NCBI GenBank assembly: GCA_018268395.1
Contig: JAFDWQ010000005.1
Location: forward strand, 283,939-347,938
Source of the DNA: Armatimonadota bacterium
Lineage (GTDB): Bacteria > Armatimonadota > Fimbriimonadia > Fimbriimonadales > Fimbriimonadaceae
Reading direction: 5' to 3'
DNA: 64,000 nt
Of this stretch, positions 1 to 64,000 are shown one piece after another. The position numbers and the translations under genes were made by a program. Position 1 is the first letter of the stretch. The number at the start of each line of letters is the position of its first letter. The notes beneath the pieces were generated by a model. It was not told the origin of the DNA. It saw nothing but the letters and a program-made list of their open reading frames with translations, and did not search any database.

Positions 1-63
1 CGAGGGTTTACGCCGTGAACACGAAGGTTTACGCCGTGAATCCGAGAGAGTCGTTTTACGATC
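1..63. repeat. 21-bp tandem repeat cut by the window edge
   Basis: The 15-mer GGTTTACGCCGTGAA occurs at 5-19 and again at 26-40, giving a 21-bp period in which each unit begins CGA. A third, decayed unit (GTTTTACG) follows up to about 63. The array probably continues to the left of the window. It is not a CRISPR: there are no spacers of constant length between long conserved repeats. Confidence 0.5.
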
Positions 64-240
64 TGTCCAAGTGTCCGACTTAAACATGACTTGATCGCCC
101 AAGACGTCTTGCTCGTACGGTAGCTCACAGAGTCCTGGCGGGTGACGTGGCTATGGCGCGTGGCGTGGCACGCCTGTGGACATGGCCGGAGGACAAACCC
201 GCTCGGTGTCCTCTTGGCTCGCAGGTGATGTCCTCGACCC

Positions 241-306
241 GGTCTGCAACGGGACTGTCGCGCTCGGAAGGCTCGCCATGGCGCGTCGCCAGACCGGGCC
301 ACCCGA
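241..306. repeat. diverged direct repeat, copy 1
   Basis: Shares the blocks CAACGGGAC, CGCTCGGAAGGCTCGC and GCCAGACCGGGCCAC, in the same order and spacing, with 481-546. The offset is exactly 240 bp. The sequence between the blocks has diverged. Confidence 0.6.
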
Positions 307-480
307 CCGGTCTGGCGACGGTGTCCACGCTTCATCCCGCCTGACTGGAGACCGTTGCAGACCGGGGCAAGGACGCCGCGTCACGTTGGCCCGTGAAACC
401 GCGCGTTGTGAGTCGGTGCGGACGAAGCCTCCAGACTCGGTTCGGCGGCGTGCGGTGTGAGGTGGTGTCCGGAGTCTGGA

Positions 481-546
481 GGCAGCCAACGGGACAGGAG
501 CGCTCGGAAGGCTCGCTAGAGAGCATTGCCAGACCGGGCCACACCG
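481..546. repeat. diverged direct repeat, copy 2
   Basis: Second copy of the repeat at 241-306, at an exact 240-bp offset. The two shared blocks at 501-516 and 529-543 are identical in both copies. Confidence 0.6.
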
Positions 547-615
547 ACTTTGCTCGATTGGGAGTCGGTGGTCCGTCACATGCGACTGTGGAAGTGGACG
601 ACCGACTTCCGAGGT

Positions 616-2013
616 TCATTTCGGCGCCGCCGCGAGGACGAACGGCTTGATATAGCCCTGTGCTTTCTCCTTGCTGGCGATGTCGGGAAGGGGGAGCGGC
701 TGGGTGTGGCCGTATTTGGCGCGGAGACCGGCCGTCGCAAGGCGACCCTTCATGGAAAAGTTCAGTGACTTGTTCAGCACCCGCGCGCTCTCTTGCGGAG
801 CGTGGAAACCCATGCCGTTCGTCGCGCTGACGTAGTCCCAGAACATCTGGGCGCGGCGCACGAGGTCGCGGGGGCCGGCGAGCTCTTCTTCGGTCGCGCC
901 GGCTTTCCAGGCGTCACCGATCTCTAAATGAAGCGCGACGAGGGCGTCTTCGGCCTGGTCGAGCATCTCGCGGTTCTTGTCCTGGATCGAGTTGACGCGG
1001 GACTTGATCTCGCTTTCCGACCAGCGGTGGCAGACGCCGCACGAGTTGGAGAGGTTCTCGAGCGGGCTCCGGATCTGGTGGTCGGTGATCTTGACGCCAC
1101 CCTCGGTCCGGTACGGCATGTGGCAGTCGGCGCACGAAACGTTGCGGTAGCTGTGGATCCCGTGTGTGTACACCTCGTAGTCGGGGTGCTGCATCTTGAT
1201 CATCTTCGCGCCAGAGATCGCGTGGGCGAAGTCGACGTGGCCGTTCTTGTCGTAGTACGTCTCGAAGTCTTCGACGTCGAAGCCGTCGTCCCAGGGGAAC
1301 GTGAGGTAGTTCTCGACTTTGCCTTTGAAGTAGTACTCGCTGTGGCACTGGGCGCAGACGAGCGAGCGCATGTCGTTCTGGCTGCTCTTGTTGATGTCCT
1401 TGCCTTGACGCTGGTAGGCCTCGACGATCGCAGGGCGGTTGATCTCCAGGTTCAGGTTGGTGGGGTTGTGGCAGTCACGGCAGCCGATCGTGTTGCCGAT
1501 CTGGTCTTTGTAACTGCTGAACTTGGCGGCGTAGAACTTGGCCGGGCCGATCTCGGACATGAGGCGGGGCACATCGGGGCTCTTGCAGGAGTAGCACGTG
1601 CCGGGTGTCTTCTCGCTGATGCGGCCGGTGCCTCGGACGTCTTCGAGCGAGTAACCGTGCCCACGAGGAGCGTTGTAGTCTTTCGCGAACGGGTATCCGG
1701 CCCAAATGACGACAAGGCGCGGGTTCTCCTGAAGGTAGTCGCGCTTTCCGGAACCGGCGTATTTGGTCAGCGAGGTCATCTGGCGGGTCTTTTCCCAGCC
1801 TTCGAATTCGCGCGGGAAGCTCAGGCCCCACTTGGAGTTGTCGGTCTCCCATTGACCGAGCGGCGTGAAGAAGCGGGCGTGGCTTTGGGCTTCCTCGCCC
1901 CGCCGCTCTTGGACGGAGCCTGCAAGGAGCCCGAGAAGGAAGGTTCCACAGGCAGCGGCGATCAAGACCACAGGGCCGATCCAGGTGCGTCGTTTGGGTT
2001 CAGGTGTGCTCAT
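616..2013 (-). CDS. nrfA: cytochrome c nitrite reductase, catalytic subunit NrfA
   Basis: Periplasmic pentaheme enzyme that reduces nitrite to ammonium with six electrons, taking them from NrfH. The 465-residue product has an N-terminal membrane anchor/signal, then the family hallmark heme site CYSCK (lysine-ligated active-site heme), followed by four ordinary CxxCH sites: CRDCH, CAQCH, CADCH and CGVCH. The length fits the family. The ATG at 2013 overlaps the nrfH stop by 4 bp (ATGA), so the two are translationally coupled. An open frame continues upstream of this ATG but only reads through nrfH out of frame. No nitrite-responsive regulator lies next to it. Confidence 0.97.
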   Translation of the reverse strand: MSTPEPKRRTWIGPVVLIAAACGTFLLGLLAGSVQERRGEEAQSHARFFTPLGQWETDNSKWGLSFPREFEGWEKTRQMTSLTKYAGSGKRDYLQENPRLVVIWAGYPFAKDYNAPRGHGYSLEDVRGTGRISEKTPGTCYSCKSPDVPRLMSEIGPAKFYAAKFSSYKDQIGNTIGCRDCHNPTNLNLEINRPAIVEAYQRQGKDINKSSQNDMRSLVCAQCHSEYYFKGKVENYLTFPWDDGFDVEDFETYYDKNGHVDFAHAISGAKMIKMQHPDYEVYTHGIHSYRNVSCADCHMPYRTEGGVKITDHQIRSPLENLSNSCGVCHRWSESEIKSRVNSIQDKNREMLDQAEDALVALHLEIGDAWKAGATEEELAGPRDLVRRAQMFWDYVSATNGMGFHAPQESARVLNKSLNFSMKGRLATAGLRAKYGHTQPLPLPDIASKEKAQGYIKPFVLAAAPK

Positions 2014-2570
2014 GGTTTCTTTAGGCCGGTCATCCAGTCGGGAGTGACTGGGGCGAGCCGCGGGACGGCGGCGTTCGGCGCGCTGCTGATGCTGTGGACA
2101 CTGCCGTGCGGCGTGCTCCTGTGGCAGTCGGTGCACCAGCGTTGGGCGTCGTGGGGGAACTTGACCGAGGACATCGTCGCCGTGTGACACCGGACGCAGT
2201 TCTCTTGGATCACTTTGCGCGACTCCGGAATCGGTCGCATGACTTGCGGCTCTTGGTGGAGCGTGAAGACGGTCGAGTGGCGGAGACCGTCGTTGGCCTT
2301 GAACCAGTACTTCCGGGCGACGGAATCGTGAGGGACGTGGCAGTCGTTGCAGTTCGCGACTTTGGCGTGGCTCCCGCGCTGCCAACTCGCGTACATCGAG
2401 TTCATGACGTGGCAGTTGATGCAGGCTTTGGGATCGTCGGAGGCATAGCTCAAGGCGTTGCTCGCCGTGGCGACGTAGGCCCCGAGTCCGATGAAAGTGC
2501 CGCAAGCCGTCCATGCGGCGACGGCGGTCACCCTCCTTGCCTTGCTTCCCGCGTTCGCCACTGGCTCCAT
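2010..2570 (-). CDS. nrfH: cytochrome c nitrite reductase, small subunit NrfH
   Basis: Membrane-anchored tetraheme quinol dehydrogenase of the NapC/NirT family; it oxidises menaquinol and feeds NrfA. The 186-residue product has one N-terminal transmembrane helix (about residues 15-35) and four heme motifs: CINCH (followed by VM, the NrfH-type first heme with a nearby methionine), CNDCH, CVRCH and CTDCH. It is first in the nrfHA operon. Together with mqnD in this window it fits a menaquinone-based anaerobic nitrite-respiring or nitrite-detoxifying chain. Confidence 0.96.
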   Translation of the reverse strand: MEPVANAGSKARRVTAVAAWTACGTFIGLGAYVATASNALSYASDDPKACINCHVMNSMYASWQRGSHAKVANCNDCHVPHDSVARKYWFKANDGLRHSTVFTLHQEPQVMRPIPESRKVIQENCVRCHTATMSSVKFPHDAQRWCTDCHRSTPHGSVHSISSAPNAAVPRLAPVTPDWMTGLKKP

Positions 2571-2601
2571 CGTGAACTTCGCCTTACGATACGGCCAAAG
2601 C

Positions 2602-2629
2602 TTGACAAAAGGGTGTCCTTATTAATAAT
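2602..2629 (+). promoter_or_regulatory. sigma-70-type promoter, probably for pdhB
   Basis: A perfect -35 TTGACA (2602-2607), a 16-bp spacer and AATAAT (2624-2629, five of six matches to the -10 consensus). It faces the E1-beta gene, whose ATG is about 150 bases downstream. The site lies in the divergent gap between nrfH and this gene. Confidence 0.6.
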
Positions 2630-2785
2630 GACGGAGCCGTATGACGGTGGTCATAGTGCTCCCCGGACGGACGCCGAACCTTGTCGGGACCTCGTCCAGG
2701 GTCCGGCATCACGATGAGGGCAGGGGTATCCTGGGCGGACAGCGCGGGCAACGGCGCCCAGCCGATCCACCCTTCCAAGGTCCCT

Positions 2786-3768
<983 letters not shown>

Positions 3769-3772
<4 letters not shown>

Positions 3773-4665
3773 TCCTTGCCGCCGCTTTCGGACGGCTTGC
3801 CTACGGCGAAGAACTCTCTCTCGCCGTTGATCGAGAGGCCGAACCTCGTGACCGCACTCCGGAAGCGCACGCGGAGGCGCTCGCCGTCCGGTCCGGGGAG
3901 GTAAGCGGGAAAGTCGTCCAAGGCGGTGCTCGCGTCGCGGACGAGGTTGTCGCCACCCGTGCCGCGAGGGAAGCTCAAGGTCGCGCCGCCCTCGCTCATG
4001 CGGAAGTCGCCGACGAGCGAGCAGGCGAGCGTGAAGGCAAGGGGTTGGGGCTGACCGAGTTCTGGGGCGTCAAGAACGACGTCGGCCATGAACGTGACGG
4101 ACACGCGGTAGACGCCGTCTTGAAGCGAATAGACCGTGCCCTGGCGCGCCCCCGGCTTTTGGACGATCTTGAACTTGTCGAGGCGGACGGCACCGACGTT
4201 GAACTTCTGTAGCTGGGGTCCATAGTCGGCGGACGGTCCGAACGACTGGAACTCCTCGTTGTTCAGAAGGCACGCGCCTCGAAAGGTGAGCGGTTCGTTG
4301 ACGACGCGGTCGAGGACGTAGTTCGACAGGGACACTTGTTGCGTCTCAAGGTCGATGTCCAGGTCGAAACTGCCTTTGCTTCGCAGGACGCCCCAATAGC
4401 CGATCTCCCAGACGGGCTTGGCCGCGACCATCGCGTTGACGTCGGCCTGGGGTTCGGCCGCCTTTCCCGGAGAGGTGCGCGAACCGCCCGGGTTCCGTCC
4501 CGAGTCGAAGTCGCCTCGGAACCCGCCTTCCGTCCAGAGCAAGATCTTCGCATTGCCGTCCGTGTACGTCCTGTTCGGATCGACCTGAAAGTGGAACTTT
4601 TGCGCCTGGGAGAACGCCGGACACACGAGAACGGCGGCGAGGAGCACGGTCGAGAGGCGTCGCAT
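3769..4665 (-). CDS. exported protein of unknown function
   Basis: 298 residues with a clear Sec signal peptide ending at FSQAQ (cleavage near residue 22). The mature part is predicted beta-rich, with no cysteines forming a motif and no family I recognise. The middle (residues about 85-190) contains alternating polar/hydrophobic strands. It stands alone: it overlaps the convergent pdhB by 4 bp and is followed on the same strand by unrelated genes. Likely periplasmic or surface located. I cannot assign a function. Confidence 0.7.
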
Positions 4666-4761
4666 GGGAAGACCTTGGTCAGGAAAAGTCGAAGGAACCG
4701 GAATTCAGTCTAGCACGAGGTTTGACGTCCGGTTCCTGCGTCCGTTCTGTCCGTCCGCCGA

Positions 4762-5466
4762 CTATTCGCGCCGTTTGACGGAGCCGGAACCGAACACGTC
4801 TTGGGACACGGTGGGATGTCCGCGATAGACGACGTCGCCGGAACCTGCGATCGTGACTTCGAGTTTGTCGGTCGTCCCGACCTGCGCGTCGCCGCTGCCT
4901 GCGATGGAGATTTCGGCCGACTTCGAGAGCAACCTGTCGGCCTTGAGGTTGCCGGATCCGGCGATCGAGGCTTGCAGGTCGTCCAGGGTCCCGCTCAAGG
5001 TGACGTCCCCCGAGCCGGCGACGCTCACGTCGAAATCTGCGCCTTTCAGCCCGTCGAAGACACAGTCGCCCGAGCCTGCCAGACTGAACGACGCGGGTTG
5101 CGGGCCTTTGACGACGATGGAGACGGGTCCGGGGTCGCCCTTGCCCGTCAGATGGATTTCGAGCGACTTGTCTTCCAGCCTGTATTTGATCCTCTTGAGC
5201 GTATCGGGCCGGCACTTGACGTCGAACGACGCCTTGGCGGCGCGTTGCCACGTGACGTCCATCGGACCGGACACGCCCAACGACTCATAGGTGCCTTGAA
5301 GGACGGTGGTCGGCGCGGAGACACGCTCCCCAGAGAAGTCGTCGAACGACTGTGCGAAGGAGCTCATTCCTTTCTTGAAGCCGACGATGCCGAAGACGAC
5401 CATGCCGAAGAGACCGGCAAGGATGCCGACCATGACCAGAAGGGCGAGGAAGCGTCCAGGCTTCAT
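4762..5466 (-). CDS. membrane-anchored GIN-domain (DUF2807) protein
   Basis: 234 residues: one N-terminal transmembrane helix (about residues 6-28), then a beta-helical GIN-type domain with the recurring motif AGSGD/AGSGN at least six times (for example SLAGSGDCVF, SVAGSGDVTL, TIAGSGDVVY). This is the pattern of the DUF2807 putative adhesin-head family, thought to form a right-handed beta helix. The start at 5466 was chosen because the helix begins there; a longer open frame upstream reads through rdgB. TACTCT lies 5 nt upstream and no Shine-Dalgarno is visible. Function of the family is not established. Confidence 0.85.
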   Translation of the reverse strand: MKPGRFLALLVMVGILAGLFGMVVFGIVGFKKGMSSFAQSFDDFSGERVSAPTTVLQGTYESLGVSGPMDVTWQRAAKASFDVKCRPDTLKRIKYRLEDKSLEIHLTGKGDPGPVSIVVKGPQPASFSLAGSGDCVFDGLKGADFDVSVAGSGDVTLSGTLDDLQASIAGSGNLKADRLLSKSAEISIAGSGDAQVGTTDKLEVTIAGSGDVVYRGHPTVSQDVFGSGSVKRRE

Positions 5467-5471
5467 AACCG

Positions 5472-5477
5472 AGAGTA
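5472..5477 (-). promoter_or_regulatory. -10-like hexamer TACTCT of the GIN-domain gene
   Basis: Read on the minus strand: TACTCT, 5 nt, ATG. Transcription would start at or next to the start codon (leaderless). It belongs to a recurring pattern described in the findings. Confidence 0.35.
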
Positions 5478-5521
5478 CGGACGGTCGCAGTGATTGGTTT
5501 CGGGACTTCGAACCGGGCCCA

Positions 5522-6133
5522 TCAGCCGGCGACGCCGAGTTCGGCAAGGCGGTCGCCGAGCAGACGCAGGACTTTGCCGCGATGGCTGACGGCGTGCTTT
5601 TGCCCAGGTGTGAGGTCGGCCATCGTGCATCCGTGGTCCGGGAGCCAGAAGATCGGGTCGTAGCCGAATCCGCCGGACCCGCTGGGCGCGAGGGCGATGC
5701 GTCCTTCGCAGACGCCTTCGAAGGTCTCCGTCGGCCGACCTGGCGCGGCAAGGGCGACGAAGCAGCGGAACCGGGCGCCACGCTGCTCGTCAGGCAAGCC
5801 ATCGAGCCGTTCGAGGACGACGCGCATTTTCTCGGTGAACGGAGCGTCCTCGCCGATGAAGCGCTTGCTGAAAACGCCCAACTCCCCGGGGATCGCGTCG
5901 ATCTCGAGTCCCGCGTCGTCGGCCACGCACCACTCGCCCGTATGGGCGACGGCCGATCCGGCTTTGATCACGGCGTTTTCTTCGTACGTCGATCCGGTTT
6001 CGTCCGGTTCTGGCGCGCCGGGAAAGTCGGCGAACGTGAGAATCTGGAGGGAAGGGAACCGGGCCTGCAGGATCGTCGCCATCTCGACCCCTTTCTTGAC
6101 GTTGTGGGTCGCGACGACGATCCTGTCGGTCAA
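5522..6133 (-). CDS. rdgB: XTP/dITP pyrophosphatase (RdgB/HAM1 family)
   Basis: House-cleaning nucleotide pyrophosphatase that removes ITP, XTP and their deoxy forms. 203 residues. Visible family motifs: [12 protein letters not shown] at the N terminus (the usual T-x-N-x-x-K nucleotide-binding motif), [11 protein letters not shown], the catalytic [21 protein letters not shown] and the C-terminal [10 protein letters not shown]. The start is a TTG at 6133, because the family begins exactly there ([11 protein letters not shown]); it overlaps the rph stop by 4 bases, so the two genes are coupled, an arrangement common in bacteria. Confidence 0.95.
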
Positions 6134-6843
6134 ACGCCTAAGACCTCGCGCTGCTTCGCGACGAGTTCGTCGATGCCTTTCTTGGCGAGCGAGAGCATGC
6201 GGCCGAGAGAGTCCGCACCGAAAGGCGCCGTTTCGGCGGTGCCCTGGACTTCGACGAACTTGCCCGAGCCCGTCATGACGACGTTCATGTCGGTGGCGGC
6301 GGTCGAGTCCTCCTCGTAACACAGGTCCAAGACTTCCGTGTTCCTGCAGACGCCCACGCTCACGGCGGCAAGCGGTTCGGGCAAGGGGTTCTTCCGGATC
6401 ATCTTCTGCGACATCATCCACTGCACGGCGTCATAGAGGGCCACATAGCCGCCGGTGATCGAGGCACAGCGCGTGCCGCCGTCAGCCTGGAGGGCGTCAC
6501 AGTCGATCGTGATCGTCCTTTCGCCGAGGCAGTCCAGGTTCATCACGGCGCGGAGAGCACGCCCGACGAGCCGCTGGATCTCCATCGAGCGACCGTTCGG
6601 CCCTCGGAACGAATCGCGCTGGTTGCGCTGTTTGCCCGAGCGGGGAAGCATGGAGTATTCCGCTGTGACCCAACCCTGGCCCGAACCCTTCAGAAACTGA
6701 GGGACTCGCTCTTCGACGGTCGCGGTGACCAGGACGTGGGTCTCTCCCATTTTGATCAGACAGGAGCCCTCCGCGAACTTCGCGAAACCTCGCTCCATCG
6801 AGACGTTCCGGAGTTGGTCAGGGGCTCTTCCGTCGGGTCGCAT
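6130..6843 (-). CDS. rph: ribonuclease PH
   Basis: Phosphorolytic 3'-5' exoribonuclease that trims the 3' ends of tRNA precursors. 237 residues, the usual length. Family signatures: [14 protein letters not shown] at the start, [32 protein letters not shown] (phosphate-binding loop and RNA-contact arginines), [20 protein letters not shown] and [20 protein letters not shown]. The ATG at 6843 matches the family start; the frame remains open for 26 more codons. First gene of the rph-rdgB pair. Confidence 0.96.
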
Positions 6844-6958
6844 GTACCAGGGATAGTACCTGGCGGGCGGCCCGGTCCCCTTCGGATCGCGAAACTCCAG
6901 GAAGGAGGAAAGGCGGAACACTGTGCCTGCTCTGATGTGTCATACTGTTGCAATAAGC

Positions 6959-7447
6959 ATGAAACGGTTCGACGTCGACAAGTGGGGAGCCTTTGCAAGC
7001 GGACTCTGCGCGGTGCACTGTCTGCTCGTGGGCGTCGCGTTCGGACTTCTGCCCGTCCTCGGGCTGGAATTCATGGCCTCGCACGAGGCCGAGATCGGTT
7101 TCTTTTCTGCGGCGATCCTGTTCGGGTTCTGGGCCATTGCCAGCGGCCGAAGGAAGCACGGTTCTTGGTTGCCGGCCAAGGTTTTTGCCGCCGGACTGGC
7201 CCTCGTCGCGGTCAGCCACTTCGTGATCGGCCATCCGGACGGGCACGGCCACGGGCTCCACTCGGCCGTAGGGCTGCAGTTGCCCGAGTCCTTCGGTGCT
7301 GTCGGCACGGCGATGGCGGTGGCCGGAGGTTTGACTTTGGTGGCGTTCCACTTCGTCAACCACAGGCTGGCGAACAAGGCCACTTGCGGGTGTCCGGTCT
7401 GTCACATCGAGGACGGTGTGCGTCCCGTCGTTCACGAGCGGCGCTAA
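6959..7447 (+). CDS. MerC-domain integral membrane protein
   Basis: 162 residues with about four transmembrane helices. The pair of cysteines at the start of helix 1 (SGLCAVHCLLVG) matches the MerC mercury-transport family, which is also widespread as a domain of unknown substrate outside mer operons. A histidine/glycine-rich loop (GHPDGHGHG) and a C-terminal CGCPVCH motif could bind metal. No merA, merR or merP is near, so a role in mercury uptake is not supported; a general metal or redox role is possible. Start at 6959; an in-frame ATG 12 codons earlier is an alternative. Confidence 0.8.
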   Translation: MKRFDVDKWGAFASGLCAVHCLLVGVAFGLLPVLGLEFMASHEAEIGFFSAAILFGFWAIASGRRKHGSWLPAKVFAAGLALVAVSHFVIGHPDGHGHGLHSAVGLQLPESFGAVGTAMAVAGGLTLVAFHFVNHRLANKATCGCPVCHIEDGVRPVVHERR

Positions 7448-7451
7448 AAAA

Positions 7452-7472
7452 GGCGGTCGTTCCCCGACCGCC
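7452..7472. terminator. bidirectional intrinsic terminator
   Basis: A perfect 8-bp G/C stem (GGCGGTCG / CGACCGCC) around a 5-nt loop, flanked on the left by AAAAAA. Read on the plus strand it closes the MerC gene; read on the minus strand the hairpin is followed by a run of T, the textbook form of an intrinsic terminator. No minus-strand gene is recognised upstream of it. Confidence 0.7.
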
Positions 7473-7721
7473 CAAAAGTGCCTCACTGGAATGAGACCGA
7501 TCATGAAGACTTGCACCGTACGTGCCTGATTCTCGGACGCTTCGCATTGGCGGACGTCGTCCTGCCAGCATGGAGTGGAACACCGCCCTGCGTCCCCTTG
7601 GCGGCGCTCAACTAGGATCGTGGCCATTGCTGGTTCGGAAAAACAGCGAAACTTCGTATAAGTTAAGGTTTTGAATCTGGCCGACCCGTTAAGTTTGAGC
7701 GCCGAAGGTCGATCGTCAGGG

Positions 7722-7727
7722 TAGGAT
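7722..7727 (+). promoter_or_regulatory. -10-like hexamer TAGGAT of the HTH/TPR gene
   Basis: TAGGAT, 8 nt, GTG start codon, with no Shine-Dalgarno sequence: candidate leaderless start. Confidence 0.35.
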
Positions 7728-7735
7728 CGGCCCGA

Positions 7736-8947
7736 GTGGCCACTTCCGGGCAAGCCCGTAAGAGGGCGGTGCGCCTGACTCCTCAAGCGATCGACCTCTT
7801 AACGCACAGACTGATCGACGACTGGGCTGCGCGCGGCGGCACGGTCAAATTGACGCGCGAAGCCAGAGCGGAGCGCCTTGGACTCAGTGTCGTCACGACG
7901 GACCGGATCCTGAAGGGCCTTGGGGTCGACAGGTCCAGTCTGATCACGGCTTTTACGAGCCTGGGACTTCCTTGGGACGACCGTTACTGCCGTTCTTGTT
8001 CGGAGGAAAGCGGACCACAGCCGACGACGGCCGTTATCGGGGCCCGACCGAAACGGACATGGCCCGTCGTCGCCTCGACGTTCGGGACGCTCGCGATCAT
8101 CGTGGCGAGTTTCGTCGCATTGAGGCCGCTGACGGTCAGGGCCGACGACGATCCGGTCAGCAAGTGGCAAAGGGAATACGCGGCCACGATGAACGAGGCC
8201 GTCCAGGACTACTACGACGGCGACTATGAATCGTCTCGTGCCTTGTTGCGGAAAGCGAAACGCATGGCGGTCGAATTCAGGGACGTTTTGGCGATCGCCT
8301 GGTCGACACGTGTGGAAGCCGACCTGGAAGCCGAACGCGGGGATTTGGAGGCGGCTCTGGACAAGTACGGTCGCGCCCGGATCCTGTTCGAATCGGTAGG
8401 CGCCCTGGACGGCGTGGCCGCATCGATCGAATCGACGGCCGAAATCGAACTTCGATCCGGCCGCTTGAAAGAAGCACGGTCGCTCTATCTGGAGTTCAAG
8501 CGATTGGCCGAACAGCGCCAGGATTCTCCCGGCGTGGCGTCCGCCCTTCGCGGTCTCGGAAGCGTCGAGGCGAAGTCAGGGCGGCGCGACGCGGCCAAGG
8601 CGTCGTTCCAAAAGGGATTGAACGTCTTCTCAGACCGGCCTGACGACAACATCGCGGTCGACATCAGGGCCAGGCTCGCCCTCGTTTGGGCCGAGGAAGG
8701 GGACTTGAGAAGGGCCGCAACCGTCCTTGGACAATGTCTGCGGCACTGGCAGCGACAAGGCCATGAGAGGTGGGTGGCTACGACGCGCGCCCAACTCGCG
8801 TCGGTCTACATGAGGGCGGGCGACCTTGATCGGGCGCGTTCTGAGGCCGAGGTGGCGAGGACGGGGTTCCAGAACGTTCAAGACCGCGTCGGGGTCCGTG
8901 AATGCGAGCGCCTGCTCGAATCGATCGGCCTACGCGCGAACGGCTGA
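7736..8947 (+). CDS. HTH / transmembrane / TPR protein
   Basis: 403 residues. The N terminus (about residues 10-75) resembles a helix-turn-helix (TREARAERLGLSVVTTDRILKGL); a single transmembrane segment follows (about 108-128), then six or so TPR-like helical hairpins to the C terminus (for example RSGRLKEARSLYLEFKRLAE). This resembles membrane-tethered regulators that couple a DNA-binding domain to an outward protein-interaction domain, but the family is not one I can name. The start is a GTG with no visible ribosome site. It is monocistronic: dnaN lies convergent downstream. Confidence 0.75.
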   Translation: MATSGQARKRAVRLTPQAIDLLTHRLIDDWAARGGTVKLTREARAERLGLSVVTTDRILKGLGVDRSSLITAFTSLGLPWDDRYCRSCSEESGPQPTTAVIGARPKRTWPVVASTFGTLAIIVASFVALRPLTVRADDDPVSKWQREYAATMNEAVQDYYDGDYESSRALLRKAKRMAVEFRDVLAIAWSTRVEADLEAERGDLEAALDKYGRARILFESVGALDGVAASIESTAEIELRSGRLKEARSLYLEFKRLAEQRQDSPGVASALRGLGSVEAKSGRRDAAKASFQKGLNVFSDRPDDNIAVDIRARLALVWAEEGDLRRAATVLGQCLRHWQRQGHERWVATTRAQLASVYMRAGDLDRARSEAEVARTGFQNVQDRVGVRECERLLESIGLRANG

Positions 8948-8996
8948 CCCGTGACCACGCTGGACGGGGCAAGGGACGGCCCGCGCGGGGGGGCCT

Positions 8997-10097
8997 CTAA
9001 CCCAGCGCCATCGGCATGACGACGCAGAAGCGGTTTTCGCCGCCTTCGATCGGACGGATCACGGCCGGACGGGAGGGCTCGGTCATCTCGGCGACCACGC
9101 CTTCGGTCGGCATCGATTGGAGGGCGTCCATGATATAGCGTCCGTTGAACGCGATGTCGACTTCGCCGTTCTTGCTGATGATCGACACCTCTTCCTTGGC
9201 TTCGCCGCGGTCTTCGCTCCTTGCGGAAATGACGACTTTATCGCCCTTGCCGCTGAAGCGGACGCGGTTGGCGTTGTCTTTGGCGAGGATCATCGCGCGC
9301 TTCACGTTCTCGTAGAGTTCCACGCGGTCGATGGTCCACATGCGGGTGAACTCCTGCGGCACGACCCGTTCCCAGTTGGGATAAGCGCCGCTCAGGAGTT
9401 GGGCGACCATCTTGGCCGAGCCGGCATCGACGGTGAGTCGGGTGGAATCGAAACGGACGGTGACGTTTTCGTCTTCGGCGATCGGCAGTTGTTTGATCGT
9501 GCGAAGCGCCTTTTCGGGGACGATGGCGGTCAGCGGGGAACCGATGCCTTCCCGGTGCATGCGGTTGACGGCGAGCCTGTGGGTGTCCGTCGCGACCATC
9601 GTCAAGACTTGGCCGTCGTAGCTGAACAGCACACCTGTCAGATAGGCCCGGCTCATGTCGTCCGAGACTGCGAAGGAGACCGAGTCCACTGCGGCCCGAA
9701 GCTCGCCCATCGGGATCGAGAGCTGCGATTCGGACTGGATGTCGGGGATCGGCGGGAACTCCTCGGCCGGGAGGGCAAGGAGCTTCCATTCCGACTGGTT
9801 CGCGCGGAGGAAGACGACCGTGCCCTCGAGCGTGATCTCGACCTGGCCGTCGGTCAGCGCGCCGACGATTTCCGAGAGCAGTTTCTGTTGGACGCACACC
9901 GACCCGTCGGTCTCGACGTTGGCCGCGCAATCGGCGGTGGCCCACATTTCTCCGTCACAGCCCATCAGATTGAGCGTCGCGCCCTCGGCTTTGAGCCGGA
10001 TCGCTTGCAGGACCGGATGGGAGGAGCGGGCGCTGCTCGCCGACGAGGCGATCGACAGGGCCGCGGAAAGGTCTTTTCGGGTGACGGTAGCTTTCAT
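8997..10097 (-). CDS. dnaN: DNA polymerase III sliding clamp, beta subunit
   Basis: Ring-shaped processivity clamp of the replicase. 366 residues, the usual three-domain length, starting MKATVTRKDLSAAL and ending with the typical ENRFCVVMPMAL peptide near the protein-binding pocket. Motifs such as GEMWATADC, LLSGAYPNWERVVP and FNGRYIMDAL fit the family. It is not next to dnaA, recF or gyrB; it follows an ECF sigma and a small putative anti-sigma gene by 18 bp on the same strand, so it may be co-transcribed with them. Confidence 0.96.
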   Translation of the reverse strand: MKATVTRKDLSAALSIASSASSARSSHPVLQAIRLKAEGATLNLMGCDGEMWATADCAANVETDGSVCVQQKLLSEIVGALTDGQVEITLEGTVVFLRANQSEWKLLALPAEEFPPIPDIQSESQLSIPMGELRAAVDSVSFAVSDDMSRAYLTGVLFSYDGQVLTMVATDTHRLAVNRMHREGIGSPLTAIVPEKALRTIKQLPIAEDENVTVRFDSTRLTVDAGSAKMVAQLLSGAYPNWERVVPQEFTRMWTIDRVELYENVKRAMILAKDNANRVRFSGKGDKVVISARSEDRGEAKEEVSIISKNGEVDIAFNGRYIMDALQSMPTEGVVAEMTEPSRPAVIRPIEGGENRFCVVMPMALG

Positions 10098-10115
10098 GGG
10101 TCGGTTCCTGGGGCG

Positions 10116-10400
10116 TCAGGACTGGATGGGCAGATGATACTGCCAATAGCCGGGCGACGGGGACCGACGCTGGGCGTCGGCGCCTTGAAGCTGGAGCTTG
10201 AGCAGGATCCTATAGTCGGACTCCTCGGTCAAGACCGGTGCCGGCATTTGGCGGAGGGAGTCCACGGTGAACTTCAGGGTCACCATGTCTTGCGCGAGCG
10301 CCGGGTCGCCCATGGCCGCACGCTGAAGGTGCTCGTCCAACTCTTCGGGAAGGTCGCCGCCCGCGTAAAGGTCGACCAACTTGTCATAAAACTCGTTCAT
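10116..10400 (-). CDS. small putative anti-sigma protein
   Basis: 94 residues, soluble. The start (MNEFYDKLVDLYAGGDLPEELDEHL) looks like the first helices of zinc anti-sigma (ZAS) proteins, but the HxxxCxxC zinc site is absent and there is no transmembrane helix. The ATG overlaps the stop of the upstream sigma factor by 4 bp, so the pair is translationally coupled; this, more than its sequence, suggests it binds that sigma factor. dnaN follows after 18 bp. Function inferred from context. Confidence 0.65.
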   Translation of the reverse strand: MNEFYDKLVDLYAGGDLPEELDEHLQRAAMGDPALAQDMVTLKFTVDSLRQMPAPVLTEESDYRILLKLQLQGADAQRRSPSPGYWQYHLPIQS

Positions 10401-10942
10401 TTCAGTTTCTCTATCGATCCGCCGAGCCTGTCCCTGAGCGCCCTTCGCCCCCGGTACAGCCTCGATTTCAACGCAGGCACGCTGATCTGAAGGATGTCCG
10501 CCGCTTCCCGCGCCGAAATGTCCTCCAGGTCGCAAAGCACGAGCGGGTCCTTGTATTCGGGCGGCAGGTCGTTCAAGGCCTGCTGCACCGTCACCCTCAA
10601 CGTGGCGCGTTCCTCCGTCCCAGTATAGTGCGCGTCGGTCGGCAGTTCCAACAGTCGGTGCTGCCGCATCTTGTCGATGCACAGGTTCCTGGCGATCCGG
10701 AACAACCAAGTCCGGAAGGCACCGTCTGCACGAAGCTCTTGCGACCGCCGCAAGACCCTGAGAAAGGTCTCCGCCGTCGCGTCCTCCGCGTCGCTCCGGT
10801 TGCCGAGCATCCGGAACGTGTAGCGGAAGATCTTCTCGCCGTAGAGCTCATAAATCCCACCGAGCGCGTTGGGATCGCCCTTGGCCAGGGCGTTCAGCCA
10901 GCGCCTTTCGGCAAGTGAGTCCTCGTGCTGAGTGTCCGACAT
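10397..10942 (-). CDS. ECF-type RNA polymerase sigma factor
   Basis: 181 residues with sigma-2 (about residues 22-90: YELYGEKIFRYTFRMLGNRSDAEDATAETFLRVL, the region-2 helix, then WLFRIARNLCID) and sigma-4 (about 118-172: LPPEYKDPLVLCDLEDISAREAADILQISVPALKSRLYRGR, with the DNA-contact helix). Extracytoplasmic-function group, of the kind normally held by an anti-sigma factor, here probably the coupled downstream gene. The target regulon cannot be read from this window. Confidence 0.93.
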   Translation of the reverse strand: MSDTQHEDSLAERRWLNALAKGDPNALGGIYELYGEKIFRYTFRMLGNRSDAEDATAETFLRVLRRSQELRADGAFRTWLFRIARNLCIDKMRQHRLLELPTDAHYTGTEERATLRVTVQQALNDLPPEYKDPLVLCDLEDISAREAADILQISVPALKSRLYRGRRALRDRLGGSIEKLK

Positions 10943-10964
10943 AAGAAGACGGTGGCGCCTTGCA

Positions 10965-11007
10965 AAAAGGAGCGCGAGACGGCATTATATCCTTGCCGTC
11001 CCGCGCG
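10965..11007 (-). terminator. intrinsic terminator of the DUF4397-like lipoprotein gene
   Basis: Minus-strand hairpin: a 13-bp stem with one mismatch (10973-10985 with 10995-11007), followed on the minus strand by TCCTTTTTGC. The loop itself contains TATAAT on the minus strand, so the element could also serve as the -10 box of the sigma-factor gene that starts at 10942. Confidence 0.6.
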
Positions 11008-11029
11008 GTGCCCGCAGAAAACCCGGGCG

Positions 11030-11815
11030 TCAGTCCTTGGTCGGGACCTTCAAAAAGGTCAGGGCGAGGGTCTCGTTCTGGTTCTGGCTCTCGACTCCGG
11101 TGGCGAGGACGACGTAGAGCGTCCCTGGCTGGAGGGTGATCTTGGGGATCTCGCAATAGATCTGTTCGCCTTCGGCGTCTTTGGCGATCCAGTGGTTGTT
11201 CCCGTCCGGGCTCGTCGTGCTGTACTCCTTCGCGTCGACTTCGAGGGTCGTGATCGAGCCGTACGTGATCGCTTCGGTCTGGAACTGCGGGTTGTCGCCG
11301 TAGTTCTGGAAGATCAGGGACGGGGTCGTGAACCCTTCCTTTCGGTTGAAGCCGTGGACGATGAAGAGCCTCGAGCGGTTGCCGTTCGGGGTCTTGCGGT
11401 CGATGACCTGGAAAATCTCGCGGAGCCGCTTGTCCTCTTCACCTTGGATCGGGTTCTTGATCCCGATGGCGGCGATCAGCGAATTCGTGTCCTTCTGGAA
11501 GATCATCGCCAGATTGTCGTACTGGTCGCTCCGGTCCGGCGGTTCGAGCGTCATGTCGTACCCGCCGTCGGCTTCGCTCCGGAAGGGGACCTCGATCGGG
11601 GCGGTGACGGTTTTCGGCGCCAAGTCCGTACCCTGTTGTTCGTCGTTCAAGAAGAACGCGAGGGGCCCTTCGGTGCTGGCGTTGACGAAGATGACGATGG
11701 GGTCCGCACCGACGCTGCCTCCGCCTCCACCGCCGTCGCCTCCGCAACCTCCCAGGAGCAACAACGTGGCCGTGAGGGTGGCGATGGCAAGTGAAGCGGC
11801 TCTTTTCAACGACAT
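11030..11815 (-). CDS. lipoprotein with DUF4397-like domain
   Basis: 261 residues. Type II signal peptide with lipobox LLLGGC, then a glycine-rich linker (GGDGGGGGG) and a beta-sandwich region beginning DPIVIFVNASTEGPLAFFLND, which resembles the start of DUF4397 (family members open with a valine-rich VVHASPDAP strand). A second half with similar strands ends LYVVLATGVES. Probably outer-membrane or surface anchored; role unknown. The ATG at 11815 was chosen because it begins the signal peptide; the frame is open 13 codons further. Confidence 0.75.
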   Translation of the reverse strand: MSLKRAASLAIATLTATLLLLGGCGGDGGGGGGSVGADPIVIFVNASTEGPLAFFLNDEQQGTDLAPKTVTAPIEVPFRSEADGGYDMTLEPPDRSDQYDNLAMIFQKDTNSLIAAIGIKNPIQGEEDKRLREIFQVIDRKTPNGNRSRLFIVHGFNRKEGFTTPSLIFQNYGDNPQFQTEAITYGSITTLEVDAKEYSTTSPDGNNHWIAKDAEGEQIYCEIPKITLQPGTLYVVLATGVESQNQNETLALTFLKVPTKD

Positions 11816-11860
11816 GTCAGCAAGCAAAGATACCAAAGTTCGGGGGGTGTGCATGGCGGG

Positions 11861-12004
11861 TCAGGGCTTCTCCAAGCTCTCCGGAGCGGTCACGGACAGC
11901 GTCGTATAGCAGAGCCCGCAACCCAGCAGGCCCGTGCGGCGATAGTCTTCAGACGTGCAGCCGCATAAGGGACAGACGCCCGAGAGCCGAGGCTTGTGCC
12001 GCAT
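11861..12004 (-). CDS. short McsA-like zinc-finger protein
   Basis: 47 residues built around CPLCGCTSEDYRRTGLLGC followed by GLCY, a two-CxxC zinc finger that closely matches the zinc module of McsA/UvrB-UvrC-motif proteins (pattern CPxCG-x-T-xx-[DE][FY]xxTGxLGCxxCY). The protein-arginine-kinase activator McsA has two such modules and a UVR motif; only one module is left here and no mcsB or clpC is adjacent. The frame is open upstream to 12124, but a strong hairpin at 12062-12089 lies in that part, so the start at 12004 is preferred. Confidence 0.55.
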   Translation of the reverse strand: MRHKPRLSGVCPLCGCTSEDYRRTGLLGCGLCYTTLSVTAPESLEKP

Positions 12005-12061
12005 CGCGCTCAAAAGGCGGCCGAATCCGGCGATGCCGACACGGGCGTCGGTCTGTCGGAA

Positions 12062-12089
12062 CCGCGAAGGCGCTGAAGCGCCTTCGCGG
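12062..12089 (-). terminator. hairpin terminator downstream of ilvE
   Basis: A perfect 12-bp stem (CCGCGAAGGCGC with its complement) around a 4-nt loop, located 19 nt after the ilvE stop on the minus strand and followed by TTCC. The very stable stem suggests a terminator even without a long T run. Confidence 0.6.
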
Positions 12090-12107
12090 AGGAACACGGT
12101 CTGAGGC

Positions 12108-12983
12108 TTAGTCAAACGGGACACCCGTCATCGTATGCTCTCGGAACAGTCCGATCAGCTTTTTCGTGGCGGGCCCGGGCTTGCCGGAACCGATGGGACG
12201 GCCGTCAAGGCTCACCATAGGGATCACTTCGGCGGCCGTGCCGGTCAGGAACGCTTCGTCCGCGTCAAGGATGTCGTATCGGGTCATGTTGCACTCGTCG
12301 ACCTGATATCCCGCGCCTTCGGCGAGGGAGACGACCGTGTCGCGGGTGATGCCGCGCAAGATCCCGCACGACGGGTGCGGCGTCTTGACGGTGTTGCCGT
12401 GAAGGACGAAGACGTTGTCGCCCGTACATTCCGCGACATAGCCTTGCGCGTTGAGCAGGAGGCCTTCACCCGCGCCCTGCTTGTTGGCTTCGGACTTGGC
12501 GAGGATGTTGCTCGCATACCGGCCGATACACTTGACCCGGGGGTCAAGGGCGTCCGGGGCGGCGACCCGGAACGACGTCGTGACGACGTCGAGACCGTGC
12601 TCGTAGGACTCCGGCGGATAGAGGCTCAGGGTCGAAACCATGACCATGACGTTCGGTTCGGTCTTGACCGCCCGTGGATCGAGTCCGAGACCGGACCCCC
12701 GGGTCACGTTGAGCCGGATGTAACCGTTGGTCTCGTCAGCCTTGCGGCAGACCTCCAGGACGATCGCCCGAAGTTTCGGTTGATCGAGCGTCATCTCGAA
12801 CCCGAGATAACGGCAGCCGTGGTACAGGCGGTCGAGGTGTTCGTCGAGTTTGAACACCTTGCGTTCGTAGAAGCGGATGCCTTCGAAGAGCCCGTCCCCG
12901 TAGAGGTGGGCATGGTCGGCGACCGACGTAGTGGCTTCCTCGAGAGGGCTGAGACAACCGTTCAGCCAGACCAGTCTCGCCAT
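12108..12983 (-). CDS. ilvE: branched-chain amino acid aminotransferase
   Basis: Class IV PLP-dependent aminotransferase that carries out the last step of valine, leucine and isoleucine synthesis. 291 residues. Seen: DHAHLYGDGLFEGIRFYE at the N terminus, YIRLNVTRGSG, the PLP-lysine region RVKCIGRYASNILAK, AECTGDNVFVL and SCGILRGITRDTVV, then DEAFLTGTAAEVIPMVSLDGR. All are characteristic of IlvE rather than D-amino-acid transaminase or 4-amino-4-deoxychorismate lyase, though the subfamilies are hard to separate by eye. TACACT lies 7 nt before the ATG (candidate leaderless start). Confidence 0.92.
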   Translation of the reverse strand: MARLVWLNGCLSPLEEATTSVADHAHLYGDGLFEGIRFYERKVFKLDEHLDRLYHGCRYLGFEMTLDQPKLRAIVLEVCRKADETNGYIRLNVTRGSGLGLDPRAVKTEPNVMVMVSTLSLYPPESYEHGLDVVTTSFRVAAPDALDPRVKCIGRYASNILAKSEANKQGAGEGLLLNAQGYVAECTGDNVFVLHGNTVKTPHPSCGILRGITRDTVVSLAEGAGYQVDECNMTRYDILDADEAFLTGTAAEVIPMVSLDGRPIGSGKPGPATKKLIGLFREHTMTGVPFD

Positions 12984-12990
12984 GGAGGGC

Positions 12991-12996
12991 AGTGTA
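12991..12996 (-). promoter_or_regulatory. -10-like hexamer TACACT of ilvE
   Basis: Minus strand: TACACT, 7 nt (GCCCTCC), ATG. No Shine-Dalgarno fits between them; candidate leaderless start. Confidence 0.4.
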
Positions 12997-13087
12997 CTCG
13001 GACCCTTCCTTGGGTACCCTTGGGCCTACCGGATCGTTTCGACCCGGATTGTCGTCTGTTTTCTTGTCGGTTAGACCAGGAGAGAGT

Positions 13088-14539
13088 TTGGCTAAAGCGA
13101 AAAGCGGAAAAGTGCTGAAAATGGCGCTCGTCGGCACGGGCGTCCTCGTCGCCGGCGGTGGCGGCGCGATCGTCGTCGCGTCGTCGGCCTACACGCCCCT
13201 CGTCTCGCCCGGGACGACGGTCGCCGGAGTGCCCCTCGGTGGTCTGACGAAGAAGGAAGCCACGGACAGGCTCGAGACGTGGTGGGCGGAGGCGTCCGCC
13301 CGCGAGCTCTCGCTGACGGCCGACGGTTTTAAGAACCCGCCGAAAGGGTTCACGCTCAAGAGCCTAGGCGTGCGGCTCGACGGGGAAGCCACGATGAAGT
13401 CCCTTCCCGTCGAGGATTTTTGGGCCAACTCGTCGCGGAAACTGTCCGGACAAAAGGTCAAATCCGCCTCCTTCGAGCCGAAGGTCCAGGTCGGCAAAGA
13501 AGCGGTCGAAGAGATCGCTCGGTACGTCGAAGCGAACCGGCCCGACATGGCGCCGGCGAAGGTCGACTTTGTAAAGGGCGAGATCGTCAAGTCGAAGGAA
13601 GAGGCAGGGTATGCCGTCGACGAACGCCTCCTTCCGACCGCGCTGGCCGCGGCCGGACTGAAGGGCGAGACCGTCGCCTTACCGTTGAAGAAGGCGGCGC
13701 AAAAGGTTCCCGACGAGGCCCTTGACGGCATCACCGACGTCGTCAGCACGTACACGTCGCACTACAGCGAAGGGAACACGAACCGGGCGAGCAACATCCG
13801 GAACGCCGCGCGTCGGTTGTCCGGCACGATCCTGATGCCGGGCGAGAAGTTCAGCTTTAACGGGGTCTTGGGCCGGAGGACGGCCAAGAACGGGTTCAAG
13901 CTCGCCGGCGTTTACAACAACGGCAAGCACGACGTCGACATCGGCGGCGGCATCTGCCAAGTGAGCGGCACGTTGTACAACGCGGTCTTGCTCGCGGACC
14001 TTAAGATCGTCAACCGGAGCAACCACACGTTCCCGGTGCCGTACCTTCCCGTCGGACGGGACGCCACGGTCAGCTTCCCGGCACCCGACTTTTCGTTCGC
14101 GAACTCGACGGACGGCCCGATCGCCATCTCGGCTTCAGCGGGAGGAGGCACGATCACGTTCCGCGTCCTCGGGAAGAAGGTCGACGGACAAGAAGTCTCG
14201 CTTTACACGGCCGGCCACCAGTCGTGGGGGCGTGCCGAAAAAGTGATCGTCGACACGAGCCTTGCGCCTGGACGCAGGGTGGTCGAAGAACCGGGCGGAT
14301 CCGGACACCGCATCCAGACGTACAGAATCGTCAAGCTCAACGGTGTCGAGGTCAAGCGCGAGCACTTGGGACAGAGCGAATATCCTGGAGGTACCAGGAT
14401 CGTTCGCGTGAACCCCAAAGCGGCGGCTCCCAAGCCGGTCAAACCTGCCCCTGGCGACGCAGGCGCCGACGCCCCTCCGACGGCTCCACCCGCCGGCGGT
14501 GGGACCGGCGACCCGGCCGGGACCAGCGGCGAAGGCTAG
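13088..14539 (+). CDS. VanW-family exported/membrane protein
   Basis: 483 residues. N-terminal membrane helix (about residues 12-32), a peptidoglycan-binding-like DUF-type region (PLVSPGTTVAGVPLGGLTKK, typical of proteins that carry a YoaR/VanW core), then the VanW domain (about 225-365: LMPGEKFSFNGVLGRRTAKNGF, DIGGGICQVSGTLYNAVLLA, and the NHTFPVPYLPVGRDATVSF loop). A G5-like strand region and a proline/alanine/glycine-rich tail follow. The start is probably the TTG at 13088, preceded by AGGAGAG; the next ATG (13122) would cut into the helix. The role of VanW proteins is unknown; cell-envelope location is likely. Confidence 0.88.
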   Translation: MAKAKSGKVLKMALVGTGVLVAGGGGAIVVASSAYTPLVSPGTTVAGVPLGGLTKKEATDRLETWWAEASARELSLTADGFKNPPKGFTLKSLGVRLDGEATMKSLPVEDFWANSSRKLSGQKVKSASFEPKVQVGKEAVEEIARYVEANRPDMAPAKVDFVKGEIVKSKEEAGYAVDERLLPTALAAAGLKGETVALPLKKAAQKVPDEALDGITDVVSTYTSHYSEGNTNRASNIRNAARRLSGTILMPGEKFSFNGVLGRRTAKNGFKLAGVYNNGKHDVDIGGGICQVSGTLYNAVLLADLKIVNRSNHTFPVPYLPVGRDATVSFPAPDFSFANSTDGPIAISASAGGGTITFRVLGKKVDGQEVSLYTAGHQSWGRAEKVIVDTSLAPGRRVVEEPGGSGHRIQTYRIVKLNGVEVKREHLGQSEYPGGTRIVRVNPKAAAPKPVKPAPGDAGADAPPTAPPAGGGTGDPAGTSGEG

Positions 14540-14552
14540 CGGTATCGCTAGC
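14535..14552. terminator. hairpin between convergent genes
   Basis: A 7-bp stem GCTAGCG / CGCTAGC around a 4-nt loop, sitting between the VanW stop and the end of the convergent membrane-protein gene and overlapping both stop codons. No T run. Possible shared terminator. Confidence 0.35.
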
Positions 14553-16407
14553 GCGCGATCTGGATCAGGAGCAACTGGTTTCCAGAATAAACGACCTTGC
14601 CGAGCGTCGTCAAGTCGGCAAGGGCGACGTTCTCCGCGCCAAGTCCGATCGTCGGGAACGCTTTCGTGTTCGGGGCGACGACATAGTCCGGTCTGATCTC
14701 GTCCAGGATCAGCTTGCGCTTGTCGTCGGGAGTCGCAGCGAGGTAAACGAGCGTCGAGAGGCCCCGACGCTTGCCGTAGTCCGGCGTCTCGCTCCAATGA
14801 CCGGCATAGGTATAGACACCCGTCATGCCGCTCAGGATCGGATTGAAATCGGGTACCAGCGGAGTGCGGAAATCGGCCGGGCCGACCGGGTTCCAGACGC
14901 CCGGCATCGCGAGCACGACCGTACGGCCCTTGATGCTGTTCAAAACGTTCAGGATCTGCCCTGAGTCCTTTGAGAAGTAGACCGAATGCACGGTCGTCGA
15001 CCCCACGTTGAGGTCGATGAAGTCCTTTTCCCGCTTGAACCACAAGATCGACGATCCGCACATCAAGCAAAGGGTCAGCGTCGCGACGAGGTTCCGGGTG
15101 CTCCTTTCGAGCGGCTTGAGGATGCTGACAAGCCCGTACGCCGCAAGGATCGCCCACGGAAGGATCATCCCCATGGCGAGCTTCCGTTGGAAGAGCACGG
15201 GCAAGTAGAGCGCGCAGAGCCCCAACAGCGCCCACGACCAGGCCAAGTTCCACGCGTCGTCCTCCTTGGCGAGCAACCAGAGGGCCCCAAGTGTGAAGAC
15301 CGTCAAGACGCACCAGGCCCCCCAGTTCAAGAAGCCTACTGACGGGTCGTGACCGGCAGAAAGGGCCGTCAGCGCCGCCAAGAGGAGGACGACCGTACCG
15401 AACGCGGCCGTGCGCGTCTTTCCCACAGACTTCCAAGCGGCGACGCACGCGAGCACGACAGCGGGGAAGATCCCGAACAGCACCTGCCGGAAGTTCGGTG
15501 AATAGGTCAGCGTCGCCGCGCGGGCCTGGAAGACGGGATCCTTCGAAAGGACGTATCCAAGCCACACGGCGGCGGGAACGGCTCCGGCCGCGATGCACGC
15601 GGCCCGACCCACCCACAGTGGAGTCGCCTGACCTGTCTTCAACTGGGCGACCAGGTATCCGATCAGGACGAGCCCGACAAGGACCGTGTCATAGCTGTGG
15701 ACGTTGGCAAGGACGCCGAACGCCAACGCCCCCGGAAGGACGGGCTTCCAGTGGTCTTTCGCTTCGATGACCGCTCCCAGAGTCCAAACGATCAGACACA
15801 GGCTGAACATGAACAAGCCGTTCGTCAGCGCCGAGGGGAAGACGAAAGCCTCGGGTTGCCAGACGTCGATCGGTAACCTTCCGAGCAACAGAGGTTTGAG
15901 CGCTTCAGGCCCGTTGACGATCTCCTGCCCGAACCTCTCCCAGACGGCGAACCCCAAACCCCCGCCGAAGCATCCGATGAGGAGCGCGAATTTCGCCGAG
16001 AAGGTCGAGAGCTTGAGCTTCGTCAACAGTCGACCGAAGGCGTGGACGAACAGGAACGTGAACGCCAACCGGGCGACGAACATCGCGACCGGGATCGTCA
16101 CGAGCTTGGCCAGCAACCCCAGGACGAAGAAGTAGAGGTTGACGGTCAGGCCCGGTTGCGGGTCGGTCGTGAACCGGTTGTCAAAGAGGAAACGGCCCTC
16201 CATCGCTTGCCGCATCCATGCGGCATAGACCATGTGGTCGTCCAGGTTCGTCTGGATCCCGAAGTAGACCGAGCCTGGCGGCGTGATGATCCAGCCGATC
16301 AGGGTCGGGACAGCGACGATGACCGTGACGATGATCGCCTGGTTCCTGCTGAACCTGGCGATCTGCTCCCGGCGGAGGTTTTCCTGGTCGATGCTGTCGA
16401 GGGCCAC
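14548..16407 (-). CDS. large polytopic membrane protein, glycosyltransferase-C-like
   Basis: 619 residues with about ten to twelve transmembrane helices and a soluble C-terminal domain (about 500-619). An early luminal loop (NLDDHMVYAAWMRQAMEGRF) with acidic residues after helix 1 resembles the first loop of GT-C fold glycosyltransferases (PMT/GT39-like), where an aspartate is catalytic; this is a fold-level guess. The start is a GTG at 16407. A small exported protein lies 4 bp upstream on the same strand and probably shares its transcript. Confidence 0.7.
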   Translation of the reverse strand: MALDSIDQENLRREQIARFSRNQAIIVTVIVAVPTLIGWIITPPGSVYFGIQTNLDDHMVYAAWMRQAMEGRFLFDNRFTTDPQPGLTVNLYFFVLGLLAKLVTIPVAMFVARLAFTFLFVHAFGRLLTKLKLSTFSAKFALLIGCFGGGLGFAVWERFGQEIVNGPEALKPLLLGRLPIDVWQPEAFVFPSALTNGLFMFSLCLIVWTLGAVIEAKDHWKPVLPGALAFGVLANVHSYDTVLVGLVLIGYLVAQLKTGQATPLWVGRAACIAAGAVPAAVWLGYVLSKDPVFQARAATLTYSPNFRQVLFGIFPAVVLACVAAWKSVGKTRTAAFGTVVLLLAALTALSAGHDPSVGFLNWGAWCVLTVFTLGALWLLAKEDDAWNLAWSWALLGLCALYLPVLFQRKLAMGMILPWAILAAYGLVSILKPLERSTRNLVATLTLCLMCGSSILWFKREKDFIDLNVGSTTVHSVYFSKDSGQILNVLNSIKGRTVVLAMPGVWNPVGPADFRTPLVPDFNPILSGMTGVYTYAGHWSETPDYGKRRGLSTLVYLAATPDDKRKLILDEIRPDYVVAPNTKAFPTIGLGAENVALADLTTLGKVVYSGNQLLLIQIAR

Positions 16408-16411
16408 GGGA

Positions 16412-16795
16412 TCAAAGGGTCTTCGGAACCGGGCGCCCCATGCTCTTGTAAATGTCCTCGATCATCTTTGCGCTCTGCTTCGCCTCTTTGTTGTTCGGAT
16501 CCGTCTTAAGAGCTTCTCGGTAAAGGGCCAGGGCCTTCGGATACTTGACCCGCGGCGCGAGCGATCCCGCCGTCATAACGGCGGTCCCGTAGTCCACAGT
16601 GGCCTTGACGTACGTCTTCTTGGCGGTCGCGTCTTTCGGCTTCTTCTTGAAGGCGGCTTTCGTGGTGGTGTACGCCTTTTCGAGCTTGGTCAGCTTGGCT
16701 TGGTCGGCGTTCGGCTTGGCGGCCGCACCTTGGGCGGACGCCGCGAACGGCAGGACGAGAGCGAAAAGGACGAGGGCGGTCCGGAACTGTCGCAT
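16412..16795 (-). CDS. small exported helical-repeat protein
   Basis: 127 residues. Signal peptide ending FAASAQG, then lysine/alanine-rich helices that look like two or three TPR-type hairpins (YPKALALYREALKTDPNNKEAKQSAKMI is a good TPR). Probably periplasmic. The gene for a polytopic membrane protein starts 4 bp after it, so they may act together. CATAAT lies 6 nt before the ATG. Confidence 0.7.
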   Translation of the reverse strand: MRQFRTALVLFALVLPFAASAQGAAAKPNADQAKLTKLEKAYTTTKAAFKKKPKDATAKKTYVKATVDYGTAVMTAGSLAPRVKYPKALALYREALKTDPNNKEAKQSAKMIEDIYKSMGRPVPKTL

Positions 16796-16801
16796 CCTCC
16801 G

Positions 16802-16807
16802 ATTATG
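16802..16807 (-). promoter_or_regulatory. -10 hexamer CATAAT, leaderless-type
   Basis: Minus strand: CATAAT (five of six matches to TATAAT), then CGGAGG, then ATG. The 6-nt gap would place the transcription start at the start codon; the GGAGG touching the ATG is too close to act as a ribosome site. Confidence 0.4.
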
Positions 16808-16915
16808 CGCCGTCGGGCGATCGTCGGGTAGCGACGATGCGGTCCACGGTCGTCAAGAGGAGCCTGCTCCGCCCGAATAGCGTCGAACGATGCTGCTCAA
16901 CCGTCCCTTAGCGGG

Positions 16916-18325
16916 ATGACTCTTTTGACGAACACGGTGCTGTCCGCCTTGGCCGGGGCGGCTACGACGGGGATCCTTGTCGCCATGGCCGGGACTGTGT
17001 CCTTGCAGGACGCTAGCCCCGGAACGCCAGACGCGGGCCATTCGAACGTCAGCGGCAATTCGCTTGCTGCCCGATTTGGGGCGAACACCAGCCCCACTTT
17101 GGCCCGTGTCCAGATTCAGGAGGACGGTGCGCTTCAGGGCCTTCGCGCCATCAGCGGCACCGGCGTCGCCGTTTATGGCCAAAGCAACGCGACGACGGGG
17201 CTCGGAGCCGGAGGCTATTTCACGAGCAAGAGCGCAGGGGGCCGCGCATTGGTCGCCGACCAGTTGAGCGGCACGGGGAACACGGTCGGAGGCCTGTTCT
17301 TTACGCATTCGGCGACAAGCGTCAGCCTGTGGGGAACGGCCCGAGGCACGACGGGGTCTCCCGTCGGCGTTCGTGGTGACAGTTCGGCTGCCGAAGGGAT
17401 CGGCGTGCAAGGGACCGGAACTGGCTATGGAGGCGTCTTTACGAGCACGTCGCCTGAAGGCATCGCGCTCAAGGCAGGAACGGACACGAGTACCGGAGCC
17501 GCGATCGTAGCGAGGGGCACGGGATCGAGCAAGAACTCGACGGTCTATTCCGTCAATCTGGGGACCAATTCGTTTTCGGCGGCTTTGTTCGGACGGACGT
17601 TCAACAAAGGTAGTTCGCACGGCTTGATCGTCAACAGAGGCGTTAGCGAAAACTCAGCGGTCACATACACCTCTGCGGCCGCAACGGTCTATGACGTTTC
17701 AGACACCGGTTCGACGATCGGACTCGGCGTCAGGACGTCGTCTCCCAACGGGTACTCCCTTTATGTCGAGGGCCCCAGTACCGGCAACAAGATCGCCATC
17801 CGCGCTATCGGTAACACCGAAGCCACAGGGACCAAGTCGTTCCTCATCGATCACCCGCTCGATCCGGAGAACAAGTCCCTTCGGCACTTTTGTGCGGAGG
17901 GTCCCGAACCCACGAACGTCTATTCCGGCACCGTCAAACTCGGCGGAGACGGCTCGGCGTGGGTGCAATTGCCGGCGTACTTCGAAGCGATCAACCGTGA
18001 CCTGCGTTACCAACTGACCTGCGTGGGAGGTTTCTCCCCGGTCTACGTCGCCAGCGAAGTCAGTGGGAACAAGTTCAAGATCGCCGGCGGCAAGTCGGGG
18101 CTGAAAGTCTCGTGGCAGGTGACCGGCGTCCGGAACGACGCTTATGTGCGGCACAACGGCTTCAAAACCGAGGCCTTGAAGAACGAGACGGAACGCGGTT
18201 ACCTTTATGCGCCCGAAGCGTACGGACGGCCCTCGAGCCGAGGGGTCGGCGCGGTGCATACAAGCATAAGGAACCCGGACGGAACCACGACCGTGGGGGG
18301 CAGGCAAGTCGCCGATCGGCCGTGA
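16916..18325 (+). CDS. exported repetitive protein with conserved C-terminal domain
   Basis: 469 residues. Possible N-terminal signal/anchor (about residues 5-28), then a glycine/serine/threonine-rich stretch of beta-type repeats in which phrases such as GTGVAVYGQS, GVRGDSSAAEGIGVQGTGTGYGG recur, reminiscent of tail-fibre and surface beta-solenoids. The C-terminal part (about 300-420: SFLIDHPLDPENKSLRH, then GPEPTNVYSGTV and WQVTGVRND) resembles a domain I associate with large surface proteins of Planctomycetota and Armatimonadota. Function unknown; a cell-surface role is likely. Confidence 0.7.
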   Translation: MTLLTNTVLSALAGAATTGILVAMAGTVSLQDASPGTPDAGHSNVSGNSLAARFGANTSPTLARVQIQEDGALQGLRAISGTGVAVYGQSNATTGLGAGGYFTSKSAGGRALVADQLSGTGNTVGGLFFTHSATSVSLWGTARGTTGSPVGVRGDSSAAEGIGVQGTGTGYGGVFTSTSPEGIALKAGTDTSTGAAIVARGTGSSKNSTVYSVNLGTNSFSAALFGRTFNKGSSHGLIVNRGVSENSAVTYTSAAATVYDVSDTGSTIGLGVRTSSPNGYSLYVEGPSTGNKIAIRAIGNTEATGTKSFLIDHPLDPENKSLRHFCAEGPEPTNVYSGTVKLGGDGSAWVQLPAYFEAINRDLRYQLTCVGGFSPVYVASEVSGNKFKIAGGKSGLKVSWQVTGVRNDAYVRHNGFKTEALKNETERGYLYAPEAYGRPSSRGVGAVHTSIRNPDGTTTVGGRQVADRP

Positions 18326-18410
18326 TCCGGAACCCCTTCGTCCTCGGCGAATTTGTATCCGACGAGAACGAGGGGGCTCCGATTATCCGGACGATGACGT
18401 TCTGCCGGTG

Positions 18411-18833
18411 CTAGGCGCCAGTCGGAGGGACGACCTTTCCGCCGCCCTTGGTCCCTTTGTGCCGGTTCGCCAGCTTTTCGCGTTGGGCCGGAGTCAGGAC
18501 CGCGTCCATCTTCGACTTTGTCTCCTCGTGCAGCGCCTTGAGCTGGTTCTTCAGCGCACCGACCGTCTGGTTGTCGTTCGCCCAGATGGCCTTGCGCCGC
18601 TCACGGGCCTGCGTCATGACGTCCTTCATCTGCTTCTTCTGGGCGTCGGTGAGGCCGAGCTTGTCGCCGAAGCGCATGCCATGACCGCGCATCTTCATCG
18701 CGTGCTCGCCCTTCTGGCCAAGACCGTTCTGTCCCTTCGCTCCCGCAACCTGGGCTCCGGCGAAACCGGCGACGCCGACGGTCAGCACGGCGCCAAGGGC
18801 CGCAGCGAGGATGGATTTGTGGAGTTTGCTCAT
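18411..18833 (-). CDS. Spy/CpxP-like periplasmic protein
   Basis: 140 residues. Signal peptide ending FAGAQ, then a helical region carrying two LTxxQ-type motifs: LTDAQKKQM and LTPAQREKL. These motifs define the Spy/CpxP family of small periplasmic chaperones and envelope-stress sensors. A lysine/glycine-rich tail follows. No two-component system is adjacent. The start at 18833 was chosen because it begins the signal peptide; an open frame extends 40 codons further but is arginine-rich and not signal-like. Confidence 0.82.
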   Translation of the reverse strand: MSKLHKSILAAALGAVLTVGVAGFAGAQVAGAKGQNGLGQKGEHAMKMRGHGMRFGDKLGLTDAQKKQMKDVMTQARERRKAIWANDNQTVGALKNQLKALHEETKSKMDAVLTPAQREKLANRHKGTKGGGKVVPPTGA

Positions 18834-19020
18834 CGAAAGGGAGTGACGACGGGCGGTCGCCGGGGTTCGGTAGGGCCCAAGTGAGGTCAGGTTTGCCCTA
18901 GAGGCAGTTTCGTCCAGGAACGGGCGGATTCTCCGAAGTGTGAGCCGCGTCACAGCGTTCGGACGGTTCTGCAGGCAGGCTGTCGGTGGCGCTCAAGTGC
19001 CGTGTCCAAGGAGAAAGAAC

Positions 19021-19812
19021 ATGAATCTCAGAACCATCAAATCTGCGCTAGCGGCGGTCCTCGTCTTCACGCCTGCCATCGTCCACGCCCAATGGCTCAC
19101 GCACACGGGAACCGGTGTCAGCTCGACCGGCACCTTCTCCGGCGTGGGAGGAGCCTACGCTGGAACGGTGAAGACGCAGATCACGAAGATCGTCGACGGA
19201 GGCAACGACGGGGTTCCGGGCCTGACGCCAGGTTCCTTCGGATCGACGACCGCCGCATTCGACGCCGACTACCCTCTCAACCAACCGGGCGCGACGTTCG
19301 ACAGCCTCGCGTTCGGCTACAACCATACGCAGGACAGCTACCTTGTCGTCATGGACTTTTCCGGGTTGGCAAACGGCGTCCTGCCCGCAGGTTCGACTTT
19401 GGCCGTCGCCGACCTGGACATCGAAGAGGACTTCATCGGCATGAAGGCCCTTGATCAGAGTCTCTCGACGATCCAATCGCCTTGGCTGTCCCAATATGCG
19501 GGCCTCAAAGGGTTCCTCGACTACAACGACACAGACGGATACCAGCCGAACCTCACTCAGCCGACATGGGGCTTCACGACGGACCACTATGACTTCGTCG
19601 GCATCGACCACAACGAGTCGTCGGGTCTCATCGGTTTCGAGACGCTGACGGACGTCCGGGCGATTACGTTCGGTGTCCGGAAACACTCGTCGACGGGCTA
19701 TACCCACGTCGGAGGCGCCGGTATCGGAATCGCCGCCGTGCCCGAGCCGGCGAGCCTGACGGTTTTCGGCCTCGTCGGGGCGGCCCTCTTGCGACGGCGT
19801 CGGTCGCGTTGA
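19021..19812 (+). CDS. PEP-CTERM-sorted exported protein
   Basis: 263 residues: signal peptide (cleavage after VHAQ), a beta-rich middle, and a classical PEP-CTERM tail: VPEPAS, a hydrophobic helix and the basic end RRRRSR. The tail is recognised and cut by an exosortase, which is not encoded in this window; such proteins usually belong to the extracellular matrix or surface. AAGGAG upstream of the ATG gives a good ribosome site. A very stable hairpin follows the stop. Confidence 0.88.
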   Translation: MNLRTIKSALAAVLVFTPAIVHAQWLTHTGTGVSSTGTFSGVGGAYAGTVKTQITKIVDGGNDGVPGLTPGSFGSTTAAFDADYPLNQPGATFDSLAFGYNHTQDSYLVVMDFSGLANGVLPAGSTLAVADLDIEEDFIGMKALDQSLSTIQSPWLSQYAGLKGFLDYNDTDGYQPNLTQPTWGFTTDHYDFVGIDHNESSGLIGFETLTDVRAITFGVRKHSSTGYTHVGGAGIGIAAVPEPASLTVFGLVGAALLRRRRSR

Positions 19813-19819
19813 GGGGCAT

Positions 19820-19858
19820 CAGGGCCAGAGGGCGGTACCGCACCGCCTTCTGGCCCTG
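19820..19858 (+). terminator. long hairpin after the PEP-CTERM gene
   Basis: A 17-bp stem with a single G-T pair (19820-19836 with 19842-19858) around a 5-nt loop, 7 nt after the stop. There is no T run, so it may be a transcript-stabilising hairpin or a rho-independent terminator of the non-U-tract kind. Confidence 0.55.
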
Positions 19859-20090
19859 GGCGGAGCTGCGACCGACCGGAAGGATCGGTCGGGGTACGCG
19901 ACGTCCCGTACGAAGACCGGCCCGGCCAAAGGCCGCTACCACTCTCCAGGGCTCTATGGGGCCGCACCGGAAGAGGCGATCGGTCGCGGGATCCGCGGCC
20001 GTCCGGATCAAGGGCGGCCGAGACCGGGCCAGAGATGGGCGTCCGCAAGGCCTCGCGGACCTGACCGCCCAGACGCCTCCCGGCGCAGAA
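19859..20090. other. intergenic region with small inverted repeats
   Basis: Between two converging genes. It contains short inverted repeats (for example CCGACC...GGTCGG near 19873-19891 and GTCCGC...GCGGAC at 20041-20060) and no credible gene. Confidence 0.5.
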
Positions 20091-20112
20091 AGGCCCCGCC
20101 GAAGCGGGGCCT
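20091..20112 (-). terminator. intrinsic terminator of the FN3-like gene
   Basis: Minus strand: AGGCCCCGC stem, short loop, GCGGGGCCT, then TTTCTGC. It lies about 30 nt after the stop of the gene at 20143. Confidence 0.7.
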
Positions 20113-20142
20113 ATTGCCATCACCGGGAAACAGACCGGACGG

Positions 20143-20781
20143 TCAGGCGACCATGAGCTCGCCCTCGCCCGGCATGCCGCTGGAAAACACGGTCGCGACG
20201 TTCGACGGCAGGGACTTCTTCGTGCCTCGCTGGGCATAGACGCGGTAACTGACCTGTTCGCCCGCGGTCGTCCCCTCGTGCTCGTACTTCGCCTTCATCG
20301 TGCTGTCGAGGATCTCCCATTCGCCGCCGGGGAGCTGCAACTCGATCATGTAGACCGTGTTCGGGAAGTTTCCGTTCTTCTCCCACTTGAGGCTGTTCAC
20401 CTGGTCGCATCCCAAGGCGACAAAGTCCGTCGGTTGATAGACGGGGCGTTCGCTGTGGTCGTTGGTGTGGACGTTCAGCCCGAGTTGCTGGATCAACGAG
20501 TCAGGCACGTTCGGGTTCGCCTGCCATTGGTTGGCGAGCGTCCGCACGGTGAGCAGGCTGCTCGCGCGCTGGTCGTTCTTGCCCATCGTCGCGACCATGG
20601 CGTCGTTCGCCTTGGCGATCTTATTGGTGAGCGAGGCGGCAAAGGCCGTGTTCGCAGTGTTCAGTTGGGCGATTTGAGGGGGCGTCAGACCGAGGGTCCC
20701 GGAATTGGCCGCAGCCGTGACCGCCAGGTTCGCCAGCCAGTCGGAGAGTTGCGCGTCGCTGAGTTTGTTGTAATCGGCCAT
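20143..20781 (-). CDS. FN3-like domain protein of unknown function
   Basis: 212 residues, no signal peptide. The N-terminal half (about residues 1-110) is helical (LSDAQLSDWLANLAVTAAAN); the C-terminal half (about 125-205) reads as a fibronectin-III-like sandwich (LKWEKNGNFPNTVYMIEL, then YEHEGTTAGEQVSYRVYAQRG). The start at 20781 has AAGGAG at 8-nt spacing. I do not recognise a named family. It may bind another protein or be secreted by a non-Sec route. Confidence 0.75.
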   Translation of the reverse strand: MADYNKLSDAQLSDWLANLAVTAAANSGTLGLTPPQIAQLNTANTAFAASLTNKIAKANDAMVATMGKNDQRASSLLTVRTLANQWQANPNVPDSLIQQLGLNVHTNDHSERPVYQPTDFVALGCDQVNSLKWEKNGNFPNTVYMIELQLPGGEWEILDSTMKAKYEHEGTTAGEQVSYRVYAQRGTKKSLPSNVATVFSSGMPGEGELMVA

Positions 20782-21058
20782 GTCGGGGCTCCTTCGCCGT
20801 CGCGGCGCCTTCCTCGGCAGGGGGACGGGTATCGGTCCAGGTCCTGGCATCGGTCGGGCTCCGCGACGAGCGCTTGTTAGGGATCGTCGGCCATGGACCG
20901 AAGATTCTTTAGGTCAAAGGAATTTCCAGGTTCAAGACCGGGGACAGCGGGGCGCCGGGCGTCTTCGCACCGATGCGGGTCGGACTCCTGCGCGAAGGGC
21001 GCCGCGGCGCGACCTCGAAAGGCACGCGTCCTGTCCCGACGATCCGGTAGATTTGCGA
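20782..21058. other. intergenic region, nothing recognised
   Basis: Divergent gap between the FN3-like gene and the exported protein at 21095. Apart from the ribosome site of the former and the promoter of the latter, I see no structure. The plus frame is open through it but is arginine-rich and unsupported. Confidence 0.5.
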
Positions 21059-21087
21059 CCGACAGTTCTGGACGCCGTCGCTATACT
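21059..21087 (+). promoter_or_regulatory. promoter placing transcription start at the ATG
   Basis: CCGACA (21059-21064), a 17-bp spacer, TATACT (21082-21087), then 7 nt to the ATG at 21095. The predicted transcript would be leaderless. Confidence 0.5.
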
Positions 21088-21094
21088 GCCCGTC

Positions 21095-21727
21095 ATGGTC
21101 AGGATTTTAGGGACCGTCGCTTTGGCTTCGTGGGCTCTGGCGTCGCAGGCCGCGTTCTTCGCCGACCAGATCGGGGGGCCGGGGTTCGTGAGCCCGAACG
21201 TCATGGTCCCGAACCAGAACGTCGTCAACAACCCTGTCTTCACGTCCGTCGCCCTGGACGATTTCGACGTGACGGCCACGCTCGTCACGAACTTCGTGGA
21301 CATCGTCGCGCGGTGTACGGGCAGTTCCGCCAACCTCAGCGTGGCGAACTGGGGCTCCACCGGCCCGTGGCAGATGGACGTTTACGCCGATAACGGTTCG
21401 GGGACCGGCCCCGGCCCGGTGATCCTCTCGTTCGTGTACTCGCCCGGATCCTTCCAAGTCGTTCAGAAGAACTTTGCTTTGAACCAGAACATGGTCTGGT
21501 CGAACGCGCTGCTCCGGTTCAACGTGTCCGTAGCGCTCGTGCCGGGGAAATACTGGCTGTCCGTCGTGCCGCAAGAACCCTTCAACTCAGGCAGGACGTT
21601 CTGGACCGCGACGTCGAACTACCCTTCCGGTTCGCCGGCGAACAAGAACGCCCTGCTCTACGACCCGTTCAACAGTCAGACCTACTTTCCCACGGGGATG
21701 GACCTCGCCTTCCGGATCGACGGCTGA
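21095..21727 (+). CDS. exported beta-sandwich protein
   Basis: 210 residues with a signal peptide (about residues 1-19, ending SQAAF). The mature protein is rich in aromatic and asparagine residues and predicted beta-strands (WQMDVYADNGSGTGPGPVI), similar in style to secreted PEP-CTERM-type proteins but lacking the tail. No family recognised. Monocistronic, with a promoter whose -10 ends 7 nt before the ATG and no Shine-Dalgarno sequence. Confidence 0.7.
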   Translation: MVRILGTVALASWALASQAAFFADQIGGPGFVSPNVMVPNQNVVNNPVFTSVALDDFDVTATLVTNFVDIVARCTGSSANLSVANWGSTGPWQMDVYADNGSGTGPGPVILSFVYSPGSFQVVQKNFALNQNMVWSNALLRFNVSVALVPGKYWLSVVPQEPFNSGRTFWTATSNYPSGSPANKNALLYDPFNSQTYFPTGMDLAFRIDG

Positions 21728-22115
21728 CCTTTCGGGCCCGTTCCCGGGCCGGATCCGGTCCATGGACCGTCCGGACGCTCCTTTTGGGAGGGACTTGACG
21801 GGCTCCTCAGGTTCAAACGGGCTCTGAGGTGCGGTCTTTTTCTCAATGCGACGCGGCCTTTCTTTGAAGCGACGCCGCGTTTCCCTGTCATAGCACGGTC
21901 GTTCTGCGACGCGACGGCGTGGGCCTTCAAAGCGACGCCGTCGATCGTCATAGCGGTGCCGCAGACCGCCATAGCGACGGGACGACGCTCGAACCCGGTG
22001 CGACGACCACCTCGCACGGAGCACCGTTTTTTGGAAGCGGAGGAGTCCTGGCCAAGGGAGGACGCCGGGGATCCGGGGACGAGGGAACGGGGAACGGGGA
22101 ACCCTTTGGCTTCCT
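21728..22115. other. intergenic region holding a 21-bp repeat array
   Basis: 388 bases between convergent genes. Outside the array at 21832-21978 there is no gene; the minus-strand frame that crosses it (repeated V-A-x-K residues) is a by-product of the repeat. Confidence 0.6.
21832..21978. repeat. degenerate 21-bp tandem repeat array
   Basis: Five consecutive 21-bp units (21832-21852, 21853-21873, 21874-21894, 21895-21915, 21916-21936), then an 18-bp and a 24-bp unit. Units start GCCG/GCGG-like and end in GCGAC or CATAGC, for example GCCGCGTTTCCCTGTCATAG(C) and GCGGCCTTTCTTTGAAGCGA(C). Confidence 0.6.
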
Positions 22116-22835
22116 TCAGTCCACCTTGAACAGCGATTCGGCGATGCCTTGGTTGACCTTGATGTTCAGGTAGGCGGTCGTGCCGCCGAACGCGCCGCTG
22201 GAGTTGCGGACGGTGGCTTTGGTGGGGATCCAGAGGCCGTTCACCTTCTGCGCGTCGGTGTAGGTGAAGGTGGCGAGGAGGTAGCCCTGCTGGTTGTACC
22301 ACTCGCGTTTGGCGGTGAACTTGCGTTCGGGGTCGATCCAGACGCGGTGGCGGCTGCTGTCGTCGAGCTTCTCGATGTAGGTCAGGTCGAAGACGCCATA
22401 GCCGGCATAGTCTCCGGAGGCTTCCTTGCGGACGAACTTGGCGTTGATGAAGTTGCTGAAGAGGCTCGGCGTCAGGAGGCCGAAGTCGAGCGGGGTCTGG
22501 CGTTTGCCGGGGGCTTTGGAGACGTCGTCGCGCTGGTTGATGTTGGCGCGGGGGATCTTGACGAGCTTACGGCCGCCGTTGACGATGAAATAGATGTCGG
22601 TGTCTTCGACGCGGGCCTCCATCCGGAGCATCATCGGCTCCTTGAGCCAGACGTTGGACGATTTGAAGCGGTAGCTCTTGGCGAAGTCTTGGTTGATCTT
22701 GGCCAGCTCGCTCTGTTTCGCGGTCTGGACCTTGGCCGTGAACGAGAGGTCCTTGAAGGTCGTAGGGACGTATCCGGAGATGCTCTGTCCGAGTGGGGCG
22801 GCTGTCGCAACCAGGGCCAAGACCGTGCTCAACAT
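22116..22835 (-). CDS. LolA-fold periplasmic protein (lipoprotein-sorting-like)
   Basis: 239 residues: signal peptide (about 1-17), then a region resembling the LolA/LolB half-barrel as found in DUF4292-type and outer-membrane lipoprotein-sorting proteins (NVWLKEPMMLRMEARVEDTD, VWIDPERKFTAKREWYNQQG, ATFTYTDAQKVNGLWIPTK). The WIDPExxxxxRxE pattern is typical of this superfamily. No lolCDE neighbour is present. It probably binds a lipid or lipoprotein in the periplasm. Confidence 0.78.
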   Translation of the reverse strand: MLSTVLALVATAAPLGQSISGYVPTTFKDLSFTAKVQTAKQSELAKINQDFAKSYRFKSSNVWLKEPMMLRMEARVEDTDIYFIVNGGRKLVKIPRANINQRDDVSKAPGKRQTPLDFGLLTPSLFSNFINAKFVRKEASGDYAGYGVFDLTYIEKLDDSSRHRVWIDPERKFTAKREWYNQQGYLLATFTYTDAQKVNGLWIPTKATVRNSSGAFGGTTAYLNIKVNQGIAESLFKVD

Positions 22836-22926
22836 GGTGTCAAGAGTTCATGACGGTCGGGAGGGTGTTTCCGTCACTCCGCTGCCTAGGACGCTGCGAC
22901 CGTAGACCCACCGGCCCTCTAGGCCG

Positions 22927-22932
22927 TATAAC
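22927..22932 (+). promoter_or_regulatory. -10 hexamer TATAAC, leaderless-type
   Basis: TATAAC, 6 nt (AGACCG), ATG at 22939. No Shine-Dalgarno sequence in the gap. Confidence 0.45.
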
Positions 22933-22938
22933 AGACCG

Positions 22939-23979
22939 ATGGCGCGGAAGTCCCCGGAAGACGCGATGGCCGCGCGGATGTCGGTGGTCGAACGGCACGC
23001 ATGGTTGAGGCCGATGTCCGCGGGCGAGGCGATCGACCTGGCCTTGCGGTGCTATCAGCGGTCGGCCTGGAGCCTGCTCAAGCTGACGGCGGTTCCGATG
23101 GCGGTGGCGTTCTCGGGGATCGTGTTCGTGGCGATCGTGGTGTTGCCGGGGTTGTTCACGACGAGCGCGCCGCGATCGGCCGGAGTCGAGGCGGGAGAGC
23201 TTCTCGTGTCGTTGGTGCTCGGGTTCGCGGTGGGGCTGCCGTTGGTGTTCGCGGGGGTGGGGACGGTTTTGGGAACGGTGACGAAAGCGACGGCGGACGT
23301 CCTGGACGGTCGGGCGGTGGACGAGGCGAAAGCGGTCGAAGCGGGACGGACGTCGTTGCGGGCGGTCTTTTCCGGGATCGTGCGGGTGTTCTTCGTCGGG
23401 TGCGTCTTCTTCTTGTTAGCGGGAGGGTTCGCGGTCGTGGGGACGTTGTTGGGGCAATCGATGGGATCCGAACTGGCGTCAAGCCTTTCGGCGCTGATGG
23501 TGGGGCTGTCGGTGATGGCGGGGATGGTCTTCGCGCCGCTGTGGATGAACACTCGGGCGCTTTTGCCCGCCGTGGCGGTCCTCGAAAACGTCGGCTCGAA
23601 AGAGGCAGGGAAGCGGAGCGCGCACTTGATGAAGCGCTATCGGGGCCAAGCGAGCGCGGACGGTGTGACGTTCGGCGTTTTCCTGCTCCTCGTGTTCCTG
23701 GGGGCGGTGCTCGGGGCGTCGATGTTCTTCTTGATCCAGTTGACGGGGATCGGCGGCCGGATCGAAGCGTGGGTGACAGTCGCGGGCCTGTCGCAGCTGC
23801 TCGGACAGTTGGTCTCCTATCTTCCGGGCTTCGTTTGCCTGTGGCTGCTCGTCCCCTTTTGGGGGACGGCGATGACCGTCCTCTATTTCGACAGGCGCGT
23901 GCGGGTGGAAGCGCTCGACGTGCAAGTCATGATCAACGACATCAACAATGCGGACCGTCGCGCTCTTCTGCTCCGTTAG
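22939..23979 (+). CDS. polytopic membrane protein
   Basis: 346 residues with about six transmembrane helices (two near 45-110, two near 140-200, two near 240-305). It resembles the glycerophosphoryl-diester-phosphodiesterase-like membrane domain / DUF7544-type proteins that often precede DUF4129 genes; I am not certain of the family name. It starts an operon: the next gene begins inside its last codons (32-bp overlap), followed by two more coupled genes. Confidence 0.8.
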   Translation: MARKSPEDAMAARMSVVERHAWLRPMSAGEAIDLALRCYQRSAWSLLKLTAVPMAVAFSGIVFVAIVVLPGLFTTSAPRSAGVEAGELLVSLVLGFAVGLPLVFAGVGTVLGTVTKATADVLDGRAVDEAKAVEAGRTSLRAVFSGIVRVFFVGCVFFLLAGGFAVVGTLLGQSMGSELASSLSALMVGLSVMAGMVFAPLWMNTRALLPAVAVLENVGSKEAGKRSAHLMKRYRGQASADGVTFGVFLLLVFLGAVLGASMFFLIQLTGIGGRIEAWVTVAGLSQLLGQLVSYLPGFVCLWLLVPFWGTAMTVLYFDRRVRVEALDVQVMINDINNADRRALLLR

Positions 23980-24877
23980 CCTCGCGGCCTCCGGTTGGGG
24001 CGCGCAGTCGGACGCGTTCGAAGAGCGGATCCGGTCGGTTCGTGACGAGACGTCGTTCCACCGGACCGTCAGCGAAGCCCCGGAGTCTTGGACGGAAGAC
24101 GGGACGCTCGCCGACGAACTGGACAAAGCTTCGGAGACGGCCGACTGGAAGTCCGCGCAGAAGCGGCTGGTCGCGGCGTCGAGGTTACGACGGTTCGAAG
24201 AACGCGGCCCGGACGTCGGCCGCGTGACGGACCCCTCGACGACCGCGAAGTCGATCCTGGCGCGCCCCGTCTTCCGCGACCCGGGGGACCGCAAGAGCCG
24301 GAACTGGTTCTCCGATTCCGTCGACAGGCTTGTGAGGGTCGTCCGGGACTTCTTCGAGAAGCTCTTCAAACCAGACCTTCTTTCCGGGGGCGCGAGTACC
24401 GGCGGCGCTGCACTCCGGCTCCTCGAGCCGATCGTGTGGGGCGTCCTGATCCTCGGTCTTCTGGCCTTCGCCGTCGTCTTCATCGCTAAGTTCACGCTCG
24501 GTAAACGCGCCAGGGGGGCGGGAGGCGCCTTGTTGGACGAAGACGAGCCCGACTTGAACGCGGACGAATGGCTCTTGCGGGCAAGCGAGCTCGAGGCGAG
24601 GGGCGAACTGCGCGAAGCCGTGCGGTGCCTCTATTTGGCGAGCCTGCGGCGCATGGACGAGGCCGCGATCTTGCGGTTCGTGCGGACGGAGACGAACTGG
24701 GAGCACCTTCGCCGCTATGAATCAGGATCTGTCCGCCCGTCCGGACTCGACCTGCGCTCGATGACGAGGGAGTTCGACCGCGTGTGGTATGGGCACCGCG
24801 TCCAGGGAGCGGAGGACGTCGCGATGTTCCGGTCGTACTATAAAGTTGTCCTTCAAGCGATGGGGAGGGCGTCGTGA
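23948..24877 (+). CDS. DUF4129-domain membrane protein
   Basis: 309 residues. Signal peptide (about 1-18), a helical extracytoplasmic region, one transmembrane helix (about 158-180) and a cytoplasmic C-terminal DUF4129 domain (about 205-300: LREAVRCLYLASLRRMDE, then WYGHRVQGAEDVAMFRSYYK, where the W-Y-G and final Y-x-x-x-x pattern is typical). The family accompanies MoxR ATPase-DUF58-transglutaminase clusters; only the DUF4350 partner is present here. The start overlaps the upstream gene by 32 bp. Confidence 0.85.
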   Translation: MRTVALFCSVSLAASGWGAQSDAFEERIRSVRDETSFHRTVSEAPESWTEDGTLADELDKASETADWKSAQKRLVAASRLRRFEERGPDVGRVTDPSTTAKSILARPVFRDPGDRKSRNWFSDSVDRLVRVVRDFFEKLFKPDLLSGGASTGGAALRLLEPIVWGVLILGLLAFAVVFIAKFTLGKRARGAGGALLDEDEPDLNADEWLLRASELEARGELREAVRCLYLASLRRMDEAAILRFVRTETNWEHLRRYESGSVRPSGLDLRSMTREFDRVWYGHRVQGAEDVAMFRSYYKVVLQAMGRAS

Positions 24878-25941
24878 GGCGGCTCGTCTTGGCCGGAGTG
24901 ACAGTCTTGGTACTTGCGACGGTCGCGTTCTTCGCCGCGCGCTCCGAGGGGATCGCCGATCCCCGGCCGAGCAACGTTTTGCCCAGCGGACTCGGCGCCT
25001 TGACCGAACTGCTGAAGGCGGACGGGTTCGATGTCCGCGTGGACGTGACGGACCGTCCCTCCGCCCCTTCCGACAGCCTGGTCGTAGCGTGCCTGGTCAC
25101 GGGCAATGGATTCATGGAGTTCGTCAGGATGGTCCCCGACGGCGGCGAGAAGCCGATCGAAGACCACTTGAAGAAAGGGGGCAACGTTTTGGCGTTGCTC
25201 TACGAGCCCGACTTCGTGCAAGCGACGTCACAGGCCAGGATGGAGCCGGTCGGAGGGGACAGGCAGGTCTGGATCGGCCGGTTGCTCGACAGTCCGATCG
25301 ACTTCTCCGACGAATGGCCGGACCGCGCTGTCGTCTTCGCCGGGGCTCGCGAGTTGGTGACGGCGGTCGGGGTCGAGGAAGGGACGATGGTGACGGTCCG
25401 CAGCGCGTTGTTCACGACGAACCGCTTCTTGTCCCGCGACGACGACGCCGCCTTTGCCTTGGAGCTGTTCCGGAAGACCGCTGGGCCGTCCAAAAGGGTC
25501 GTCTTCTTCCTGTCGACGCTCGGGCTCGGCCAGTCGCGCGGGATCATCGGATCGATCGGCAACTGGGCGGCCGTCCTCCAATGGCAGGTCTTCATCGTGC
25601 TCGGTGCGATGGCGTGGACGGTCTCGCGCCGTTTCGGCCTTCCCGAGGAGACGGCGTCGTTCCAGCGGGGTGCGCGGCAACTTTCGGACAGTCTCGCCGA
25701 AGTCTTGAGGGCCGGGAAGAAGCGACCGTTCGCGGCCAAGCTCATTGCCGACCAAGCGGTCCGCACGACGCGAACGAGGCTCCGGTTGCCCCCTTCGGCG
25801 ACGATCGAGGACATCTTGAAGAAGTCCGACCGTGAGACGCGCGAGGCTTATGGGCGCGTCCTCAGTTCTTCCGAGGAGCGTGGTCCGCAAGCGGTCCTCA
25901 CGGCCTTGCGGCAGTTTTTGGCCAAGATCGGGATCAAGTGA
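24874..25941 (+). CDS. DUF4350-domain protein
   Basis: 355 residues: N-terminal membrane helix (about 3-22), a DUF4350-like Rossmann region (about 28-230: RPSNVLPSGLGALTELLKADGFDV, then VVACLVTGN and a flexible-loop KGGNVLALL), a second helix (about 242-262) and a cytoplasmic helical tail. The start GTG at 24874 overlaps the DUF4129 stop (GTGA). In many bacteria these two proteins sit with a MoxR AAA+ ATPase; none is here. Confidence 0.82.
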   Translation: MRRLVLAGVTVLVLATVAFFAARSEGIADPRPSNVLPSGLGALTELLKADGFDVRVDVTDRPSAPSDSLVVACLVTGNGFMEFVRMVPDGGEKPIEDHLKKGGNVLALLYEPDFVQATSQARMEPVGGDRQVWIGRLLDSPIDFSDEWPDRAVVFAGARELVTAVGVEEGTMVTVRSALFTTNRFLSRDDDAAFALELFRKTAGPSKRVVFFLSTLGLGQSRGIIGSIGNWAAVLQWQVFIVLGAMAWTVSRRFGLPEETASFQRGARQLSDSLAEVLRAGKKRPFAAKLIADQAVRTTRTRLRLPPSATIEDILKKSDRETREAYGRVLSSSEERGPQAVLTALRQFLAKIGIK

Positions 25942-27011
25942 CGGCGCCCTTACGGATCCTCGAGGTCGGATCGGCCATGCCGGACGATTGGGGCGGGATC
26001 GAGCGTTATGTCGCCGTCTTGTCGCAATCCTTGGCCCAGGCCGGACACGACGTCGCGGTCACGGCTCCTGTGGGCTCGCCGCTCTTCCGCCGGGCCGGGG
26101 TCGAAACGATCGGGCTCTCGGTCCGCGGCAAATACGACTTCGCCGGTTGTGCCGGTTATCTCAGGCTGTTCCGGTCGCGGCGGTTCGACATCGTGAACAC
26201 GCACTTCTCACCGGACTACCTCATGCCCGCTTATGCGGCCCGCATCACGGGGCAGAGGGGGAGGGTTTTGACGCGGCACGTCGCCGTGACCCTGCGGGCT
26301 TCGCGCGTCAGGGCGTATTGCCGACTCTACGACAGGTTCATCGCCGTGAGCGGCGCCGTCCGTGACGACATGGTATCGGCAGGGTTCGGCGCGTCCTGTG
26401 TTTCGGCGGCCCATGCAGGAGTCCCAGCGTTGCGACCGTCGAAGTCAAGAGAGGACGCCCGGACAGGTCTGGGCATCGGCGTCGGTGCCTTCGCGGTGGG
26501 TTCGTTCGGGAGGTTGGTACCCGAAAAGGGCGTCAAAACCCTGATCGAGGCGGTCCAGAAGACAGGTGGCCGGACCGAGTGCCACGTCTTTGGAGACGGG
26601 CCGGAACGGGCCGCGCTCGAAAGGCAGGCAAAGGGCACTGCGACCGTCTTCCACGGGTACGTCCCGTCGATCGACGATGCGATGGCTGCGATGGACGTCG
26701 TCGCGATGCCGAGCGTATGGGTCGAGGCTCTGGGACTGGCCGTTCTTGAAGCGATGTCGGTGGGCCGGCCGATCGTGGCGTCGCGAACGGGAGGCGTCCC
26801 CGAAATCGTGGAGGAAGGGATCACCGGGCTCCTGACGCCCCCTGGGGACGCGGCCGCCCTCGCGGAAGCTTTACGACGACTCGATGCAGAGCCTGGCCTG
26901 AGCGCGAAGATGGGCGAAGCCGGAAAGCGGCTCCACAGCGAACGCTACACACCCGAGGCATTCGGCGAACGGATCGCGGCCGTCTACGCGACGGTTCAGA
27001 AGACGCCCTGA
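25938..27011 (+). CDS. GT4-family glycosyltransferase
   Basis: 357 residues, GT-B fold. N-terminal Rossmann domain (ILEVGSAMPDDWGGIERYVAVLSQSLAQAGHDV, with the glycine-rich acceptor loop), then the C-terminal nucleotide-sugar domain: SFGRLVPEKGVKTLIEA, HVFGDGPERAALE and the family signature PSVWVEALGLAVLEAMSVGRPIVASRTGGVPE with the E-x7-E motif. Retaining transferase that adds a sugar to a lipid carrier or polysaccharide; the acceptor is unknown. GTG start overlapping the previous stop (GTGA), so it is part of the operon. Its 3' end overlaps the convergent DUF1552 gene by 16 bp. Confidence 0.9.
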   Translation: MTAPLRILEVGSAMPDDWGGIERYVAVLSQSLAQAGHDVAVTAPVGSPLFRRAGVETIGLSVRGKYDFAGCAGYLRLFRSRRFDIVNTHFSPDYLMPAYAARITGQRGRVLTRHVAVTLRASRVRAYCRLYDRFIAVSGAVRDDMVSAGFGASCVSAAHAGVPALRPSKSREDARTGLGIGVGAFAVGSFGRLVPEKGVKTLIEAVQKTGGRTECHVFGDGPERAALERQAKGTATVFHGYVPSIDDAMAAMDVVAMPSVWVEALGLAVLEAMSVGRPIVASRTGGVPEIVEEGITGLLTPPGDAAALAEALRRLDAEPGLSAKMGEAGKRLHSERYTPEAFGERIAAVYATVQKTP

Positions 27012-28324
27012 AGCTTGCCCGTACTGTCCCCGAGTCGCTCGACGTTGACGCCCGCATAGTCGAGGACGTTGAGGAGCAGGTTCGTCATCGGCGTCTGCGG
27101 CTTGACGACGAGGTGCCGTCCGGTCTTCAATCGTCCGCCGGCTTTGCCTGCGACGAGGATCGGAAGATCGTCGTGGTTGTGGCGGTTGCCGTCACTGATG
27201 CCGCCTCCGTAGACGAGCACGGTGTTGTCGAGAAGGCTCGAAGAACCTTCCTTGACCGACTGCATCCGCTTCAGGATGTAAGCGAGCTGCTCGACGTGGA
27301 ACGTGTCGATCTGGCGTTTCTTTTCGAGCTTGGCGGCATCGTTCCCGTGATGGCTGATGTCGTGGTGGCCGTCGTTGATGCCGATCTCGCGATAGGGCCT
27401 GTTGCTCCCTTCGTTGGCGAACATGAGCGTGCAGACGCGGGTCAGGTCGGCCTGGAACGCCAACACCATCATGTCGCCCATGATCCGGACGTGTTCGCCC
27501 CGGTCCGAAGGGGCGCTCCCAGGGACTTTAAAGCCTTGGCCCTGTGCGTTCGCGTTGGCCTTTTCAAACCGTTCAAGGCGCATCTCGATCTCGCGGACGC
27601 CCTCCAGATATTCGTCGAGCTTGGACTTGTCCCGGGTGCCCAGACGGGACTTGAGGGACTCGGCCTCCTCTAAGACGTAGTCGAGGACGCTCCGACGGGT
27701 CGCTTGCCGCTCGGCCGAAGAGACCGCAGAACCACCCTCCGGACCTTCTCCGAAGAGCCGCTCGAACACGGCCCTAGGGTTGACCTCTTTCGCGTTCGGA
27801 GTGGACGGCCCCCTCCACGAAACGCTGGACGAATACGCACAGGAATAGCCGGAATCGCAGTCGCCCGCCAGTGCGCCCCGTTCGCAGCCCAGTTCGAGGC
27901 TGGCGAACTTTGTCGACCGACCGACGGCTTGAGCCGCGATCTGATCGGCGGACACGGCGACCGAAATATCGGCCCCGGACGTTTTCCGGGCTTGGACCCC
28001 GGTCAACCAGGTCGCGCACGAACGGGCGTGGTCTCCCGGCCCGTCCCCGTTCGCGAAGGCGTGCATCTGTGCAAGGCCGCTGACGACGTTGAGCGATCCC
28101 TGGACCTCCTTCAAGGGGGCTAGGATCGGTGACAGGCCGAGGGCGCCTTCGGCGGCGGGCGTCCAACCGGCCATGTCCACCCCGTTCGGAACGAACAGGA
28201 ACGCCGTCCGGACAGGGGCTGCCTTCGCTTGCGCGGCGGCGAACGGAGCCAGGGACTCAAGGGCCGGTAGGGCGACAGCGACCCCTACACCTTTGAGGAA
28301 CGTTCGTCGGTCGATCCTGCTCAT
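26996..28324 (-). CDS. DUF1552 exported protein
   Basis: 442 residues. Starts with a twin-arginine signal (RIDRRTFLKGVGVAVALPAL), so it is exported folded through Tat. The body matches the DUF1552 family (FVPNGVDMAGWTP, DHARSCATWLTG, SLELGCE, GGGISDGNRHNHDDLPILVAG), a member of the alkaline-phosphatase-like/sulfatase-like superfamily of unknown substrate. It pairs with the DUF1587/1592/1588/1585 protein just upstream, as it does in Planctomycetota and relatives. ATG at 28324 follows a GAGGTG; TACAAT lies just before. A GTG two codons earlier is an alternative. Confidence 0.9.
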   Translation of the reverse strand: MSRIDRRTFLKGVGVAVALPALESLAPFAAAQAKAAPVRTAFLFVPNGVDMAGWTPAAEGALGLSPILAPLKEVQGSLNVVSGLAQMHAFANGDGPGDHARSCATWLTGVQARKTSGADISVAVSADQIAAQAVGRSTKFASLELGCERGALAGDCDSGYSCAYSSSVSWRGPSTPNAKEVNPRAVFERLFGEGPEGGSAVSSAERQATRRSVLDYVLEEAESLKSRLGTRDKSKLDEYLEGVREIEMRLERFEKANANAQGQGFKVPGSAPSDRGEHVRIMGDMMVLAFQADLTRVCTLMFANEGSNRPYREIGINDGHHDISHHGNDAAKLEKKRQIDTFHVEQLAYILKRMQSVKEGSSSLLDNTVLVYGGGISDGNRHNHDDLPILVAGKAGGRLKTGRHLVVKPQTPMTNLLLNVLDYAGVNVERLGDSTGKLQGVF

Positions 28325-28352
28325 CGGCACCTCATTGTAGTCGGACCTTGGT

Positions 28353-30659
28353 TCATTTCGACTTCTTGGAGAAAGGATCGGACGCGACGACCGCTTTGAT
28401 CAGGGACCGGAACTTGTACCCGTCCTTTTCAGCCGCCTTCACGATGGTGTCCAGGTGACATCCGTCCTCGGGGCGCATGGCCCGGCCCGTGGCGAACGTA
28501 AGGAGCCTTTCGGCCAAGCTCCGGACGAAGTCCTTTTTCCGGCTCAGCAGGTGCTTTCGAAGCGATCTTGGGCCGTCGAGCTTCGAACCGTCGGGAAGCA
28601 CCGTCACCGGATCGATGTCGAAATCGCCGTCTTTCGTCCGCCATTGACCGATCGGATCGAAGTTCTCCAGGCTGAACCCCATCGCGTCCATCGCCCGATG
28701 GCAAGTGGCGCAGTCCGGTTTCTTCCGATGGGCTTCGAGCCGCTCTTTCATCGTCATCGTCGGTTTGAGGACGACGTCTTCTGGCAAGGATCCGGCGCCA
28801 GGCGGAGGCGGAGGGGGAGGCGTTCCGAGAATCTGTTCCAAGACCCATTTGCCCCGCTTGACCGGAGACGTGCGGTTCGGGTTACTGGTCGTCGCCAGGA
28901 CGCCGGCCATGCCCGTCAAGCCGCCTCGGGCCGGGTCGGTCCACTTGACTTTCCGGAACTTCGCGCCGCTGATTCCGGAGACTCCGTAGACTTTGGCCAA
29001 CCGTTCGTTCAGGAAGCCGTAGTCGGAATCCAGGAAGACCAGGACGCTCGCGTCGTTGGCGAGGGCGTCGAGGAAGAACGCCTTGGCTTCCTCTGCCATG
29101 TCCTCGCGCAGTTCGGGGCTGAAGCCGGGGAACAGTCGGGGATCCGGTGAGATTCCTTCGAGCTTGCGCAACTGCAGCCATTGCATGGCGAAGTCCTCGG
29201 CCAGGCTCTGAGACTTGCTGCTCAGCAGCATGCGGTCGACCTGTTCGGCCACGGTCTTAGGGTCTTGAAGCTTGCCTTGGGCCGCGAGGTCCAAGAGTCG
29301 GTCGTCCGGCGCCGAGGACCACAAGAAAAAGCTCAGGCGCGACGCGGCTTCGAACGGTGCGACGGCTTCCCCGGTCACGACCGGCGCTTCTTCTTTGCGG
29401 AACAGGAAGTGGGGCGAACAGAGGACGGCCGTCACGCAGTCCCTGATCGCGGATTCGTAGACTTTGCCCTTCTTGACCGACGCGTCGAACACGGACATCA
29501 GGCGGGAGACTTCGTCCGACGTCACGTCTCGGCGGTAGGCCCGCCTCATGAAAGCCTTGAGGTCGCGCGCCGGGGTTTCCCGGTCGCCGGGGCCGTTCGG
29601 TTTCCTGACGATCGGCCCGTTCGGCAACCTAAGGGGTTCTGCGGCCTTCTCGAACACGATCTTGCTGACGAAAAGGTTGCGGTCGCGTTGGTCCAGCTCT
29701 GGGTTCTTGGGATCGTAGTAGTCGTTCGGGAACGTGATCCAAAACGTGGCGTCGCGGTCGTCGGCGGTCAGCGTGAACGGGATCTGGTACGTGGTCGGTT
29801 TGTCGGGGCCGTTCCGGACGACGACGTCATCGAGGAGCTTGTCCCGGAAGGCGACGCGCATCTTTGCGGGTTCGGGCCCGGCTTGTTGCGCGTAGGCGTC
29901 GATCTTTGCCGTGTACTCGCCAGGTTGAAGGTGGGCCAAGGCGACCGTCGCCCGTCCGGCCGACGTAAACGCAAGGACGTCTTCACCCGTCGCTGCGACA
30001 CCCTGGGTCAGGGCCATTTTGTGGACTTCGACGGGAACGGAGACGGGGCCTGGGATCCGGACGGCGAGCGTGGCCGCACGCTCGGCGGCCGAGACGAGCT
30101 TTTCGACGTAGAGCGGCGACAAGGACAGGACGTCGCCGATGTTGTCGAACCCGCTTCCGACGTCGTCGGACGGGAAGTCCGTCGTGAGGTCGGTCTCGAT
30201 CCCCAACAGGTCGCGCAGCGAGTTACGGTATTCGGAACGGTTCAAGCGGCGGATCGTGACTTTGCCCGCGTCCGCGAGGTTGCAGTCGGACGACAGGACG
30301 CGTTCCGCCCATCCGACGACGACGTCGCGGTCCGTACTTTTGATCTCAGACGGCGGCGGCGGCATCGTCGCCGACTTCACGTTAAAGACGACCCGCTCCC
30401 ACTTGGCCCTTTCGGCAAGGGCGGATTTAGCCGTCCACGCTGTCGAGAGGTCGAGGCCCGCGGCGGCTTGGCGGCCAGAATGGCAGCCCGCGCAGTGTTT
30501 GGCCAGTACCGGTCGGACCTTCGTCCGGAACTCGGCATCTAGAGGGTCCTCGACCCGCGCGGGGGTCGCGACTCCCATGGCGAGTACGGCGACGGCCGTC
30601 GCGAATCCGGCACCGGACTTGACCCCGTTCGACCTGCCCTTAGACCGGACCTGACGCAT
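28353..30659 (-). CDS. DUF1587-DUF1592-DUF1588-DUF1585 protein with heme-binding motif
   Basis: 768 residues. Signal peptide, an N-terminal cytochrome-like motif CAGCH in FRTKVRPVLAKHCAGCHSG, then the usual string of family domains: DUF1587 (VTIRRLNRSEYRNSLRDLLGI), DUF1592 (FEAASRLSFFLWSSAPDD), DUF1588 (GLTGMAGVLATTSNPNRTSPVKRGKWVLEQILG, then CATCHRAMDAMGFSLENFDPIG with a second heme site) and DUF1585 at the end. Together with DUF1552 it forms a widespread, uncharacterised periplasmic redox pair. The start at 30659 has AGGG at 8-nt spacing; an ATG five codons earlier also exists. Its start overlaps the end of the upstream gene by 20 bp. Confidence 0.9.
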   Translation of the reverse strand: MRQVRSKGRSNGVKSGAGFATAVAVLAMGVATPARVEDPLDAEFRTKVRPVLAKHCAGCHSGRQAAAGLDLSTAWTAKSALAERAKWERVVFNVKSATMPPPPSEIKSTDRDVVVGWAERVLSSDCNLADAGKVTIRRLNRSEYRNSLRDLLGIETDLTTDFPSDDVGSGFDNIGDVLSLSPLYVEKLVSAAERAATLAVRIPGPVSVPVEVHKMALTQGVAATGEDVLAFTSAGRATVALAHLQPGEYTAKIDAYAQQAGPEPAKMRVAFRDKLLDDVVVRNGPDKPTTYQIPFTLTADDRDATFWITFPNDYYDPKNPELDQRDRNLFVSKIVFEKAAEPLRLPNGPIVRKPNGPGDRETPARDLKAFMRRAYRRDVTSDEVSRLMSVFDASVKKGKVYESAIRDCVTAVLCSPHFLFRKEEAPVVTGEAVAPFEAASRLSFFLWSSAPDDRLLDLAAQGKLQDPKTVAEQVDRMLLSSKSQSLAEDFAMQWLQLRKLEGISPDPRLFPGFSPELREDMAEEAKAFFLDALANDASVLVFLDSDYGFLNERLAKVYGVSGISGAKFRKVKWTDPARGGLTGMAGVLATTSNPNRTSPVKRGKWVLEQILGTPPPPPPPGAGSLPEDVVLKPTMTMKERLEAHRKKPDCATCHRAMDAMGFSLENFDPIGQWRTKDGDFDIDPVTVLPDGSKLDGPRSLRKHLLSRKKDFVRSLAERLLTFATGRAMRPEDGCHLDTIVKAAEKDGYKFRSLIKAVVASDPFSKKSK

Positions 30660-31188
30660 GTCGTTCGCCCTCATCGTGCCGCCAATCGAGTGTCCCGACC
30701 AAGCGGACCGCGCCGTCTTGGGCGTCGACTCCTTTCAGGCAGAACGTCCCCGGGAACTCCTCTACGTCTATTATGGGATTGATCTTGGCGATCTGTTGCT
30801 CGATGAGACCGTGGGCGAAGGGAAGGCTGACCGATTCGAGGTCGACGTACAGTCGACGTCCGTTTTCGATCCGGAGGCGGCACACTGCGGCGACGCGCGC
30901 GCCGAACGCGGCTTTCGCCGACGCTTCGATCTTGATCGTTCCGGCTTCCGAACGGACCGAGAAGCGGGAGACGCCTGCCGGGGCCTGGCCCTCCAAGAAG
31001 GCGGCCAGACTCCCGTCGCTGACCGTGACCTCGAACTTGCCGGGCTCGTCGAGGGTCAGCCCGAACGGTTTCATCGTAGCGGCGGCCCGGGCCGACGTGA
31101 GGACGACTTCGTCCAAAACGAGTCCGTTCGGTAACGTCACGGATTCGGCACGGGCCGCGAGTGACTCCAGCTTAAGGTCGTCCGTCAT
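30640..31188 (-). CDS. DUF2993 / LmeA-like lipid-binding protein
   Basis: 182 residues, no clear signal peptide from this start. The C-terminal half (HGLIEQQIAKINPIIDVEEFPGTFCLKGV) and the preceding beta strands resemble DUF2993/LmeA-type proteins, tubular lipid-binding folds related to the SMP/BPI group. Assignment is moderate. It lies upstream of the DUF1592 gene with a 20-bp overlap. TACCTT lies 7 nt before the ATG; a GTG 7 codons earlier is possible. Confidence 0.6.
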   Translation of the reverse strand: MTDDLKLESLAARAESVTLPNGLVLDEVVLTSARAAATMKPFGLTLDEPGKFEVTVSDGSLAAFLEGQAPAGVSRFSVRSEAGTIKIEASAKAAFGARVAAVCRLRIENGRRLYVDLESVSLPFAHGLIEQQIAKINPIIDVEEFPGTFCLKGVDAQDGAVRLVGTLDWRHDEGERHASGPV

Positions 31189-31195
31189 AGGCTTT

Positions 31196-31205
31196 AAGGT
31201 AGTGT
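31196..31205. promoter_or_regulatory. overlapping divergent -10-like hexamers
   Basis: Minus strand TACCTT (31196-31201), 7 nt before the ATG at 31188; plus strand TAGTGT (31200-31205), 6 nt before the ATG at 31212. The two hexamers share two bases, so the two polymerases would exclude each other, and both transcripts would be leaderless. Confidence 0.4.
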
Positions 31206-31211
31206 GCACCG

Positions 31212-32636
31212 ATGATCGCGCTCTTGGCCGGTGCGGCCATGTCGTTTGAGTCGCCTGACCTCCCCGATCTTCCGCGCGAGTTCCGTGGAGCCTGGGTCGC
31301 GACGGTCGCCAATATCGATTGGCCTTCCAGGCCAGGCCTAGGTGCCGACGCCCAAAAATCCGAACTCGACGCGTTGCTCCACGAACTGGCCGGACTGAAG
31401 TTCAACGCGGTCGTCCTCCAGGTCCGTACGAGCGGCGACGCCCTGTACCGTTCGGGTCGCGAGCCTTCGAGCTGGTTCTTGACCGGGTCTCAAGGCGACG
31501 ACATCGGATGGGACCCGCTCGCTCGCGCTGTCCAGGTCGGTCACCGCCTCGGTCTGGAAGTCCATGCTTGGTTCAACCCGTTCCGGGCCGGGCACCCGTC
31601 GCAAAAGGGCGGCTATTGCGAAGACCATATGTCCGTCGCTCGTCCGGACTGGGTCAAGCGGTACGGAAAGTACCTTTGGTGCGATCCAGGGATCCCTGAA
31701 GTGAGGACTCACGCCTTGGCGGTCATGACCGACGTGGTCCAACGGTATGACATCGACGGCGTCCATATCGACGATTACTTCTATCCCTATCCGGAGGGAG
31801 GCGCGGCGTTCCCCGACGGAGCGTCTTATGCTGCGTACGTCCAAGGCGGCGGTACGTTGCGCAAGTCGGATTGGAGGCGCGAAAACGTCGACGGCTTCGT
31901 CGAAACGCTTTACCGGTCGGTCAAGTCGGTGAAGCCGTGGGTCAAAGTCGGTATCTCTCCGTTCGGCATCTACCGGCCGAACGTTCCCGTGGGGATCGAG
32001 GCCGGGGTCGACCAGTACGAAGAGCTCGCCGCCGACGCCCGGAAGTGGCTCCGTGAAGGGTGGTGCGACTATATGGCGCCTCAGCTCTATTGGCGTACGG
32101 ACTCGACGAAACAGAATTTTGGCCGCCTGTTATCGTGGTGGCGTTCCGAAAACGTCAAGGGCCGCCATCTTTGGCCTGGGCTCTACACGAGCCTTGTCGG
32201 TCCGGAGACGAAGAAGTGGAGCCCCGACGAGGTCGTCCGGCAACTGGGCTTGATCCGAAAGGGCGCCCAAGGTTCCGACCCCGGAGAAATCCACTTCAGC
32301 GCGTCCAGTCTGAAAGTGTCGAAGCTGGCCGAAGACCTTAAGAAAGGGCCGTACGCCTCGACCGCGGCCGTGCCCGAGACGTCTTGGGTCAAGGGTCAGG
32401 TTCCGGTCAGGCCGCGGGCGTCGGCCGAGCGACACCGGGTGACGTGGGACGTTCCCGAAGGTACGCGGTTCTTCGAAGTGTGGAAGCGGACGGACGGGGC
32501 TTGGACGCTCGTGCGGATCGGTTCCGGACCATCGGAAGTCTGGCCGGCCGGGTGCGACGCGTTGGCCGTTCGTGCCGTCTCCCGCGAAGGCCGGACCGGG
32601 CCGTCCACCGTCGTGGTCAGGCCAAAGGCAGGGTGA
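31212..32636 (+). CDS. glycosyl hydrolase-like 10 (GHL10/DUF187) protein
   Basis: 474 residues. TIM-barrel family of predicted extracellular or envelope glycosidases. Visible signatures: FRGAWVATVANIDWPSRPGL, FNAVVLQVRTSGDALYRS, HAWFNPFRAG, RYDIDGVHIDDYFYPYP (the catalytic acidic pair region) and WCDYMAPQLYW. A C-terminal FN3-like region (about 395-474) follows. The N terminus is only weakly signal-like. The family is proposed to act on peptidoglycan-type or other sugars. It converges with the kinase gene, overlapping by 20 bp. Confidence 0.9.
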   Translation: MIALLAGAAMSFESPDLPDLPREFRGAWVATVANIDWPSRPGLGADAQKSELDALLHELAGLKFNAVVLQVRTSGDALYRSGREPSSWFLTGSQGDDIGWDPLARAVQVGHRLGLEVHAWFNPFRAGHPSQKGGYCEDHMSVARPDWVKRYGKYLWCDPGIPEVRTHALAVMTDVVQRYDIDGVHIDDYFYPYPEGGAAFPDGASYAAYVQGGGTLRKSDWRRENVDGFVETLYRSVKSVKPWVKVGISPFGIYRPNVPVGIEAGVDQYEELAADARKWLREGWCDYMAPQLYWRTDSTKQNFGRLLSWWRSENVKGRHLWPGLYTSLVGPETKKWSPDEVVRQLGLIRKGAQGSDPGEIHFSASSLKVSKLAEDLKKGPYASTAAVPETSWVKGQVPVRPRASAERHRVTWDVPEGTRFFEVWKRTDGAWTLVRIGSGPSEVWPAGCDALAVRAVSREGRTGPSTVVVRPKAG

Positions 32637-33867
32637 ACCAGAAGCGGCTCCCCTCGTTCAACCGGCTTTCGACCCCCGTTTTGCCTCCGTGGGACTCGAC
32701 GATGTGTCGGACGATGCTCAGGCCGAGGCCGGTGCCGCCACTGGCCCGTGACCGGGCCTTATCGACGCGGTAGAAGCGCTCGAAGATCCGGGGCAGGTCT
32801 TCGCTGGGGATTCCGATCCCGGTGTCGACGACCGTGAACTCGGCCGACCCGTCGACCCGGTGCAGGGCGACGTCGACCGACCCTTCGGTCGTGTAGTTGA
32901 CCGCGTTTTCCAAGAGGTTGAGCAAGACTTGCGTCAGCTGCTCTTCGCTCCCTGTCACGATGATGCCGGGTTCGATGTCCGACCCGGTCTTGATCCCCTT
33001 CCGCTTGGCTTTGGCCGAGATCTGCTGGATCGCCGCGTTCGCCGTCTCGCTCAAGTCGACCCGGCCCTGAGCGGGCGGTTTCGATTCGGCTTTCGAGAGG
33101 GCGAGAAGGTCGTTACTGATACGGGTCAGCCGGTCGATCTCGCTCATGACCTTTTCGAGATAGCGGCGCGAGGCTTCGACAGGGGCTTCCGGTTCGTCGA
33201 GGATCGTTTCGGCCATGGCCCGGATCGTGGCCATCGGCGTCCGAAGTTCGTGCGATACGTTGGCGACGAAGTCCCTTCGCACGCGTTCGAGCCGACGCAG
33301 GTCCGTGACGTCCGTGACCGAGACGAAGAAGTGCGACCGCTCCGGACTTTCCGGCCAGACACGGGCCATGCCTGTCTTGTCGTAGGGGCTCCCGAACACG
33401 ATTTCGAGCAAGGGAGGGTCCTGCCCTTGGGCGGCTGACTGGACCATTTCCGTGAGTTCCCGGCTGAAAGTCGCGGCAAGGATCGACCGGCTTGCCAGGT
33501 CGTTTCGGCCGAAGACCTGGTGAGCCCGCTCGTTGGCATAGAGGACGTCGCCTTTCGCGTCCACAAGGAAGATCCACACGTCGAGACCGTCGGCGAGTCC
33601 GTCGAGGGCCGCCCGGTTCTTCTGCGACTCTGCTTCGAGGAGGGCCGCCTTGGCCGTCAGCCGTTCGACGGTCGTCCTGCACTCGGCCGCCGACTTTCGG
33701 ACGTCGCGGAGAACGACCGTCCCGAGTACGGCGAGGACGGCGCCGAAGGCGAGTGCCGTTTCTCGCGGTCGAGCGAGACCGCCGAATCCGGAAGCGAACA
33801 AAAGCGCCGAAGCCACGAGGACGCCGATGGCGCACCAAGTTGCCGGTCTTTGTCTCGTTCGCTCCAC
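32617..33867 (-). CDS. PhoR-like sensor histidine kinase (orphan)
   Basis: 416 residues: two N-terminal transmembrane helices (about 10-55) with almost no periplasmic loop, a coiled segment, a PAS domain (about 90-190: DGLDVWIFLVDAKGDVLYANERAHQVFG), a HisKA dimerisation domain with the phospho-acceptor in VANVSHELRTPMATI, and a HATPase domain (NLLENAVNYTTEG, DTGIGIP, GGTGLGLSIVRHIVESHGG). The architecture is that of PhoR/KinABCDE-type sensors of intracellular or membrane signals. No response regulator gene is next to it. The start is a GTG. Confidence 0.92.
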   Translation of the reverse strand: MERTRQRPATWCAIGVLVASALLFASGFGGLARPRETALAFGAVLAVLGTVVLRDVRKSAAECRTTVERLTAKAALLEAESQKNRAALDGLADGLDVWIFLVDAKGDVLYANERAHQVFGRNDLASRSILAATFSRELTEMVQSAAQGQDPPLLEIVFGSPYDKTGMARVWPESPERSHFFVSVTDVTDLRRLERVRRDFVANVSHELRTPMATIRAMAETILDEPEAPVEASRRYLEKVMSEIDRLTRISNDLLALSKAESKPPAQGRVDLSETANAAIQQISAKAKRKGIKTGSDIEPGIIVTGSEEQLTQVLLNLLENAVNYTTEGSVDVALHRVDGSAEFTVVDTGIGIPSEDLPRIFERFYRVDKARSRASGGTGLGLSIVRHIVESHGGKTGVESRLNEGSRFWFTLPLA

Positions 33868-33885
33868 GTTCGTCCGGTTTCGATT

Positions 33886-34419
33886 ATGGTCGTGACAGAA
33901 TGGGAGTCCGTGTCCCGTTGGCAGAACTTCTCGATTTGGCGCGGACGGCTACCGCACTGGCGTGCGGACGGAGTCTGGTACTTCGTCACGTTCCGCCACC
34001 GGAGGGAATTGGACGAGGACGAGCGGGCCGAGCTCTTCACCGCCTTCGTCCGCCAACCGGCGTCGAAGTGGGAACTGGCGGTCCTGTGCGTCTTGCCTGA
34101 GGTGACGAACCTGATCGTCTCGTTGCCCGAGCAACGCAGCCCCGGCAAGAACGAGCTTGAGGACATCGTCGAGCGCTGCAAGACGAAAGCGGGGAAGGCG
34201 ATCGTCAAAGCCTCGGGGGAGAGGTTCCCTCCGTTCTATTCCGAAAGCTACGACCGGATCGTCCGGGACGAGGCCGAAATGGCGGAAAGGGTCGGGGAAA
34301 TTGCTCGTTCTCCCTACGAAGCCGGCCTCTGTACGGTGGAAGAAGAGTACAGGTTTCTATGGTCGACATGGAATCCAATGGAAGAGAACGATCCCTTTGG
34401 ACAGCAGACTTCCCCTTGA
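33886..34419 (+). CDS. REP-associated tyrosine transposase-like protein with lost HUH motif
   Basis: 177 residues resembling the Y1/RAYT (TnpA-REP) family: YFVTFRHRRELDEDERAELF near the start, WELAVLCVLPE in place of the usual W-x-L-x-A-Y-V-V-M-P, and the conserved SESYDRIVRDEAEMAERVGEI and SPYEAGLC, which match the usual catalytic-tyrosine helix (Q-x-E-S-Y-D-H-I-V-R) and NPVKAGL. The metal-binding H-U-H (normally PNHVHLL) reads PEVTNLI, so both histidines are gone. It lies divergently from the kinase, with no flanking REP-like inverted repeats recognised. Either a decayed or a domesticated copy. Confidence 0.75.
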   Translation: MVVTEWESVSRWQNFSIWRGRLPHWRADGVWYFVTFRHRRELDEDERAELFTAFVRQPASKWELAVLCVLPEVTNLIVSLPEQRSPGKNELEDIVERCKTKAGKAIVKASGERFPPFYSESYDRIVRDEAEMAERVGEIARSPYEAGLCTVEEEYRFLWSTWNPMEENDPFGQQTSP

Positions 34420-34560
34420 CCCTCATCGTCCTTCGGCCCGTAGAAATACTGGACTTCTCCTCGCAAAAATCCCGTCCACGGGACATGCCCGTATAGTCAT
34501 TCAAGGCCCGCGGCGACCTGACAGCCTGTGCGGAAGGGGAGCTTAAGGCCGGAGAACAAC

Positions 34561-36075
34561 ATGAATGAACGAGTGACAGCCGCCGCGCAAGCGGTGGGCG
34601 GTGCGTTCGATGCTTTGCCGGAACAAAGTTCCCGGCGTCTTCTCTTCACTGTCGGGGGTGCCGCCGCGCTGTCGTTACTGGCGACGAAAGCGCAAGCACA
34701 GACCAAGCCCCCAGGGTACGAGGCGACCGCGAACTGGCGGAAGCCGACGAACCGCCTTGTGCGCCGCATCACCAACGGGCTCGATTCGACCGAGACGTCG
34801 ATCGCCGCGAGCCTCGGGTTCAAGGGCTATCTTGAAAAGCAACTGGCCTACGAGACGATCAACGACAACGACACCGACCGCGTGGTCGCCGGGCGCTGGC
34901 CTAAGATGTTATGGACGGAAGCCCAGCTCTACGACGACAACGACCAGTGGAACCAGTACCTGCAGTTGGTCCATTCGACGCTGTACCGGGCGATCTACTC
35001 GCGGAAGATGCTCTACGAGCGCATGGTCGAGTTTTGGACGGACCACTTCAACGTGTCCATCGACGCCGTTTCCACGTCGTTGATGACTTCGTACGTCCAG
35101 AAGACGATCCGAAGGCACGCGATGGGGAAGTTCCCCGACCTGCTCAAGTCGACCGCGCACTCGGCCGCGATGTTGAACTTCCTCAACAACGATCGGAACT
35201 CGGCCGACGACCCCAACATCAACTATTCCCGCGAACTGCACGAGCTGCACACCGTCGGCGTCGACGGCGGATACACGGGTAAGGACCTGCGGCAGGCCGC
35301 GCTCGTCTTGTCCGGTTGGACCTGGTCTTGGTACTACAGCAGTTACAACCGGGGTCGCTTTAAGTTCGAGATCGACCAGCATGCGGGCGGCGACAAGGTC
35401 GTCATGGGTCAGACGTACAAAGAGTCCGGTCAACAGGAAGGCGAGCAGCTCCTGACCTACCTTTCGTTACACCCGAACACCGCGAAGTTCATCACGAAAA
35501 AGCTGATCCTCAAGTTCTTGGGAGACCCCGTGCCGAACGACGTATGGCAAGCGGCCCAAACGGCGTTCCTCAGTACGGGCGGCGACATAAAGGCCGTGCT
35601 TCGCGTGATCCTGACCGAGAAGAACCTGATGGCGGCGAACGCGAAGTACAAGCGCCCGTGCCATCTCTTGGTCTCGATGCTGCGCGGCTGCAAGTCTCGC
35701 GCGTACCAGTACGACTCCCTGATGTGGTTCATCAACGACGCGGGGAACTTACCGTTCAACTGGTTCCCGCCCGACGGGTATCCGGACCGGTTCGAGTTTT
35801 GGGCGCCGTCCCAGCTCCAGCGGCAGAACGCAGGGTTCTTGCTCGCCCAGAACTACTTCAACGGAGTAGTGACGGACATCAACGCGACGTTCGGCATGGA
35901 CAGGAGTCCGAACGGCTGCCTCAAGACGATCAACGATAAGCTCTTCGGCGGGGAGATGTCCGACGCCGACCGCACCGCCCTTTTGCAGTTCCTGCAGAAG
36001 GAGACCATTGACGACGACCGGCTCAAAGGGGCCATCGCTCTGGCCGTGAACTGCCCGAGCTTCCAGTGGCATTGA
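34561..36075 (+). CDS. DUF1800 exported protein
   Basis: 504 residues. Signal peptide (about residues 22-47, ending KAQAQ), then the DUF1800 family pattern: RITNGLDSTETSIAASLGFKGYLEKQLAY, MVEFWTDHFNVSID, YSRELHELHTVGVDGGYTGKDL, and a C-terminal WFPPDGYPD. Members are nearly always paired with a DUF1501 protein, which follows here after 9 bp. Function unknown; periplasmic. A good GGAG ribosome site precedes the ATG. Confidence 0.92.
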   Translation: MNERVTAAAQAVGGAFDALPEQSSRRLLFTVGGAAALSLLATKAQAQTKPPGYEATANWRKPTNRLVRRITNGLDSTETSIAASLGFKGYLEKQLAYETINDNDTDRVVAGRWPKMLWTEAQLYDDNDQWNQYLQLVHSTLYRAIYSRKMLYERMVEFWTDHFNVSIDAVSTSLMTSYVQKTIRRHAMGKFPDLLKSTAHSAAMLNFLNNDRNSADDPNINYSRELHELHTVGVDGGYTGKDLRQAALVLSGWTWSWYYSSYNRGRFKFEIDQHAGGDKVVMGQTYKESGQQEGEQLLTYLSLHPNTAKFITKKLILKFLGDPVPNDVWQAAQTAFLSTGGDIKAVLRVILTEKNLMAANAKYKRPCHLLVSMLRGCKSRAYQYDSLMWFINDAGNLPFNWFPPDGYPDRFEFWAPSQLQRQNAGFLLAQNYFNGVVTDINATFGMDRSPNGCLKTINDKLFGGEMSDADRTALLQFLQKETIDDDRLKGAIALAVNCPSFQWH

Positions 36076-36084
36076 GGTGACACG

Positions 36085-37377
36085 ATGACCGACACACACG
36101 AAAGACACTGCTGTACCGAGTACAAATCGGTCTCGCGACGGACGTTCCTTGGGGGAGCGACAGCGGCGAGCGTCGCCGCCGCCCTCGGTTATTCCTGGCT
36201 TCCCAGGGTCGCGTTCGCCCAGACGCGCGGCACGCGCGACGTGATCGTCTCCGTCTTCCTTCGCGGCGGCGCGGACGGGTGCTCGATCTGCGTCCCTCAC
36301 GGCGACGCGGGCTACTACGCGGCGAGGCCGACGATCGCCGTCCCCAAACCGGGAAGCGGACAGAGCGGCGCGGCGACGGACCTTAACGGGTTCTTCGGTT
36401 TCCCGCAGGCGATGCTGCCGTTGCTCCCCGCCTACCAGAACGGGCATTTGGCGATCGTCCATGCGGTCGGCTCCCCGAACTGGTCGCGGTCGCACTTCGA
36501 TGCCCAAAAGTGGATGGAGATCAGCCACCGGAACGACATCAACGACACGTCCGGATGGCTCGGACGGCACCTGGCGACGTCCACAGAAATGTTGGCGGGC
36601 GCTCCGATGCGTGCCGTCGGCCTCGACTGGGGCGGACTGTCCCGGACATTGGCAGGCGGGCCCAAGACGCTCCCGATCCCGGATCCCGACAATTTCGGCT
36701 TCACCAACTGGATGCCGGACCGGAACGAGATCAACACTTGGCTCGCGAACCAGTACAACCGTGTCCAGGACATGACGAAGCAAGCGGCCCGTGACACGCG
36801 GAACGTCATCGCGACGCTGGACCGGATCGACTTCGACGGCTATCATGCCGGCGGAGGCGCGGTCTATCCGGACACGTACTTCGCCCGGTCGCTCAAGGCG
36901 ACGGCGGCGATGATCCGCGCGAACATCGGCCTCGAAGCGTCCCACATCAACTTCGAAGGGTGGGACACGCACAGCGACCAAGACCCGGTCGGCGGGTACA
37001 TGCGCAACCACATGGGTGACCTTGCCCAAGCCTTGGGCGCGTTCTATAAGGACCTGTTCGCGGTCGGCCGGACGGACTTCACGTTGGTCGTCATGAGCGA
37101 GTTCGGACGGAACGTGCTCGAGAACGGTTCACGCGGGACGGACCACGGAGCCGGCAACTGTATGCTCGTCATGGGCGGAAAGGTGAACGGTGGCCAGGTG
37201 TACGGTTCGTGGCCCGGATGCGGCGCGAACAAGCTGTTGGACGGATACGACCTGCAGATGACCACCGACTATCGCGCAGTGCTGTCCGAGATCGTCAAGA
37301 AGCGGTTAGGGAACAACAACTTGACGACGGTGTTCCCGGACTACACTCCGCAGTTCTTGAACGTCTGCCAGGCCTGA
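36085..37377 (+). CDS. DUF1501 exported protein
   Basis: 430 residues. Twin-arginine signal (SRRTFLGGATAASVAAALG), then DUF1501 of the alkaline-phosphatase-like superfamily: VSVFLRGGADGCSICVPHGD, FGFPQAMLPLLPAYQNG, VHAVGSPNWSRSHFDAQKWME, FEGWDTHSDQ and MSEFGRNVLENGSRGTDHGAGN, which hold the metal-binding Asp/His residues. The DUF1800-DUF1501 pair is common in Planctomycetota, Armatimonadota and some proteobacteria; substrate unknown. Exported folded through Tat. Confidence 0.93.
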   Translation: MTDTHERHCCTEYKSVSRRTFLGGATAASVAAALGYSWLPRVAFAQTRGTRDVIVSVFLRGGADGCSICVPHGDAGYYAARPTIAVPKPGSGQSGAATDLNGFFGFPQAMLPLLPAYQNGHLAIVHAVGSPNWSRSHFDAQKWMEISHRNDINDTSGWLGRHLATSTEMLAGAPMRAVGLDWGGLSRTLAGGPKTLPIPDPDNFGFTNWMPDRNEINTWLANQYNRVQDMTKQAARDTRNVIATLDRIDFDGYHAGGGAVYPDTYFARSLKATAAMIRANIGLEASHINFEGWDTHSDQDPVGGYMRNHMGDLAQALGAFYKDLFAVGRTDFTLVVMSEFGRNVLENGSRGTDHGAGNCMLVMGGKVNGGQVYGSWPGCGANKLLDGYDLQMTTDYRAVLSEIVKKRLGNNNLTTVFPDYTPQFLNVCQA

Positions 37378-37384
37378 GCCGAGC

Positions 37385-37415
37385 GCGGGGCACCGGAACC
37401 GGACCGGTGCCCCGC
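37385..37415. terminator. hairpin between convergent genes
   Basis: A perfect 12-bp stem GCGGGGCACCGG / CCGGTGCCCCGC with a 7-nt loop, located between the DUF1501 stop and the end of the convergent fusion gene, followed by CGTCTCTCT. Probably serves both strands. Confidence 0.6.
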
Positions 37416-37422
37416 CGTCTCT

Positions 37423-39189
37423 CTAGCGGCCTCCCCCGTCGCGTCGGGACCGAGAGGCCGCCGCCCGCTCTCTGAGCTTGTCCAGAGGATTGTCGGGGAT
37501 CGAAATCGCCGCGACGAGGAGCATCATCTCGTCTGTCGTCTGCTCGCCCCAGCGCACTTCCTTCGGAGGCTCGTTCGGGTTGTTCGGGTTGCCCGACGAG
37601 TTGTCGAACACCGCCTCGATCCTGACCTTGGAGCCGGCCGGAAGCACTTTCGGAGTCTTGAGCGCGTAGGTGAACTGCCAGTTGAAGTCCCAGTCGTCGA
37701 TGGCGATCAAGGGCTCTTCGGTCTTGTCCGGCTTGATCAACGTCGCCTTCATTTTGCGTCCGAGCAAGTGCATGTGCGGCATCAACGAGTAGAGCTTGAC
37801 CGCGACCGGAATCGGGATCGTCTGCGTGAACTTCTGGTCGGCGAGGTCGGGTTTGATCCGGATCCCGAGATTGGCCAACCAGGCGATCTCGACCTTGTTC
37901 TTGACCTTCGTGGCGTCCTTCGCAAAGTACAGTCCGACCTTCGTCTGATCGGTCTCTTCCTTGCCGCTCTTGTGATAGTGGACCTCCAGCACGACGTTGG
38001 TCCCTGGCTTCAGCAGGATGCCGGCGTCCTCGGGCATCCGAGTCGGCATGAGGCCGGGAGCCCACCCGCCCAAGGAGTTATCGGGGACGAAGCCTGGTGA
38101 GCCGAACGTCATGTAGCCGCCGTCGACACCCTTCGTCGCCAAGACCTTGTCGGCCGCGCCCTTCTCGTCCAGCCAGAGAATGACGTGGTGGACGATCCGC
38201 TTGTTTCCCGGCCGGACGTCGATGGCCTGGACGTAGGTCGGCGCTTTGAGGTCCGGTTTCAGGACGAAGTGCCAGTACTCGTCGTTCCCATCGGCAGCGA
38301 CCTTGAACGGCTTCGGCATCTGCACGGTCATGTCCGGCTCGCCGAGGGGCCAGTCGGCGGGGAATTTTGGTGGAGACGGTTCCTTGGCGGCATCGCCGCG
38401 AGGAGCCTTGGCCTCGGCCCAAGCCGCCAACAGTGCGATTTCGTCCGCCGTCAGACGGTTCTCGTGCTCGAAGTCGCCGATCCCTTCGACCGCCTTCCAA
38501 GGCGGCATCCTCTTTTGGGCCGTAACGGCCGCGATCGTCGGAGCCCAGTTCTTCGCGTTCTCATAACCGATGAGAGAGAACGGTGCGACCTGTCCGGGCC
38601 TATGGCACGTCACGCAATGGTCGTTCAGGATGCGCGCGACAGCGTCCGCGTAGGTCGCTTTGATCATGGGCGGGGCTTCTTCGTCGGGCGAGAACACACA
38701 GCCCTGAGGAGTCGTGCTCCGGAGGGGAACGGGCCTTCCCGAGACGACGGCCCGCAGGGCGTCGCGAAGGTAGCTGGTCTTGACGTGGTCGAGGACCTTG
38801 TTGTCGTCGATCGCCCCTCGGTACAGCTCGCGGCCCATGACGTGTCGGACGACGACGGTGGGCACGACTTCGATCCTTTCAGAGCGGGCGTCCTTGCCCG
38901 CTGGATCGGTCTGGCACGGGAAGGCGAACCCTCGTTCCTTGGTGAACGCGGCCACCTTGGACGCATCGTCGCTCGCCTGTGGGAAGAGGCCCGTGAACGA
39001 AACGCCTTCGTCCGAAAACTCCTTGACGAGCGCGTTGATCCTCGACGTATACGCCTGGGTCAGCGGACATTCCGTCCCCATGTAGAACGTGACCAGGATT
39101 TCGGCCTGGGGCCGTTGGACGGACTTGAACGCGGCCGTGACCGTGACGACCGCCATAGCGGCCAGGACTCCTCTTGCCAAGATGTGCAT
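37423..39189 (-). CDS. thioredoxin-like / cytochrome c / copper-monooxygenase-like fusion protein
   Basis: 588 residues, three parts. Residues about 25-150: thioredoxin-like fold (VTFYMGTECPLTQAYTSRI, with the cis-proline region VVPTVVVRHVMG); the Cys lacks a second CxxC partner, so it resembles a redoxin-type domain. Residues about 170-260: planctomycete-type cytochrome c with CVTCH and a methionine-containing RMPPWK. Residues about 280-560: a type II copper ascorbate-dependent monooxygenase-like fold with RIVHHVILW, VLEVHYHK and LMPHMHLLGR, which carry potential copper histidines. N-terminal signal. No neighbour tells its substrate. Known as a recurring fusion in Planctomycetota-like genomes. 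Confidence 0.82.
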   Translation of the reverse strand: MHILARGVLAAMAVVTVTAAFKSVQRPQAEILVTFYMGTECPLTQAYTSRINALVKEFSDEGVSFTGLFPQASDDASKVAAFTKERGFAFPCQTDPAGKDARSERIEVVPTVVVRHVMGRELYRGAIDDNKVLDHVKTSYLRDALRAVVSGRPVPLRSTTPQGCVFSPDEEAPPMIKATYADAVARILNDHCVTCHRPGQVAPFSLIGYENAKNWAPTIAAVTAQKRMPPWKAVEGIGDFEHENRLTADEIALLAAWAEAKAPRGDAAKEPSPPKFPADWPLGEPDMTVQMPKPFKVAADGNDEYWHFVLKPDLKAPTYVQAIDVRPGNKRIVHHVILWLDEKGAADKVLATKGVDGGYMTFGSPGFVPDNSLGGWAPGLMPTRMPEDAGILLKPGTNVVLEVHYHKSGKEETDQTKVGLYFAKDATKVKNKVEIAWLANLGIRIKPDLADQKFTQTIPIPVAVKLYSLMPHMHLLGRKMKATLIKPDKTEEPLIAIDDWDFNWQFTYALKTPKVLPAGSKVRIEAVFDNSSGNPNNPNEPPKEVRWGEQTTDEMMLLVAAISIPDNPLDKLRERAAASRSRRDGGGR

Positions 39190-39242
39190 GACCCTCTCCG
39201 GTGCCAAGACCTTACGGACCTCGGTGTGTCACAGTTTACAGG

Positions 39243-39986
39243 ATGGTGGAAAAGAGGGTCTTAGTGACCGGGGCGTCACGGGGGATCGGCCGGGCGATCG
39301 CGTTCCGGCTGGCCCAGGACGGATGGAAGGTCGCTCTGCACTATGCGGCGGCTCGGAGCGAAGCCGAAGCGGCCGCGAAAAACCTCGGCGCTTCGTGCCA
39401 GGGCGTCTATCAGGCGTTGCTACACGAGCCTGTGAACGCCGAGACTTTGGTCCAGCAGGCGCTCAAAGACGGACCCCTGCACGCGGTCGTCAACAATGCC
39501 GGCGTCTATACGAAGCTGGACTTCGTGACGTCGACCGACGCCGAGTTCGAATCGACCTATGCGCGGACGATGGCCGTGAACTTTCTGTCTCCCGCGCGTC
39601 TCATTAGGACGGCGTGCAAGCGATTCATCGAGCAGGGCGGTGGGAAGGTCGTCAACGTCGCGAGCCGGGTCGGCCATCGCGGCGAGGCCGGAGCCACGGC
39701 GTATTCGGCCAGCAAAGCCGCGCTCCTCAATCTGACCCGGGCGCTCGCCGTCGAACACGCCAAAGAGAACGTCCAGCATTTTGCGATCGCGCCCGGCTGG
39801 GTGGAAACGGCCATGGCAAGGGAAGGTATGGAAACGAGACTGCCTGAAATCCTCAAAGAGATCCCGCTCGGTCGGATGGCGAAGCCGGAGGACTGCGCCG
39901 CCGCGGTCGCGTTCCTGCTCCGCGACGAAGCGTCCTACCTTTCCGGAACGGTCATCGACATCAACGGGGCGAGCTACCTGCGATGA
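39243..39986 (+). CDS. short-chain dehydrogenase/reductase (FabG-like)
   Basis: 247 residues, classical SDR: TGASRGIGRAIAFRLAQDGW (NADP(H) loop), NNAGVY, the catalytic serine in VNVASRVG, YSASKAALLNLTRALA (Tyr-x-x-x-Lys) and the C-terminal LSGTVIDINGA. 3-oxoacyl-(acyl carrier protein) reductase-like, but the absence of acpP and other fatty-acid genes leaves the substrate open. It begins a three-gene operon with two M16 peptidases, each coupled by a 4-bp overlap (ATGA). Confidence 0.9.
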   Translation: MVEKRVLVTGASRGIGRAIAFRLAQDGWKVALHYAAARSEAEAAAKNLGASCQGVYQALLHEPVNAETLVQQALKDGPLHAVVNNAGVYTKLDFVTSTDAEFESTYARTMAVNFLSPARLIRTACKRFIEQGGGKVVNVASRVGHRGEAGATAYSASKAALLNLTRALAVEHAKENVQHFAIAPGWVETAMAREGMETRLPEILKEIPLGRMAKPEDCAAAVAFLLRDEASYLSGTVIDINGASYLR

Positions 39987-41110
39987 CCCCGCTCCTTGTC
40001 GGGCTCCTCTTGGCGGTGCAGGACCGCTCCGAAGTGAAGCAGACGTTGGCCAACGGCGCGACCGTCTACACGCGCCGGATCGAGGATTCACGGTCGTTCT
40101 GCCTCACTCTTGGTTCGGCGTCGTTCGCCGCGACCGAGCCGTCCGAGACGCACGGACTGAGGCATTTGATCGAACACCTTCAAGCCTTGGGATCGAAGCG
40201 CGACGTCGACCGCATGCTCGAATCGCAAGGCATGATGTTGACCGCGGAGACCACTCGGGACAGCGTGATTTTCGAGGTCAGTGGCCCGAAGGACAAGTTC
40301 GACACGGCCCTCAAAGCCGTGCAAAGCCTGTTGGACGGACTGACCGTGGACGCGGACGAAATCGCAGCGGAAGCGGGCACGATCCGGCAGGAGCTGGCCC
40401 TAAGGAAGTGGAGCACGGAGTTGGTGGCCGACGCTTGGACCAAGGCCTATGGAGAAGGCGCACTCGACCCGTTCGGAGATCCCGACCGATTGGCCAGCGT
40501 CACCGTCGACACCTTGAACGCCGCGCGGTCCGAGATGTTCAAACCGAGGAGGTTGTGCCTCGTCGCGACAGGCGACATCAACGCCGAAGCAGCCGCAAAG
40601 TCCCTTGCCGAGGTGCTCGATCCGCTAGCGGCGGGCGACCCGCCATCGACCGAGTTCCTCCGACCGGCGTCACGTGACGCGGTGCTCGTGGGTTCGGCGG
40701 TCGGGGAGGCGGTCGGACTGACCGTCGGGCCTCTGACAGAACGGGAGACCCTGGCTTCGATCGCGGCCGCGTTCGGCCTACAGTCTTGGGTTCCGGACGC
40801 GACCCCGGTGTACACGCCCTCACAGCGGAACGGCGTCGTCGTCGTGGCTGTCCGACCCGGTTGGAGCAAGGTCGCTGCCACGCTGGCAGGCCGCGAGCGC
40901 CAAATCGCTTCGACGGGCCTTGCCGCCTTGCGGGGTTGGGCCCGGACCGTGCTTTCGACCCCGTCGACGTTGGCCAAACTGATGGCTTCCTCACTGTCAG
41001 TCAGACCTGGATTCGACCCTAAGACCCTCATCGAGGAGACGTCTTCCGTCGGACTAGCGGACGTCGAGGCCAAAGTTTCGGCCTTTGCCAAGGCAGGATC
41101 GGGATCATGA
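39983..41110 (+). CDS. M16 family zinc peptidase (active subunit type)
   Basis: 375 residues. Carries the inverted zinc motif HLIEH (in GLRHLIEHLQALG) and a downstream acidic cluster (EIAAEAGTIRQEL) for the third ligand, the signature of active insulinase/processing-peptidase-like enzymes. A short N-terminal hydrophobic stretch suggests export. Coupled to the SDR before it and to the second M16 protein after it. Family pairs usually act as a heterodimer with one catalytic chain. Confidence 0.88.
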   Translation: MTPLLVGLLLAVQDRSEVKQTLANGATVYTRRIEDSRSFCLTLGSASFAATEPSETHGLRHLIEHLQALGSKRDVDRMLESQGMMLTAETTRDSVIFEVSGPKDKFDTALKAVQSLLDGLTVDADEIAAEAGTIRQELALRKWSTELVADAWTKAYGEGALDPFGDPDRLASVTVDTLNAARSEMFKPRRLCLVATGDINAEAAAKSLAEVLDPLAAGDPPSTEFLRPASRDAVLVGSAVGEAVGLTVGPLTERETLASIAAAFGLQSWVPDATPVYTPSQRNGVVVVAVRPGWSKVAATLAGRERQIASTGLAALRGWARTVLSTPSTLAKLMASSLSVRPGFDPKTLIEETSSVGLADVEAKVSAFAKAGSGS

Positions 41111-42282
41111 CCGCCGTACTGGCCTTGGCGACCGTGCTCGGAGGCCCGAAAGTGATCGAGGTTTCCGAGCCCGGATGCGGCCAAGTGGTCGTGCAGGCGT
41201 TCGTCAAGGCGCCGCCGAACATGTCGGACCGCGAGCAAGCTGCGTGGGACGTGCTGGCTTTGACGCTCTATGACGGGACGAGCGAGTTTTCGCGTTATCC
41301 GCTCGTTTCCTACGGGTCTCAAGCCGGTGTCCCGCTGAAGATCGAGGCTTGGCCGGACTTCCTCTCGATCCGGATCGTCGAACCCAAAGGGGGGTTGGCC
41401 GTAGGCGCCCAGATCCTCGAATCGCTGTGCTATCGGGCGAGCTTGACGACGCAGGCCACGTTGGAGTCGGTCCAGACGTTGCGCCGCCGTCGCACCGACG
41501 GCTGGACGGCCGGACTGTTCAATCTCGATCCGCCGTACGACAAAGTCACCGTCGAGCAAGTACGGAACCTCTATGCCGTCGCCTTCCGGCCGGAGAACAC
41601 GACTCTGGTCTTCGGCGGAGAACTCCTCGGCGGCGAGGGACAAAAGGAAGCCGCCCGACGCTTCGTCGCGGTCGGCCCGGCGCCGTCACGTTTACGGTTC
41701 GACCGTCCAGCGAGGCCCCGGATTTCCACGAAGGACCGCGTGGCGACGTTCGAACTGTGCGGCGAACCGTTGTCGCCGAATTCCGTCTCGGGTAAGGCCA
41801 AGGTGCTCGCGACGTTCGCGCTCGGCGTCGGAAAGGACACGAGCCTGTTCCGGATCGTCCGTCAGCAGATGCGCCTGTCGTACCGCCAAGAAGCCGTCTT
41901 ATGGCCGTCGCAGCGCGGCTGGTCACCCCGGTTTTTGTTCGCGCGGTCCGCCGCCGACGCCGAACCAGAAAGCTTGGCCGAAGTCCGCGAAGCGCTCCTC
42001 AAGGACGTTCAGACGTGGGAAGCTCCCGTGTTGGAGCGGGCGAAAGCGATGGCAAGAGCCTCGTTCGACGGCACGTCGCCTGTCACGCCGTTTTGGGTCA
42101 GTCCGGAAGGTCGGATGACGTCCGTCCTGAGCGACAGGTGCGCCTGGACGGGCATCAACGCGATGATGACGGGTGGAACGGTCGGAGTCCCCGATTTTAC
42201 GGACGTGACGGTCGAGGAGCTGAAAGCGGCCGCGAGCGACCTGATCGATAAGGCGCAAGGCGCGTTCGTCCCGGGCGGCTAA
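41107..42282 (+). CDS. M16 family peptidase-like, zinc motif missing
   Basis: 391 residues. Fold-level similarity to the first M16 protein (LTLYDGTSEFSRYPLVS, RPENTTLVFGGEL, IVRQQMRLSYRQEAVLWP), but no HxxEH motif is present, so it is probably the non-catalytic partner of the upstream gene. Short N-terminal hydrophobic segment. Overlaps the upstream stop by 4 bp and converges with the nuclease gene (4-bp overlap). Confidence 0.8.
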   Translation: MTAVLALATVLGGPKVIEVSEPGCGQVVVQAFVKAPPNMSDREQAAWDVLALTLYDGTSEFSRYPLVSYGSQAGVPLKIEAWPDFLSIRIVEPKGGLAVGAQILESLCYRASLTTQATLESVQTLRRRRTDGWTAGLFNLDPPYDKVTVEQVRNLYAVAFRPENTTLVFGGELLGGEGQKEAARRFVAVGPAPSRLRFDRPARPRISTKDRVATFELCGEPLSPNSVSGKAKVLATFALGVGKDTSLFRIVRQQMRLSYRQEAVLWPSQRGWSPRFLFARSAADAEPESLAEVREALLKDVQTWEAPVLERAKAMARASFDGTSPVTPFWVSPEGRMTSVLSDRCAWTGINAMMTGGTVGVPDFTDVTVEELKAAASDLIDKAQGAFVPGG

Positions 42283-43064
42283 GCGCCTTCGGGCCGTTCT
42301 TCAAGGAAGTCGTAGTCCTCGTGCTTCTTGCAAAGGGGCAAGAAGTCGCAATCGCGGCACAGGTCGCGGAAACTCGGGACGAGCGATTCGTAATCGCGGT
42401 TCAGGATCTCTTCGCCGATCATGCGCACGTCGCGCAAGAACTCCTCGGAGTCCTTGTCGCTCATGGATGCCGATGCGGAAACGCCCGTCCTCACGGCCAT
42501 GATGGTGGCTCGGACGGGGCGGTCCGGGAAGCGGTCGCGCAGGAGGGACTGATAGCAGCACATCGCCAGATCGGTCGCAACGTCGGCTTCGGACACGGAC
42601 CCTCTCCCCGTCTTGTAGTCGACGACTTCGACCGTCCCGTCGTCGTGTTCGTCGACCCGGTCGAGACGGCCGAGGAGGACGAACGGTCCGAGATCGAGCC
42701 GCAACGACTTTTCGACCCACATCGTCCGGGCCGTCGCAGGACGCGACACCGCGGCCTCGACGTATTTCTCAAGGATGGACTTACCCTCGCTCAGGGCCTG
42801 CATCATCTCGTCCTGGCTGCTATAACCGGCGTCGACCCAAGACTCTTCGAGAGCGGCGACGGCCTGCTCGGTCGTCTCGACACCTTGGTCGCCGCTGTCG
42901 TGGAACCGTTGAAGGACCGCGTGGAGGCTCGTACCGAAGGAGTAATAGGACTTCGAGCGCAGGTACCACTTGCCTCGAGGGTCGAGGTACGTCAAACGGT
43001 ATTTCGTCGGACACGCGAGGTATGTCGTGATTTTCGACGGGCTCAGGGTCGGTTTCGCAGGCAC
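42279..43064 (-). CDS. RecB/Cas4-like PD-(D/E)XK nuclease
   Basis: 261 residues. N-terminal SPSKITTYLACPTKYRLTY, the nuclease signature GRLDRVDEHDDGTVEVVDYKTGRG (D-x-n-E-V-V-D-Y-K-T), and a cysteine cluster CRDCDFLPLC near the C terminus with an upstream cysteine (YLACP): the four iron-sulfur cysteines of the AddB/RecB-Cas4 group. It resembles the stand-alone PD-(D/E)XK family annotated as RecB exonuclease. The start is a GTG at 43064 with AGGACG 8-9 nt upstream; the frame is open ten more codons. No CRISPR or recombination genes are adjacent. Confidence 0.88.
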   Translation of the reverse strand: MPAKPTLSPSKITTYLACPTKYRLTYLDPRGKWYLRSKSYYSFGTSLHAVLQRFHDSGDQGVETTEQAVAALEESWVDAGYSSQDEMMQALSEGKSILEKYVEAAVSRPATARTMWVEKSLRLDLGPFVLLGRLDRVDEHDDGTVEVVDYKTGRGSVSEADVATDLAMCCYQSLLRDRFPDRPVRATIMAVRTGVSASASMSDKDSEEFLRDVRMIGEEILNRDYESLVPSFRDLCRDCDFLPLCKKHEDYDFLEERPEGA

Positions 43065-43102
43065 GTGGTCGTCCTGACGTGATTTTGACCGCAAGACGTG
43101 AG

Positions 43103-43108
43103 TAACGT
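43103..43108 (+). promoter_or_regulatory. -10-like hexamer TAACGT, leaderless-type
   Basis: TAACGT, 6 nt, ATG at 43115, with no Shine-Dalgarno between. Confidence 0.3.
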
Positions 43109-43114
43109 CGCGAC

Positions 43115-44146
43115 ATGGACACGAAGCGACTCTTGCCGTTCGCCCTCATTGCAGGCCTCTTGACCGTCCGGTGCGGACAAGAAGGAAGGGCCCAGACGGT
43201 GCGGGCGTCGGACACGGTCCGCGTCGCGACGTACAACCTCCAATGGTTCAGCGAAGACGCCGATCCGGGCCGTATCGCGAACATCAAGGCCGTCCTGAAA
43301 GAAGTCGACGCCGACGTCATGGGTTTTCAAGAAGTCCAGAGCGCCAAAGCCCTCCGCCAAGTGCTCGACGACCAATGGGACGTGGCCATGGTCGACGATC
43401 CCGAGGACCAGCAAGAGACGGCCGTGGCCGTCAGAAAGCCGTACGTTCTCGCCGGGTTCGAACCCGTGTTCCCGTCGCCGTCGCTCGACGGCTCCTTTCC
43501 AGGCGCCAGGGACGTGTTGCGTGCGACGGTCCAGACGCCCGACGGGAAGGCCCTCTTCGTCCATGTCGTCCACATGAAGAGCCGGCGTGGCGGAAGGGCG
43601 ACGACGGATCCGGCCCGGACTTCGGCGTGCGGCCTTTTGGCCGCTTACCTGCGGGGCAAGACGGACGAGCCTGCCGTCGTCATGGGTGATTTCAACGACG
43701 CGCCGGACGACGCCAGTCTGAACGTCCTCGAGTCCGGAGACCTGATGGCGACGGGCGGTTCGAACGTCGATCTGCAGCGGCTGATGGTCAATCTCACGGA
43801 GTCACTGGCCGCCCGCGATTTCGTCACGATCGACCTCCAATCGCTGTACCAAGGCCGGCCTATGACGCCAGTCGTCCCGGGCGCTCAAAAGGACAATGCG
43901 CGGCTCAGGGGGCAGGACTACGAGTTTCCCAGAGACGTCCGGGTCCCCCAAGCGTTCTTCGACCAGATCCTTGCGACTCCGGCCCTCGCTTCGACCGTCG
44001 GTAACGTCAAAGTCTATGCCGTGGACGCTGCCTTACGGGGCCGGAAGGGCAGGACCGTCGTCACGGAAAACGGTGTCGATTATGCGGAGAAGGGCGATTT
44101 GGCCAGCGACCACCTTCCCGTTTCTGCGGACTTGAAGCTCCCATGA
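43115..44146 (+). CDS. exported endonuclease/exonuclease/phosphatase-family protein
   Basis: 343 residues. N-terminal signal peptide, probably with a lipobox-like LLTVRCG (cysteine about residue 20), then the EEP fold: RVATYNLQWFSEDAD, DVMGFQEVQS (metal-binding Glu), HVVHMKS, VVMGDFNDAPDD (catalytic Asp/Asn) and SDHLPVSA (catalytic His). It could be a nuclease, phosphodiesterase or sphingomyelinase-type enzyme; the substrate is not given by the context. It lies upstream of a PEP-CTERM gene. Confidence 0.88.
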   Translation: MDTKRLLPFALIAGLLTVRCGQEGRAQTVRASDTVRVATYNLQWFSEDADPGRIANIKAVLKEVDADVMGFQEVQSAKALRQVLDDQWDVAMVDDPEDQQETAVAVRKPYVLAGFEPVFPSPSLDGSFPGARDVLRATVQTPDGKALFVHVVHMKSRRGGRATTDPARTSACGLLAAYLRGKTDEPAVVMGDFNDAPDDASLNVLESGDLMATGGSNVDLQRLMVNLTESLAARDFVTIDLQSLYQGRPMTPVVPGAQKDNARLRGQDYEFPRDVRVPQAFFDQILATPALASTVGNVKVYAVDAALRGRKGRTVVTENGVDYAEKGDLASDHLPVSADLKLP

Positions 44147-44201
44147 CCGACACACCGGCAAGACGACGGGGAAGAAGCATGGTCCCGGCCCGCCCATGTT
44201 G

Positions 44202-44207
44202 TATAAT
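44202..44207 (+). promoter_or_regulatory. -10 hexamer TATAAT of the second PEP-CTERM gene
   Basis: A perfect TATAAT, 41 nt before the ATG at 44249. The -35 position reads only weakly like TTGACA. Confidence 0.5.
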
Positions 44208-44248
44208 GGAGCCTGCTCTTCGGAGACGATACTTTCGGATCCAATTCT

Positions 44249-44839
44249 ATGAAATGTTTAAATTCGGCACTGAGGGCGAATGTTCTTGTGCTAACAATCA
44301 TCTCGGCTTGCCCCTTCGGGGCGGCACAGAGCGTCGTCTGGGAGGGCGAACTCGATTCCCACGACACGTCGTTCAACCGGGCCAGCGAGGACGGCGACAA
44401 GGTGTCGTTCATCGGGACGAACGTGTATTACGACACCATGCCGTTCTACGTCTCCCTTGACGGTAAGTACACGTTCGAGTGCTTTCAGCCCGAGGGTTGG
44501 GACGGCATGATCTTCGTCTACAACACCACGTTCGACCCGTCGAAACCCTTGAAGAACTGGTGCTATGGGAACGACGGTTACGAAGGAGACTTTTCAGTCC
44601 TGGACGGACACAGCGACGAGGAGGTCTATGGTTCCCGTATCGAAGACATGTCACTCAAAGCCGGAGTGCAATATTACGCGGTGACGACGTCCTTCTACAA
44701 CTATTCGACAGGCGAGTACAACGATGGGATCGGAGACGGCCCGGGCCGAGTGACGCTCGGCGTCGTTCCTGAGCCGGTCGTCGCCGTTCCGTTCGTCCTC
44801 GGGCTCGCGTCGCTGCGCCGCCGTCGCAAGTCGCGCTGA
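44249..44839 (+). CDS. PEP-CTERM-sorted exported protein
   Basis: 196 residues: signal peptide (about 1-26), a predicted pre-peptidase/CUB-like beta region (YTFECFQPEGWDGMIFVYNTTFDPSKP, resembling PPC-type domains) and the tail VPEPVVAV, hydrophobic helix, RRRRKSR. The second exosortase substrate of the window. Role at the surface unknown. Confidence 0.85.
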   Translation: MKCLNSALRANVLVLTIISACPFGAAQSVVWEGELDSHDTSFNRASEDGDKVSFIGTNVYYDTMPFYVSLDGKYTFECFQPEGWDGMIFVYNTTFDPSKPLKNWCYGNDGYEGDFSVLDGHSDEEVYGSRIEDMSLKAGVQYYAVTTSFYNYSTGEYNDGIGDGPGRVTLGVVPEPVVAVPFVLGLASLRRRRKSR

Positions 44840-44865
44840 GGCCCGAAGCGACGAGCGCAGGCTGG

Positions 44866-44871
44866 TACCCT
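44866..44871 (+). promoter_or_regulatory. -10-like hexamer TACCCT of mqnD
   Basis: TACCCT, 7 nt, ATG at 44879; no ribosome site in the gap. Candidate leaderless start. Confidence 0.35.
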
Positions 44872-44878
44872 CGGGCCG

Positions 44879-45724
44879 ATGACGATCCGTATCGGGCACT
44901 CGCCGGACTCTGACGACGCGTTCATGTTCTACGGACTGGCGAACGGCCGGGTCGAAAGCGAACACGATTACGAACACGTCCTGCGTGACATCCAGACACT
45001 GAACGAGTGGGCCCGAGAGGGAAGACTCGAGTCGAGCGCGGTCAGCGTCCATGCGTTCGCCTACGTCGCGGACAAGTACGCGCTCCTACGGCACGGCGGA
45101 AGTTTCGGCGAAGGCTATGGCCCGATGCTTGTGGCTGAAACGCCGATGTCCCTTGACGAGGTCAGGTCGGCCAAGATCGCCGTGCCGGGCCTGTTGACCA
45201 GCGCTTACTTGGAGCTCTGCCTTTGGTTCGAGGACAAGTTCGGCCCGGGGGTCCGGCCGGACGTCGATGTCGCCCCCTTCGACGAGATCATCCCTCGCAT
45301 CCTGGACAAGACGTACCGGGTCGGCCTGATCATCCATGAAGGGCAGCTCACTTACGAAGAAGAAGGACTGTCCGAGATCGCGAACATGGGGAAATGGTGG
45401 CGCGACAAGACGGGCGGGCTTCCGTTGCCCCTCGGCGTCAACGTCGTAAGGAAGGACCTTGGCCCAGAAATCTGCCAAGAGGTCTCGAGGTGCATGCGTG
45501 AGAGCATCGATGTGGGATTGAATGAACGGGCGAGCGCCTTGGATTACGCCCTCCAGTTCGCGCGCGGCATGGACAGGGGGACCAGTGATACCTTTGTCGG
45601 GATGTACGTCAACGACCGCACTCGGGACATGGGCGGGGAGGGGGTCAAAGCGATCCGACTGCTCCTCTCCGAGGGCGCAAGGATCGGGATCGTTCCTAGC
45701 GTCCAGGTCGACGTCATCGACTGA
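44879..45724 (+). CDS. mqnD: 1,4-dihydroxy-6-naphthoate synthase MqnD
   Basis: Enzyme of the futalosine pathway of menaquinone synthesis: it converts cyclic de-hypoxanthine futalosine to 1,4-dihydroxy-6-naphthoate. 281 residues, with the family hallmark IRIGHSPDSDDAFMFYGL, then VSVHAFAYVADKYALLRHGGSFGEGYGPM and GVNVVRKDL. It adopts a periplasmic-binding-protein fold. No other mqn gene is adjacent. It indicates that the host uses menaquinone, in line with nrfH. Confidence 0.93.
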   Translation: MTIRIGHSPDSDDAFMFYGLANGRVESEHDYEHVLRDIQTLNEWAREGRLESSAVSVHAFAYVADKYALLRHGGSFGEGYGPMLVAETPMSLDEVRSAKIAVPGLLTSAYLELCLWFEDKFGPGVRPDVDVAPFDEIIPRILDKTYRVGLIIHEGQLTYEEEGLSEIANMGKWWRDKTGGLPLPLGVNVVRKDLGPEICQEVSRCMRESIDVGLNERASALDYALQFARGMDRGTSDTFVGMYVNDRTRDMGGEGVKAIRLLLSEGARIGIVPSVQVDVID

Positions 45725-45819
45725 GCGGGCGCCGCGCCGACTGTCACGTCCCTTGGTGGCGGGACGACCTGGAACATGCCGGCGTCTCCTTCGACTTCGG
45801 CGTTAGTCCGTCGGATCCG

Positions 45820-47412
45820 CTATTTGCGAAGCACCCATCCGTTCGGGTCGATGACCGGAGCGGCCCCTGAATATCGGACCGTGCCCTTGCCACCGTCCAT
45901 CGGGACGCGCACGGTCTTGCCGTCCACCACGACGTCGAGAGGCATGGGGAAGGGAAGACCTTCCGATGTTTTCCATGCTAGGGTGAGGACGCCGTCGGAC
46001 GATTCCGATTCCAAGACGGGAAGCGACGCCTGGCGGACATAGACTTCGAAGAACCACGACAGGTCGCGCTGAGATTCGCGCGAAGCCACGGTCACGAAGT
46101 CGTCGGTCGTCACGAACCTCAGGGCGCGTCCATCCGTCCACTTTTCTGACTCGGGAGTCGGATAAGCCATGCGGCGGATCGACTTCAGGAACGCCTCGTC
46201 GCCGATCAAGTACCGCAGCGAGTTGAGGACGAGCGCTCCCTTGTCGTAGATATCGCCGCCATAGGCTTCGCTCGACGTCTCCTCTCGCGGAGCGACCGGG
46301 GCGGCGTTGCGGACGTTCCGCTTTCGCCCCTTCATCGCGGCGAAGTAAGCGTCCTTGCCCCGTGTCTGTTCGATGTAGAACGTGTCCAGGAAGCTCTGGA
46401 AGCCCTCATGGATCCACATGTCGCGCCAATCGGCGTTCGAGACAAGGTTCGCCCACCACTCGTGCCCGAACTCGTGGAGGAGAAGCCAGTCCAACCCGTC
46501 CGGAGCGAACCGGAACCTGTTGCCGTAGGCGATCGCGGTCGAGTGCTCCATTCCCAGATGAGGCGTCTCGACGATGCCGAGCTTGACCGATCGGAACGGA
46601 TAAGGCCCGCAATACTTCTCCATGAACGCCAGGTACTTCTTCTGCTCGGCGATCAGCTTGGGCGCCTGCGCTTTGTGCTCTGGTAGGACGTAGAACCCGA
46701 TGGGGACGTTCTGACCGCCGACCGACTTCACGGTGTCCTTCACAAGCTCGTAGGGGGCCGCATTGAAGACGAGGGAATAGTTGTTGATCGGCAAGGGCAT
46801 CTCCCAGACGAACGTCGAGGTTCTGTCGGGGTTTTTGATGGTCTCCTTCAGCCGGCCTGGCCCGACGGCGGTCAACGGAGCGGGCACGGTGATGCGCATC
46901 GTGGCTCGGTCGGGCCTGTCGGAAGGGTGGTCCTTACAGGGGAAAAGCAGGTCCGCGCCCGCTCCTTGGAGCGCGACGGAGATCCAGTCCGCGCCGCTCG
47001 GCGTCTTCGCCCAGACCGTGCCGCCGTCCCACGGTGCGTTCTTGGCGACGTGGGGAACGCCGGCGTAGGTCGTTTCGATCCGGATCGCGTCGCCCGGTTG
47101 TTTCGACATCGGGAAGTGGACGCGCAGGGCGCCTTTCAGCCGTTCGAACTTCAGGGCGGTCTTTCCGTCCGTGATCTTCGAAACCGCAAAGGGGTCGTCG
47201 AGATCGATGAGGACCGAAGCGGTCGGAACGACTGTCTTGGCGAGCATGACCGTCATCCCTCGGAACGACTTGGCGGCCGGATCGACACGGAGCGAGACGT
47301 CGTACGATTGGACGTCGTAGGCGGCTTGCTCCAGCTTGAGGACGCCGCCGGACACTTCCTGTTGCCTCAGTGCTCCGGCACCGAGCATCGTGATGGCCGC
47401 GAGTACGGTCAT
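45820..47412 (-). CDS. M1-family zinc metallopeptidase
   Basis: 530 residues. Signal peptide-like N terminus (about 1-18), an M1-type beta-rich N domain, the exopeptidase-like motif GMEHST (GAMEN in aminopeptidases), the zinc site LLHEFGHEWWANL and the third ligand in WIHEGFQSFLDTFY, then a helical C domain. Exported aminopeptidase-like enzyme. The frame is open upstream to 47577, but that part reads through the tRNA fragment (RVVGSSPTAAA is a usual sign of translated tRNA), so the ATG at 47412 is preferred. Last chromosomal gene before the integrated element. Confidence 0.87.
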   Translation of the reverse strand: MTVLAAITMLGAGALRQQEVSGGVLKLEQAAYDVQSYDVSLRVDPAAKSFRGMTVMLAKTVVPTASVLIDLDDPFAVSKITDGKTALKFERLKGALRVHFPMSKQPGDAIRIETTYAGVPHVAKNAPWDGGTVWAKTPSGADWISVALQGAGADLLFPCKDHPSDRPDRATMRITVPAPLTAVGPGRLKETIKNPDRTSTFVWEMPLPINNYSLVFNAAPYELVKDTVKSVGGQNVPIGFYVLPEHKAQAPKLIAEQKKYLAFMEKYCGPYPFRSVKLGIVETPHLGMEHSTAIAYGNRFRFAPDGLDWLLLHEFGHEWWANLVSNADWRDMWIHEGFQSFLDTFYIEQTRGKDAYFAAMKGRKRNVRNAAPVAPREETSSEAYGGDIYDKGALVLNSLRYLIGDEAFLKSIRRMAYPTPESEKWTDGRALRFVTTDDFVTVASRESQRDLSWFFEVYVRQASLPVLESESSDGVLTLAWKTSEGLPFPMPLDVVVDGKTVRVPMDGGKGTVRYSGAAPVIDPNGWVLRK

Positions 47413-47498
47413 GGAGGAGTCCAGTATGACGCGTGTCGGCCTGTTTTCGGGATGGACGTGCGGTCGACCGTGGCGACTCGGAGTGGTCGGGTGGAAAG

Positions 47499-47543
47499 TG
47501 GCTGCCGCAGTAGGACTCGAACCTACGACCCGCTGATTAACAG
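47499..47543 (-). tRNA. 3' part of tRNA-Asn(GTT), left attachment site
   Basis: Minus strand: anticodon loop CTGTTAA (anticodon GTT), 3' anticodon stem TCAGC, T arm GTAGG-TTCGAGT-CCTAC, acceptor strand TGCGGCA, discriminator G and encoded CCA (ending 47499). The 5' half is missing: the bases before the anticodon loop read CGAGC, not the GCTGA needed for the stem, and no D arm or matching acceptor strand (TGCCGCA) lies beyond. The break at the anticodon loop with an integrase next to it is the usual result of tyrosine-integrase insertion; the intact gene should lie at the far right end of the element. Confidence 0.8.
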
Positions 47544-47681
47544 GCTCGAGTTGGCTCAAATCTCGGCGTCTCAGCACGTCTCTTTTAAGTTCAACTCGTT
47601 AGGAGTCCTATCTACTGAGGTCTCTTGTCGTCTCTCTAAATCCATCGCGTAAACTGCACTTAAACTGTGGCTTTCTCGGAT

Positions 47682-47687
47682 ACAATG
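47682..47687 (+). promoter_or_regulatory. -10 hexamer TACAAT upstream of the integrase
   Basis: TACAAT (five of six matches) about 24 nt before the integrase ATG; the upstream TTAAAC is a weak -35 candidate at short spacing. Confidence 0.4.
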
Positions 47688-47710
47688 CTTTCACGGAGCA
47701 TTTGAAAAGG

Positions 47711-48880
47711 ATGGCCAAGAACGAGAGACGTGAGCGCGGCACGGGCAGCATTTTCAAGCGTGGCAACGGCTACGTCGCGCAGGTGTTGGACGGCTACAGG
47801 GACGACGGTTCGCCGCGATACAGACAGATCCGAACCAAGAACCAGGACGATGCCGTTAAGGCCCTCAACGACGCCAATTCTAAGCTCTCGCAGGGCCTAC
47901 CCCTGCTTGAAGGCAAGAGCCCGAGGCTCGGCGTGTGGCTCGACATGTGGCTTGAGGAGTACATCAAGCCGAACCGGGAGCCGAAGACCTACGACTTCTA
48001 CAAGCTACACATTGAGAAGCGTCTCAAACCAAACTTGGGCCGCATCGACATTCGTCGCCTTCGACCAGTCGACGTCACGCAAATGATGCGTGTCATCGAA
48101 GAAGACGGGGCGTCGAAGATCACGATAAGTGCAACTAGGCGGACACTTCGCGCGGCACTCACGGTGGCGATGAAGAACGGGCTGTGCGGCGACAACCCCG
48201 TCACAAAAACATTCGCACCCAAAATCCAACGGAAGCGCAAGGTGTACTTTGACGCCGAGCAGGTTCAGGCACTGTTGGCGGCATTAGCAGGCTCTTCTGT
48301 CGAGAACCTTGTCAGATTCACCATGGCGACCGGAGTCCGGGTCGGTGAAGCAACCGGGATCACGTGGGAGAATGTCAACCTAGACAAGCAGACGGTACTG
48401 ATCGAGAACCAGCTCCAGAGAATCGGGAAGAAGTTAGAACTCAAGCCTCTCAAGACCGAAAAGAGCATCAGGACGATGCCGCTGGTCGGGCATTCGCTGG
48501 AGGCAATTCAGAACGAGAAACTTCGACATGCCATCGAAGGGTACGTAAACCCACTTGGGATCGTGTTCTTGAACCCCTGGGGTCGGCCCTTCGATCCGAA
48601 GTTCGTCAACGCCCGACTGCACGAGGCTTTGACAGCGGCCAATTTACCAATAACCGGCATGCACTCGCTGCGCCACAGCGTAGCGACCTTCATGTTGATG
48701 TCGGGGCTCAACATGCACCAGGTCAGTCGATACTTGGGCCATTCTCAGATCGCTCTTACGTCCAACCTTTACGGCCACGTTTTGGACAAATCGATGCGCG
48801 ACGCCGCGGAGGCTCTCCAGACTTCCTATCTAGGGGTGACTCCTTCCGAATCCAGCGGTTCCGAACCGGAGGTGAGGTGA
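47711..48880 (+). CDS. tyrosine site-specific integrase
   Basis: 389 residues. N-terminal SAM-like and AP2-like DNA-binding regions (about 1-170; GTGSIFKRGNGYVAQV is typical of phage/ICE integrases), then the catalytic domain with R210 (MATGVRVGEA), the beta-hairpin lysine near 249-251, H318-x-x-R321 (HSLRH), H344 (YLGHSQ) and nucleophile Y354 (SNLYGHV): a complete active site. It points away from the tRNA-Asn fragment 170 bp upstream, which is its likely target. ATG at 47711; a TTG three codons earlier has a GGAG nearby. Confidence 0.95.
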   Translation: MAKNERRERGTGSIFKRGNGYVAQVLDGYRDDGSPRYRQIRTKNQDDAVKALNDANSKLSQGLPLLEGKSPRLGVWLDMWLEEYIKPNREPKTYDFYKLHIEKRLKPNLGRIDIRRLRPVDVTQMMRVIEEDGASKITISATRRTLRAALTVAMKNGLCGDNPVTKTFAPKIQRKRKVYFDAEQVQALLAALAGSSVENLVRFTMATGVRVGEATGITWENVNLDKQTVLIENQLQRIGKKLELKPLKTEKSIRTMPLVGHSLEAIQNEKLRHAIEGYVNPLGIVFLNPWGRPFDPKFVNARLHEALTAANLPITGMHSLRHSVATFMLMSGLNMHQVSRYLGHSQIALTSNLYGHVLDKSMRDAAEALQTSYLGVTPSESSGSEPEVR

Positions 48881-49723
48881 GTGGCCCCGTCAAGAGACCA
48901 AGAAGAGAATCGGCGTCAAATAGAGCGCACAATCTTGAGGCTTGAGTCTGAATACGACTTTCCCGGGTTCCTCGACCATCTTGCGTCAGCGATCGATATC
49001 TTTGGCCTAAGTAAGGTCGAGTATCCAGACTTCGGACGGTTTTGGGCTGGTGTCAAGGAAGTCAATGGAATGTTCTCGGACTTGGAACTGCATCGCTCCG
49101 ACAGGGCCGCACTTCGGGAAAGGCTTTCAAACCTCTGTAGCGTTGCCAAGGAGTCTCAACAGGAATACCGGACTGAGTTCAATCGTCAGTGCGATGACCA
49201 TCGAGATGAAATCTCGGTTGCGATCCTAGGACTTCGAAATAGTCACGACCTGGACTGGTTGGGCACCATGATTGGTGGCCCTGACTTAAAGTCGTTTTGG
49301 GCCGACCAGGCAGAAGTGCGGGAGCTCTTCAAGACCCTCAAACCGCTGAGAAGGGACGAACGCGAGAAGCTCTGGGATGAGCTCAACGCACTTTGCGACA
49401 AGGCCCGCTACTACCAGGATCAATTGAACCGGGCAAGAGACGGCAGGAGGGAGGAGTGGCGCTCTAAAATGCATGACTTGATCGACTCCTGGAGCCAGCA
49501 GGTCGATAAGAAGAACGTTCTCATCGATCGAATATGTGGACAAATCCAAGACCTTGAAAGCAGGAAAAGTGACGCACGCACAGAAGAATTCGCGGACACA
49601 GTGCAAGGTTGGATTGAAGACAAGGAGACATTTATTTCTAAACTTGAGTCTCAGATCAGTGAACTAAAGGACAAGATCACGGATGTGAGCGAACGATTGG
49701 ACGCGAGCGAAGCACGCCGCTAA
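48881..49723 (+). CDS. coiled-coil protein with two DUF349-like repeats
   Basis: 280 residues, soluble, strongly charged. Two similar units of about 75 residues are seen (about 25-105, FWAGVKEVNGMFSDLE; and about 125-190, FWADQAEVRELFKTLK), each with the tryptophan-rich helix style of DUF349, then a long coiled coil (about 190-280). GTG start directly after the integrase stop, with a strong GGAGGTGA upstream, so it is co-transcribed with the integrase. Function unknown; cargo of the element. Confidence 0.7.
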   Translation: MAPSRDQEENRRQIERTILRLESEYDFPGFLDHLASAIDIFGLSKVEYPDFGRFWAGVKEVNGMFSDLELHRSDRAALRERLSNLCSVAKESQQEYRTEFNRQCDDHRDEISVAILGLRNSHDLDWLGTMIGGPDLKSFWADQAEVRELFKTLKPLRRDEREKLWDELNALCDKARYYQDQLNRARDGRREEWRSKMHDLIDSWSQQVDKKNVLIDRICGQIQDLESRKSDARTEEFADTVQGWIEDKETFISKLESQISELKDKITDVSERLDASEARR

Positions 49724-49734
49724 AGCGCCTCCAT

Positions 49735-50181
49735 TTACTCGACGAAACGCCAAGGACTGCCAGGGGTTGTGACTTTCTCTATGAAGTCTTCTAGGTTGAG
49801 GTTCACTCGTGCGTTTGACGCTAAATCATGAAGCTGCACACTCTTGCCGCGTGCCCCATCAAAGAACGATGTCACGATGAACGTCTTTCCAGAATCTCTT
49901 TGAACAACTTCCTTGTTTCTTAAGAATTCTATTTGTGATTCCATATCTTGGGTTAGTAGCCGCGTCTGCTCTCCAGGCGGTAATTGTGTCTGATCTATGT
50001 TGACCGACAAATCGTGAGACTGTTCATCAACTCCATCGGCCTCATCTGATCTTGCCGTGCTTTCAATATCGCCATCAAGAGTTGCCGGTGATTCCGTCGA
50101 GCGTTTGGATAGTTCTTCCTCTATAGCGGGCTCTATTTCTAGCGATGTCTCTAACTGTGTGAGTTTTGGTACTTCATTCAT
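49735..50181 (-). CDS. small acidic protein, unknown
   Basis: 148 residues, acidic and disordered in its first two thirds (EIEPAIEEELSKRSTES), with a folded-looking C terminus (TFIVTSFFDGARGKSVQLHDL). A/T-rich. It faces away from the operon that starts at 50422. An ATG 7 codons earlier (50202) is possible; neither has a good ribosome site. No family recognised. Confidence 0.5.
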   Translation of the reverse strand: MNEVPKLTQLETSLEIEPAIEEELSKRSTESPATLDGDIESTARSDEADGVDEQSHDLSVNIDQTQLPPGEQTRLLTQDMESQIEFLRNKEVVQRDSGKTFIVTSFFDGARGKSVQLHDLASNARVNLNLEDFIEKVTTPGSPWRFVE

Positions 50182-50421
50182 GCTCCCAGTTAAACACTTC
50201 ATAAGTCCATTTCATAGAGGTTATTCACAAGGGTATCTGGCAAATGCGGTGAGAACATATGCCGCGCTCTTCTTCAATTCAATGGAACGCGTACAACCAA
50301 CCGAGAATCATAGTGGCGAGCTAGCAACCATCATAAGTCAGACTCGGATGAATGATCGTGTCCAACCCTGACGCTTTTTGCCGCTTGCATGGACTAGAAT
50401 GCACCCTTGGAGTTCTGACGA

Positions 50422-52017
50422 ATGTTCCTCTACCCAATCATCGCCTGCGTTGCCCTCACAATCTTGGTGACCGTTTTCGCGATAGGCGGGCTCGTCGCTG
50501 CAGGGCGGTGGCTCCGGCGCCAGACGCTAGAGCTGCAGGCCCGTGCGATGCAGCTTTCCAAGGGGGAGGATCCCTTTCCAGAGCTGACAGGACTAACGTC
50601 CGGCTCGGCCACTTCAGCGGCACTTTCGGCCTTTTCTTTTGCGGTGGCCACTGGCGATCGTGCTGAACCAGCAATCCTCGCCATAGCCCGGAGACTCAAG
50701 GAGCGGTACAGCTCGGGCGACGTGTCCGTTACTACAAGCGAGTTGATGGATCCGCTCGACCTTGAGACTGAAAGGCGGTCGTTGTTCGCCAGAAGGGCAT
50801 ACGGCATCGTTGTCTTTCTAGGTCTCCTAGGGACCGTCCTAGGGTTGCAGGCGGCCCTGGCGGACATGGGTCTCATGGGCGATCTCAAAGAAAGCAAGGA
50901 GCTCATCAGCTTTGTCAATCGGTCGAAAGACGTGCTCCAGCACTTTGGGCTAGCATTCTTTGCCACCGCAGGGGGCGTAATTGGGACGATCGCCATCGGT
51001 GCATCAGAGTATTTCTTCGCGAAGCGGCGCGAACTCACCATTCTGAACTTCACCTACTTTGTCGACACCGAAATGCGGCCGTTTATCCGCGCCAGGTTCG
51101 CCCCCGCTAACGGGGCATCCGCCTCTGCCGCAATTATCACGGTTCTAGAATCGATGGCATCGGCCCTGCCTGCCGCAGCTAAGGAGCTCACTGAATTGAC
51201 TCACCAAGCGGCTCTGGCGGCTTCCGTGTCATCCGAAGCGGCGAACAAGAGCCTGAGTGCGGCAAGCGTCCTCGACAGTGGGTTTTCGAGCATCGAGGAC
51301 CTTCCCTTGGCACTGACCAATCATCTGTCCGCGGTTCAGTCAGCTAGCCACCAACTCGTTACCACGTTGGACAAGGTATCCAGAGGATCGGAGTCGCTAC
51401 TTGTCCAACTCTCCGATACGGTGATGCGACAAACCAAATTGCTAGAGGATACATCACACTTCTTTAAGGAATCTTCCAAGCTCTCAAAGCAAGAGGTAGA
51501 GCGCGCTCAAGTTCTCACCGGCTCGATTGCCTCGACAAAGACAGTATTGGAGAGTATCCACAAGGAACTGGTGACGACAAAAAGCACAATCCCGTCGGTA
51601 ACGGACCTCGTTCAAGGCATCTCAGGTTTGCTACCAAAGTCTAATTCGGACAGTGCCACTTTGGAGCTTACGCAGGCCCTAAAGGACGTTCAACTAGCGC
51701 TGAGAAATGCCGATCGTCCAACTACTTCCCTTGAACCTAGCCGGAGTTCGATCAACCATGCAGCCCCGGTGCCCGAAATGTCGGAACTGACCTCTGCATG
51801 CAAGAGGTTGGAGGTTGAGATCCAGTCCCTTCGTACGGCTATACAGACGGTCGCGACGTTGCCGACTGTCTGTACGGCGCGTAGCCCCGCCGATCTTTCT
51901 CCTGCGGACGGAGAACTAGCAAACATCCATCGCGTGCTATTTGACATTAGAACTATTCTCCAACGATCAAGCGAGAAACGCCCGTGGTGGCAGGTTGGTG
52001 GCCGAAAAGATGCCTAG
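50422..52017 (+). CDS. ZorA-like MotA/ExbB-type membrane protein with long tail
   Basis: 531 residues. One transmembrane helix at about 4-28, a cytoplasmic stretch, then two helices of the MotA/TolQ/ExbB proton-channel type: GLLGTVLGL (134-142) in the second and FFATAGGVIGT (179-189) in the third. A tail of about 320 residues, rich in Ala/Ser/Leu/Glu heptads, follows. This is the architecture of ZorA, the stator-like subunit of Zorya anti-phage systems: a channel plus a long intracellular coiled tail. It is first in the operon and overlaps the ZorB-like gene by 8 bp. Homology judged from motifs and layout, not from alignment. Confidence 0.78.
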   Translation: MFLYPIIACVALTILVTVFAIGGLVAAGRWLRRQTLELQARAMQLSKGEDPFPELTGLTSGSATSAALSAFSFAVATGDRAEPAILAIARRLKERYSSGDVSVTTSELMDPLDLETERRSLFARRAYGIVVFLGLLGTVLGLQAALADMGLMGDLKESKELISFVNRSKDVLQHFGLAFFATAGGVIGTIAIGASEYFFAKRRELTILNFTYFVDTEMRPFIRARFAPANGASASAAIITVLESMASALPAAAKELTELTHQAALAASVSSEAANKSLSAASVLDSGFSSIEDLPLALTNHLSAVQSASHQLVTTLDKVSRGSESLLVQLSDTVMRQTKLLEDTSHFFKESSKLSKQEVERAQVLTGSIASTKTVLESIHKELVTTKSTIPSVTDLVQGISGLLPKSNSDSATLELTQALKDVQLALRNADRPTTSLEPSRSSINHAAPVPEMSELTSACKRLEVEIQSLRTAIQTVATLPTVCTARSPADLSPADGELANIHRVLFDIRTILQRSSEKRPWWQVGGRKDA

Positions 52018-52708
52018 CGCGAGATATAGAAGGGCTCGGTCAGAACCCAATGCATACGTTGTATTAGTCGACATCACGCTTGCTGTCGCCTTCTTCTTGA
52101 TTGTGTTCGCAATAACCTTTGCGATGAATAATAGCCAATCAATATTCAAAATGACACGAGAAGAACGGCAGGTCTTAATCAGAGGTCAGTTCGCAGATGC
52201 TCTGTGCACTGCTCTCCAGGGTCGGCGCGGCACGTGGAATTCAGAAGAGCGAAGACTCCCGATTGTCGGTCCCAATGGCGTTCCGGTCGCCGAGATATTC
52301 GAGAACGCGAGCTATCAGCGAATATCGATTTACGCACCACAGTTTGAACGCGGCTCCAGCTTGCCGACGGAACAATCGCGGTCTTCATACCGGCAGATTG
52401 GTGCGGTCATTGCAACGAATCGCAAGAGCTTCAGTTACCTTCAACTTCAAGGCGTGGCTGAGCCGTCCGAGCTTTCTAACGATGCCGAGAGAAAAGCGCT
52501 CAGCAGAGCTAGGGCAGATTCTGCGGAAGATGTTCTTGTGCAGGAGGGTCTCATTCGAGGTGCCAGTTCCCAGCAAGATCGAGCCACATCGCCTTGGATG
52601 GATCTTCAGTTCGTTGTTCCCTTTGGAGTTGGCTCGCGGCTGTACGCAGATTGGCAAGGAAACCGTCGTGTCGATTTTATCGTGTTTTATCCTGATAACG
52701 AACAATGA
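52010..52708 (+). CDS. ZorB-like MotB/OmpA-type protein
   Basis: 232 residues. One N-terminal transmembrane helix whose start carries an aspartate (YVVLVDITLAVAFFLIVF, D21), as required for proton passage in MotB/ExbD/ZorB; then a periplasmic domain ending in an OmpA-C-like fold: LQLQGVAEPSEL, LSRARADSAEDVLVQEGL and GNRRVDFIVFY (compare the usual LSxxRAxxV...L and NRRVEI). The GHTD motif that anchors OmpA domains to peptidoglycan reads GVAEP. ATG at 52010 was chosen because the frame upstream overlaps the ZorA-like gene. Directly follows its presumed partner; next gene overlaps by 4 bp. Confidence 0.75.
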   Translation: MPSARYRRARSEPNAYVVLVDITLAVAFFLIVFAITFAMNNSQSIFKMTREERQVLIRGQFADALCTALQGRRGTWNSEERRLPIVGPNGVPVAEIFENASYQRISIYAPQFERGSSLPTEQSRSSYRQIGAVIATNRKSFSYLQLQGVAEPSELSNDAERKALSRARADSAEDVLVQEGLIRGASSQQDRATSPWMDLQFVVPFGVGSRLYADWQGNRRVDFIVFYPDNEQ

Positions 52709-53514
52709 AACTAGCTCGATGCACCAATTGTTTTTTCCCTACCGCGACGGTTATCTCACGATGCCCAGGCTGCGACACCATTAGGACGGAATCCGAAGGA
52801 GTTGAGGAGTGCATTTGCGTCGCAGCGTATGGATCGATAAGGGCTCTGGGTTCCGTGCAACTTGCTCTTAACTCGGAGAGTGCCAAACTCCTGGGAAATG
52901 AGGCTGTTAGGACTAACCCCGAACTTGCGCAGCTGCTCGTGTATAACGAGTGCCCCTTGGAGTCGGGCGAATATTGGACTGCCTTACACACCCGGCGTCT
53001 CGTCTTCTGCGACATACCCGTCCTCGCTCTGGACTGTTCCCGCAATTCGGCACGGGACATAGAGGCCGTAGCAATCTTTGGCGTTGCCCTTGCCGACCAT
53101 AGCGTCAATAGGAGCGGCCTCGTTGTGATAGTATGCACCCATCAGATGTTAGAGCTGGCTCCACCTGCTGTTCGTGCGACCACCGGATCTTGGAGCAATG
53201 ATCGCACCGACATATGGGAATCCCGAAAGATGTTGACTTGGGACTGGGTCGGTGAGACTTTTCCGTCGCTGGCCCACGCATTGTCTGACAGAGTCCTGCT
53301 GAAATGGAATGTCGCCTGCACCGCCTCGGGGGCAAATCTTGGAAAAAGGTCGATGACAAAGAACCCCAGCCGGGGAGGCGGGCTGGTCTTAGAGGCTCTC
53401 CTCCAGGCAAGCCTCGTGTTAAAGCCCCAAGGCCGATCTATTGGGAGATTAACCGACCTTTCGTCGAGCTTGCTCGGATTGGCACTCCCAGGGCCTGAAC
53501 GGGTATCGTCGTAG
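52705..53514 (+). CDS. zinc-ribbon protein of unknown function in the ZorAB/TerY-P operon
   Basis: 269 residues, soluble. Begins with a zinc ribbon (CTNCFFPTATVISRCPGCD, two CxxC pairs), then a mixed alpha/beta region (about 35-160) with short hydrophobic strands (LVVIVCTHQML), and a tail without recognised motifs. I see no nuclease, helicase or protease signature, although the operon position corresponds to that of the effector genes in Zorya. Overlaps the ZorB-like stop by 4 bp (ATGA), and the first vWA gene starts 3 bp after its stop. Confidence 0.65.
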   Translation: MKLARCTNCFFPTATVISRCPGCDTIRTESEGVEECICVAAYGSIRALGSVQLALNSESAKLLGNEAVRTNPELAQLLVYNECPLESGEYWTALHTRRLVFCDIPVLALDCSRNSARDIEAVAIFGVALADHSVNRSGLVVIVCTHQMLELAPPAVRATTGSWSNDRTDIWESRKMLTWDWVGETFPSLAHALSDRVLLKWNVACTASGANLGKRSMTKNPSRGGGLVLEALLQASLVLKPQGRSIGRLTDLSSSLLGLALPGPERVSS

Positions 53515-53517
53515 CCG

Positions 53518-54195
53518 ATGCAGGGCTTCAAATACGTCGTTGACATCGCGATGTGCATTGACTCCACGGGGAGCATGAAGGACTTGCTGGACGTCGTCAA
53601 GACGAACGCGATGAGGTTCCAGTCAGACGTCGAAAGTGCTCTGAAGTCCAAGGGAAAGCAAGTCGATGCCCTCCGAGTCAAGGTCATCGCCTTTCGAGAC
53701 TTTTTTGTCGACAGCGCCAGGGCGATTGAGGAATCACCGTTCTTCGTCCTTCCAGAGGAAGGCACCCAGTTCAGTTCGTTTGTCAGCGCACTAAAGGCGA
53801 CAGGCGGCGGCGGAAACGGGGGCGAGTCGGGACTCGAGGCTCTGACCCTGGCGATTAGATCCAAGTGGTCGAACGATGGCGACCGTCGACGTCACATTGT
53901 TGTGCTCTGGACAGACGACGCGGCCCACAAGCTTGAAAAAGGGGCGAGAGAGAGGCCCCAGGCTTATCCGCGGGACATGCCAGCCAACCTTGAAGCCCTT
54001 ACCGACCTGTGGGAGGGACAGGGTAACATGTCAAGGTCTGCGAAGCGGCTCATTTTGTTCGCTCCGGATGCATACCCTTGGAGCGACCTCGCGAAGGATT
54101 GGGAGCTGTGCCTGCAATACAAATCTCAAGCGGGCACAGGGATCGACGGACATGACTACTCAAGCATCGTCGACGTCATCGCCAACAGCGTCTAG
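53518..54195 (+). CDS. TerY-type vWA domain protein, first copy
   Basis: 225 residues, essentially one von Willebrand A domain. MIDAS metal site: D15-x-T17-x-S19 in MCIDSTGSM, the threonine-loop region GGGGNGGESGLEAL, and LWTDDAAH. The start (MQGFKYVVDIAMCID) and the SGLEAL helix are typical of TerY/YegL-like proteins, the vWA arm of the TerY-P triad. Its near twin lies 131 bp downstream. Likely an adaptor that presents a metal-dependent binding face to the phosphatase or kinase. Confidence 0.88.
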   Translation: MQGFKYVVDIAMCIDSTGSMKDLLDVVKTNAMRFQSDVESALKSKGKQVDALRVKVIAFRDFFVDSARAIEESPFFVLPEEGTQFSSFVSALKATGGGGNGGESGLEALTLAIRSKWSNDGDRRRHIVVLWTDDAAHKLEKGARERPQAYPRDMPANLEALTDLWEGQGNMSRSAKRLILFAPDAYPWSDLAKDWELCLQYKSQAGTGIDGHDYSSIVDVIANSV

Positions 54196-54326
54196 CGCTC
54201 CACGCAGCCACCCTGCGCGCGACCTTTCGCTGATTCCCCACTTGGCTCCGGATTGCCAAGGCACACCCAGAGGTGAGGTAAGCTCTGTGTCCGGTCGGCG
54301 GGGCCGACGGGCGTGGGAGCACTGGT
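54196..54326 (+). promoter_or_regulatory. intercistronic region with hairpin
   Basis: 131-bp gap between the two vWA genes, more G/C-rich than the flanking genes. A short hairpin (GTCGGC-GGG-GCCGAC near 54295-54309) lies just upstream of the second vWA gene; it may attenuate or process the operon transcript. No T run. Confidence 0.35.
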
Positions 54327-55004
54327 ATGCAGGGCATAAAATACACCGTTGATCTTGTAATGTGCATCGATTGCACAGGAAGCATGGGACATGTGATGGA
54401 ATTAGTAAAACAACATGCTCTCAAGTTTCATGACGACGTGCGGCGCGAATGCGAGGCCAAAGGCAAGTTCATCGATACCATGCGAGCTCGGATTATTGCC
54501 TTCCGCGATTTCTACGCCGACGGCAGCGACTCACTGGTTGTCTCAGACTTCTTCACACTGCCTGATCAATCCTCGGAATTTTCCGCCTTTGTCAGTGGCC
54601 TGAACCCTTCTGGAGGAGGAGATCTGCCGGAATCCGGGCTAGAGGCTCTGGCTATTGCTATCCAGTCTCCTTGGAACACCGTTGGAGATCGAAAAAGGCA
54701 GGTAATAGTCATGTTTACTGACGACGCCGCGCACCCCCTTGAGAAAGATGCCGGATCGAAACCAGCAGTCTATCCGCCTGACATGCCGAAGAACTTCTCT
54801 GCTCTAACAGACTTGTATGACGGACAGGCCAGCCCGATGCTCTCCAGCGCCAAACGACTCATCATTTACGCTCCAGACGCGACTCCGTGGACAGAAATAA
54901 TGTCCCATTGGGACAATGTCGCTCACCTGGCTTCCCAAGCTGGGAAAGGACTTGAAGAACACGATTACAACCAGATTGTTGATATGATCGTGGGCAGCAT
55001 CTAG
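54327..55004 (+). CDS. TerY-type vWA domain protein, second copy
   Basis: 225 residues, the same length as its upstream paralogue and collinear with it throughout (MQGIKYTVDLVMCIDCTGSM; PSGGGDLPESGLEAL; MFTDDAAHPLEKD). The MIDAS residues are conserved. A cysteine replaces the serine after the first aspartate. The second copy is more A/T-rich in codon use than the first, so the duplication may be old or the copies may come from different sources. Followed after 58 bp by the PP2C gene. Confidence 0.88.
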   Translation: MQGIKYTVDLVMCIDCTGSMGHVMELVKQHALKFHDDVRRECEAKGKFIDTMRARIIAFRDFYADGSDSLVVSDFFTLPDQSSEFSAFVSGLNPSGGGDLPESGLEALAIAIQSPWNTVGDRKRQVIVMFTDDAAHPLEKDAGSKPAVYPPDMPKNFSALTDLYDGQASPMLSSAKRLIIYAPDATPWTEIMSHWDNVAHLASQAGKGLEEHDYNQIVDMIVGSI

Positions 55005-55062
55005 TCATGGAGGCCCCGCCATTTGGCATATCGTACGACGTCTTGGATACTGCCTGTTCCAT

Positions 55063-56136
55063 ATGTCCGAATCAAGGCTAATTCCAAATCCGTTACAGCT
55101 CACCTTCAATGATCCCGTCCGAGAGGATAATGGTGAGGACGCCGACCCGGTGGTTTTCACCTTTGGTTCTGCAGGTGCAATGGGCGTGTTTGACGGACTT
55201 GGTGGGGCTGGTGCAGCAACATACGCTGTAGGTGAACAGATTCGAAGTGGAGCGTATGTCGCCTCCAGAGAGTCCGCTCAGACTTTCGAGCAGGTATCAC
55301 GTTGGATACTTCGAGCCCTCGCTGGGAATGTCGGCGCCTCTTTTCTCGACGACATCGATGGATATCAAAAGTGTTTCTGGAAATGGCAATTTTCCAGGAG
55401 ACTGACCGACGAAGCTCAAAGACTTGTCCCCCAAAGGGATGAAGCGACCCAGGGAAAGTTGCAGTCGCGGATGATCCGGACTCTACCTACGACGATCGCA
55501 GCAATGTTTTACGGGCAAGACGGGAATGCAGTTGATATTGGTTGTCTTTGGGCAGGTGACTCGCGTTGCTACTTATTCACCCCAGACAACGGACTGCAAC
55601 AACTAACCGACGATGACCAAAAGCATCCGACAGACGCCTTACGTTCTTTGGTTGAAGATACAGTAATGTCCAACTGTCTTAATGCCGACGGTGATTTTCA
55701 ATTGAACTGGAAACACATATTGAGACTGGAGTCGCCTTTAATACTTGTGGCCGCTACAGACGGATGTTTCCAATATTTACTCAGCCCTGCACACCTCGAA
55801 CATGTGTTGCTCGTCAGCTTGCAAAATGCAAAGGACATGGAATCTTGGCGCGATGAGATTCGCGGGCTTATTGCTAAAGACCGAGGTGACGATGCATCAA
55901 TGGCAATAGTGGGGCTTGGATGGAAGGACTTTTCCGCCGTAAGAACATCCTTTGCGAGTAGGCTCGACCTCGTGAAGTCTAAGTTCATTGACCCTGTCGA
56001 TCAGGCCCGTCAAAACGAGAACTCGACCGACCAGGAGCAAGCGGACTTTCAGGAAGTTCGTCTAAAGACCTGGGATGAATACAAGCTTGGCTACAACAAG
56101 TATCTGCGTGATGTCGAGATTGGAGTTCCGAGATGA
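55063..56136 (+). CDS. PP2C-type Ser/Thr protein phosphatase
   Basis: 357 residues, metal-dependent PPM family. Motifs: VREDNGED (R20 and the acidic pair), FDGLGGAG (D44-G-x-G-G), IGCLWAGDSRCYLF (GDSR), VAATDGCFQYL (second metal aspartate) and the late DDASMAIVG. A C-terminal helical extension (about 295-357) is extra. Second arm of the TerY-P triad: expected to remove phosphates placed by the coupled kinase. The kinase gene starts inside its stop codon (ATGA). Confidence 0.9.
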   Translation: MSESRLIPNPLQLTFNDPVREDNGEDADPVVFTFGSAGAMGVFDGLGGAGAATYAVGEQIRSGAYVASRESAQTFEQVSRWILRALAGNVGASFLDDIDGYQKCFWKWQFSRRLTDEAQRLVPQRDEATQGKLQSRMIRTLPTTIAAMFYGQDGNAVDIGCLWAGDSRCYLFTPDNGLQQLTDDDQKHPTDALRSLVEDTVMSNCLNADGDFQLNWKHILRLESPLILVAATDGCFQYLLSPAHLEHVLLVSLQNAKDMESWRDEIRGLIAKDRGDDASMAIVGLGWKDFSAVRTSFASRLDLVKSKFIDPVDQARQNENSTDQEQADFQEVRLKTWDEYKLGYNKYLRDVEIGVPR

Positions 56137-57266
56137 GCGAGACAGTTGGAGCTTATGAGATAGTATCCAAGTTTGACACTGCTGGTGGTGGTCAATGTCA
56201 GTGGGCCTTTGCGAGGAAGGACGGCAGAGATTTCTTTATCAAGAGGTTTTTGGCGCCAAAGTATCCGACCGAGGATAGTCACGGGAGTAAGAAGACTAGG
56301 GAGGGCAAGAGGGCGCGATGTGAGGCGTTTGAGAGACACCACCGAAACCTTATGTCGCTTCTTTCAGATGCTTCTGGGGCAGGTTCTAACTTGATCGTTG
56401 CAACAGACTTTTTTCGAGATGGAAGTATCTACTACAAGGTAACGGAAAAGGTAGATGTGGATTCGTTGACCATTGAGGACATTTCTCGACTTCCACTTGA
56501 AGAACGGTTGACGATTATGATTTCAGTCGCAAGTTCCGTTGGCCGTCTTCACAGCAAAGGAATTGTTCACGGCGATTTGAAGCCTGATAACATCTTGATT
56601 CAGCGCGACATGTCCGGAAAGTTTGTGGGGAGGTTGATCGACTTTGACAATAGCTTCGTGGCCGGTAGCCCGCCGAAGAACCCCGAGGAGGTAGTAGGTG
56701 ACTTGGCGTTTTATTCGCCTGAGCTCGCCGCGTACATCCAGGGCGTGAAGGGAGTATCGGGGACGAATGTCACGACTGCCTCAGATGTGTTTGCACTTGG
56801 GCTCGTTTTCACCCGGTATGCAGCGGGGACGTTTCCCGCCTGGGACAAGCGGTATCCATATGCCTTTCAGGCCGTCTCAGATGGATCCACTGTTCTAGTA
56901 CCGGACGCGGTGCCGAGCCAATTGAGGCCGCTTTTCGAGGGCATGCTCTCCAGCGATCCGTCGATTCGACCGAGAATACAGACCGTGTTTGACGATCTTA
57001 AGAAGGTTCGGAGCGGGCGGACACTAGGCGACCCCGCAGCCGCAGCAATGAGGCCAAGCGGGGTTACTGGCAAGCTGACGCTAAAGGCAAAGTCCGAGAG
57101 CGTGGAGCCGAGCACTGAAGGTCCAGCGGCCCTCGTGAGGCCACACTTGAAGCTTTCCAAGAACCTAGAGTCTAAACCGACCGTAGGTTCAGTCACGCCG
57201 GAGCCGGCCGTGGAGACAAAACCCACGCTACGAATTAGGTTTGGCAAGAAGCCAGGGTCTTCTTAG
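56133..57266 (+). CDS. Ser/Thr protein kinase (HGD-type)
   Basis: 377 residues. Kinase core at about 8-295: glycine loop TAGGGQCQWAFA, K37 (FFIKRF), the catalytic loop HGDLKPDN (146-153, with G in place of the usual R of HRD), the metal motif DFD (170-172, DFG-equivalent), and SDVFALGLVFTRY. A proline/lysine-rich C-terminal tail (about 300-377) has recurring L-x-L-K strands (KLTLKAKSE, HLKLSK, TLRIRF), perhaps a substrate or docking element; no transmembrane helix. Third arm of the TerY-P triad, overlapping the phosphatase by 4 bp. Last gene of the operon. Confidence 0.9.
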   Translation: MSETVGAYEIVSKFDTAGGGQCQWAFARKDGRDFFIKRFLAPKYPTEDSHGSKKTREGKRARCEAFERHHRNLMSLLSDASGAGSNLIVATDFFRDGSIYYKVTEKVDVDSLTIEDISRLPLEERLTIMISVASSVGRLHSKGIVHGDLKPDNILIQRDMSGKFVGRLIDFDNSFVAGSPPKNPEEVVGDLAFYSPELAAYIQGVKGVSGTNVTTASDVFALGLVFTRYAAGTFPAWDKRYPYAFQAVSDGSTVLVPDAVPSQLRPLFEGMLSSDPSIRPRIQTVFDDLKKVRSGRTLGDPAAAAMRPSGVTGKLTLKAKSESVEPSTEGPAALVRPHLKLSKNLESKPTVGSVTPEPAVETKPTLRIRFGKKPGSS

Positions 57267-57315
57267 GGCCACTGTGCCGAGCCCTCTGCCATTTAAGTTG
57301 AAATCGCGGTGCCCG

Positions 57316-57774
57316 TCACTTCCGAAGGAATCTTGCTGTAGCTCGTGTGGCCAATAGGATAAGTTGGATCGCTAGGTTGAACAGCCGGAGCCAGAAGTCC
57401 GCGAGCTCTCTTTTCCAGGCCTCACTCAGCAGAGGCCAGAAAACGAACGAGAGGAACGCCAACCCGACTATTAGTGTTAGAGCTCGGTCGAGAAAGTAAG
57501 ACAAAACACGACCTAGGGTGCTCCAGGTGATTTGAAACGCTGGAGGGACTACGAGAATCAGGATTAGCCCGATCAACAGCCAAGTGGCCACCCGAAGGTT
57601 CACGCTCGTGACGCCGGGGCTCAGCTTTGTGGAACCGCAAGTCGTACAGACCTTTGCGTCGAGCGGGCTCTCATGACCTTCGCTGCAGGCTCTCACGCCC
57701 AGCGTCGCTCTACAATTGCCGCACCACTTCGTTTCCTGCGGCCAGACTCGCTTGCACTTCGAGCAAAGGATCAT
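57316..57774 (-). CDS. zinc-ribbon membrane protein
   Basis: 152 residues: N-terminal double zinc ribbon (CSKCKRVW, CGNCRATL, CSEGH, CTTCGSTK) then two or three transmembrane helices (about 63-85, 92-112, 125-145). No family recognised. Last gene of a three-gene minus-strand operon (the start overlaps the preceding gene by 4 bp) with a Replic_Relax-like protein and a coupling-type ATPase. Confidence 0.7.
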   Translation of the reverse strand: MILCSKCKRVWPQETKWCGNCRATLGVRACSEGHESPLDAKVCTTCGSTKLSPGVTSVNLRVATWLLIGLILILVVPPAFQITWSTLGRVLSYFLDRALTLIVGLAFLSFVFWPLLSEAWKRELADFWLRLFNLAIQLILLATRATARFLRK

Positions 57775-58448
57775 GACCAGACCTCCGGGACGGCTACACC
57801 CGACTCACAGAACGTGAGGCATCTGAACCGTTCGTCTGCCTGTGCAAGAGCCGCAAAATGCCGCTTTCTGCGCTCGCTCGTCGTGAAGGTCAAGACCCGC
57901 AGTTTGGACGCGTTGTAGGCCCGTTCAAAGGCGCCGCAGAGTTCGTAGTTTCGGTAGGCGAGGAGCTTTCGCGAGAACTTAGTCGACGAAGAATGACCCA
58001 GATCGACTTCTATCAAAGTCGGGTGTCCTTCTATGACCGCCATGCCGTCCGGTCGCACTTCGTATGTCTTGCCATGGAAGGCAAACGAGTGCCAGAGCTG
58101 AGCCTCGAAACGCCAGGCTTCACCTCCTTTTGCGAGAACAGAAATCCGAACCTCTGTCACCGAGAGGGCGTGGAGCAGAAACCGGGGCGAAGCAGGACGG
58201 TTTGTCAACAACTGCGCTATCCGTGCACCGACAATTTCCGCTGCCTCGATTGTTGCCGAATAGAGTCTCTGTCCGTGGAACGGTGTCAAGAGTGGTCGAA
58301 CGAGGCCGCTTTTGGAGAGCCTGCTCATCGTCCGGTTGCATCGAGAGACCGATTTGAAGTATCCGAGCTTCACTAGCTGATCTCGGCTCAGGACATGACT
58401 TAGGGCGACGTCTCGAAGCAAGCGAACGTCACGTTCTGTGATCCTCAC
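57771..58448 (-). CDS. Replic_Relax-like protein
   Basis: 225 residues. N-terminal winged helix (MRITERDVRLLRDVALSHVLSRDQLVKLGYF, then RTMSRLSKSGLVRPL), followed by a mixed domain with EVRPDGMAVIEGHPTLIEVDLGH, close in layout to the replication-relaxation (Replic_Relax) family of plasmid and ICE proteins. The D...E-V-D strand pair could be a decayed or active nuclease centre. Coupled by 4-bp overlaps to the ATPase before it and the membrane protein after it. Suggests a mobilisation or replication role. Confidence 0.75.
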   Translation of the reverse strand: MRITERDVRLLRDVALSHVLSRDQLVKLGYFKSVSRCNRTMSRLSKSGLVRPLLTPFHGQRLYSATIEAAEIVGARIAQLLTNRPASPRFLLHALSVTEVRISVLAKGGEAWRFEAQLWHSFAFHGKTYEVRPDGMAVIEGHPTLIEVDLGHSSSTKFSRKLLAYRNYELCGAFERAYNASKLRVLTFTTSERRKRHFAALAQADERFRCLTFCESGVAVPEVWS

Positions 58449-59794
58449 AGCCAGTCCCCCAGATCAATGTCGGGCCCATCCCCTTTTTTCGGTTCGGGGG
58501 GCGCAGGCTTAGTTGTTTGGTCGGGAGAGCGTGCAAGCACCTTTGCACGAAACCGCTTGATGGCGCGGTCGGAAGCCCTCTTTCCAGGAGCGTCAAATTG
58601 AACGAGAGCCGACTCACCGTCGCGGGTCTGGACGAACGCCTGGCCCACGCCGAGCTGCCGAACGTCGTCCAGCGTCCTTTCCCCTCCAAGCTCCCGCGTG
58701 ACGACTTGCGCATCTTCAAAACCCACCTGGAACAGGATTTGGAGGCCGACGTTGTTGCGAACGACCGAACGAAGCTTGCTTGGGAGTTGAGCTAGGGTCT
58801 GGTGCGAGAGCACGAGGGACAGCTTGAACCTCCGCCCTTCAGCGATGAGGCCCTCAAAGCTCTCAGAAGCCATGTTCTCGAATTCGTCGACGTAGAGCCG
58901 AACCGGATTTCTATTCCTCTCAGGCACGTCGACACGGGCCAGCATTTCGCGAGCGATCGCTGAGACCACGAGACTCCCGAACATTCGGGCCGAACGCTGA
59001 AGCTCGTCTACTGCAAGAGAAATCAGAACAATCTGGCCGGGTTTGCCGAGGACTTCTTCGAGATTGATTGGCTCACAGTCTCCGAGGATGCGGCGAAGGT
59101 TTGGCACCGCAAGAAGCGAGGTGACTTTGTTGAGGACAGGCAGTGCCCAAGCGTGTTGCTTTTCCTTGCTGAATTCGTTGAACCGAGCCCAGAAGTCAGT
59201 CAGGTCGTCATCGGAGACGCTTTTCAGGCATTGATCCCGGAAGGTCGGGTCGAAAAAGACGTCGTGCAACCTCGGAAGCGGTACTCCTGAGCTTGCCATC
59301 AGAAGCAGTACCGAACGGAGCGTCTCTTCGAGCTGGACGCCCCAACTAGGCGATTCGCTCGCCAGTACGTCGAGAACGTGAAGAGCCCGGATGAACGGCT
59401 CGCCCGCACCGGACAGTGGGTTGAAGCCGAACATTCTCCCCTTTTCCCTGAGATCGAGAAGTGTGACGCGGGCCGGATCGATGTCCCTTTTCTCGCACAG
59501 CCCGAGCACGCCTGCCACAAGGTCGCCACGAAGATCGACGACGACCAGCGAGTGCTCGGCCTGAATGTCCTGGTCGATGAGCCGCAGGATGAGGCTCGTC
59601 TTGCCGCAGCCCGTGCTACCGAGAATGTAGCAATGCCGAGCAAAGTCCGAGGCCGTAAAATCCAGCCGTTCGCCAGTTTCGCAGTCAGTGGCAAGAGCCG
59701 TGTCAAGCACAGGCTTGTTCGTGCAACGTTTGCCAGATGCCAACTGGGAAAGCCAGACCACAGGCCGTTCGATGAGGTCGAGTAAGTGTTCCAT
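58445..59794 (-). CDS. TraD/VirD4-like type IV coupling ATPase
   Basis: 449 residues. Walker A GSTGCGKTS (59-67), Walker B VRLYVDEFENMA, a downstream RRFKLSLVLSHQTLAQLPS (TraG/TraD-like sensor region) and GERTLDDVRQLGVGQAFVQ typical of the TraM-recognition/AAA_10 group. No N-terminal transmembrane helices, so it is a soluble form, as in small mobilisable elements. No relaxase of a MOB class was recognised; the next gene (Replic_Relax-like) may take that role. ATG at 59794 chosen; the frame continues upstream across the divergent gene. Confidence 0.85.
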   Translation of the reverse strand: MEHLLDLIERPVVWLSQLASGKRCTNKPVLDTALATDCETGERLDFTASDFARHCYILGSTGCGKTSLILRLIDQDIQAEHSLVVVDLRGDLVAGVLGLCEKRDIDPARVTLLDLREKGRMFGFNPLSGAGEPFIRALHVLDVLASESPSWGVQLEETLRSVLLLMASSGVPLPRLHDVFFDPTFRDQCLKSVSDDDLTDFWARFNEFSKEKQHAWALPVLNKVTSLLAVPNLRRILGDCEPINLEEVLGKPGQIVLISLAVDELQRSARMFGSLVVSAIAREMLARVDVPERNRNPVRLYVDEFENMASESFEGLIAEGRRFKLSLVLSHQTLAQLPSKLRSVVRNNVGLQILFQVGFEDAQVVTRELGGERTLDDVRQLGVGQAFVQTRDGESALVQFDAPGKRASDRAIKRFRAKVLARSPDQTTKPAPPEPKKGDGPDIDLGDWL

Positions 59795-59825
59795 CGTAAA
59801 CTGATGTGAACTTTGGGGAACGGAG

Positions 59826-60920
59826 ATGGGGCGCACAACCGGCATAACGGTTTCTTTAGGGCAGGCTAAAGCCAAGCCCTTTGGCATCGTCTTGCGCGAT
59901 GCGATCAAAGAAGAGTTCGGAACCAACCTGGAGTTCGCCCGCGCCGCGGGCAAGACCCAAGGACGAATCTCTCAGGTCATCAATGGCCCCGAGTTCCCGG
60001 ATGCCAACACCCTTTCCTGGGTCTTGGAGACGTTTGTTTCTTTCAAACTCAGGGAACGCATTCGTGAAGCGTGGGTTCGCGACTTCGCCGCTCCCCGGCT
60101 CGACAGCGATTGGCTAGACGGAGGCGACGCGGTGTTATCGCGCATTAATGAGTTGGCCGAACAGGATCCTCGGCTCGCCCTGCGCTTCGCCGAGCAGCTT
60201 CGCACGAGGCTTGACGATCCAGAGGCCTGGCAGCAAGCTACCGAGCGGGTAGTGCACTTGAGGCTTCGCTTAGCTAGTCCAGGAACTGCCGCCGTTGTCA
60301 TCAGCGAAATGGAGCGCCAGGCCACGGTGCGCGATGATCCACTGGATCTCCTGACCAGCCTTTGGATGCGGGGCAACGTGCTCAGGAACCTGGAAAACGT
60401 GCCTGCCGACACCCTCCTCAAGACTCACCAGAAGGCCGTGCAGTTTGCAGACGCGTTTACGCCGAGCGATCGAAGCGGCCGGGAAAGATGGCTCAACCGC
60501 AAGGCTCAAATGGACAGGGATTTTGCCCTTCACATGCTTTCGTTCCATGAGAGGAAGCCACTCAGTGAACACGACTTGCAACTGGCACTTCGAGCCGTCG
60601 AGGACTCGATCAGGGACGGAGACGACCCAGCTTTCTACTACATGGGGATGGAAGTGAGGGCCAGAGTCGAACTCGCGATCGGCTGGGTCGTGAAGGCCGA
60701 AGACAGCATCGACGAAATCCGTGCCCAGGGACTAAAACACGGAACCGAGGTCATCGAGAAGACAGAGCTCACGCGGGCAAAAATCCTCATCGCAAGAAAC
60801 GAAAAAGAACGAGCTCTCGAGCGGCTCGTCAAGATTTCCGCGTACTGTCTTGAAAGAACGAACTTGCACCATTACCGCACTGCCGACCAGCTCATCCTCC
60901 GCCTCGTGGGAAGTGTATAG
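59826..60920 (+). CDS. XRE-type HTH regulator with TPR-like C terminus
   Basis: 364 residues. HTH at about 18-72 (VLRDAIKEEFGTNLEFARAAGKTQGRISQVI is the two-helix part), then an all-helical region of TPR/RRNPP-like repeats. Divergent from the ATPase operon with a gap of 31 bp, so it is placed to control it. RRNPP-type regulators often sense peptides; no small peptide gene is evident next to it. Confidence 0.75.
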   Translation: MGRTTGITVSLGQAKAKPFGIVLRDAIKEEFGTNLEFARAAGKTQGRISQVINGPEFPDANTLSWVLETFVSFKLRERIREAWVRDFAAPRLDSDWLDGGDAVLSRINELAEQDPRLALRFAEQLRTRLDDPEAWQQATERVVHLRLRLASPGTAAVVISEMERQATVRDDPLDLLTSLWMRGNVLRNLENVPADTLLKTHQKAVQFADAFTPSDRSGRERWLNRKAQMDRDFALHMLSFHERKPLSEHDLQLALRAVEDSIRDGDDPAFYYMGMEVRARVELAIGWVVKAEDSIDEIRAQGLKHGTEVIEKTELTRAKILIARNEKERALERLVKISAYCLERTNLHHYRTADQLILRLVGSV

Positions 60921-61150
60921 TTCCCGCCCTCCCGCCCTGTCTGTCGGTCGGTTTCTGGTCGGTTTGTTCGGAACAGATGTAGCACAAGACCCCGCACAAG
61001 CCTGTGCGGGGTCGGTGAACCTGGTTCGAGTTCGGATCCAAACCTGACTTTCTCGATTGAGATTTTGTGTCTCATTCTAGACTTAACTCCAGCCAGGCCC
61101 GTGCTGTGGACAACTCAACGTCGTTCGCTGTTCTTTATATTTACTGTCTA
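60921..61150. other. intergenic region between convergent operons
   Basis: 230 bases with a perfect 10-bp hairpin at 60988-61013 (no T run) and an A/T-rich part beyond 61120. One DnaA-box-like site TGTGGACAA lies at 61105-61113. No gene seen. Confidence 0.55.
60988..61013. terminator. hairpin between converging operons
   Basis: Perfect 10-bp stem GACCCCGCAC / GTGCGGGGTC around a 6-nt loop, 67 nt after the stop of the HTH-TPR gene. There is no T run on either side; a weak terminator or structural element. Confidence 0.45.
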
Positions 61151-61224
61151 TTATTGTTGCTGCTCGAATTCTGATACGGCGTTTCCTATCTTCCTGTAGC
61201 GCCGGCGAGGCGTCGTGTGGATAA
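61105..61224. promoter_or_regulatory. candidate replication origin: two DnaA boxes and A/T-rich stretch
   Basis: TGTGGACAA at 61105-61113 (one mismatch to the DnaA box TGTGGATAA) and a perfect TGTGGATAA at 61216-61224, with an A/T-rich stretch (about 61130-61160) between them, next to the replication-type ORFs. The second box lies inside the end of the 61151-61477 gene. Suggestive only. Confidence 0.35.
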
Positions 61225-61477
61225 GTCGCTTCTCCGACAGTGCTTGCACAGCCTTCCAGACGGTCTCGCTACTCCGGCCCGTCCACTTCATCAACTTGCG
61301 GTAGGGCAGGACGACGGTGGCGTCAGGCTTGTTCCATCCCGCTGTTTGGCGAAGTAGAATCAGGAGCAGGCGCAATTCCGTGTCGGTCAGAGTTGGGAGC
61401 AGGGTTTGGATCAGATAGTTGGGAACCTTCGTCCAGTGCGCTTGAGACCTCGGAAGATTCAGTTTGAGCCTTGGCAT
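61151..61477 (-). CDS. winged-helix replication protein, RepO-like
   Basis: 108 residues. VPNYLIQTLLPTLTDTELRLLLILLRQTAGW and LMKWTGRSSETVWKAVQALSEKRLI are typical of the winged helix at the start of phage replication protein O and plasmid initiators. Its first 155 bp overlap the preceding gene in another frame; both frames look real (see findings). The overlap suggests coupling by re-initiation. Confidence 0.65.
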   Translation of the reverse strand: MPRLKLNLPRSQAHWTKVPNYLIQTLLPTLTDTELRLLLILLRQTAGWNKPDATVVLPYRKLMKWTGRSSETVWKAVQALSEKRLIHTTPRRRYRKIGNAVSEFEQQQ

Positions 61478-61706
61478 AGTAGAACTCTTTAGGTGGTGAA
61501 TAGTTGTTCCTGACGGCGTCCATGATGAACGCCTCGGGGCGCTTGGCCTTGCGATAGGGCAAATACTCGAGCTGTTTCTCGATCTGGTCATACGGGTAGC
61601 CGATCAGGAGTTCTTGGACTCCCTTGTGACTGACACCGAGCTTGAGCAAGTGGTATGCGATTTGTGTCGCCCGGTCGTGACCGGACAAGAGCTCTTCATC
61701 CGTCAT
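61323..61706 (-). CDS. replication-type protein fragment
   Basis: 127 residues. The first 85 residues (ATQIAYHLLKLGVSHKGVQELLIGYPYD, then RKAKRPEAFIMDAVRNNYSPPKEFY) resemble the C-terminal helical domain found in some phage/plasmid replication initiators. The last 40 residues are Ser/Pro-rich and overlap the next gene. Overlaps the nuclease gene before it by 4 bp. Confidence 0.6.
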   Translation of the reverse strand: MTDEELLSGHDRATQIAYHLLKLGVSHKGVQELLIGYPYDQIEKQLEYLPYRKAKRPEAFIMDAVRNNYSPPKEFYYAKAQTESSEVSSALDEGSQLSDPNPAPNSDRHGIAPAPDSTSPNSGMEQA

Positions 61707-62206
61707 TGGTTTTCTGCTAGAAATGAAAGGATTCTGAAAGACTGGGCTTCGAGCCCTCCGAAGAAGGCATAGTCCACCTCTCCGTGGGGACGGACACCGA
61801 TCTGGAACCGGGTGAGTAACTCGACGAGGCCGTCGCCATCGATGATCTGGAGCTTGAGCGGGTTATAGCGATCCTTGTTGCGGCGGGCCAGAGGCGAAAC
61901 GTGCTTCGTGGCAACGAGGAGGCCCATGTCGGCGTTTCGACGGATCACAGTCCCAGCGAGCTCATCGAGCATCCGTTGGCGCACCGAGTCACGCACGACC
62001 TTGACAACCACCTTCGCAGGAACCGTCCCCACATCCATCTGGCAGAGCAGTTCGTGCCCGCCATAACGCGATTTTTGACGGCTTTCCCTGCGGTCTAGGA
62101 TCTGAACGTCCCCGAACCCGGCACGAGAGAGCACCTTGGACGTGACCATGAGCAGCGAGTGAAGCGAACAGTTCTGTAGCGCACATTTGATCTGGTTCTC
62201 ATTCAT
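61703..62206 (-). CDS. Mrr-like PD-(D/E)XK endonuclease
   Basis: 167 residues. The pattern HELLCQMDVGTVPAKVVVKVV (acidic residue, then V-x-V-K), followed by IRRNADMGLLVATKHVSPLARRN and LQIIDGDGLVELL, matches the Mrr/restriction-endonuclease fold (its usual G-x-D...Q-x-K and IxLIDGxxLxxLL). The D..K centre is probably there but the first acid is uncertain. Coupled to the HTH gene (4-bp overlap) and the next gene (4-bp overlap). Could act on nicked or modified DNA, or serve in replication of the element. Confidence 0.7.
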   Translation of the reverse strand: MNENQIKCALQNCSLHSLLMVTSKVLSRAGFGDVQILDRRESRQKSRYGGHELLCQMDVGTVPAKVVVKVVRDSVRQRMLDELAGTVIRRNADMGLLVATKHVSPLARRNKDRYNPLKLQIIDGDGLVELLTRFQIGVRPHGEVDYAFFGGLEAQSFRILSFLAENQ

Positions 62207-62628
62207 AGGACTCCTTTCTCCCCGTAGCCTCGGGGATAGCGTGACGTCACCCAGGTTCCTGGCACGACGTCCGCATAGTTAGATTTGAGTGCTCCAAACT
62301 CATCACAGGCGTTTTCGGGGAGACAGCCCCGGCACCCAACTAGACCGCAGGTAAAGCGGGTCAAAAAGCGGCCCGACTCTGCGCATAAATCCCTTGGATC
62401 GATCCGGAAGCCTAGCTCCCGTTCGATCGCCTCCGTTAATCGAGCGACCATCCTGAACGAGGGATTGACCTCGCCGTGGATGACCCTAGACACCGAGGAG
62501 ATACTGACTCCAGCATCGAGGGCGAGCTTTGACGTGCCCCTGAACGCAAACCGGTCTGAATGCGCCATCACATCGGTGAACCGATTGATGACCGGCCCGA
62601 AAGCCTGGAATGGTGGTGGGTGTTTCAT
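62203..62628 (-). CDS. XRE-family HTH repressor with cysteine-rich tail
   Basis: 141 residues. HTH at about 28-60 (TSKLALDAGVSISSVSRVIHGEVNPSF), as in the lambda-repressor-like family, then CGLVGCRGCLPENAC, a four-cysteine patch that may bind metal. It begins a minus-strand operon and faces the recombinase genes across a gap that contains three TGCAA-type palindromes, which are its likely operators. Confidence 0.75.
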   Translation of the reverse strand: MKHPPPFQAFGPVINRFTDVMAHSDRFAFRGTSKLALDAGVSISSVSRVIHGEVNPSFRMVARLTEAIERELGFRIDPRDLCAESGRFLTRFTCGLVGCRGCLPENACDEFGALKSNYADVVPGTWVTSRYPRGYGEKGVL

Positions 62629-62679
62629 AGAAACATTGGATCACACCGAACATAGACCGAACAAGAACTCAACCATCGA

Positions 62680-62692
62680 TGCAATCGTTGCA
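62680..62692. promoter_or_regulatory. palindrome TGCAA-TCG-TTGCA, candidate operator
   Basis: Perfect 13-bp inverted repeat in the divergent gap. Related half-sites follow: the arm TGCAAC at 62702-62707 pairs with GTTGCA at 62687-62692, and a perfect GTTGCAAC lies at 62776-62783, inside the start of the next gene. Likely operator of the XRE protein at 62203. Confidence 0.45.
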
Positions 62693-62712
62693 CGCTCGTG
62701 CTGCAACTTTTC

Positions 62713-63063
62713 ATGTCGGATTTAGGAGCGTTTAATTCTCGCATGATGCTCCCAGAAGCAAAAACCCGGGGCGGCGTTGCAACTGGGACTTGGGACCAGC
62801 GCGGGGTCCCGCTACATTCTCAGCAGGACGATGATCACTTCTCATCGGGGCAACTTGCGTTTGCCAGGCCCATGCCGACCCAAGATGGTGTAGAAAGAGT
62901 CCGTTCGATCTGCCACCGCAAACTTGGCCGAAGCCTGTCCGACGAGGAGGCCTATGAAGTTCTGAACCGGATCATTGGGGTCGTCTATTACATTCATCTT
63001 GCTCACCTTCGATGCCCAAGTACGCGATCTACACCAGGAAGTCCAACGACGACAAAAAGCTGA
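62713..63063 (+). CDS. small ORF upstream of the serine recombinase
   Basis: 116 residues. The stretch VERVRSICHRKLGRSLSDEEAYEVLNRIIGVVYYI resembles small partner ORFs often found before large serine recombinases (pattern LGRxLSDEEAxEVxxNL). The end overlaps the recombinase start by 52 bp in another frame, so they are probably translationally coupled. ATG at 62713; nearby ATGs at 62743 and 62746 are alternatives. Function unknown. Confidence 0.6.
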   Translation: MSDLGAFNSRMMLPEAKTRGGVATGTWDQRGVPLHSQQDDDHFSSGQLAFARPMPTQDGVERVRSICHRKLGRSLSDEEAYEVLNRIIGVVYYIHLAHLRCPSTRSTPGSPTTTKS

Positions 63064-64000
63064 CCGAGAAATCAACGGGCGAGCAGCTCAATGAGTGTCG
63101 TCAGATCGCCTTGCGCGAAGGTTTGACGGTGACTTGGGAGTGTGAAGAGAGTCGTTCAGCAAGGACGCCAGGGCGACGGCTCAAATACACGGAGCTCGTC
63201 CGCCTGATCGAACGTGGTCGAATAGACGGCGTCCTGTGCTGGCATGTCAACCGATTGGTGAGGAATATGGAAGAGGGCGGCAGGCTCGTCCAGTTCCTCG
63301 TCGACGGCCGGATCAAGGAGATACGAACACCACACGCGACGTACAAATCGGGAGAGAACATTCTTGCGGTCGTTATTGAAGCTGCCAGCGCGACTCAGTT
63401 CAGCATCGATCTGAAGAACACCGTCAAGCGGTCGATGGACGGGAACTTTCGTGCTGGCGGGTGCAACTATAAGGCTCCCCAAGGCTATCGGAACGTCCGG
63501 GATCCGATCAATTTTGAGCGCGGTCGCATCGAAGTCGACCCCGAGCGGTTTCGCCTCATTAGAAAGGCTTGGGAGGAGTTGCTCACGGGCACGGCGACTT
63601 TGCGTCAAATCACCCGTCACCTTTCAGAGTGGGGCTATTCGATTCGGGCGACGCTCAACCGACCTGAGAGGCCCGTTTCGTACTTGGCCGTCACCGAGAT
63701 GTTCCGCAATCCATTCTACGCGGGCTTTGTCAAGCAGAACGGAGAGCTTGTGCGTGGGAGGCACGAGCCAATGGTTTCCGTCGCCGAGTTCCAGCTGGCG
63801 CAGCAGATCCTTGGCCCCAACAAGACTGCACGGCGCGTCCACGAACACGCCTTTGCCGGGCTCCTCAAATGCGCCTATTGCGGACAGACCGTGACCGCAG
63901 AGATCAAGAAGTTGCGAACGGGAGTTTGGGAGGGTTACCACTGCTCCAACACCTATGGCAAGTGCACTAAACGGGGACTCAGTTCTACAGAGCTGGAGCA
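63012..64000 (+). CDS. large serine recombinase, cut by the window edge
   Basis: At least 329 residues; the frame is open to the window edge. Resolvase domain at 1-140 with the nucleophile S11 (YAIYTRKSN), the linked ARTPGRR and IDGVLCWHVNRLVRN, then the recombinase domain (about 160-250: NYKAPQGYRN, RLIRKAWEELLTGTATLRQI) and a zinc ribbon (LLKCAYCGQ, then YHCSN) near 290-320. A complete active site as far as is visible. Such enzymes catalyse unidirectional integration or excision and usually need a directionality factor. Its presence beside a tyrosine integrase suggests nested or composite elements. Confidence 0.9.
   Translation, partial: MPKYAIYTRKSNDDKKLTEKSTGEQLNECRQIALREGLTVTWECEESRSARTPGRRLKYTELVRLIERGRIDGVLCWHVNRLVRNMEEGGRLVQFLVDGRIKEIRTPHATYKSGENILAVVIEAASATQFSIDLKNTVKRSMDGNFRAGGCNYKAPQGYRNVRDPINFERGRIEVDPERFRLIRKAWEELLTGTATLRQITRHLSEWGYSIRATLNRPERPVSYLAVTEMFRNPFYAGFVKQNGELVRGRHEPMVSVAEFQLAQQILGPNKTARRVHEHAFAGLLKCAYCGQTVTAEIKKLRTGVWEGYHCSNTYGKCTKRGLSSTELE

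Follow-up and report, generated by a model that had tools for sequence, protein, structure and literature searches.

Evidence for a 56.3-kb, probably mobilizable integrative element at the anticodon loop of the sole tRNA-Asn gene found in a Fimbriimonadaceae-type bacterium

A half tRNA gene beside a tyrosine integrase gene raises the question of whether it marks one end of an integrated element and, if so, where the other end lies. We examined such a locus in a window of 64,000 nt, the whole stretch of DNA analysed, which corresponds to C5:283939-347938 (C5 being contig JAFDWQ010000005.1) of a 3.72-Mb genome in 15 contigs; positions without a contig prefix are those of the window. The minus strand of 47499-47543, CTGTTAATCAGCGGGTCGTAGGTTCGAGTCCTACTGCGGCAGCCA, comprises positions 32-76 of tRNA-Asn(GTT), 45 bases that run from the first base of the anticodon loop through the 3′ anticodon strand, the T arm, and the 3′ acceptor strand to an encoded CCA. 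An earlier note on this DNA had described a truncated tRNA-Asn with an unpaired 5′ anticodon strand and no D arm, and this description holds: the five bases preceding the loop (CGAGC) can form only one of the five anticodon-stem pairs, the D arm is missing on inspection of the sequence, and ARAGORN reported no complete tRNA in the 64,000-nt window. A 585-aa ORF at 45820-47577 runs through the half tRNA; it holds an aminopeptidase gene whose true start is probably the ATG at 47412. The features of this end are as follows.

47496..47543, minus strand: attachment core at the displaced-fragment end, an exact direct repeat of C5:387749-387796
47537..47543, minus strand: anticodon loop CTGTTAA (tRNA positions 32-38), the likely 7-bp overlap, as the identity of the ends stops at position 32
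47650..47667, plus strand: putative integrase arm-site pair TAAACTG-N4-TAAACTG with an 11-bp period, a pattern found twice in 80 kb
47702..48880, plus strand: tyrosine integrase, starting at TTG 47702 or, more likely, ATG 47711 (Pfam Phage_integrase, 7e-23)

The adjoining tyrosine integrase had been called active-looking, and its sequence agrees with this: the ORF is intact and all catalytic residues are present, the R/H/R/H/Y set being invariant in an alignment of 35 integrases. Its nearest solved relative, both by sequence and by fold, is Tn1549 Int. A structure model of moderate quality (mean pLDDT 70) predicts an N-terminal domain of three strands (residues 12-17, 20-29, and 35-42) and one helix (45-60) with a local pLDDT of ~70-82, a predicted fold that matches the arm-binding domain known from the IntTn916 subgroup (PMC8138268), likewise built of three strands and a helix. 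Residues ~234-252, which we checked for the beta-stranded catalytic-domain insertion of the IntTn916 type, are modelled with low confidence.

The earlier note predicted that a full tRNA-Asn whose 3′ part equals 47499-47543 would lie downstream of the window. We found it on the same contig: an intact 76-nt tRNA-Asn(GTT) lies past the window edge at C5:387752-387827 on the minus strand, and its 3′ part is a second copy of the core, on the same strand, at C5:387749-387796 (48 of 48 bases, 100% identity, E = 6e-18). The predicted core of about 45 bp is exactly the tRNA part of this 48-bp repeat, and the agreement of the two copies is far beyond chance. With the whole tRNA-Asn as query, only two places in the genome matched with full identity, the remaining matches being other tRNAs or half of one, and the gene at the far end is the sole tRNA-Asn found in the genome. 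The prediction could have failed for want of a second core, or through an intact tRNA-Asn at a locus with no element nearby. Neither was the case: the core does recur, and the intact gene marks the far end of the element. Both cores included, the element measures 56,363 bp (C5:331434-387796) on a single contig. Judged from the sequence, a tyrosine-integrase island sited in the tRNA-Asn anticodon loop has one of its ends at position 47496.

We conclude that this Fimbriimonadaceae-type (Armatimonadota) bacterium very probably carries a 56.3-kb integrative element, itself probably mobilizable, whose own tyrosine integrase inserted it at the anticodon loop of the host's sole tRNA-Asn(GTT) gene. 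The two ends are identical from tRNA position 32 onward, where the 7-bp anticodon loop starts, as would be expected if the strands were exchanged within that loop; the remnants in related elements begin at tRNA positions 27-32. The circular form of the element would carry a copy of tRNA positions 32-76, and crossover in the loop would join this copy to the host 5′ half at the right end, where the rebuilt tRNA-Asn would keep its own promoter. The 3′ half originally present in the host would end up next to the integrase, at the left end (47496-47543), and the sole tRNA-Asn gene of the bacterium would owe its 3′ half to element DNA. We also observed a GC-rich hairpin on the element side just downstream of the rebuilt tRNA (C5:387640-387751 and the right ends L086, L092, and L100), followed by a T run in G003, G001, and the tRNA-Lys element described below; the element seems to supply its own terminator for the rebuilt tRNA.

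Both ends also carry paired direct repeats, GTAAACTGCACTTAAACTG located 107 bp inside the left core and GTAAACTGCGAATAAACTGC located 56 bp inside the right core. The pattern TAAACTG-N4-TAAACTG has only two occurrences in 80 kb, at 47650-47667 and C5:387674, one inside each element end. Since paired direct repeats flanking the core resemble the arm sites of integrases with an arm-binding domain, we regard these as putative arm sites. The integrase probably spans the distance from core to arm-site pair at each end of the element.

Downstream of the integrase, the window contains the following parts of the element.

48881..57266, plus strand: cargo encoding a coiled-coil protein, a MotA/ZorA-like protein, an OmpA/ZorB-like protein, two VWA proteins, a PP2C phosphatase, and a Ser/Thr kinase (Pfam and PADLOC matches that range from weak to strong)
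57771..58448, minus strand: Replic_Relax (MobC-type) relaxase (Pfam PF13814, 5.7e-15), conserved in three related elements
58445..59953, minus strand: VirD4/TrwB-like coupling ATPase (Pfam PF10412, 1.6e-8; Walker A GSTGCGKT)
61151..62628, minus strand: backbone of a replication-O-like protein, a small protein, an Mrr-like protein, and an HTH regulator (Pfam), a block conserved in two to three related elements
63012..64000, plus strand: start of a large serine recombinase that runs to C5:348605 (Pfam Resolvase, 3.9e-11; Recombinase, 1.3e-7)

The element has its own integrase and relaxase (Phage_integrase and PF13814 matches), and VirB4 (PF03135) has no match anywhere in the genome, which speaks against a complete mating-pore system on the element. 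A relaxase and a coupling protein without VirB4 suggest an integrative mobilizable element (IME) carrying restriction and defence-like genes. Self-transfer through a conjugation pore of its own was rejected because no VirB4 was found in the genome; for transfer, its relaxase and coupling protein would have to work with a conjugation pore provided by another element. The relaxase and coupling ATPase are kept together in three related elements, and the genes common to two to four related elements encode the PF13814 relaxase, the VirD4-like ATPase, the replication-O-like protein, the HTH regulator, the Mrr-like protein, ArdC, and HTH_17. A directionality factor would be required for excision, and the HTH_17 protein at C5:368281-368517 is the candidate for this role; an HTH_17 protein lies at or near the right end in the G089 and G008 elements. 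The large serine recombinase sits inside the element, where it may belong to a nested element or serve an inversion, and with two recombinases present, excision by the tyrosine integrase alone is an assumption.

The cargo operon at 48881-57266 may be an undescribed defence system. The ZorA-like match of its MotA protein is weak. Neither plasmids nor 250 other genomes of the phylum yielded a close relative of this protein, so its function is not inferable from recurrence. Further cargo includes a type I restriction system, TIR and RhuM proteins, a glycosyltransferase, and RHS-repeat genes. Three RHS core-and-tip fragments with different tips (C5:369403-370257, C5:378739-379587, and C5:381276-382142) have shared starts that are 77-91% identical over ~310 bp and partly inverted; they adjoin a full RHS gene (C5:375427-378720) in an arrangement like that of a tip-exchange array. 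The order of the relaxase-to-HTH block and the ArdC block is reversed relative to the G089 element.

The same insertion could have been followed by decay, with excision and movement since lost, the cargo interrupted, and the excision or transfer genes no longer working. Transposase-like fragments, IS3-like and judged by eye from translations, at C5:348861-349478 and C5:382345-382650 fit such decay, as does a backbone that is scattered in comparison with the compact G089 element. However, the two cores agree at all 48 bp, neither arm pair is missing, and the integrase, the relaxase, the coupling protein, and the candidate for the directionality factor each have an open reading frame; we consider decay unlikely. 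Far less probable is that the element is a prophage. In its favour are the tRNA site of the tyrosine integrase and a match, though a weak one, with phage replication protein O, but the relaxase and coupling protein are present and a Pfam scan of 40 proteins found no capsid, terminase, or tail domain, and we rejected this reading on the absence of structural genes from those proteins.

The integrative element has many counterparts. The nearest named relatives are Armatimonadota MAGs, Fimbriimonadaceae among them, and the integrase has a match at E < 1e-30 in 35 of the 113 genomes of the host's order. We found that 24 of 30 examined related integrase loci carry an opposite-strand tRNA 3′ half ~100-220 bp before the integrase; most of these halves are tRNA-Asn or tRNA-Lys, and some belong to other tRNAs. 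Related elements with a mapped far end have an intact tRNA there and the integrase at the half-gene end; in the small G050 element (tRNA-Asn), the integrase may lie nearer the intact tRNA. Among the mapped single elements are those of 17.8 kb (G049), 28.3 kb (G003), 39.5 kb (G094), 54.1 kb (G065), and 57.8 kb (G007). Tandem islands, in which two elements at one tRNA each have their own integrase and tRNA fragment, were observed at G075:C1:463894-510098 (23.1 + 23.1 kb) and G089:C6:4107-47967 (25.5 + 18.4 kb). A second such element is present in the same genome as ours, where a tRNA-Lys(CTT) 3′ half at C4:7990-8035 (L099) is accompanied by its own integrase, 38% identical, and the intact tRNA-Lys is on another contig (C8:180807-180882, L100). 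The arm repeats of the C4 and C8 ends match, so the C8 end and the C4 start are probably one element. tRNA fragments do occur as pseudogenes, but that our half tRNA is a chance duplicate or pseudogene with a coincidental integrase beside it is scarcely credible when the layout recurs in those 24 loci at nearly the same cut point and the arm repeats are common to both element ends.

We also compared the arm repeats across the relatives. For each of 15 related elements, the best match between the inner-left and inner-right repeats was scored against mismatched pairings. The summed score of 232, against a permutation mean of 139.5, was attained in none of 200,000 permutations, and in 1 of 200,000 for the nine elements with both ends on one contig; because the comparison was devised after the first cases had been seen and related elements share motifs by descent, these figures are support and not exact probabilities. 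In G090, the arms of the assumed ends did not match; its half tRNA and intact tRNA-Lys are on different contigs and perhaps belong to different tandem elements. The arm motifs vary among elements (e.g., TAAACTGC, TAAACGGC, TAAACTGTC, and GGTGTCA). The repeats recur every 11 bp in each of the six members measured from the integrase's 12-member clade (support 100/99) and every 12 bp in most other measured elements, with G003 and the left end of the genome's second element being ambiguous. Within the same 12-member clade, the target switches between tRNA-Asn and tRNA-Lys. There is perhaps an even chance that the choice of core (tRNA-Asn, tRNA-Lys, or a different tRNA whose anticodon arm is similar) changes frequently while the arm motif and its helical spacing track the integrase clade. 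These would then be two separately evolving specificities, with arm repeats that could serve as barcodes of element ends even across contigs and an arm-binding code that could be decoded.

The flanks of the element bear on its history. The genes beside the tRNA-Asn at the right flank have the same order in G003, whose element at tRNA-Asn differs in its integrase (39% identical) and arm motif; the orthologous flank with a different element indicates that the same tRNA was hit independently. The left flank (aminopeptidase and mqnD) adjoins tRNA-Asn in none of the relatives examined, and when the loci of these two genes and of tRNA-Asn were followed in relatives, none had both flanks joined. Since the left flank is unlinked to tRNA-Asn elsewhere, no empty site was obtained, which is the main gap in our explanation.

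Altogether, the analysis locates precisely both ends of a 56-kb mobile element truncated by the window edge, and shows the anticodon loops of tRNA-Asn and tRNA-Lys to be repeated landing sites across Fimbriimonadaceae. The mapped set of elements offers natural data on how integrases combine core and arm recognition. Among known systems, the integrase is closest to the IntTn916 subgroup (Tn916 and Tn1549; PMC8138268), with Tn1549 Int as its closest solved relative and the same predicted N-terminal domain. Tn916 and Tn1549 enter AT-rich DNA, whereas the element here is strictly in a tRNA anticodon loop; other members of the subgroup do use tRNA genes as targets. The mobilization genes resemble those of MobC/VirD4 IMEs (PMC5357655, PMC5704250): PF13814 has been assigned to the MobC family (PMC5357655), elements that encode both a MobC relaxase and a VirD4 protein of their own have been described as putatively mobilizable (PMC5704250), and here a PF13814 relaxase lies beside a VirD4-like ATPase with no VirB4 found. 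The published Streptococcus elements use a serine integrase, whereas ours bears a tyrosine integrase terminally and a serine recombinase internally; unlike them, it is also loaded with defence-like cargo.

The insertion itself is of a widespread and well-known type. The anticodon loop with its stem is similar to phage lambda attB in its core and 7-bp overlap (PMC8371274), and crossovers in tRNA genes are known at the anticodon loop, the T loop, or the 3′ junction (PMC8371274, PMC4383910). The earlier note rightly named the anticodon loop as a crossover place, but calling it typical overstated the case, as three places are known and about half of the Islander islands use this one: of 3919 tRNA islands, 3760 have a 3′ fragment and 2083 are anticodon-centred (PMC4383910). 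Islander site A islands (PMC4383910) have a tyrosine integrase, an intact tRNA at one end, and a same-orientation 3′ fragment at the other, 2-200 kb apart. In the element here, the tRNA-Asn (C5:387752-387827, minus strand) has its fragment (C5:331437-331481, minus strand) on its 3′ side on the same replicon, the integrase lies between them ~160 bp from the fragment in an element of 56.3 kb, and the identity of the ends from tRNA position 32 is consistent with site A crossover, the exact cleavage sites being inferred. We see no essential difference from these islands, and the element is an ordinary yet unusually well-marked case. The additions are the Fimbriimonadaceae host and the family-wide comparison of arm repeats, whose matched, clade-specific motifs are the most useful extension of the known island type.
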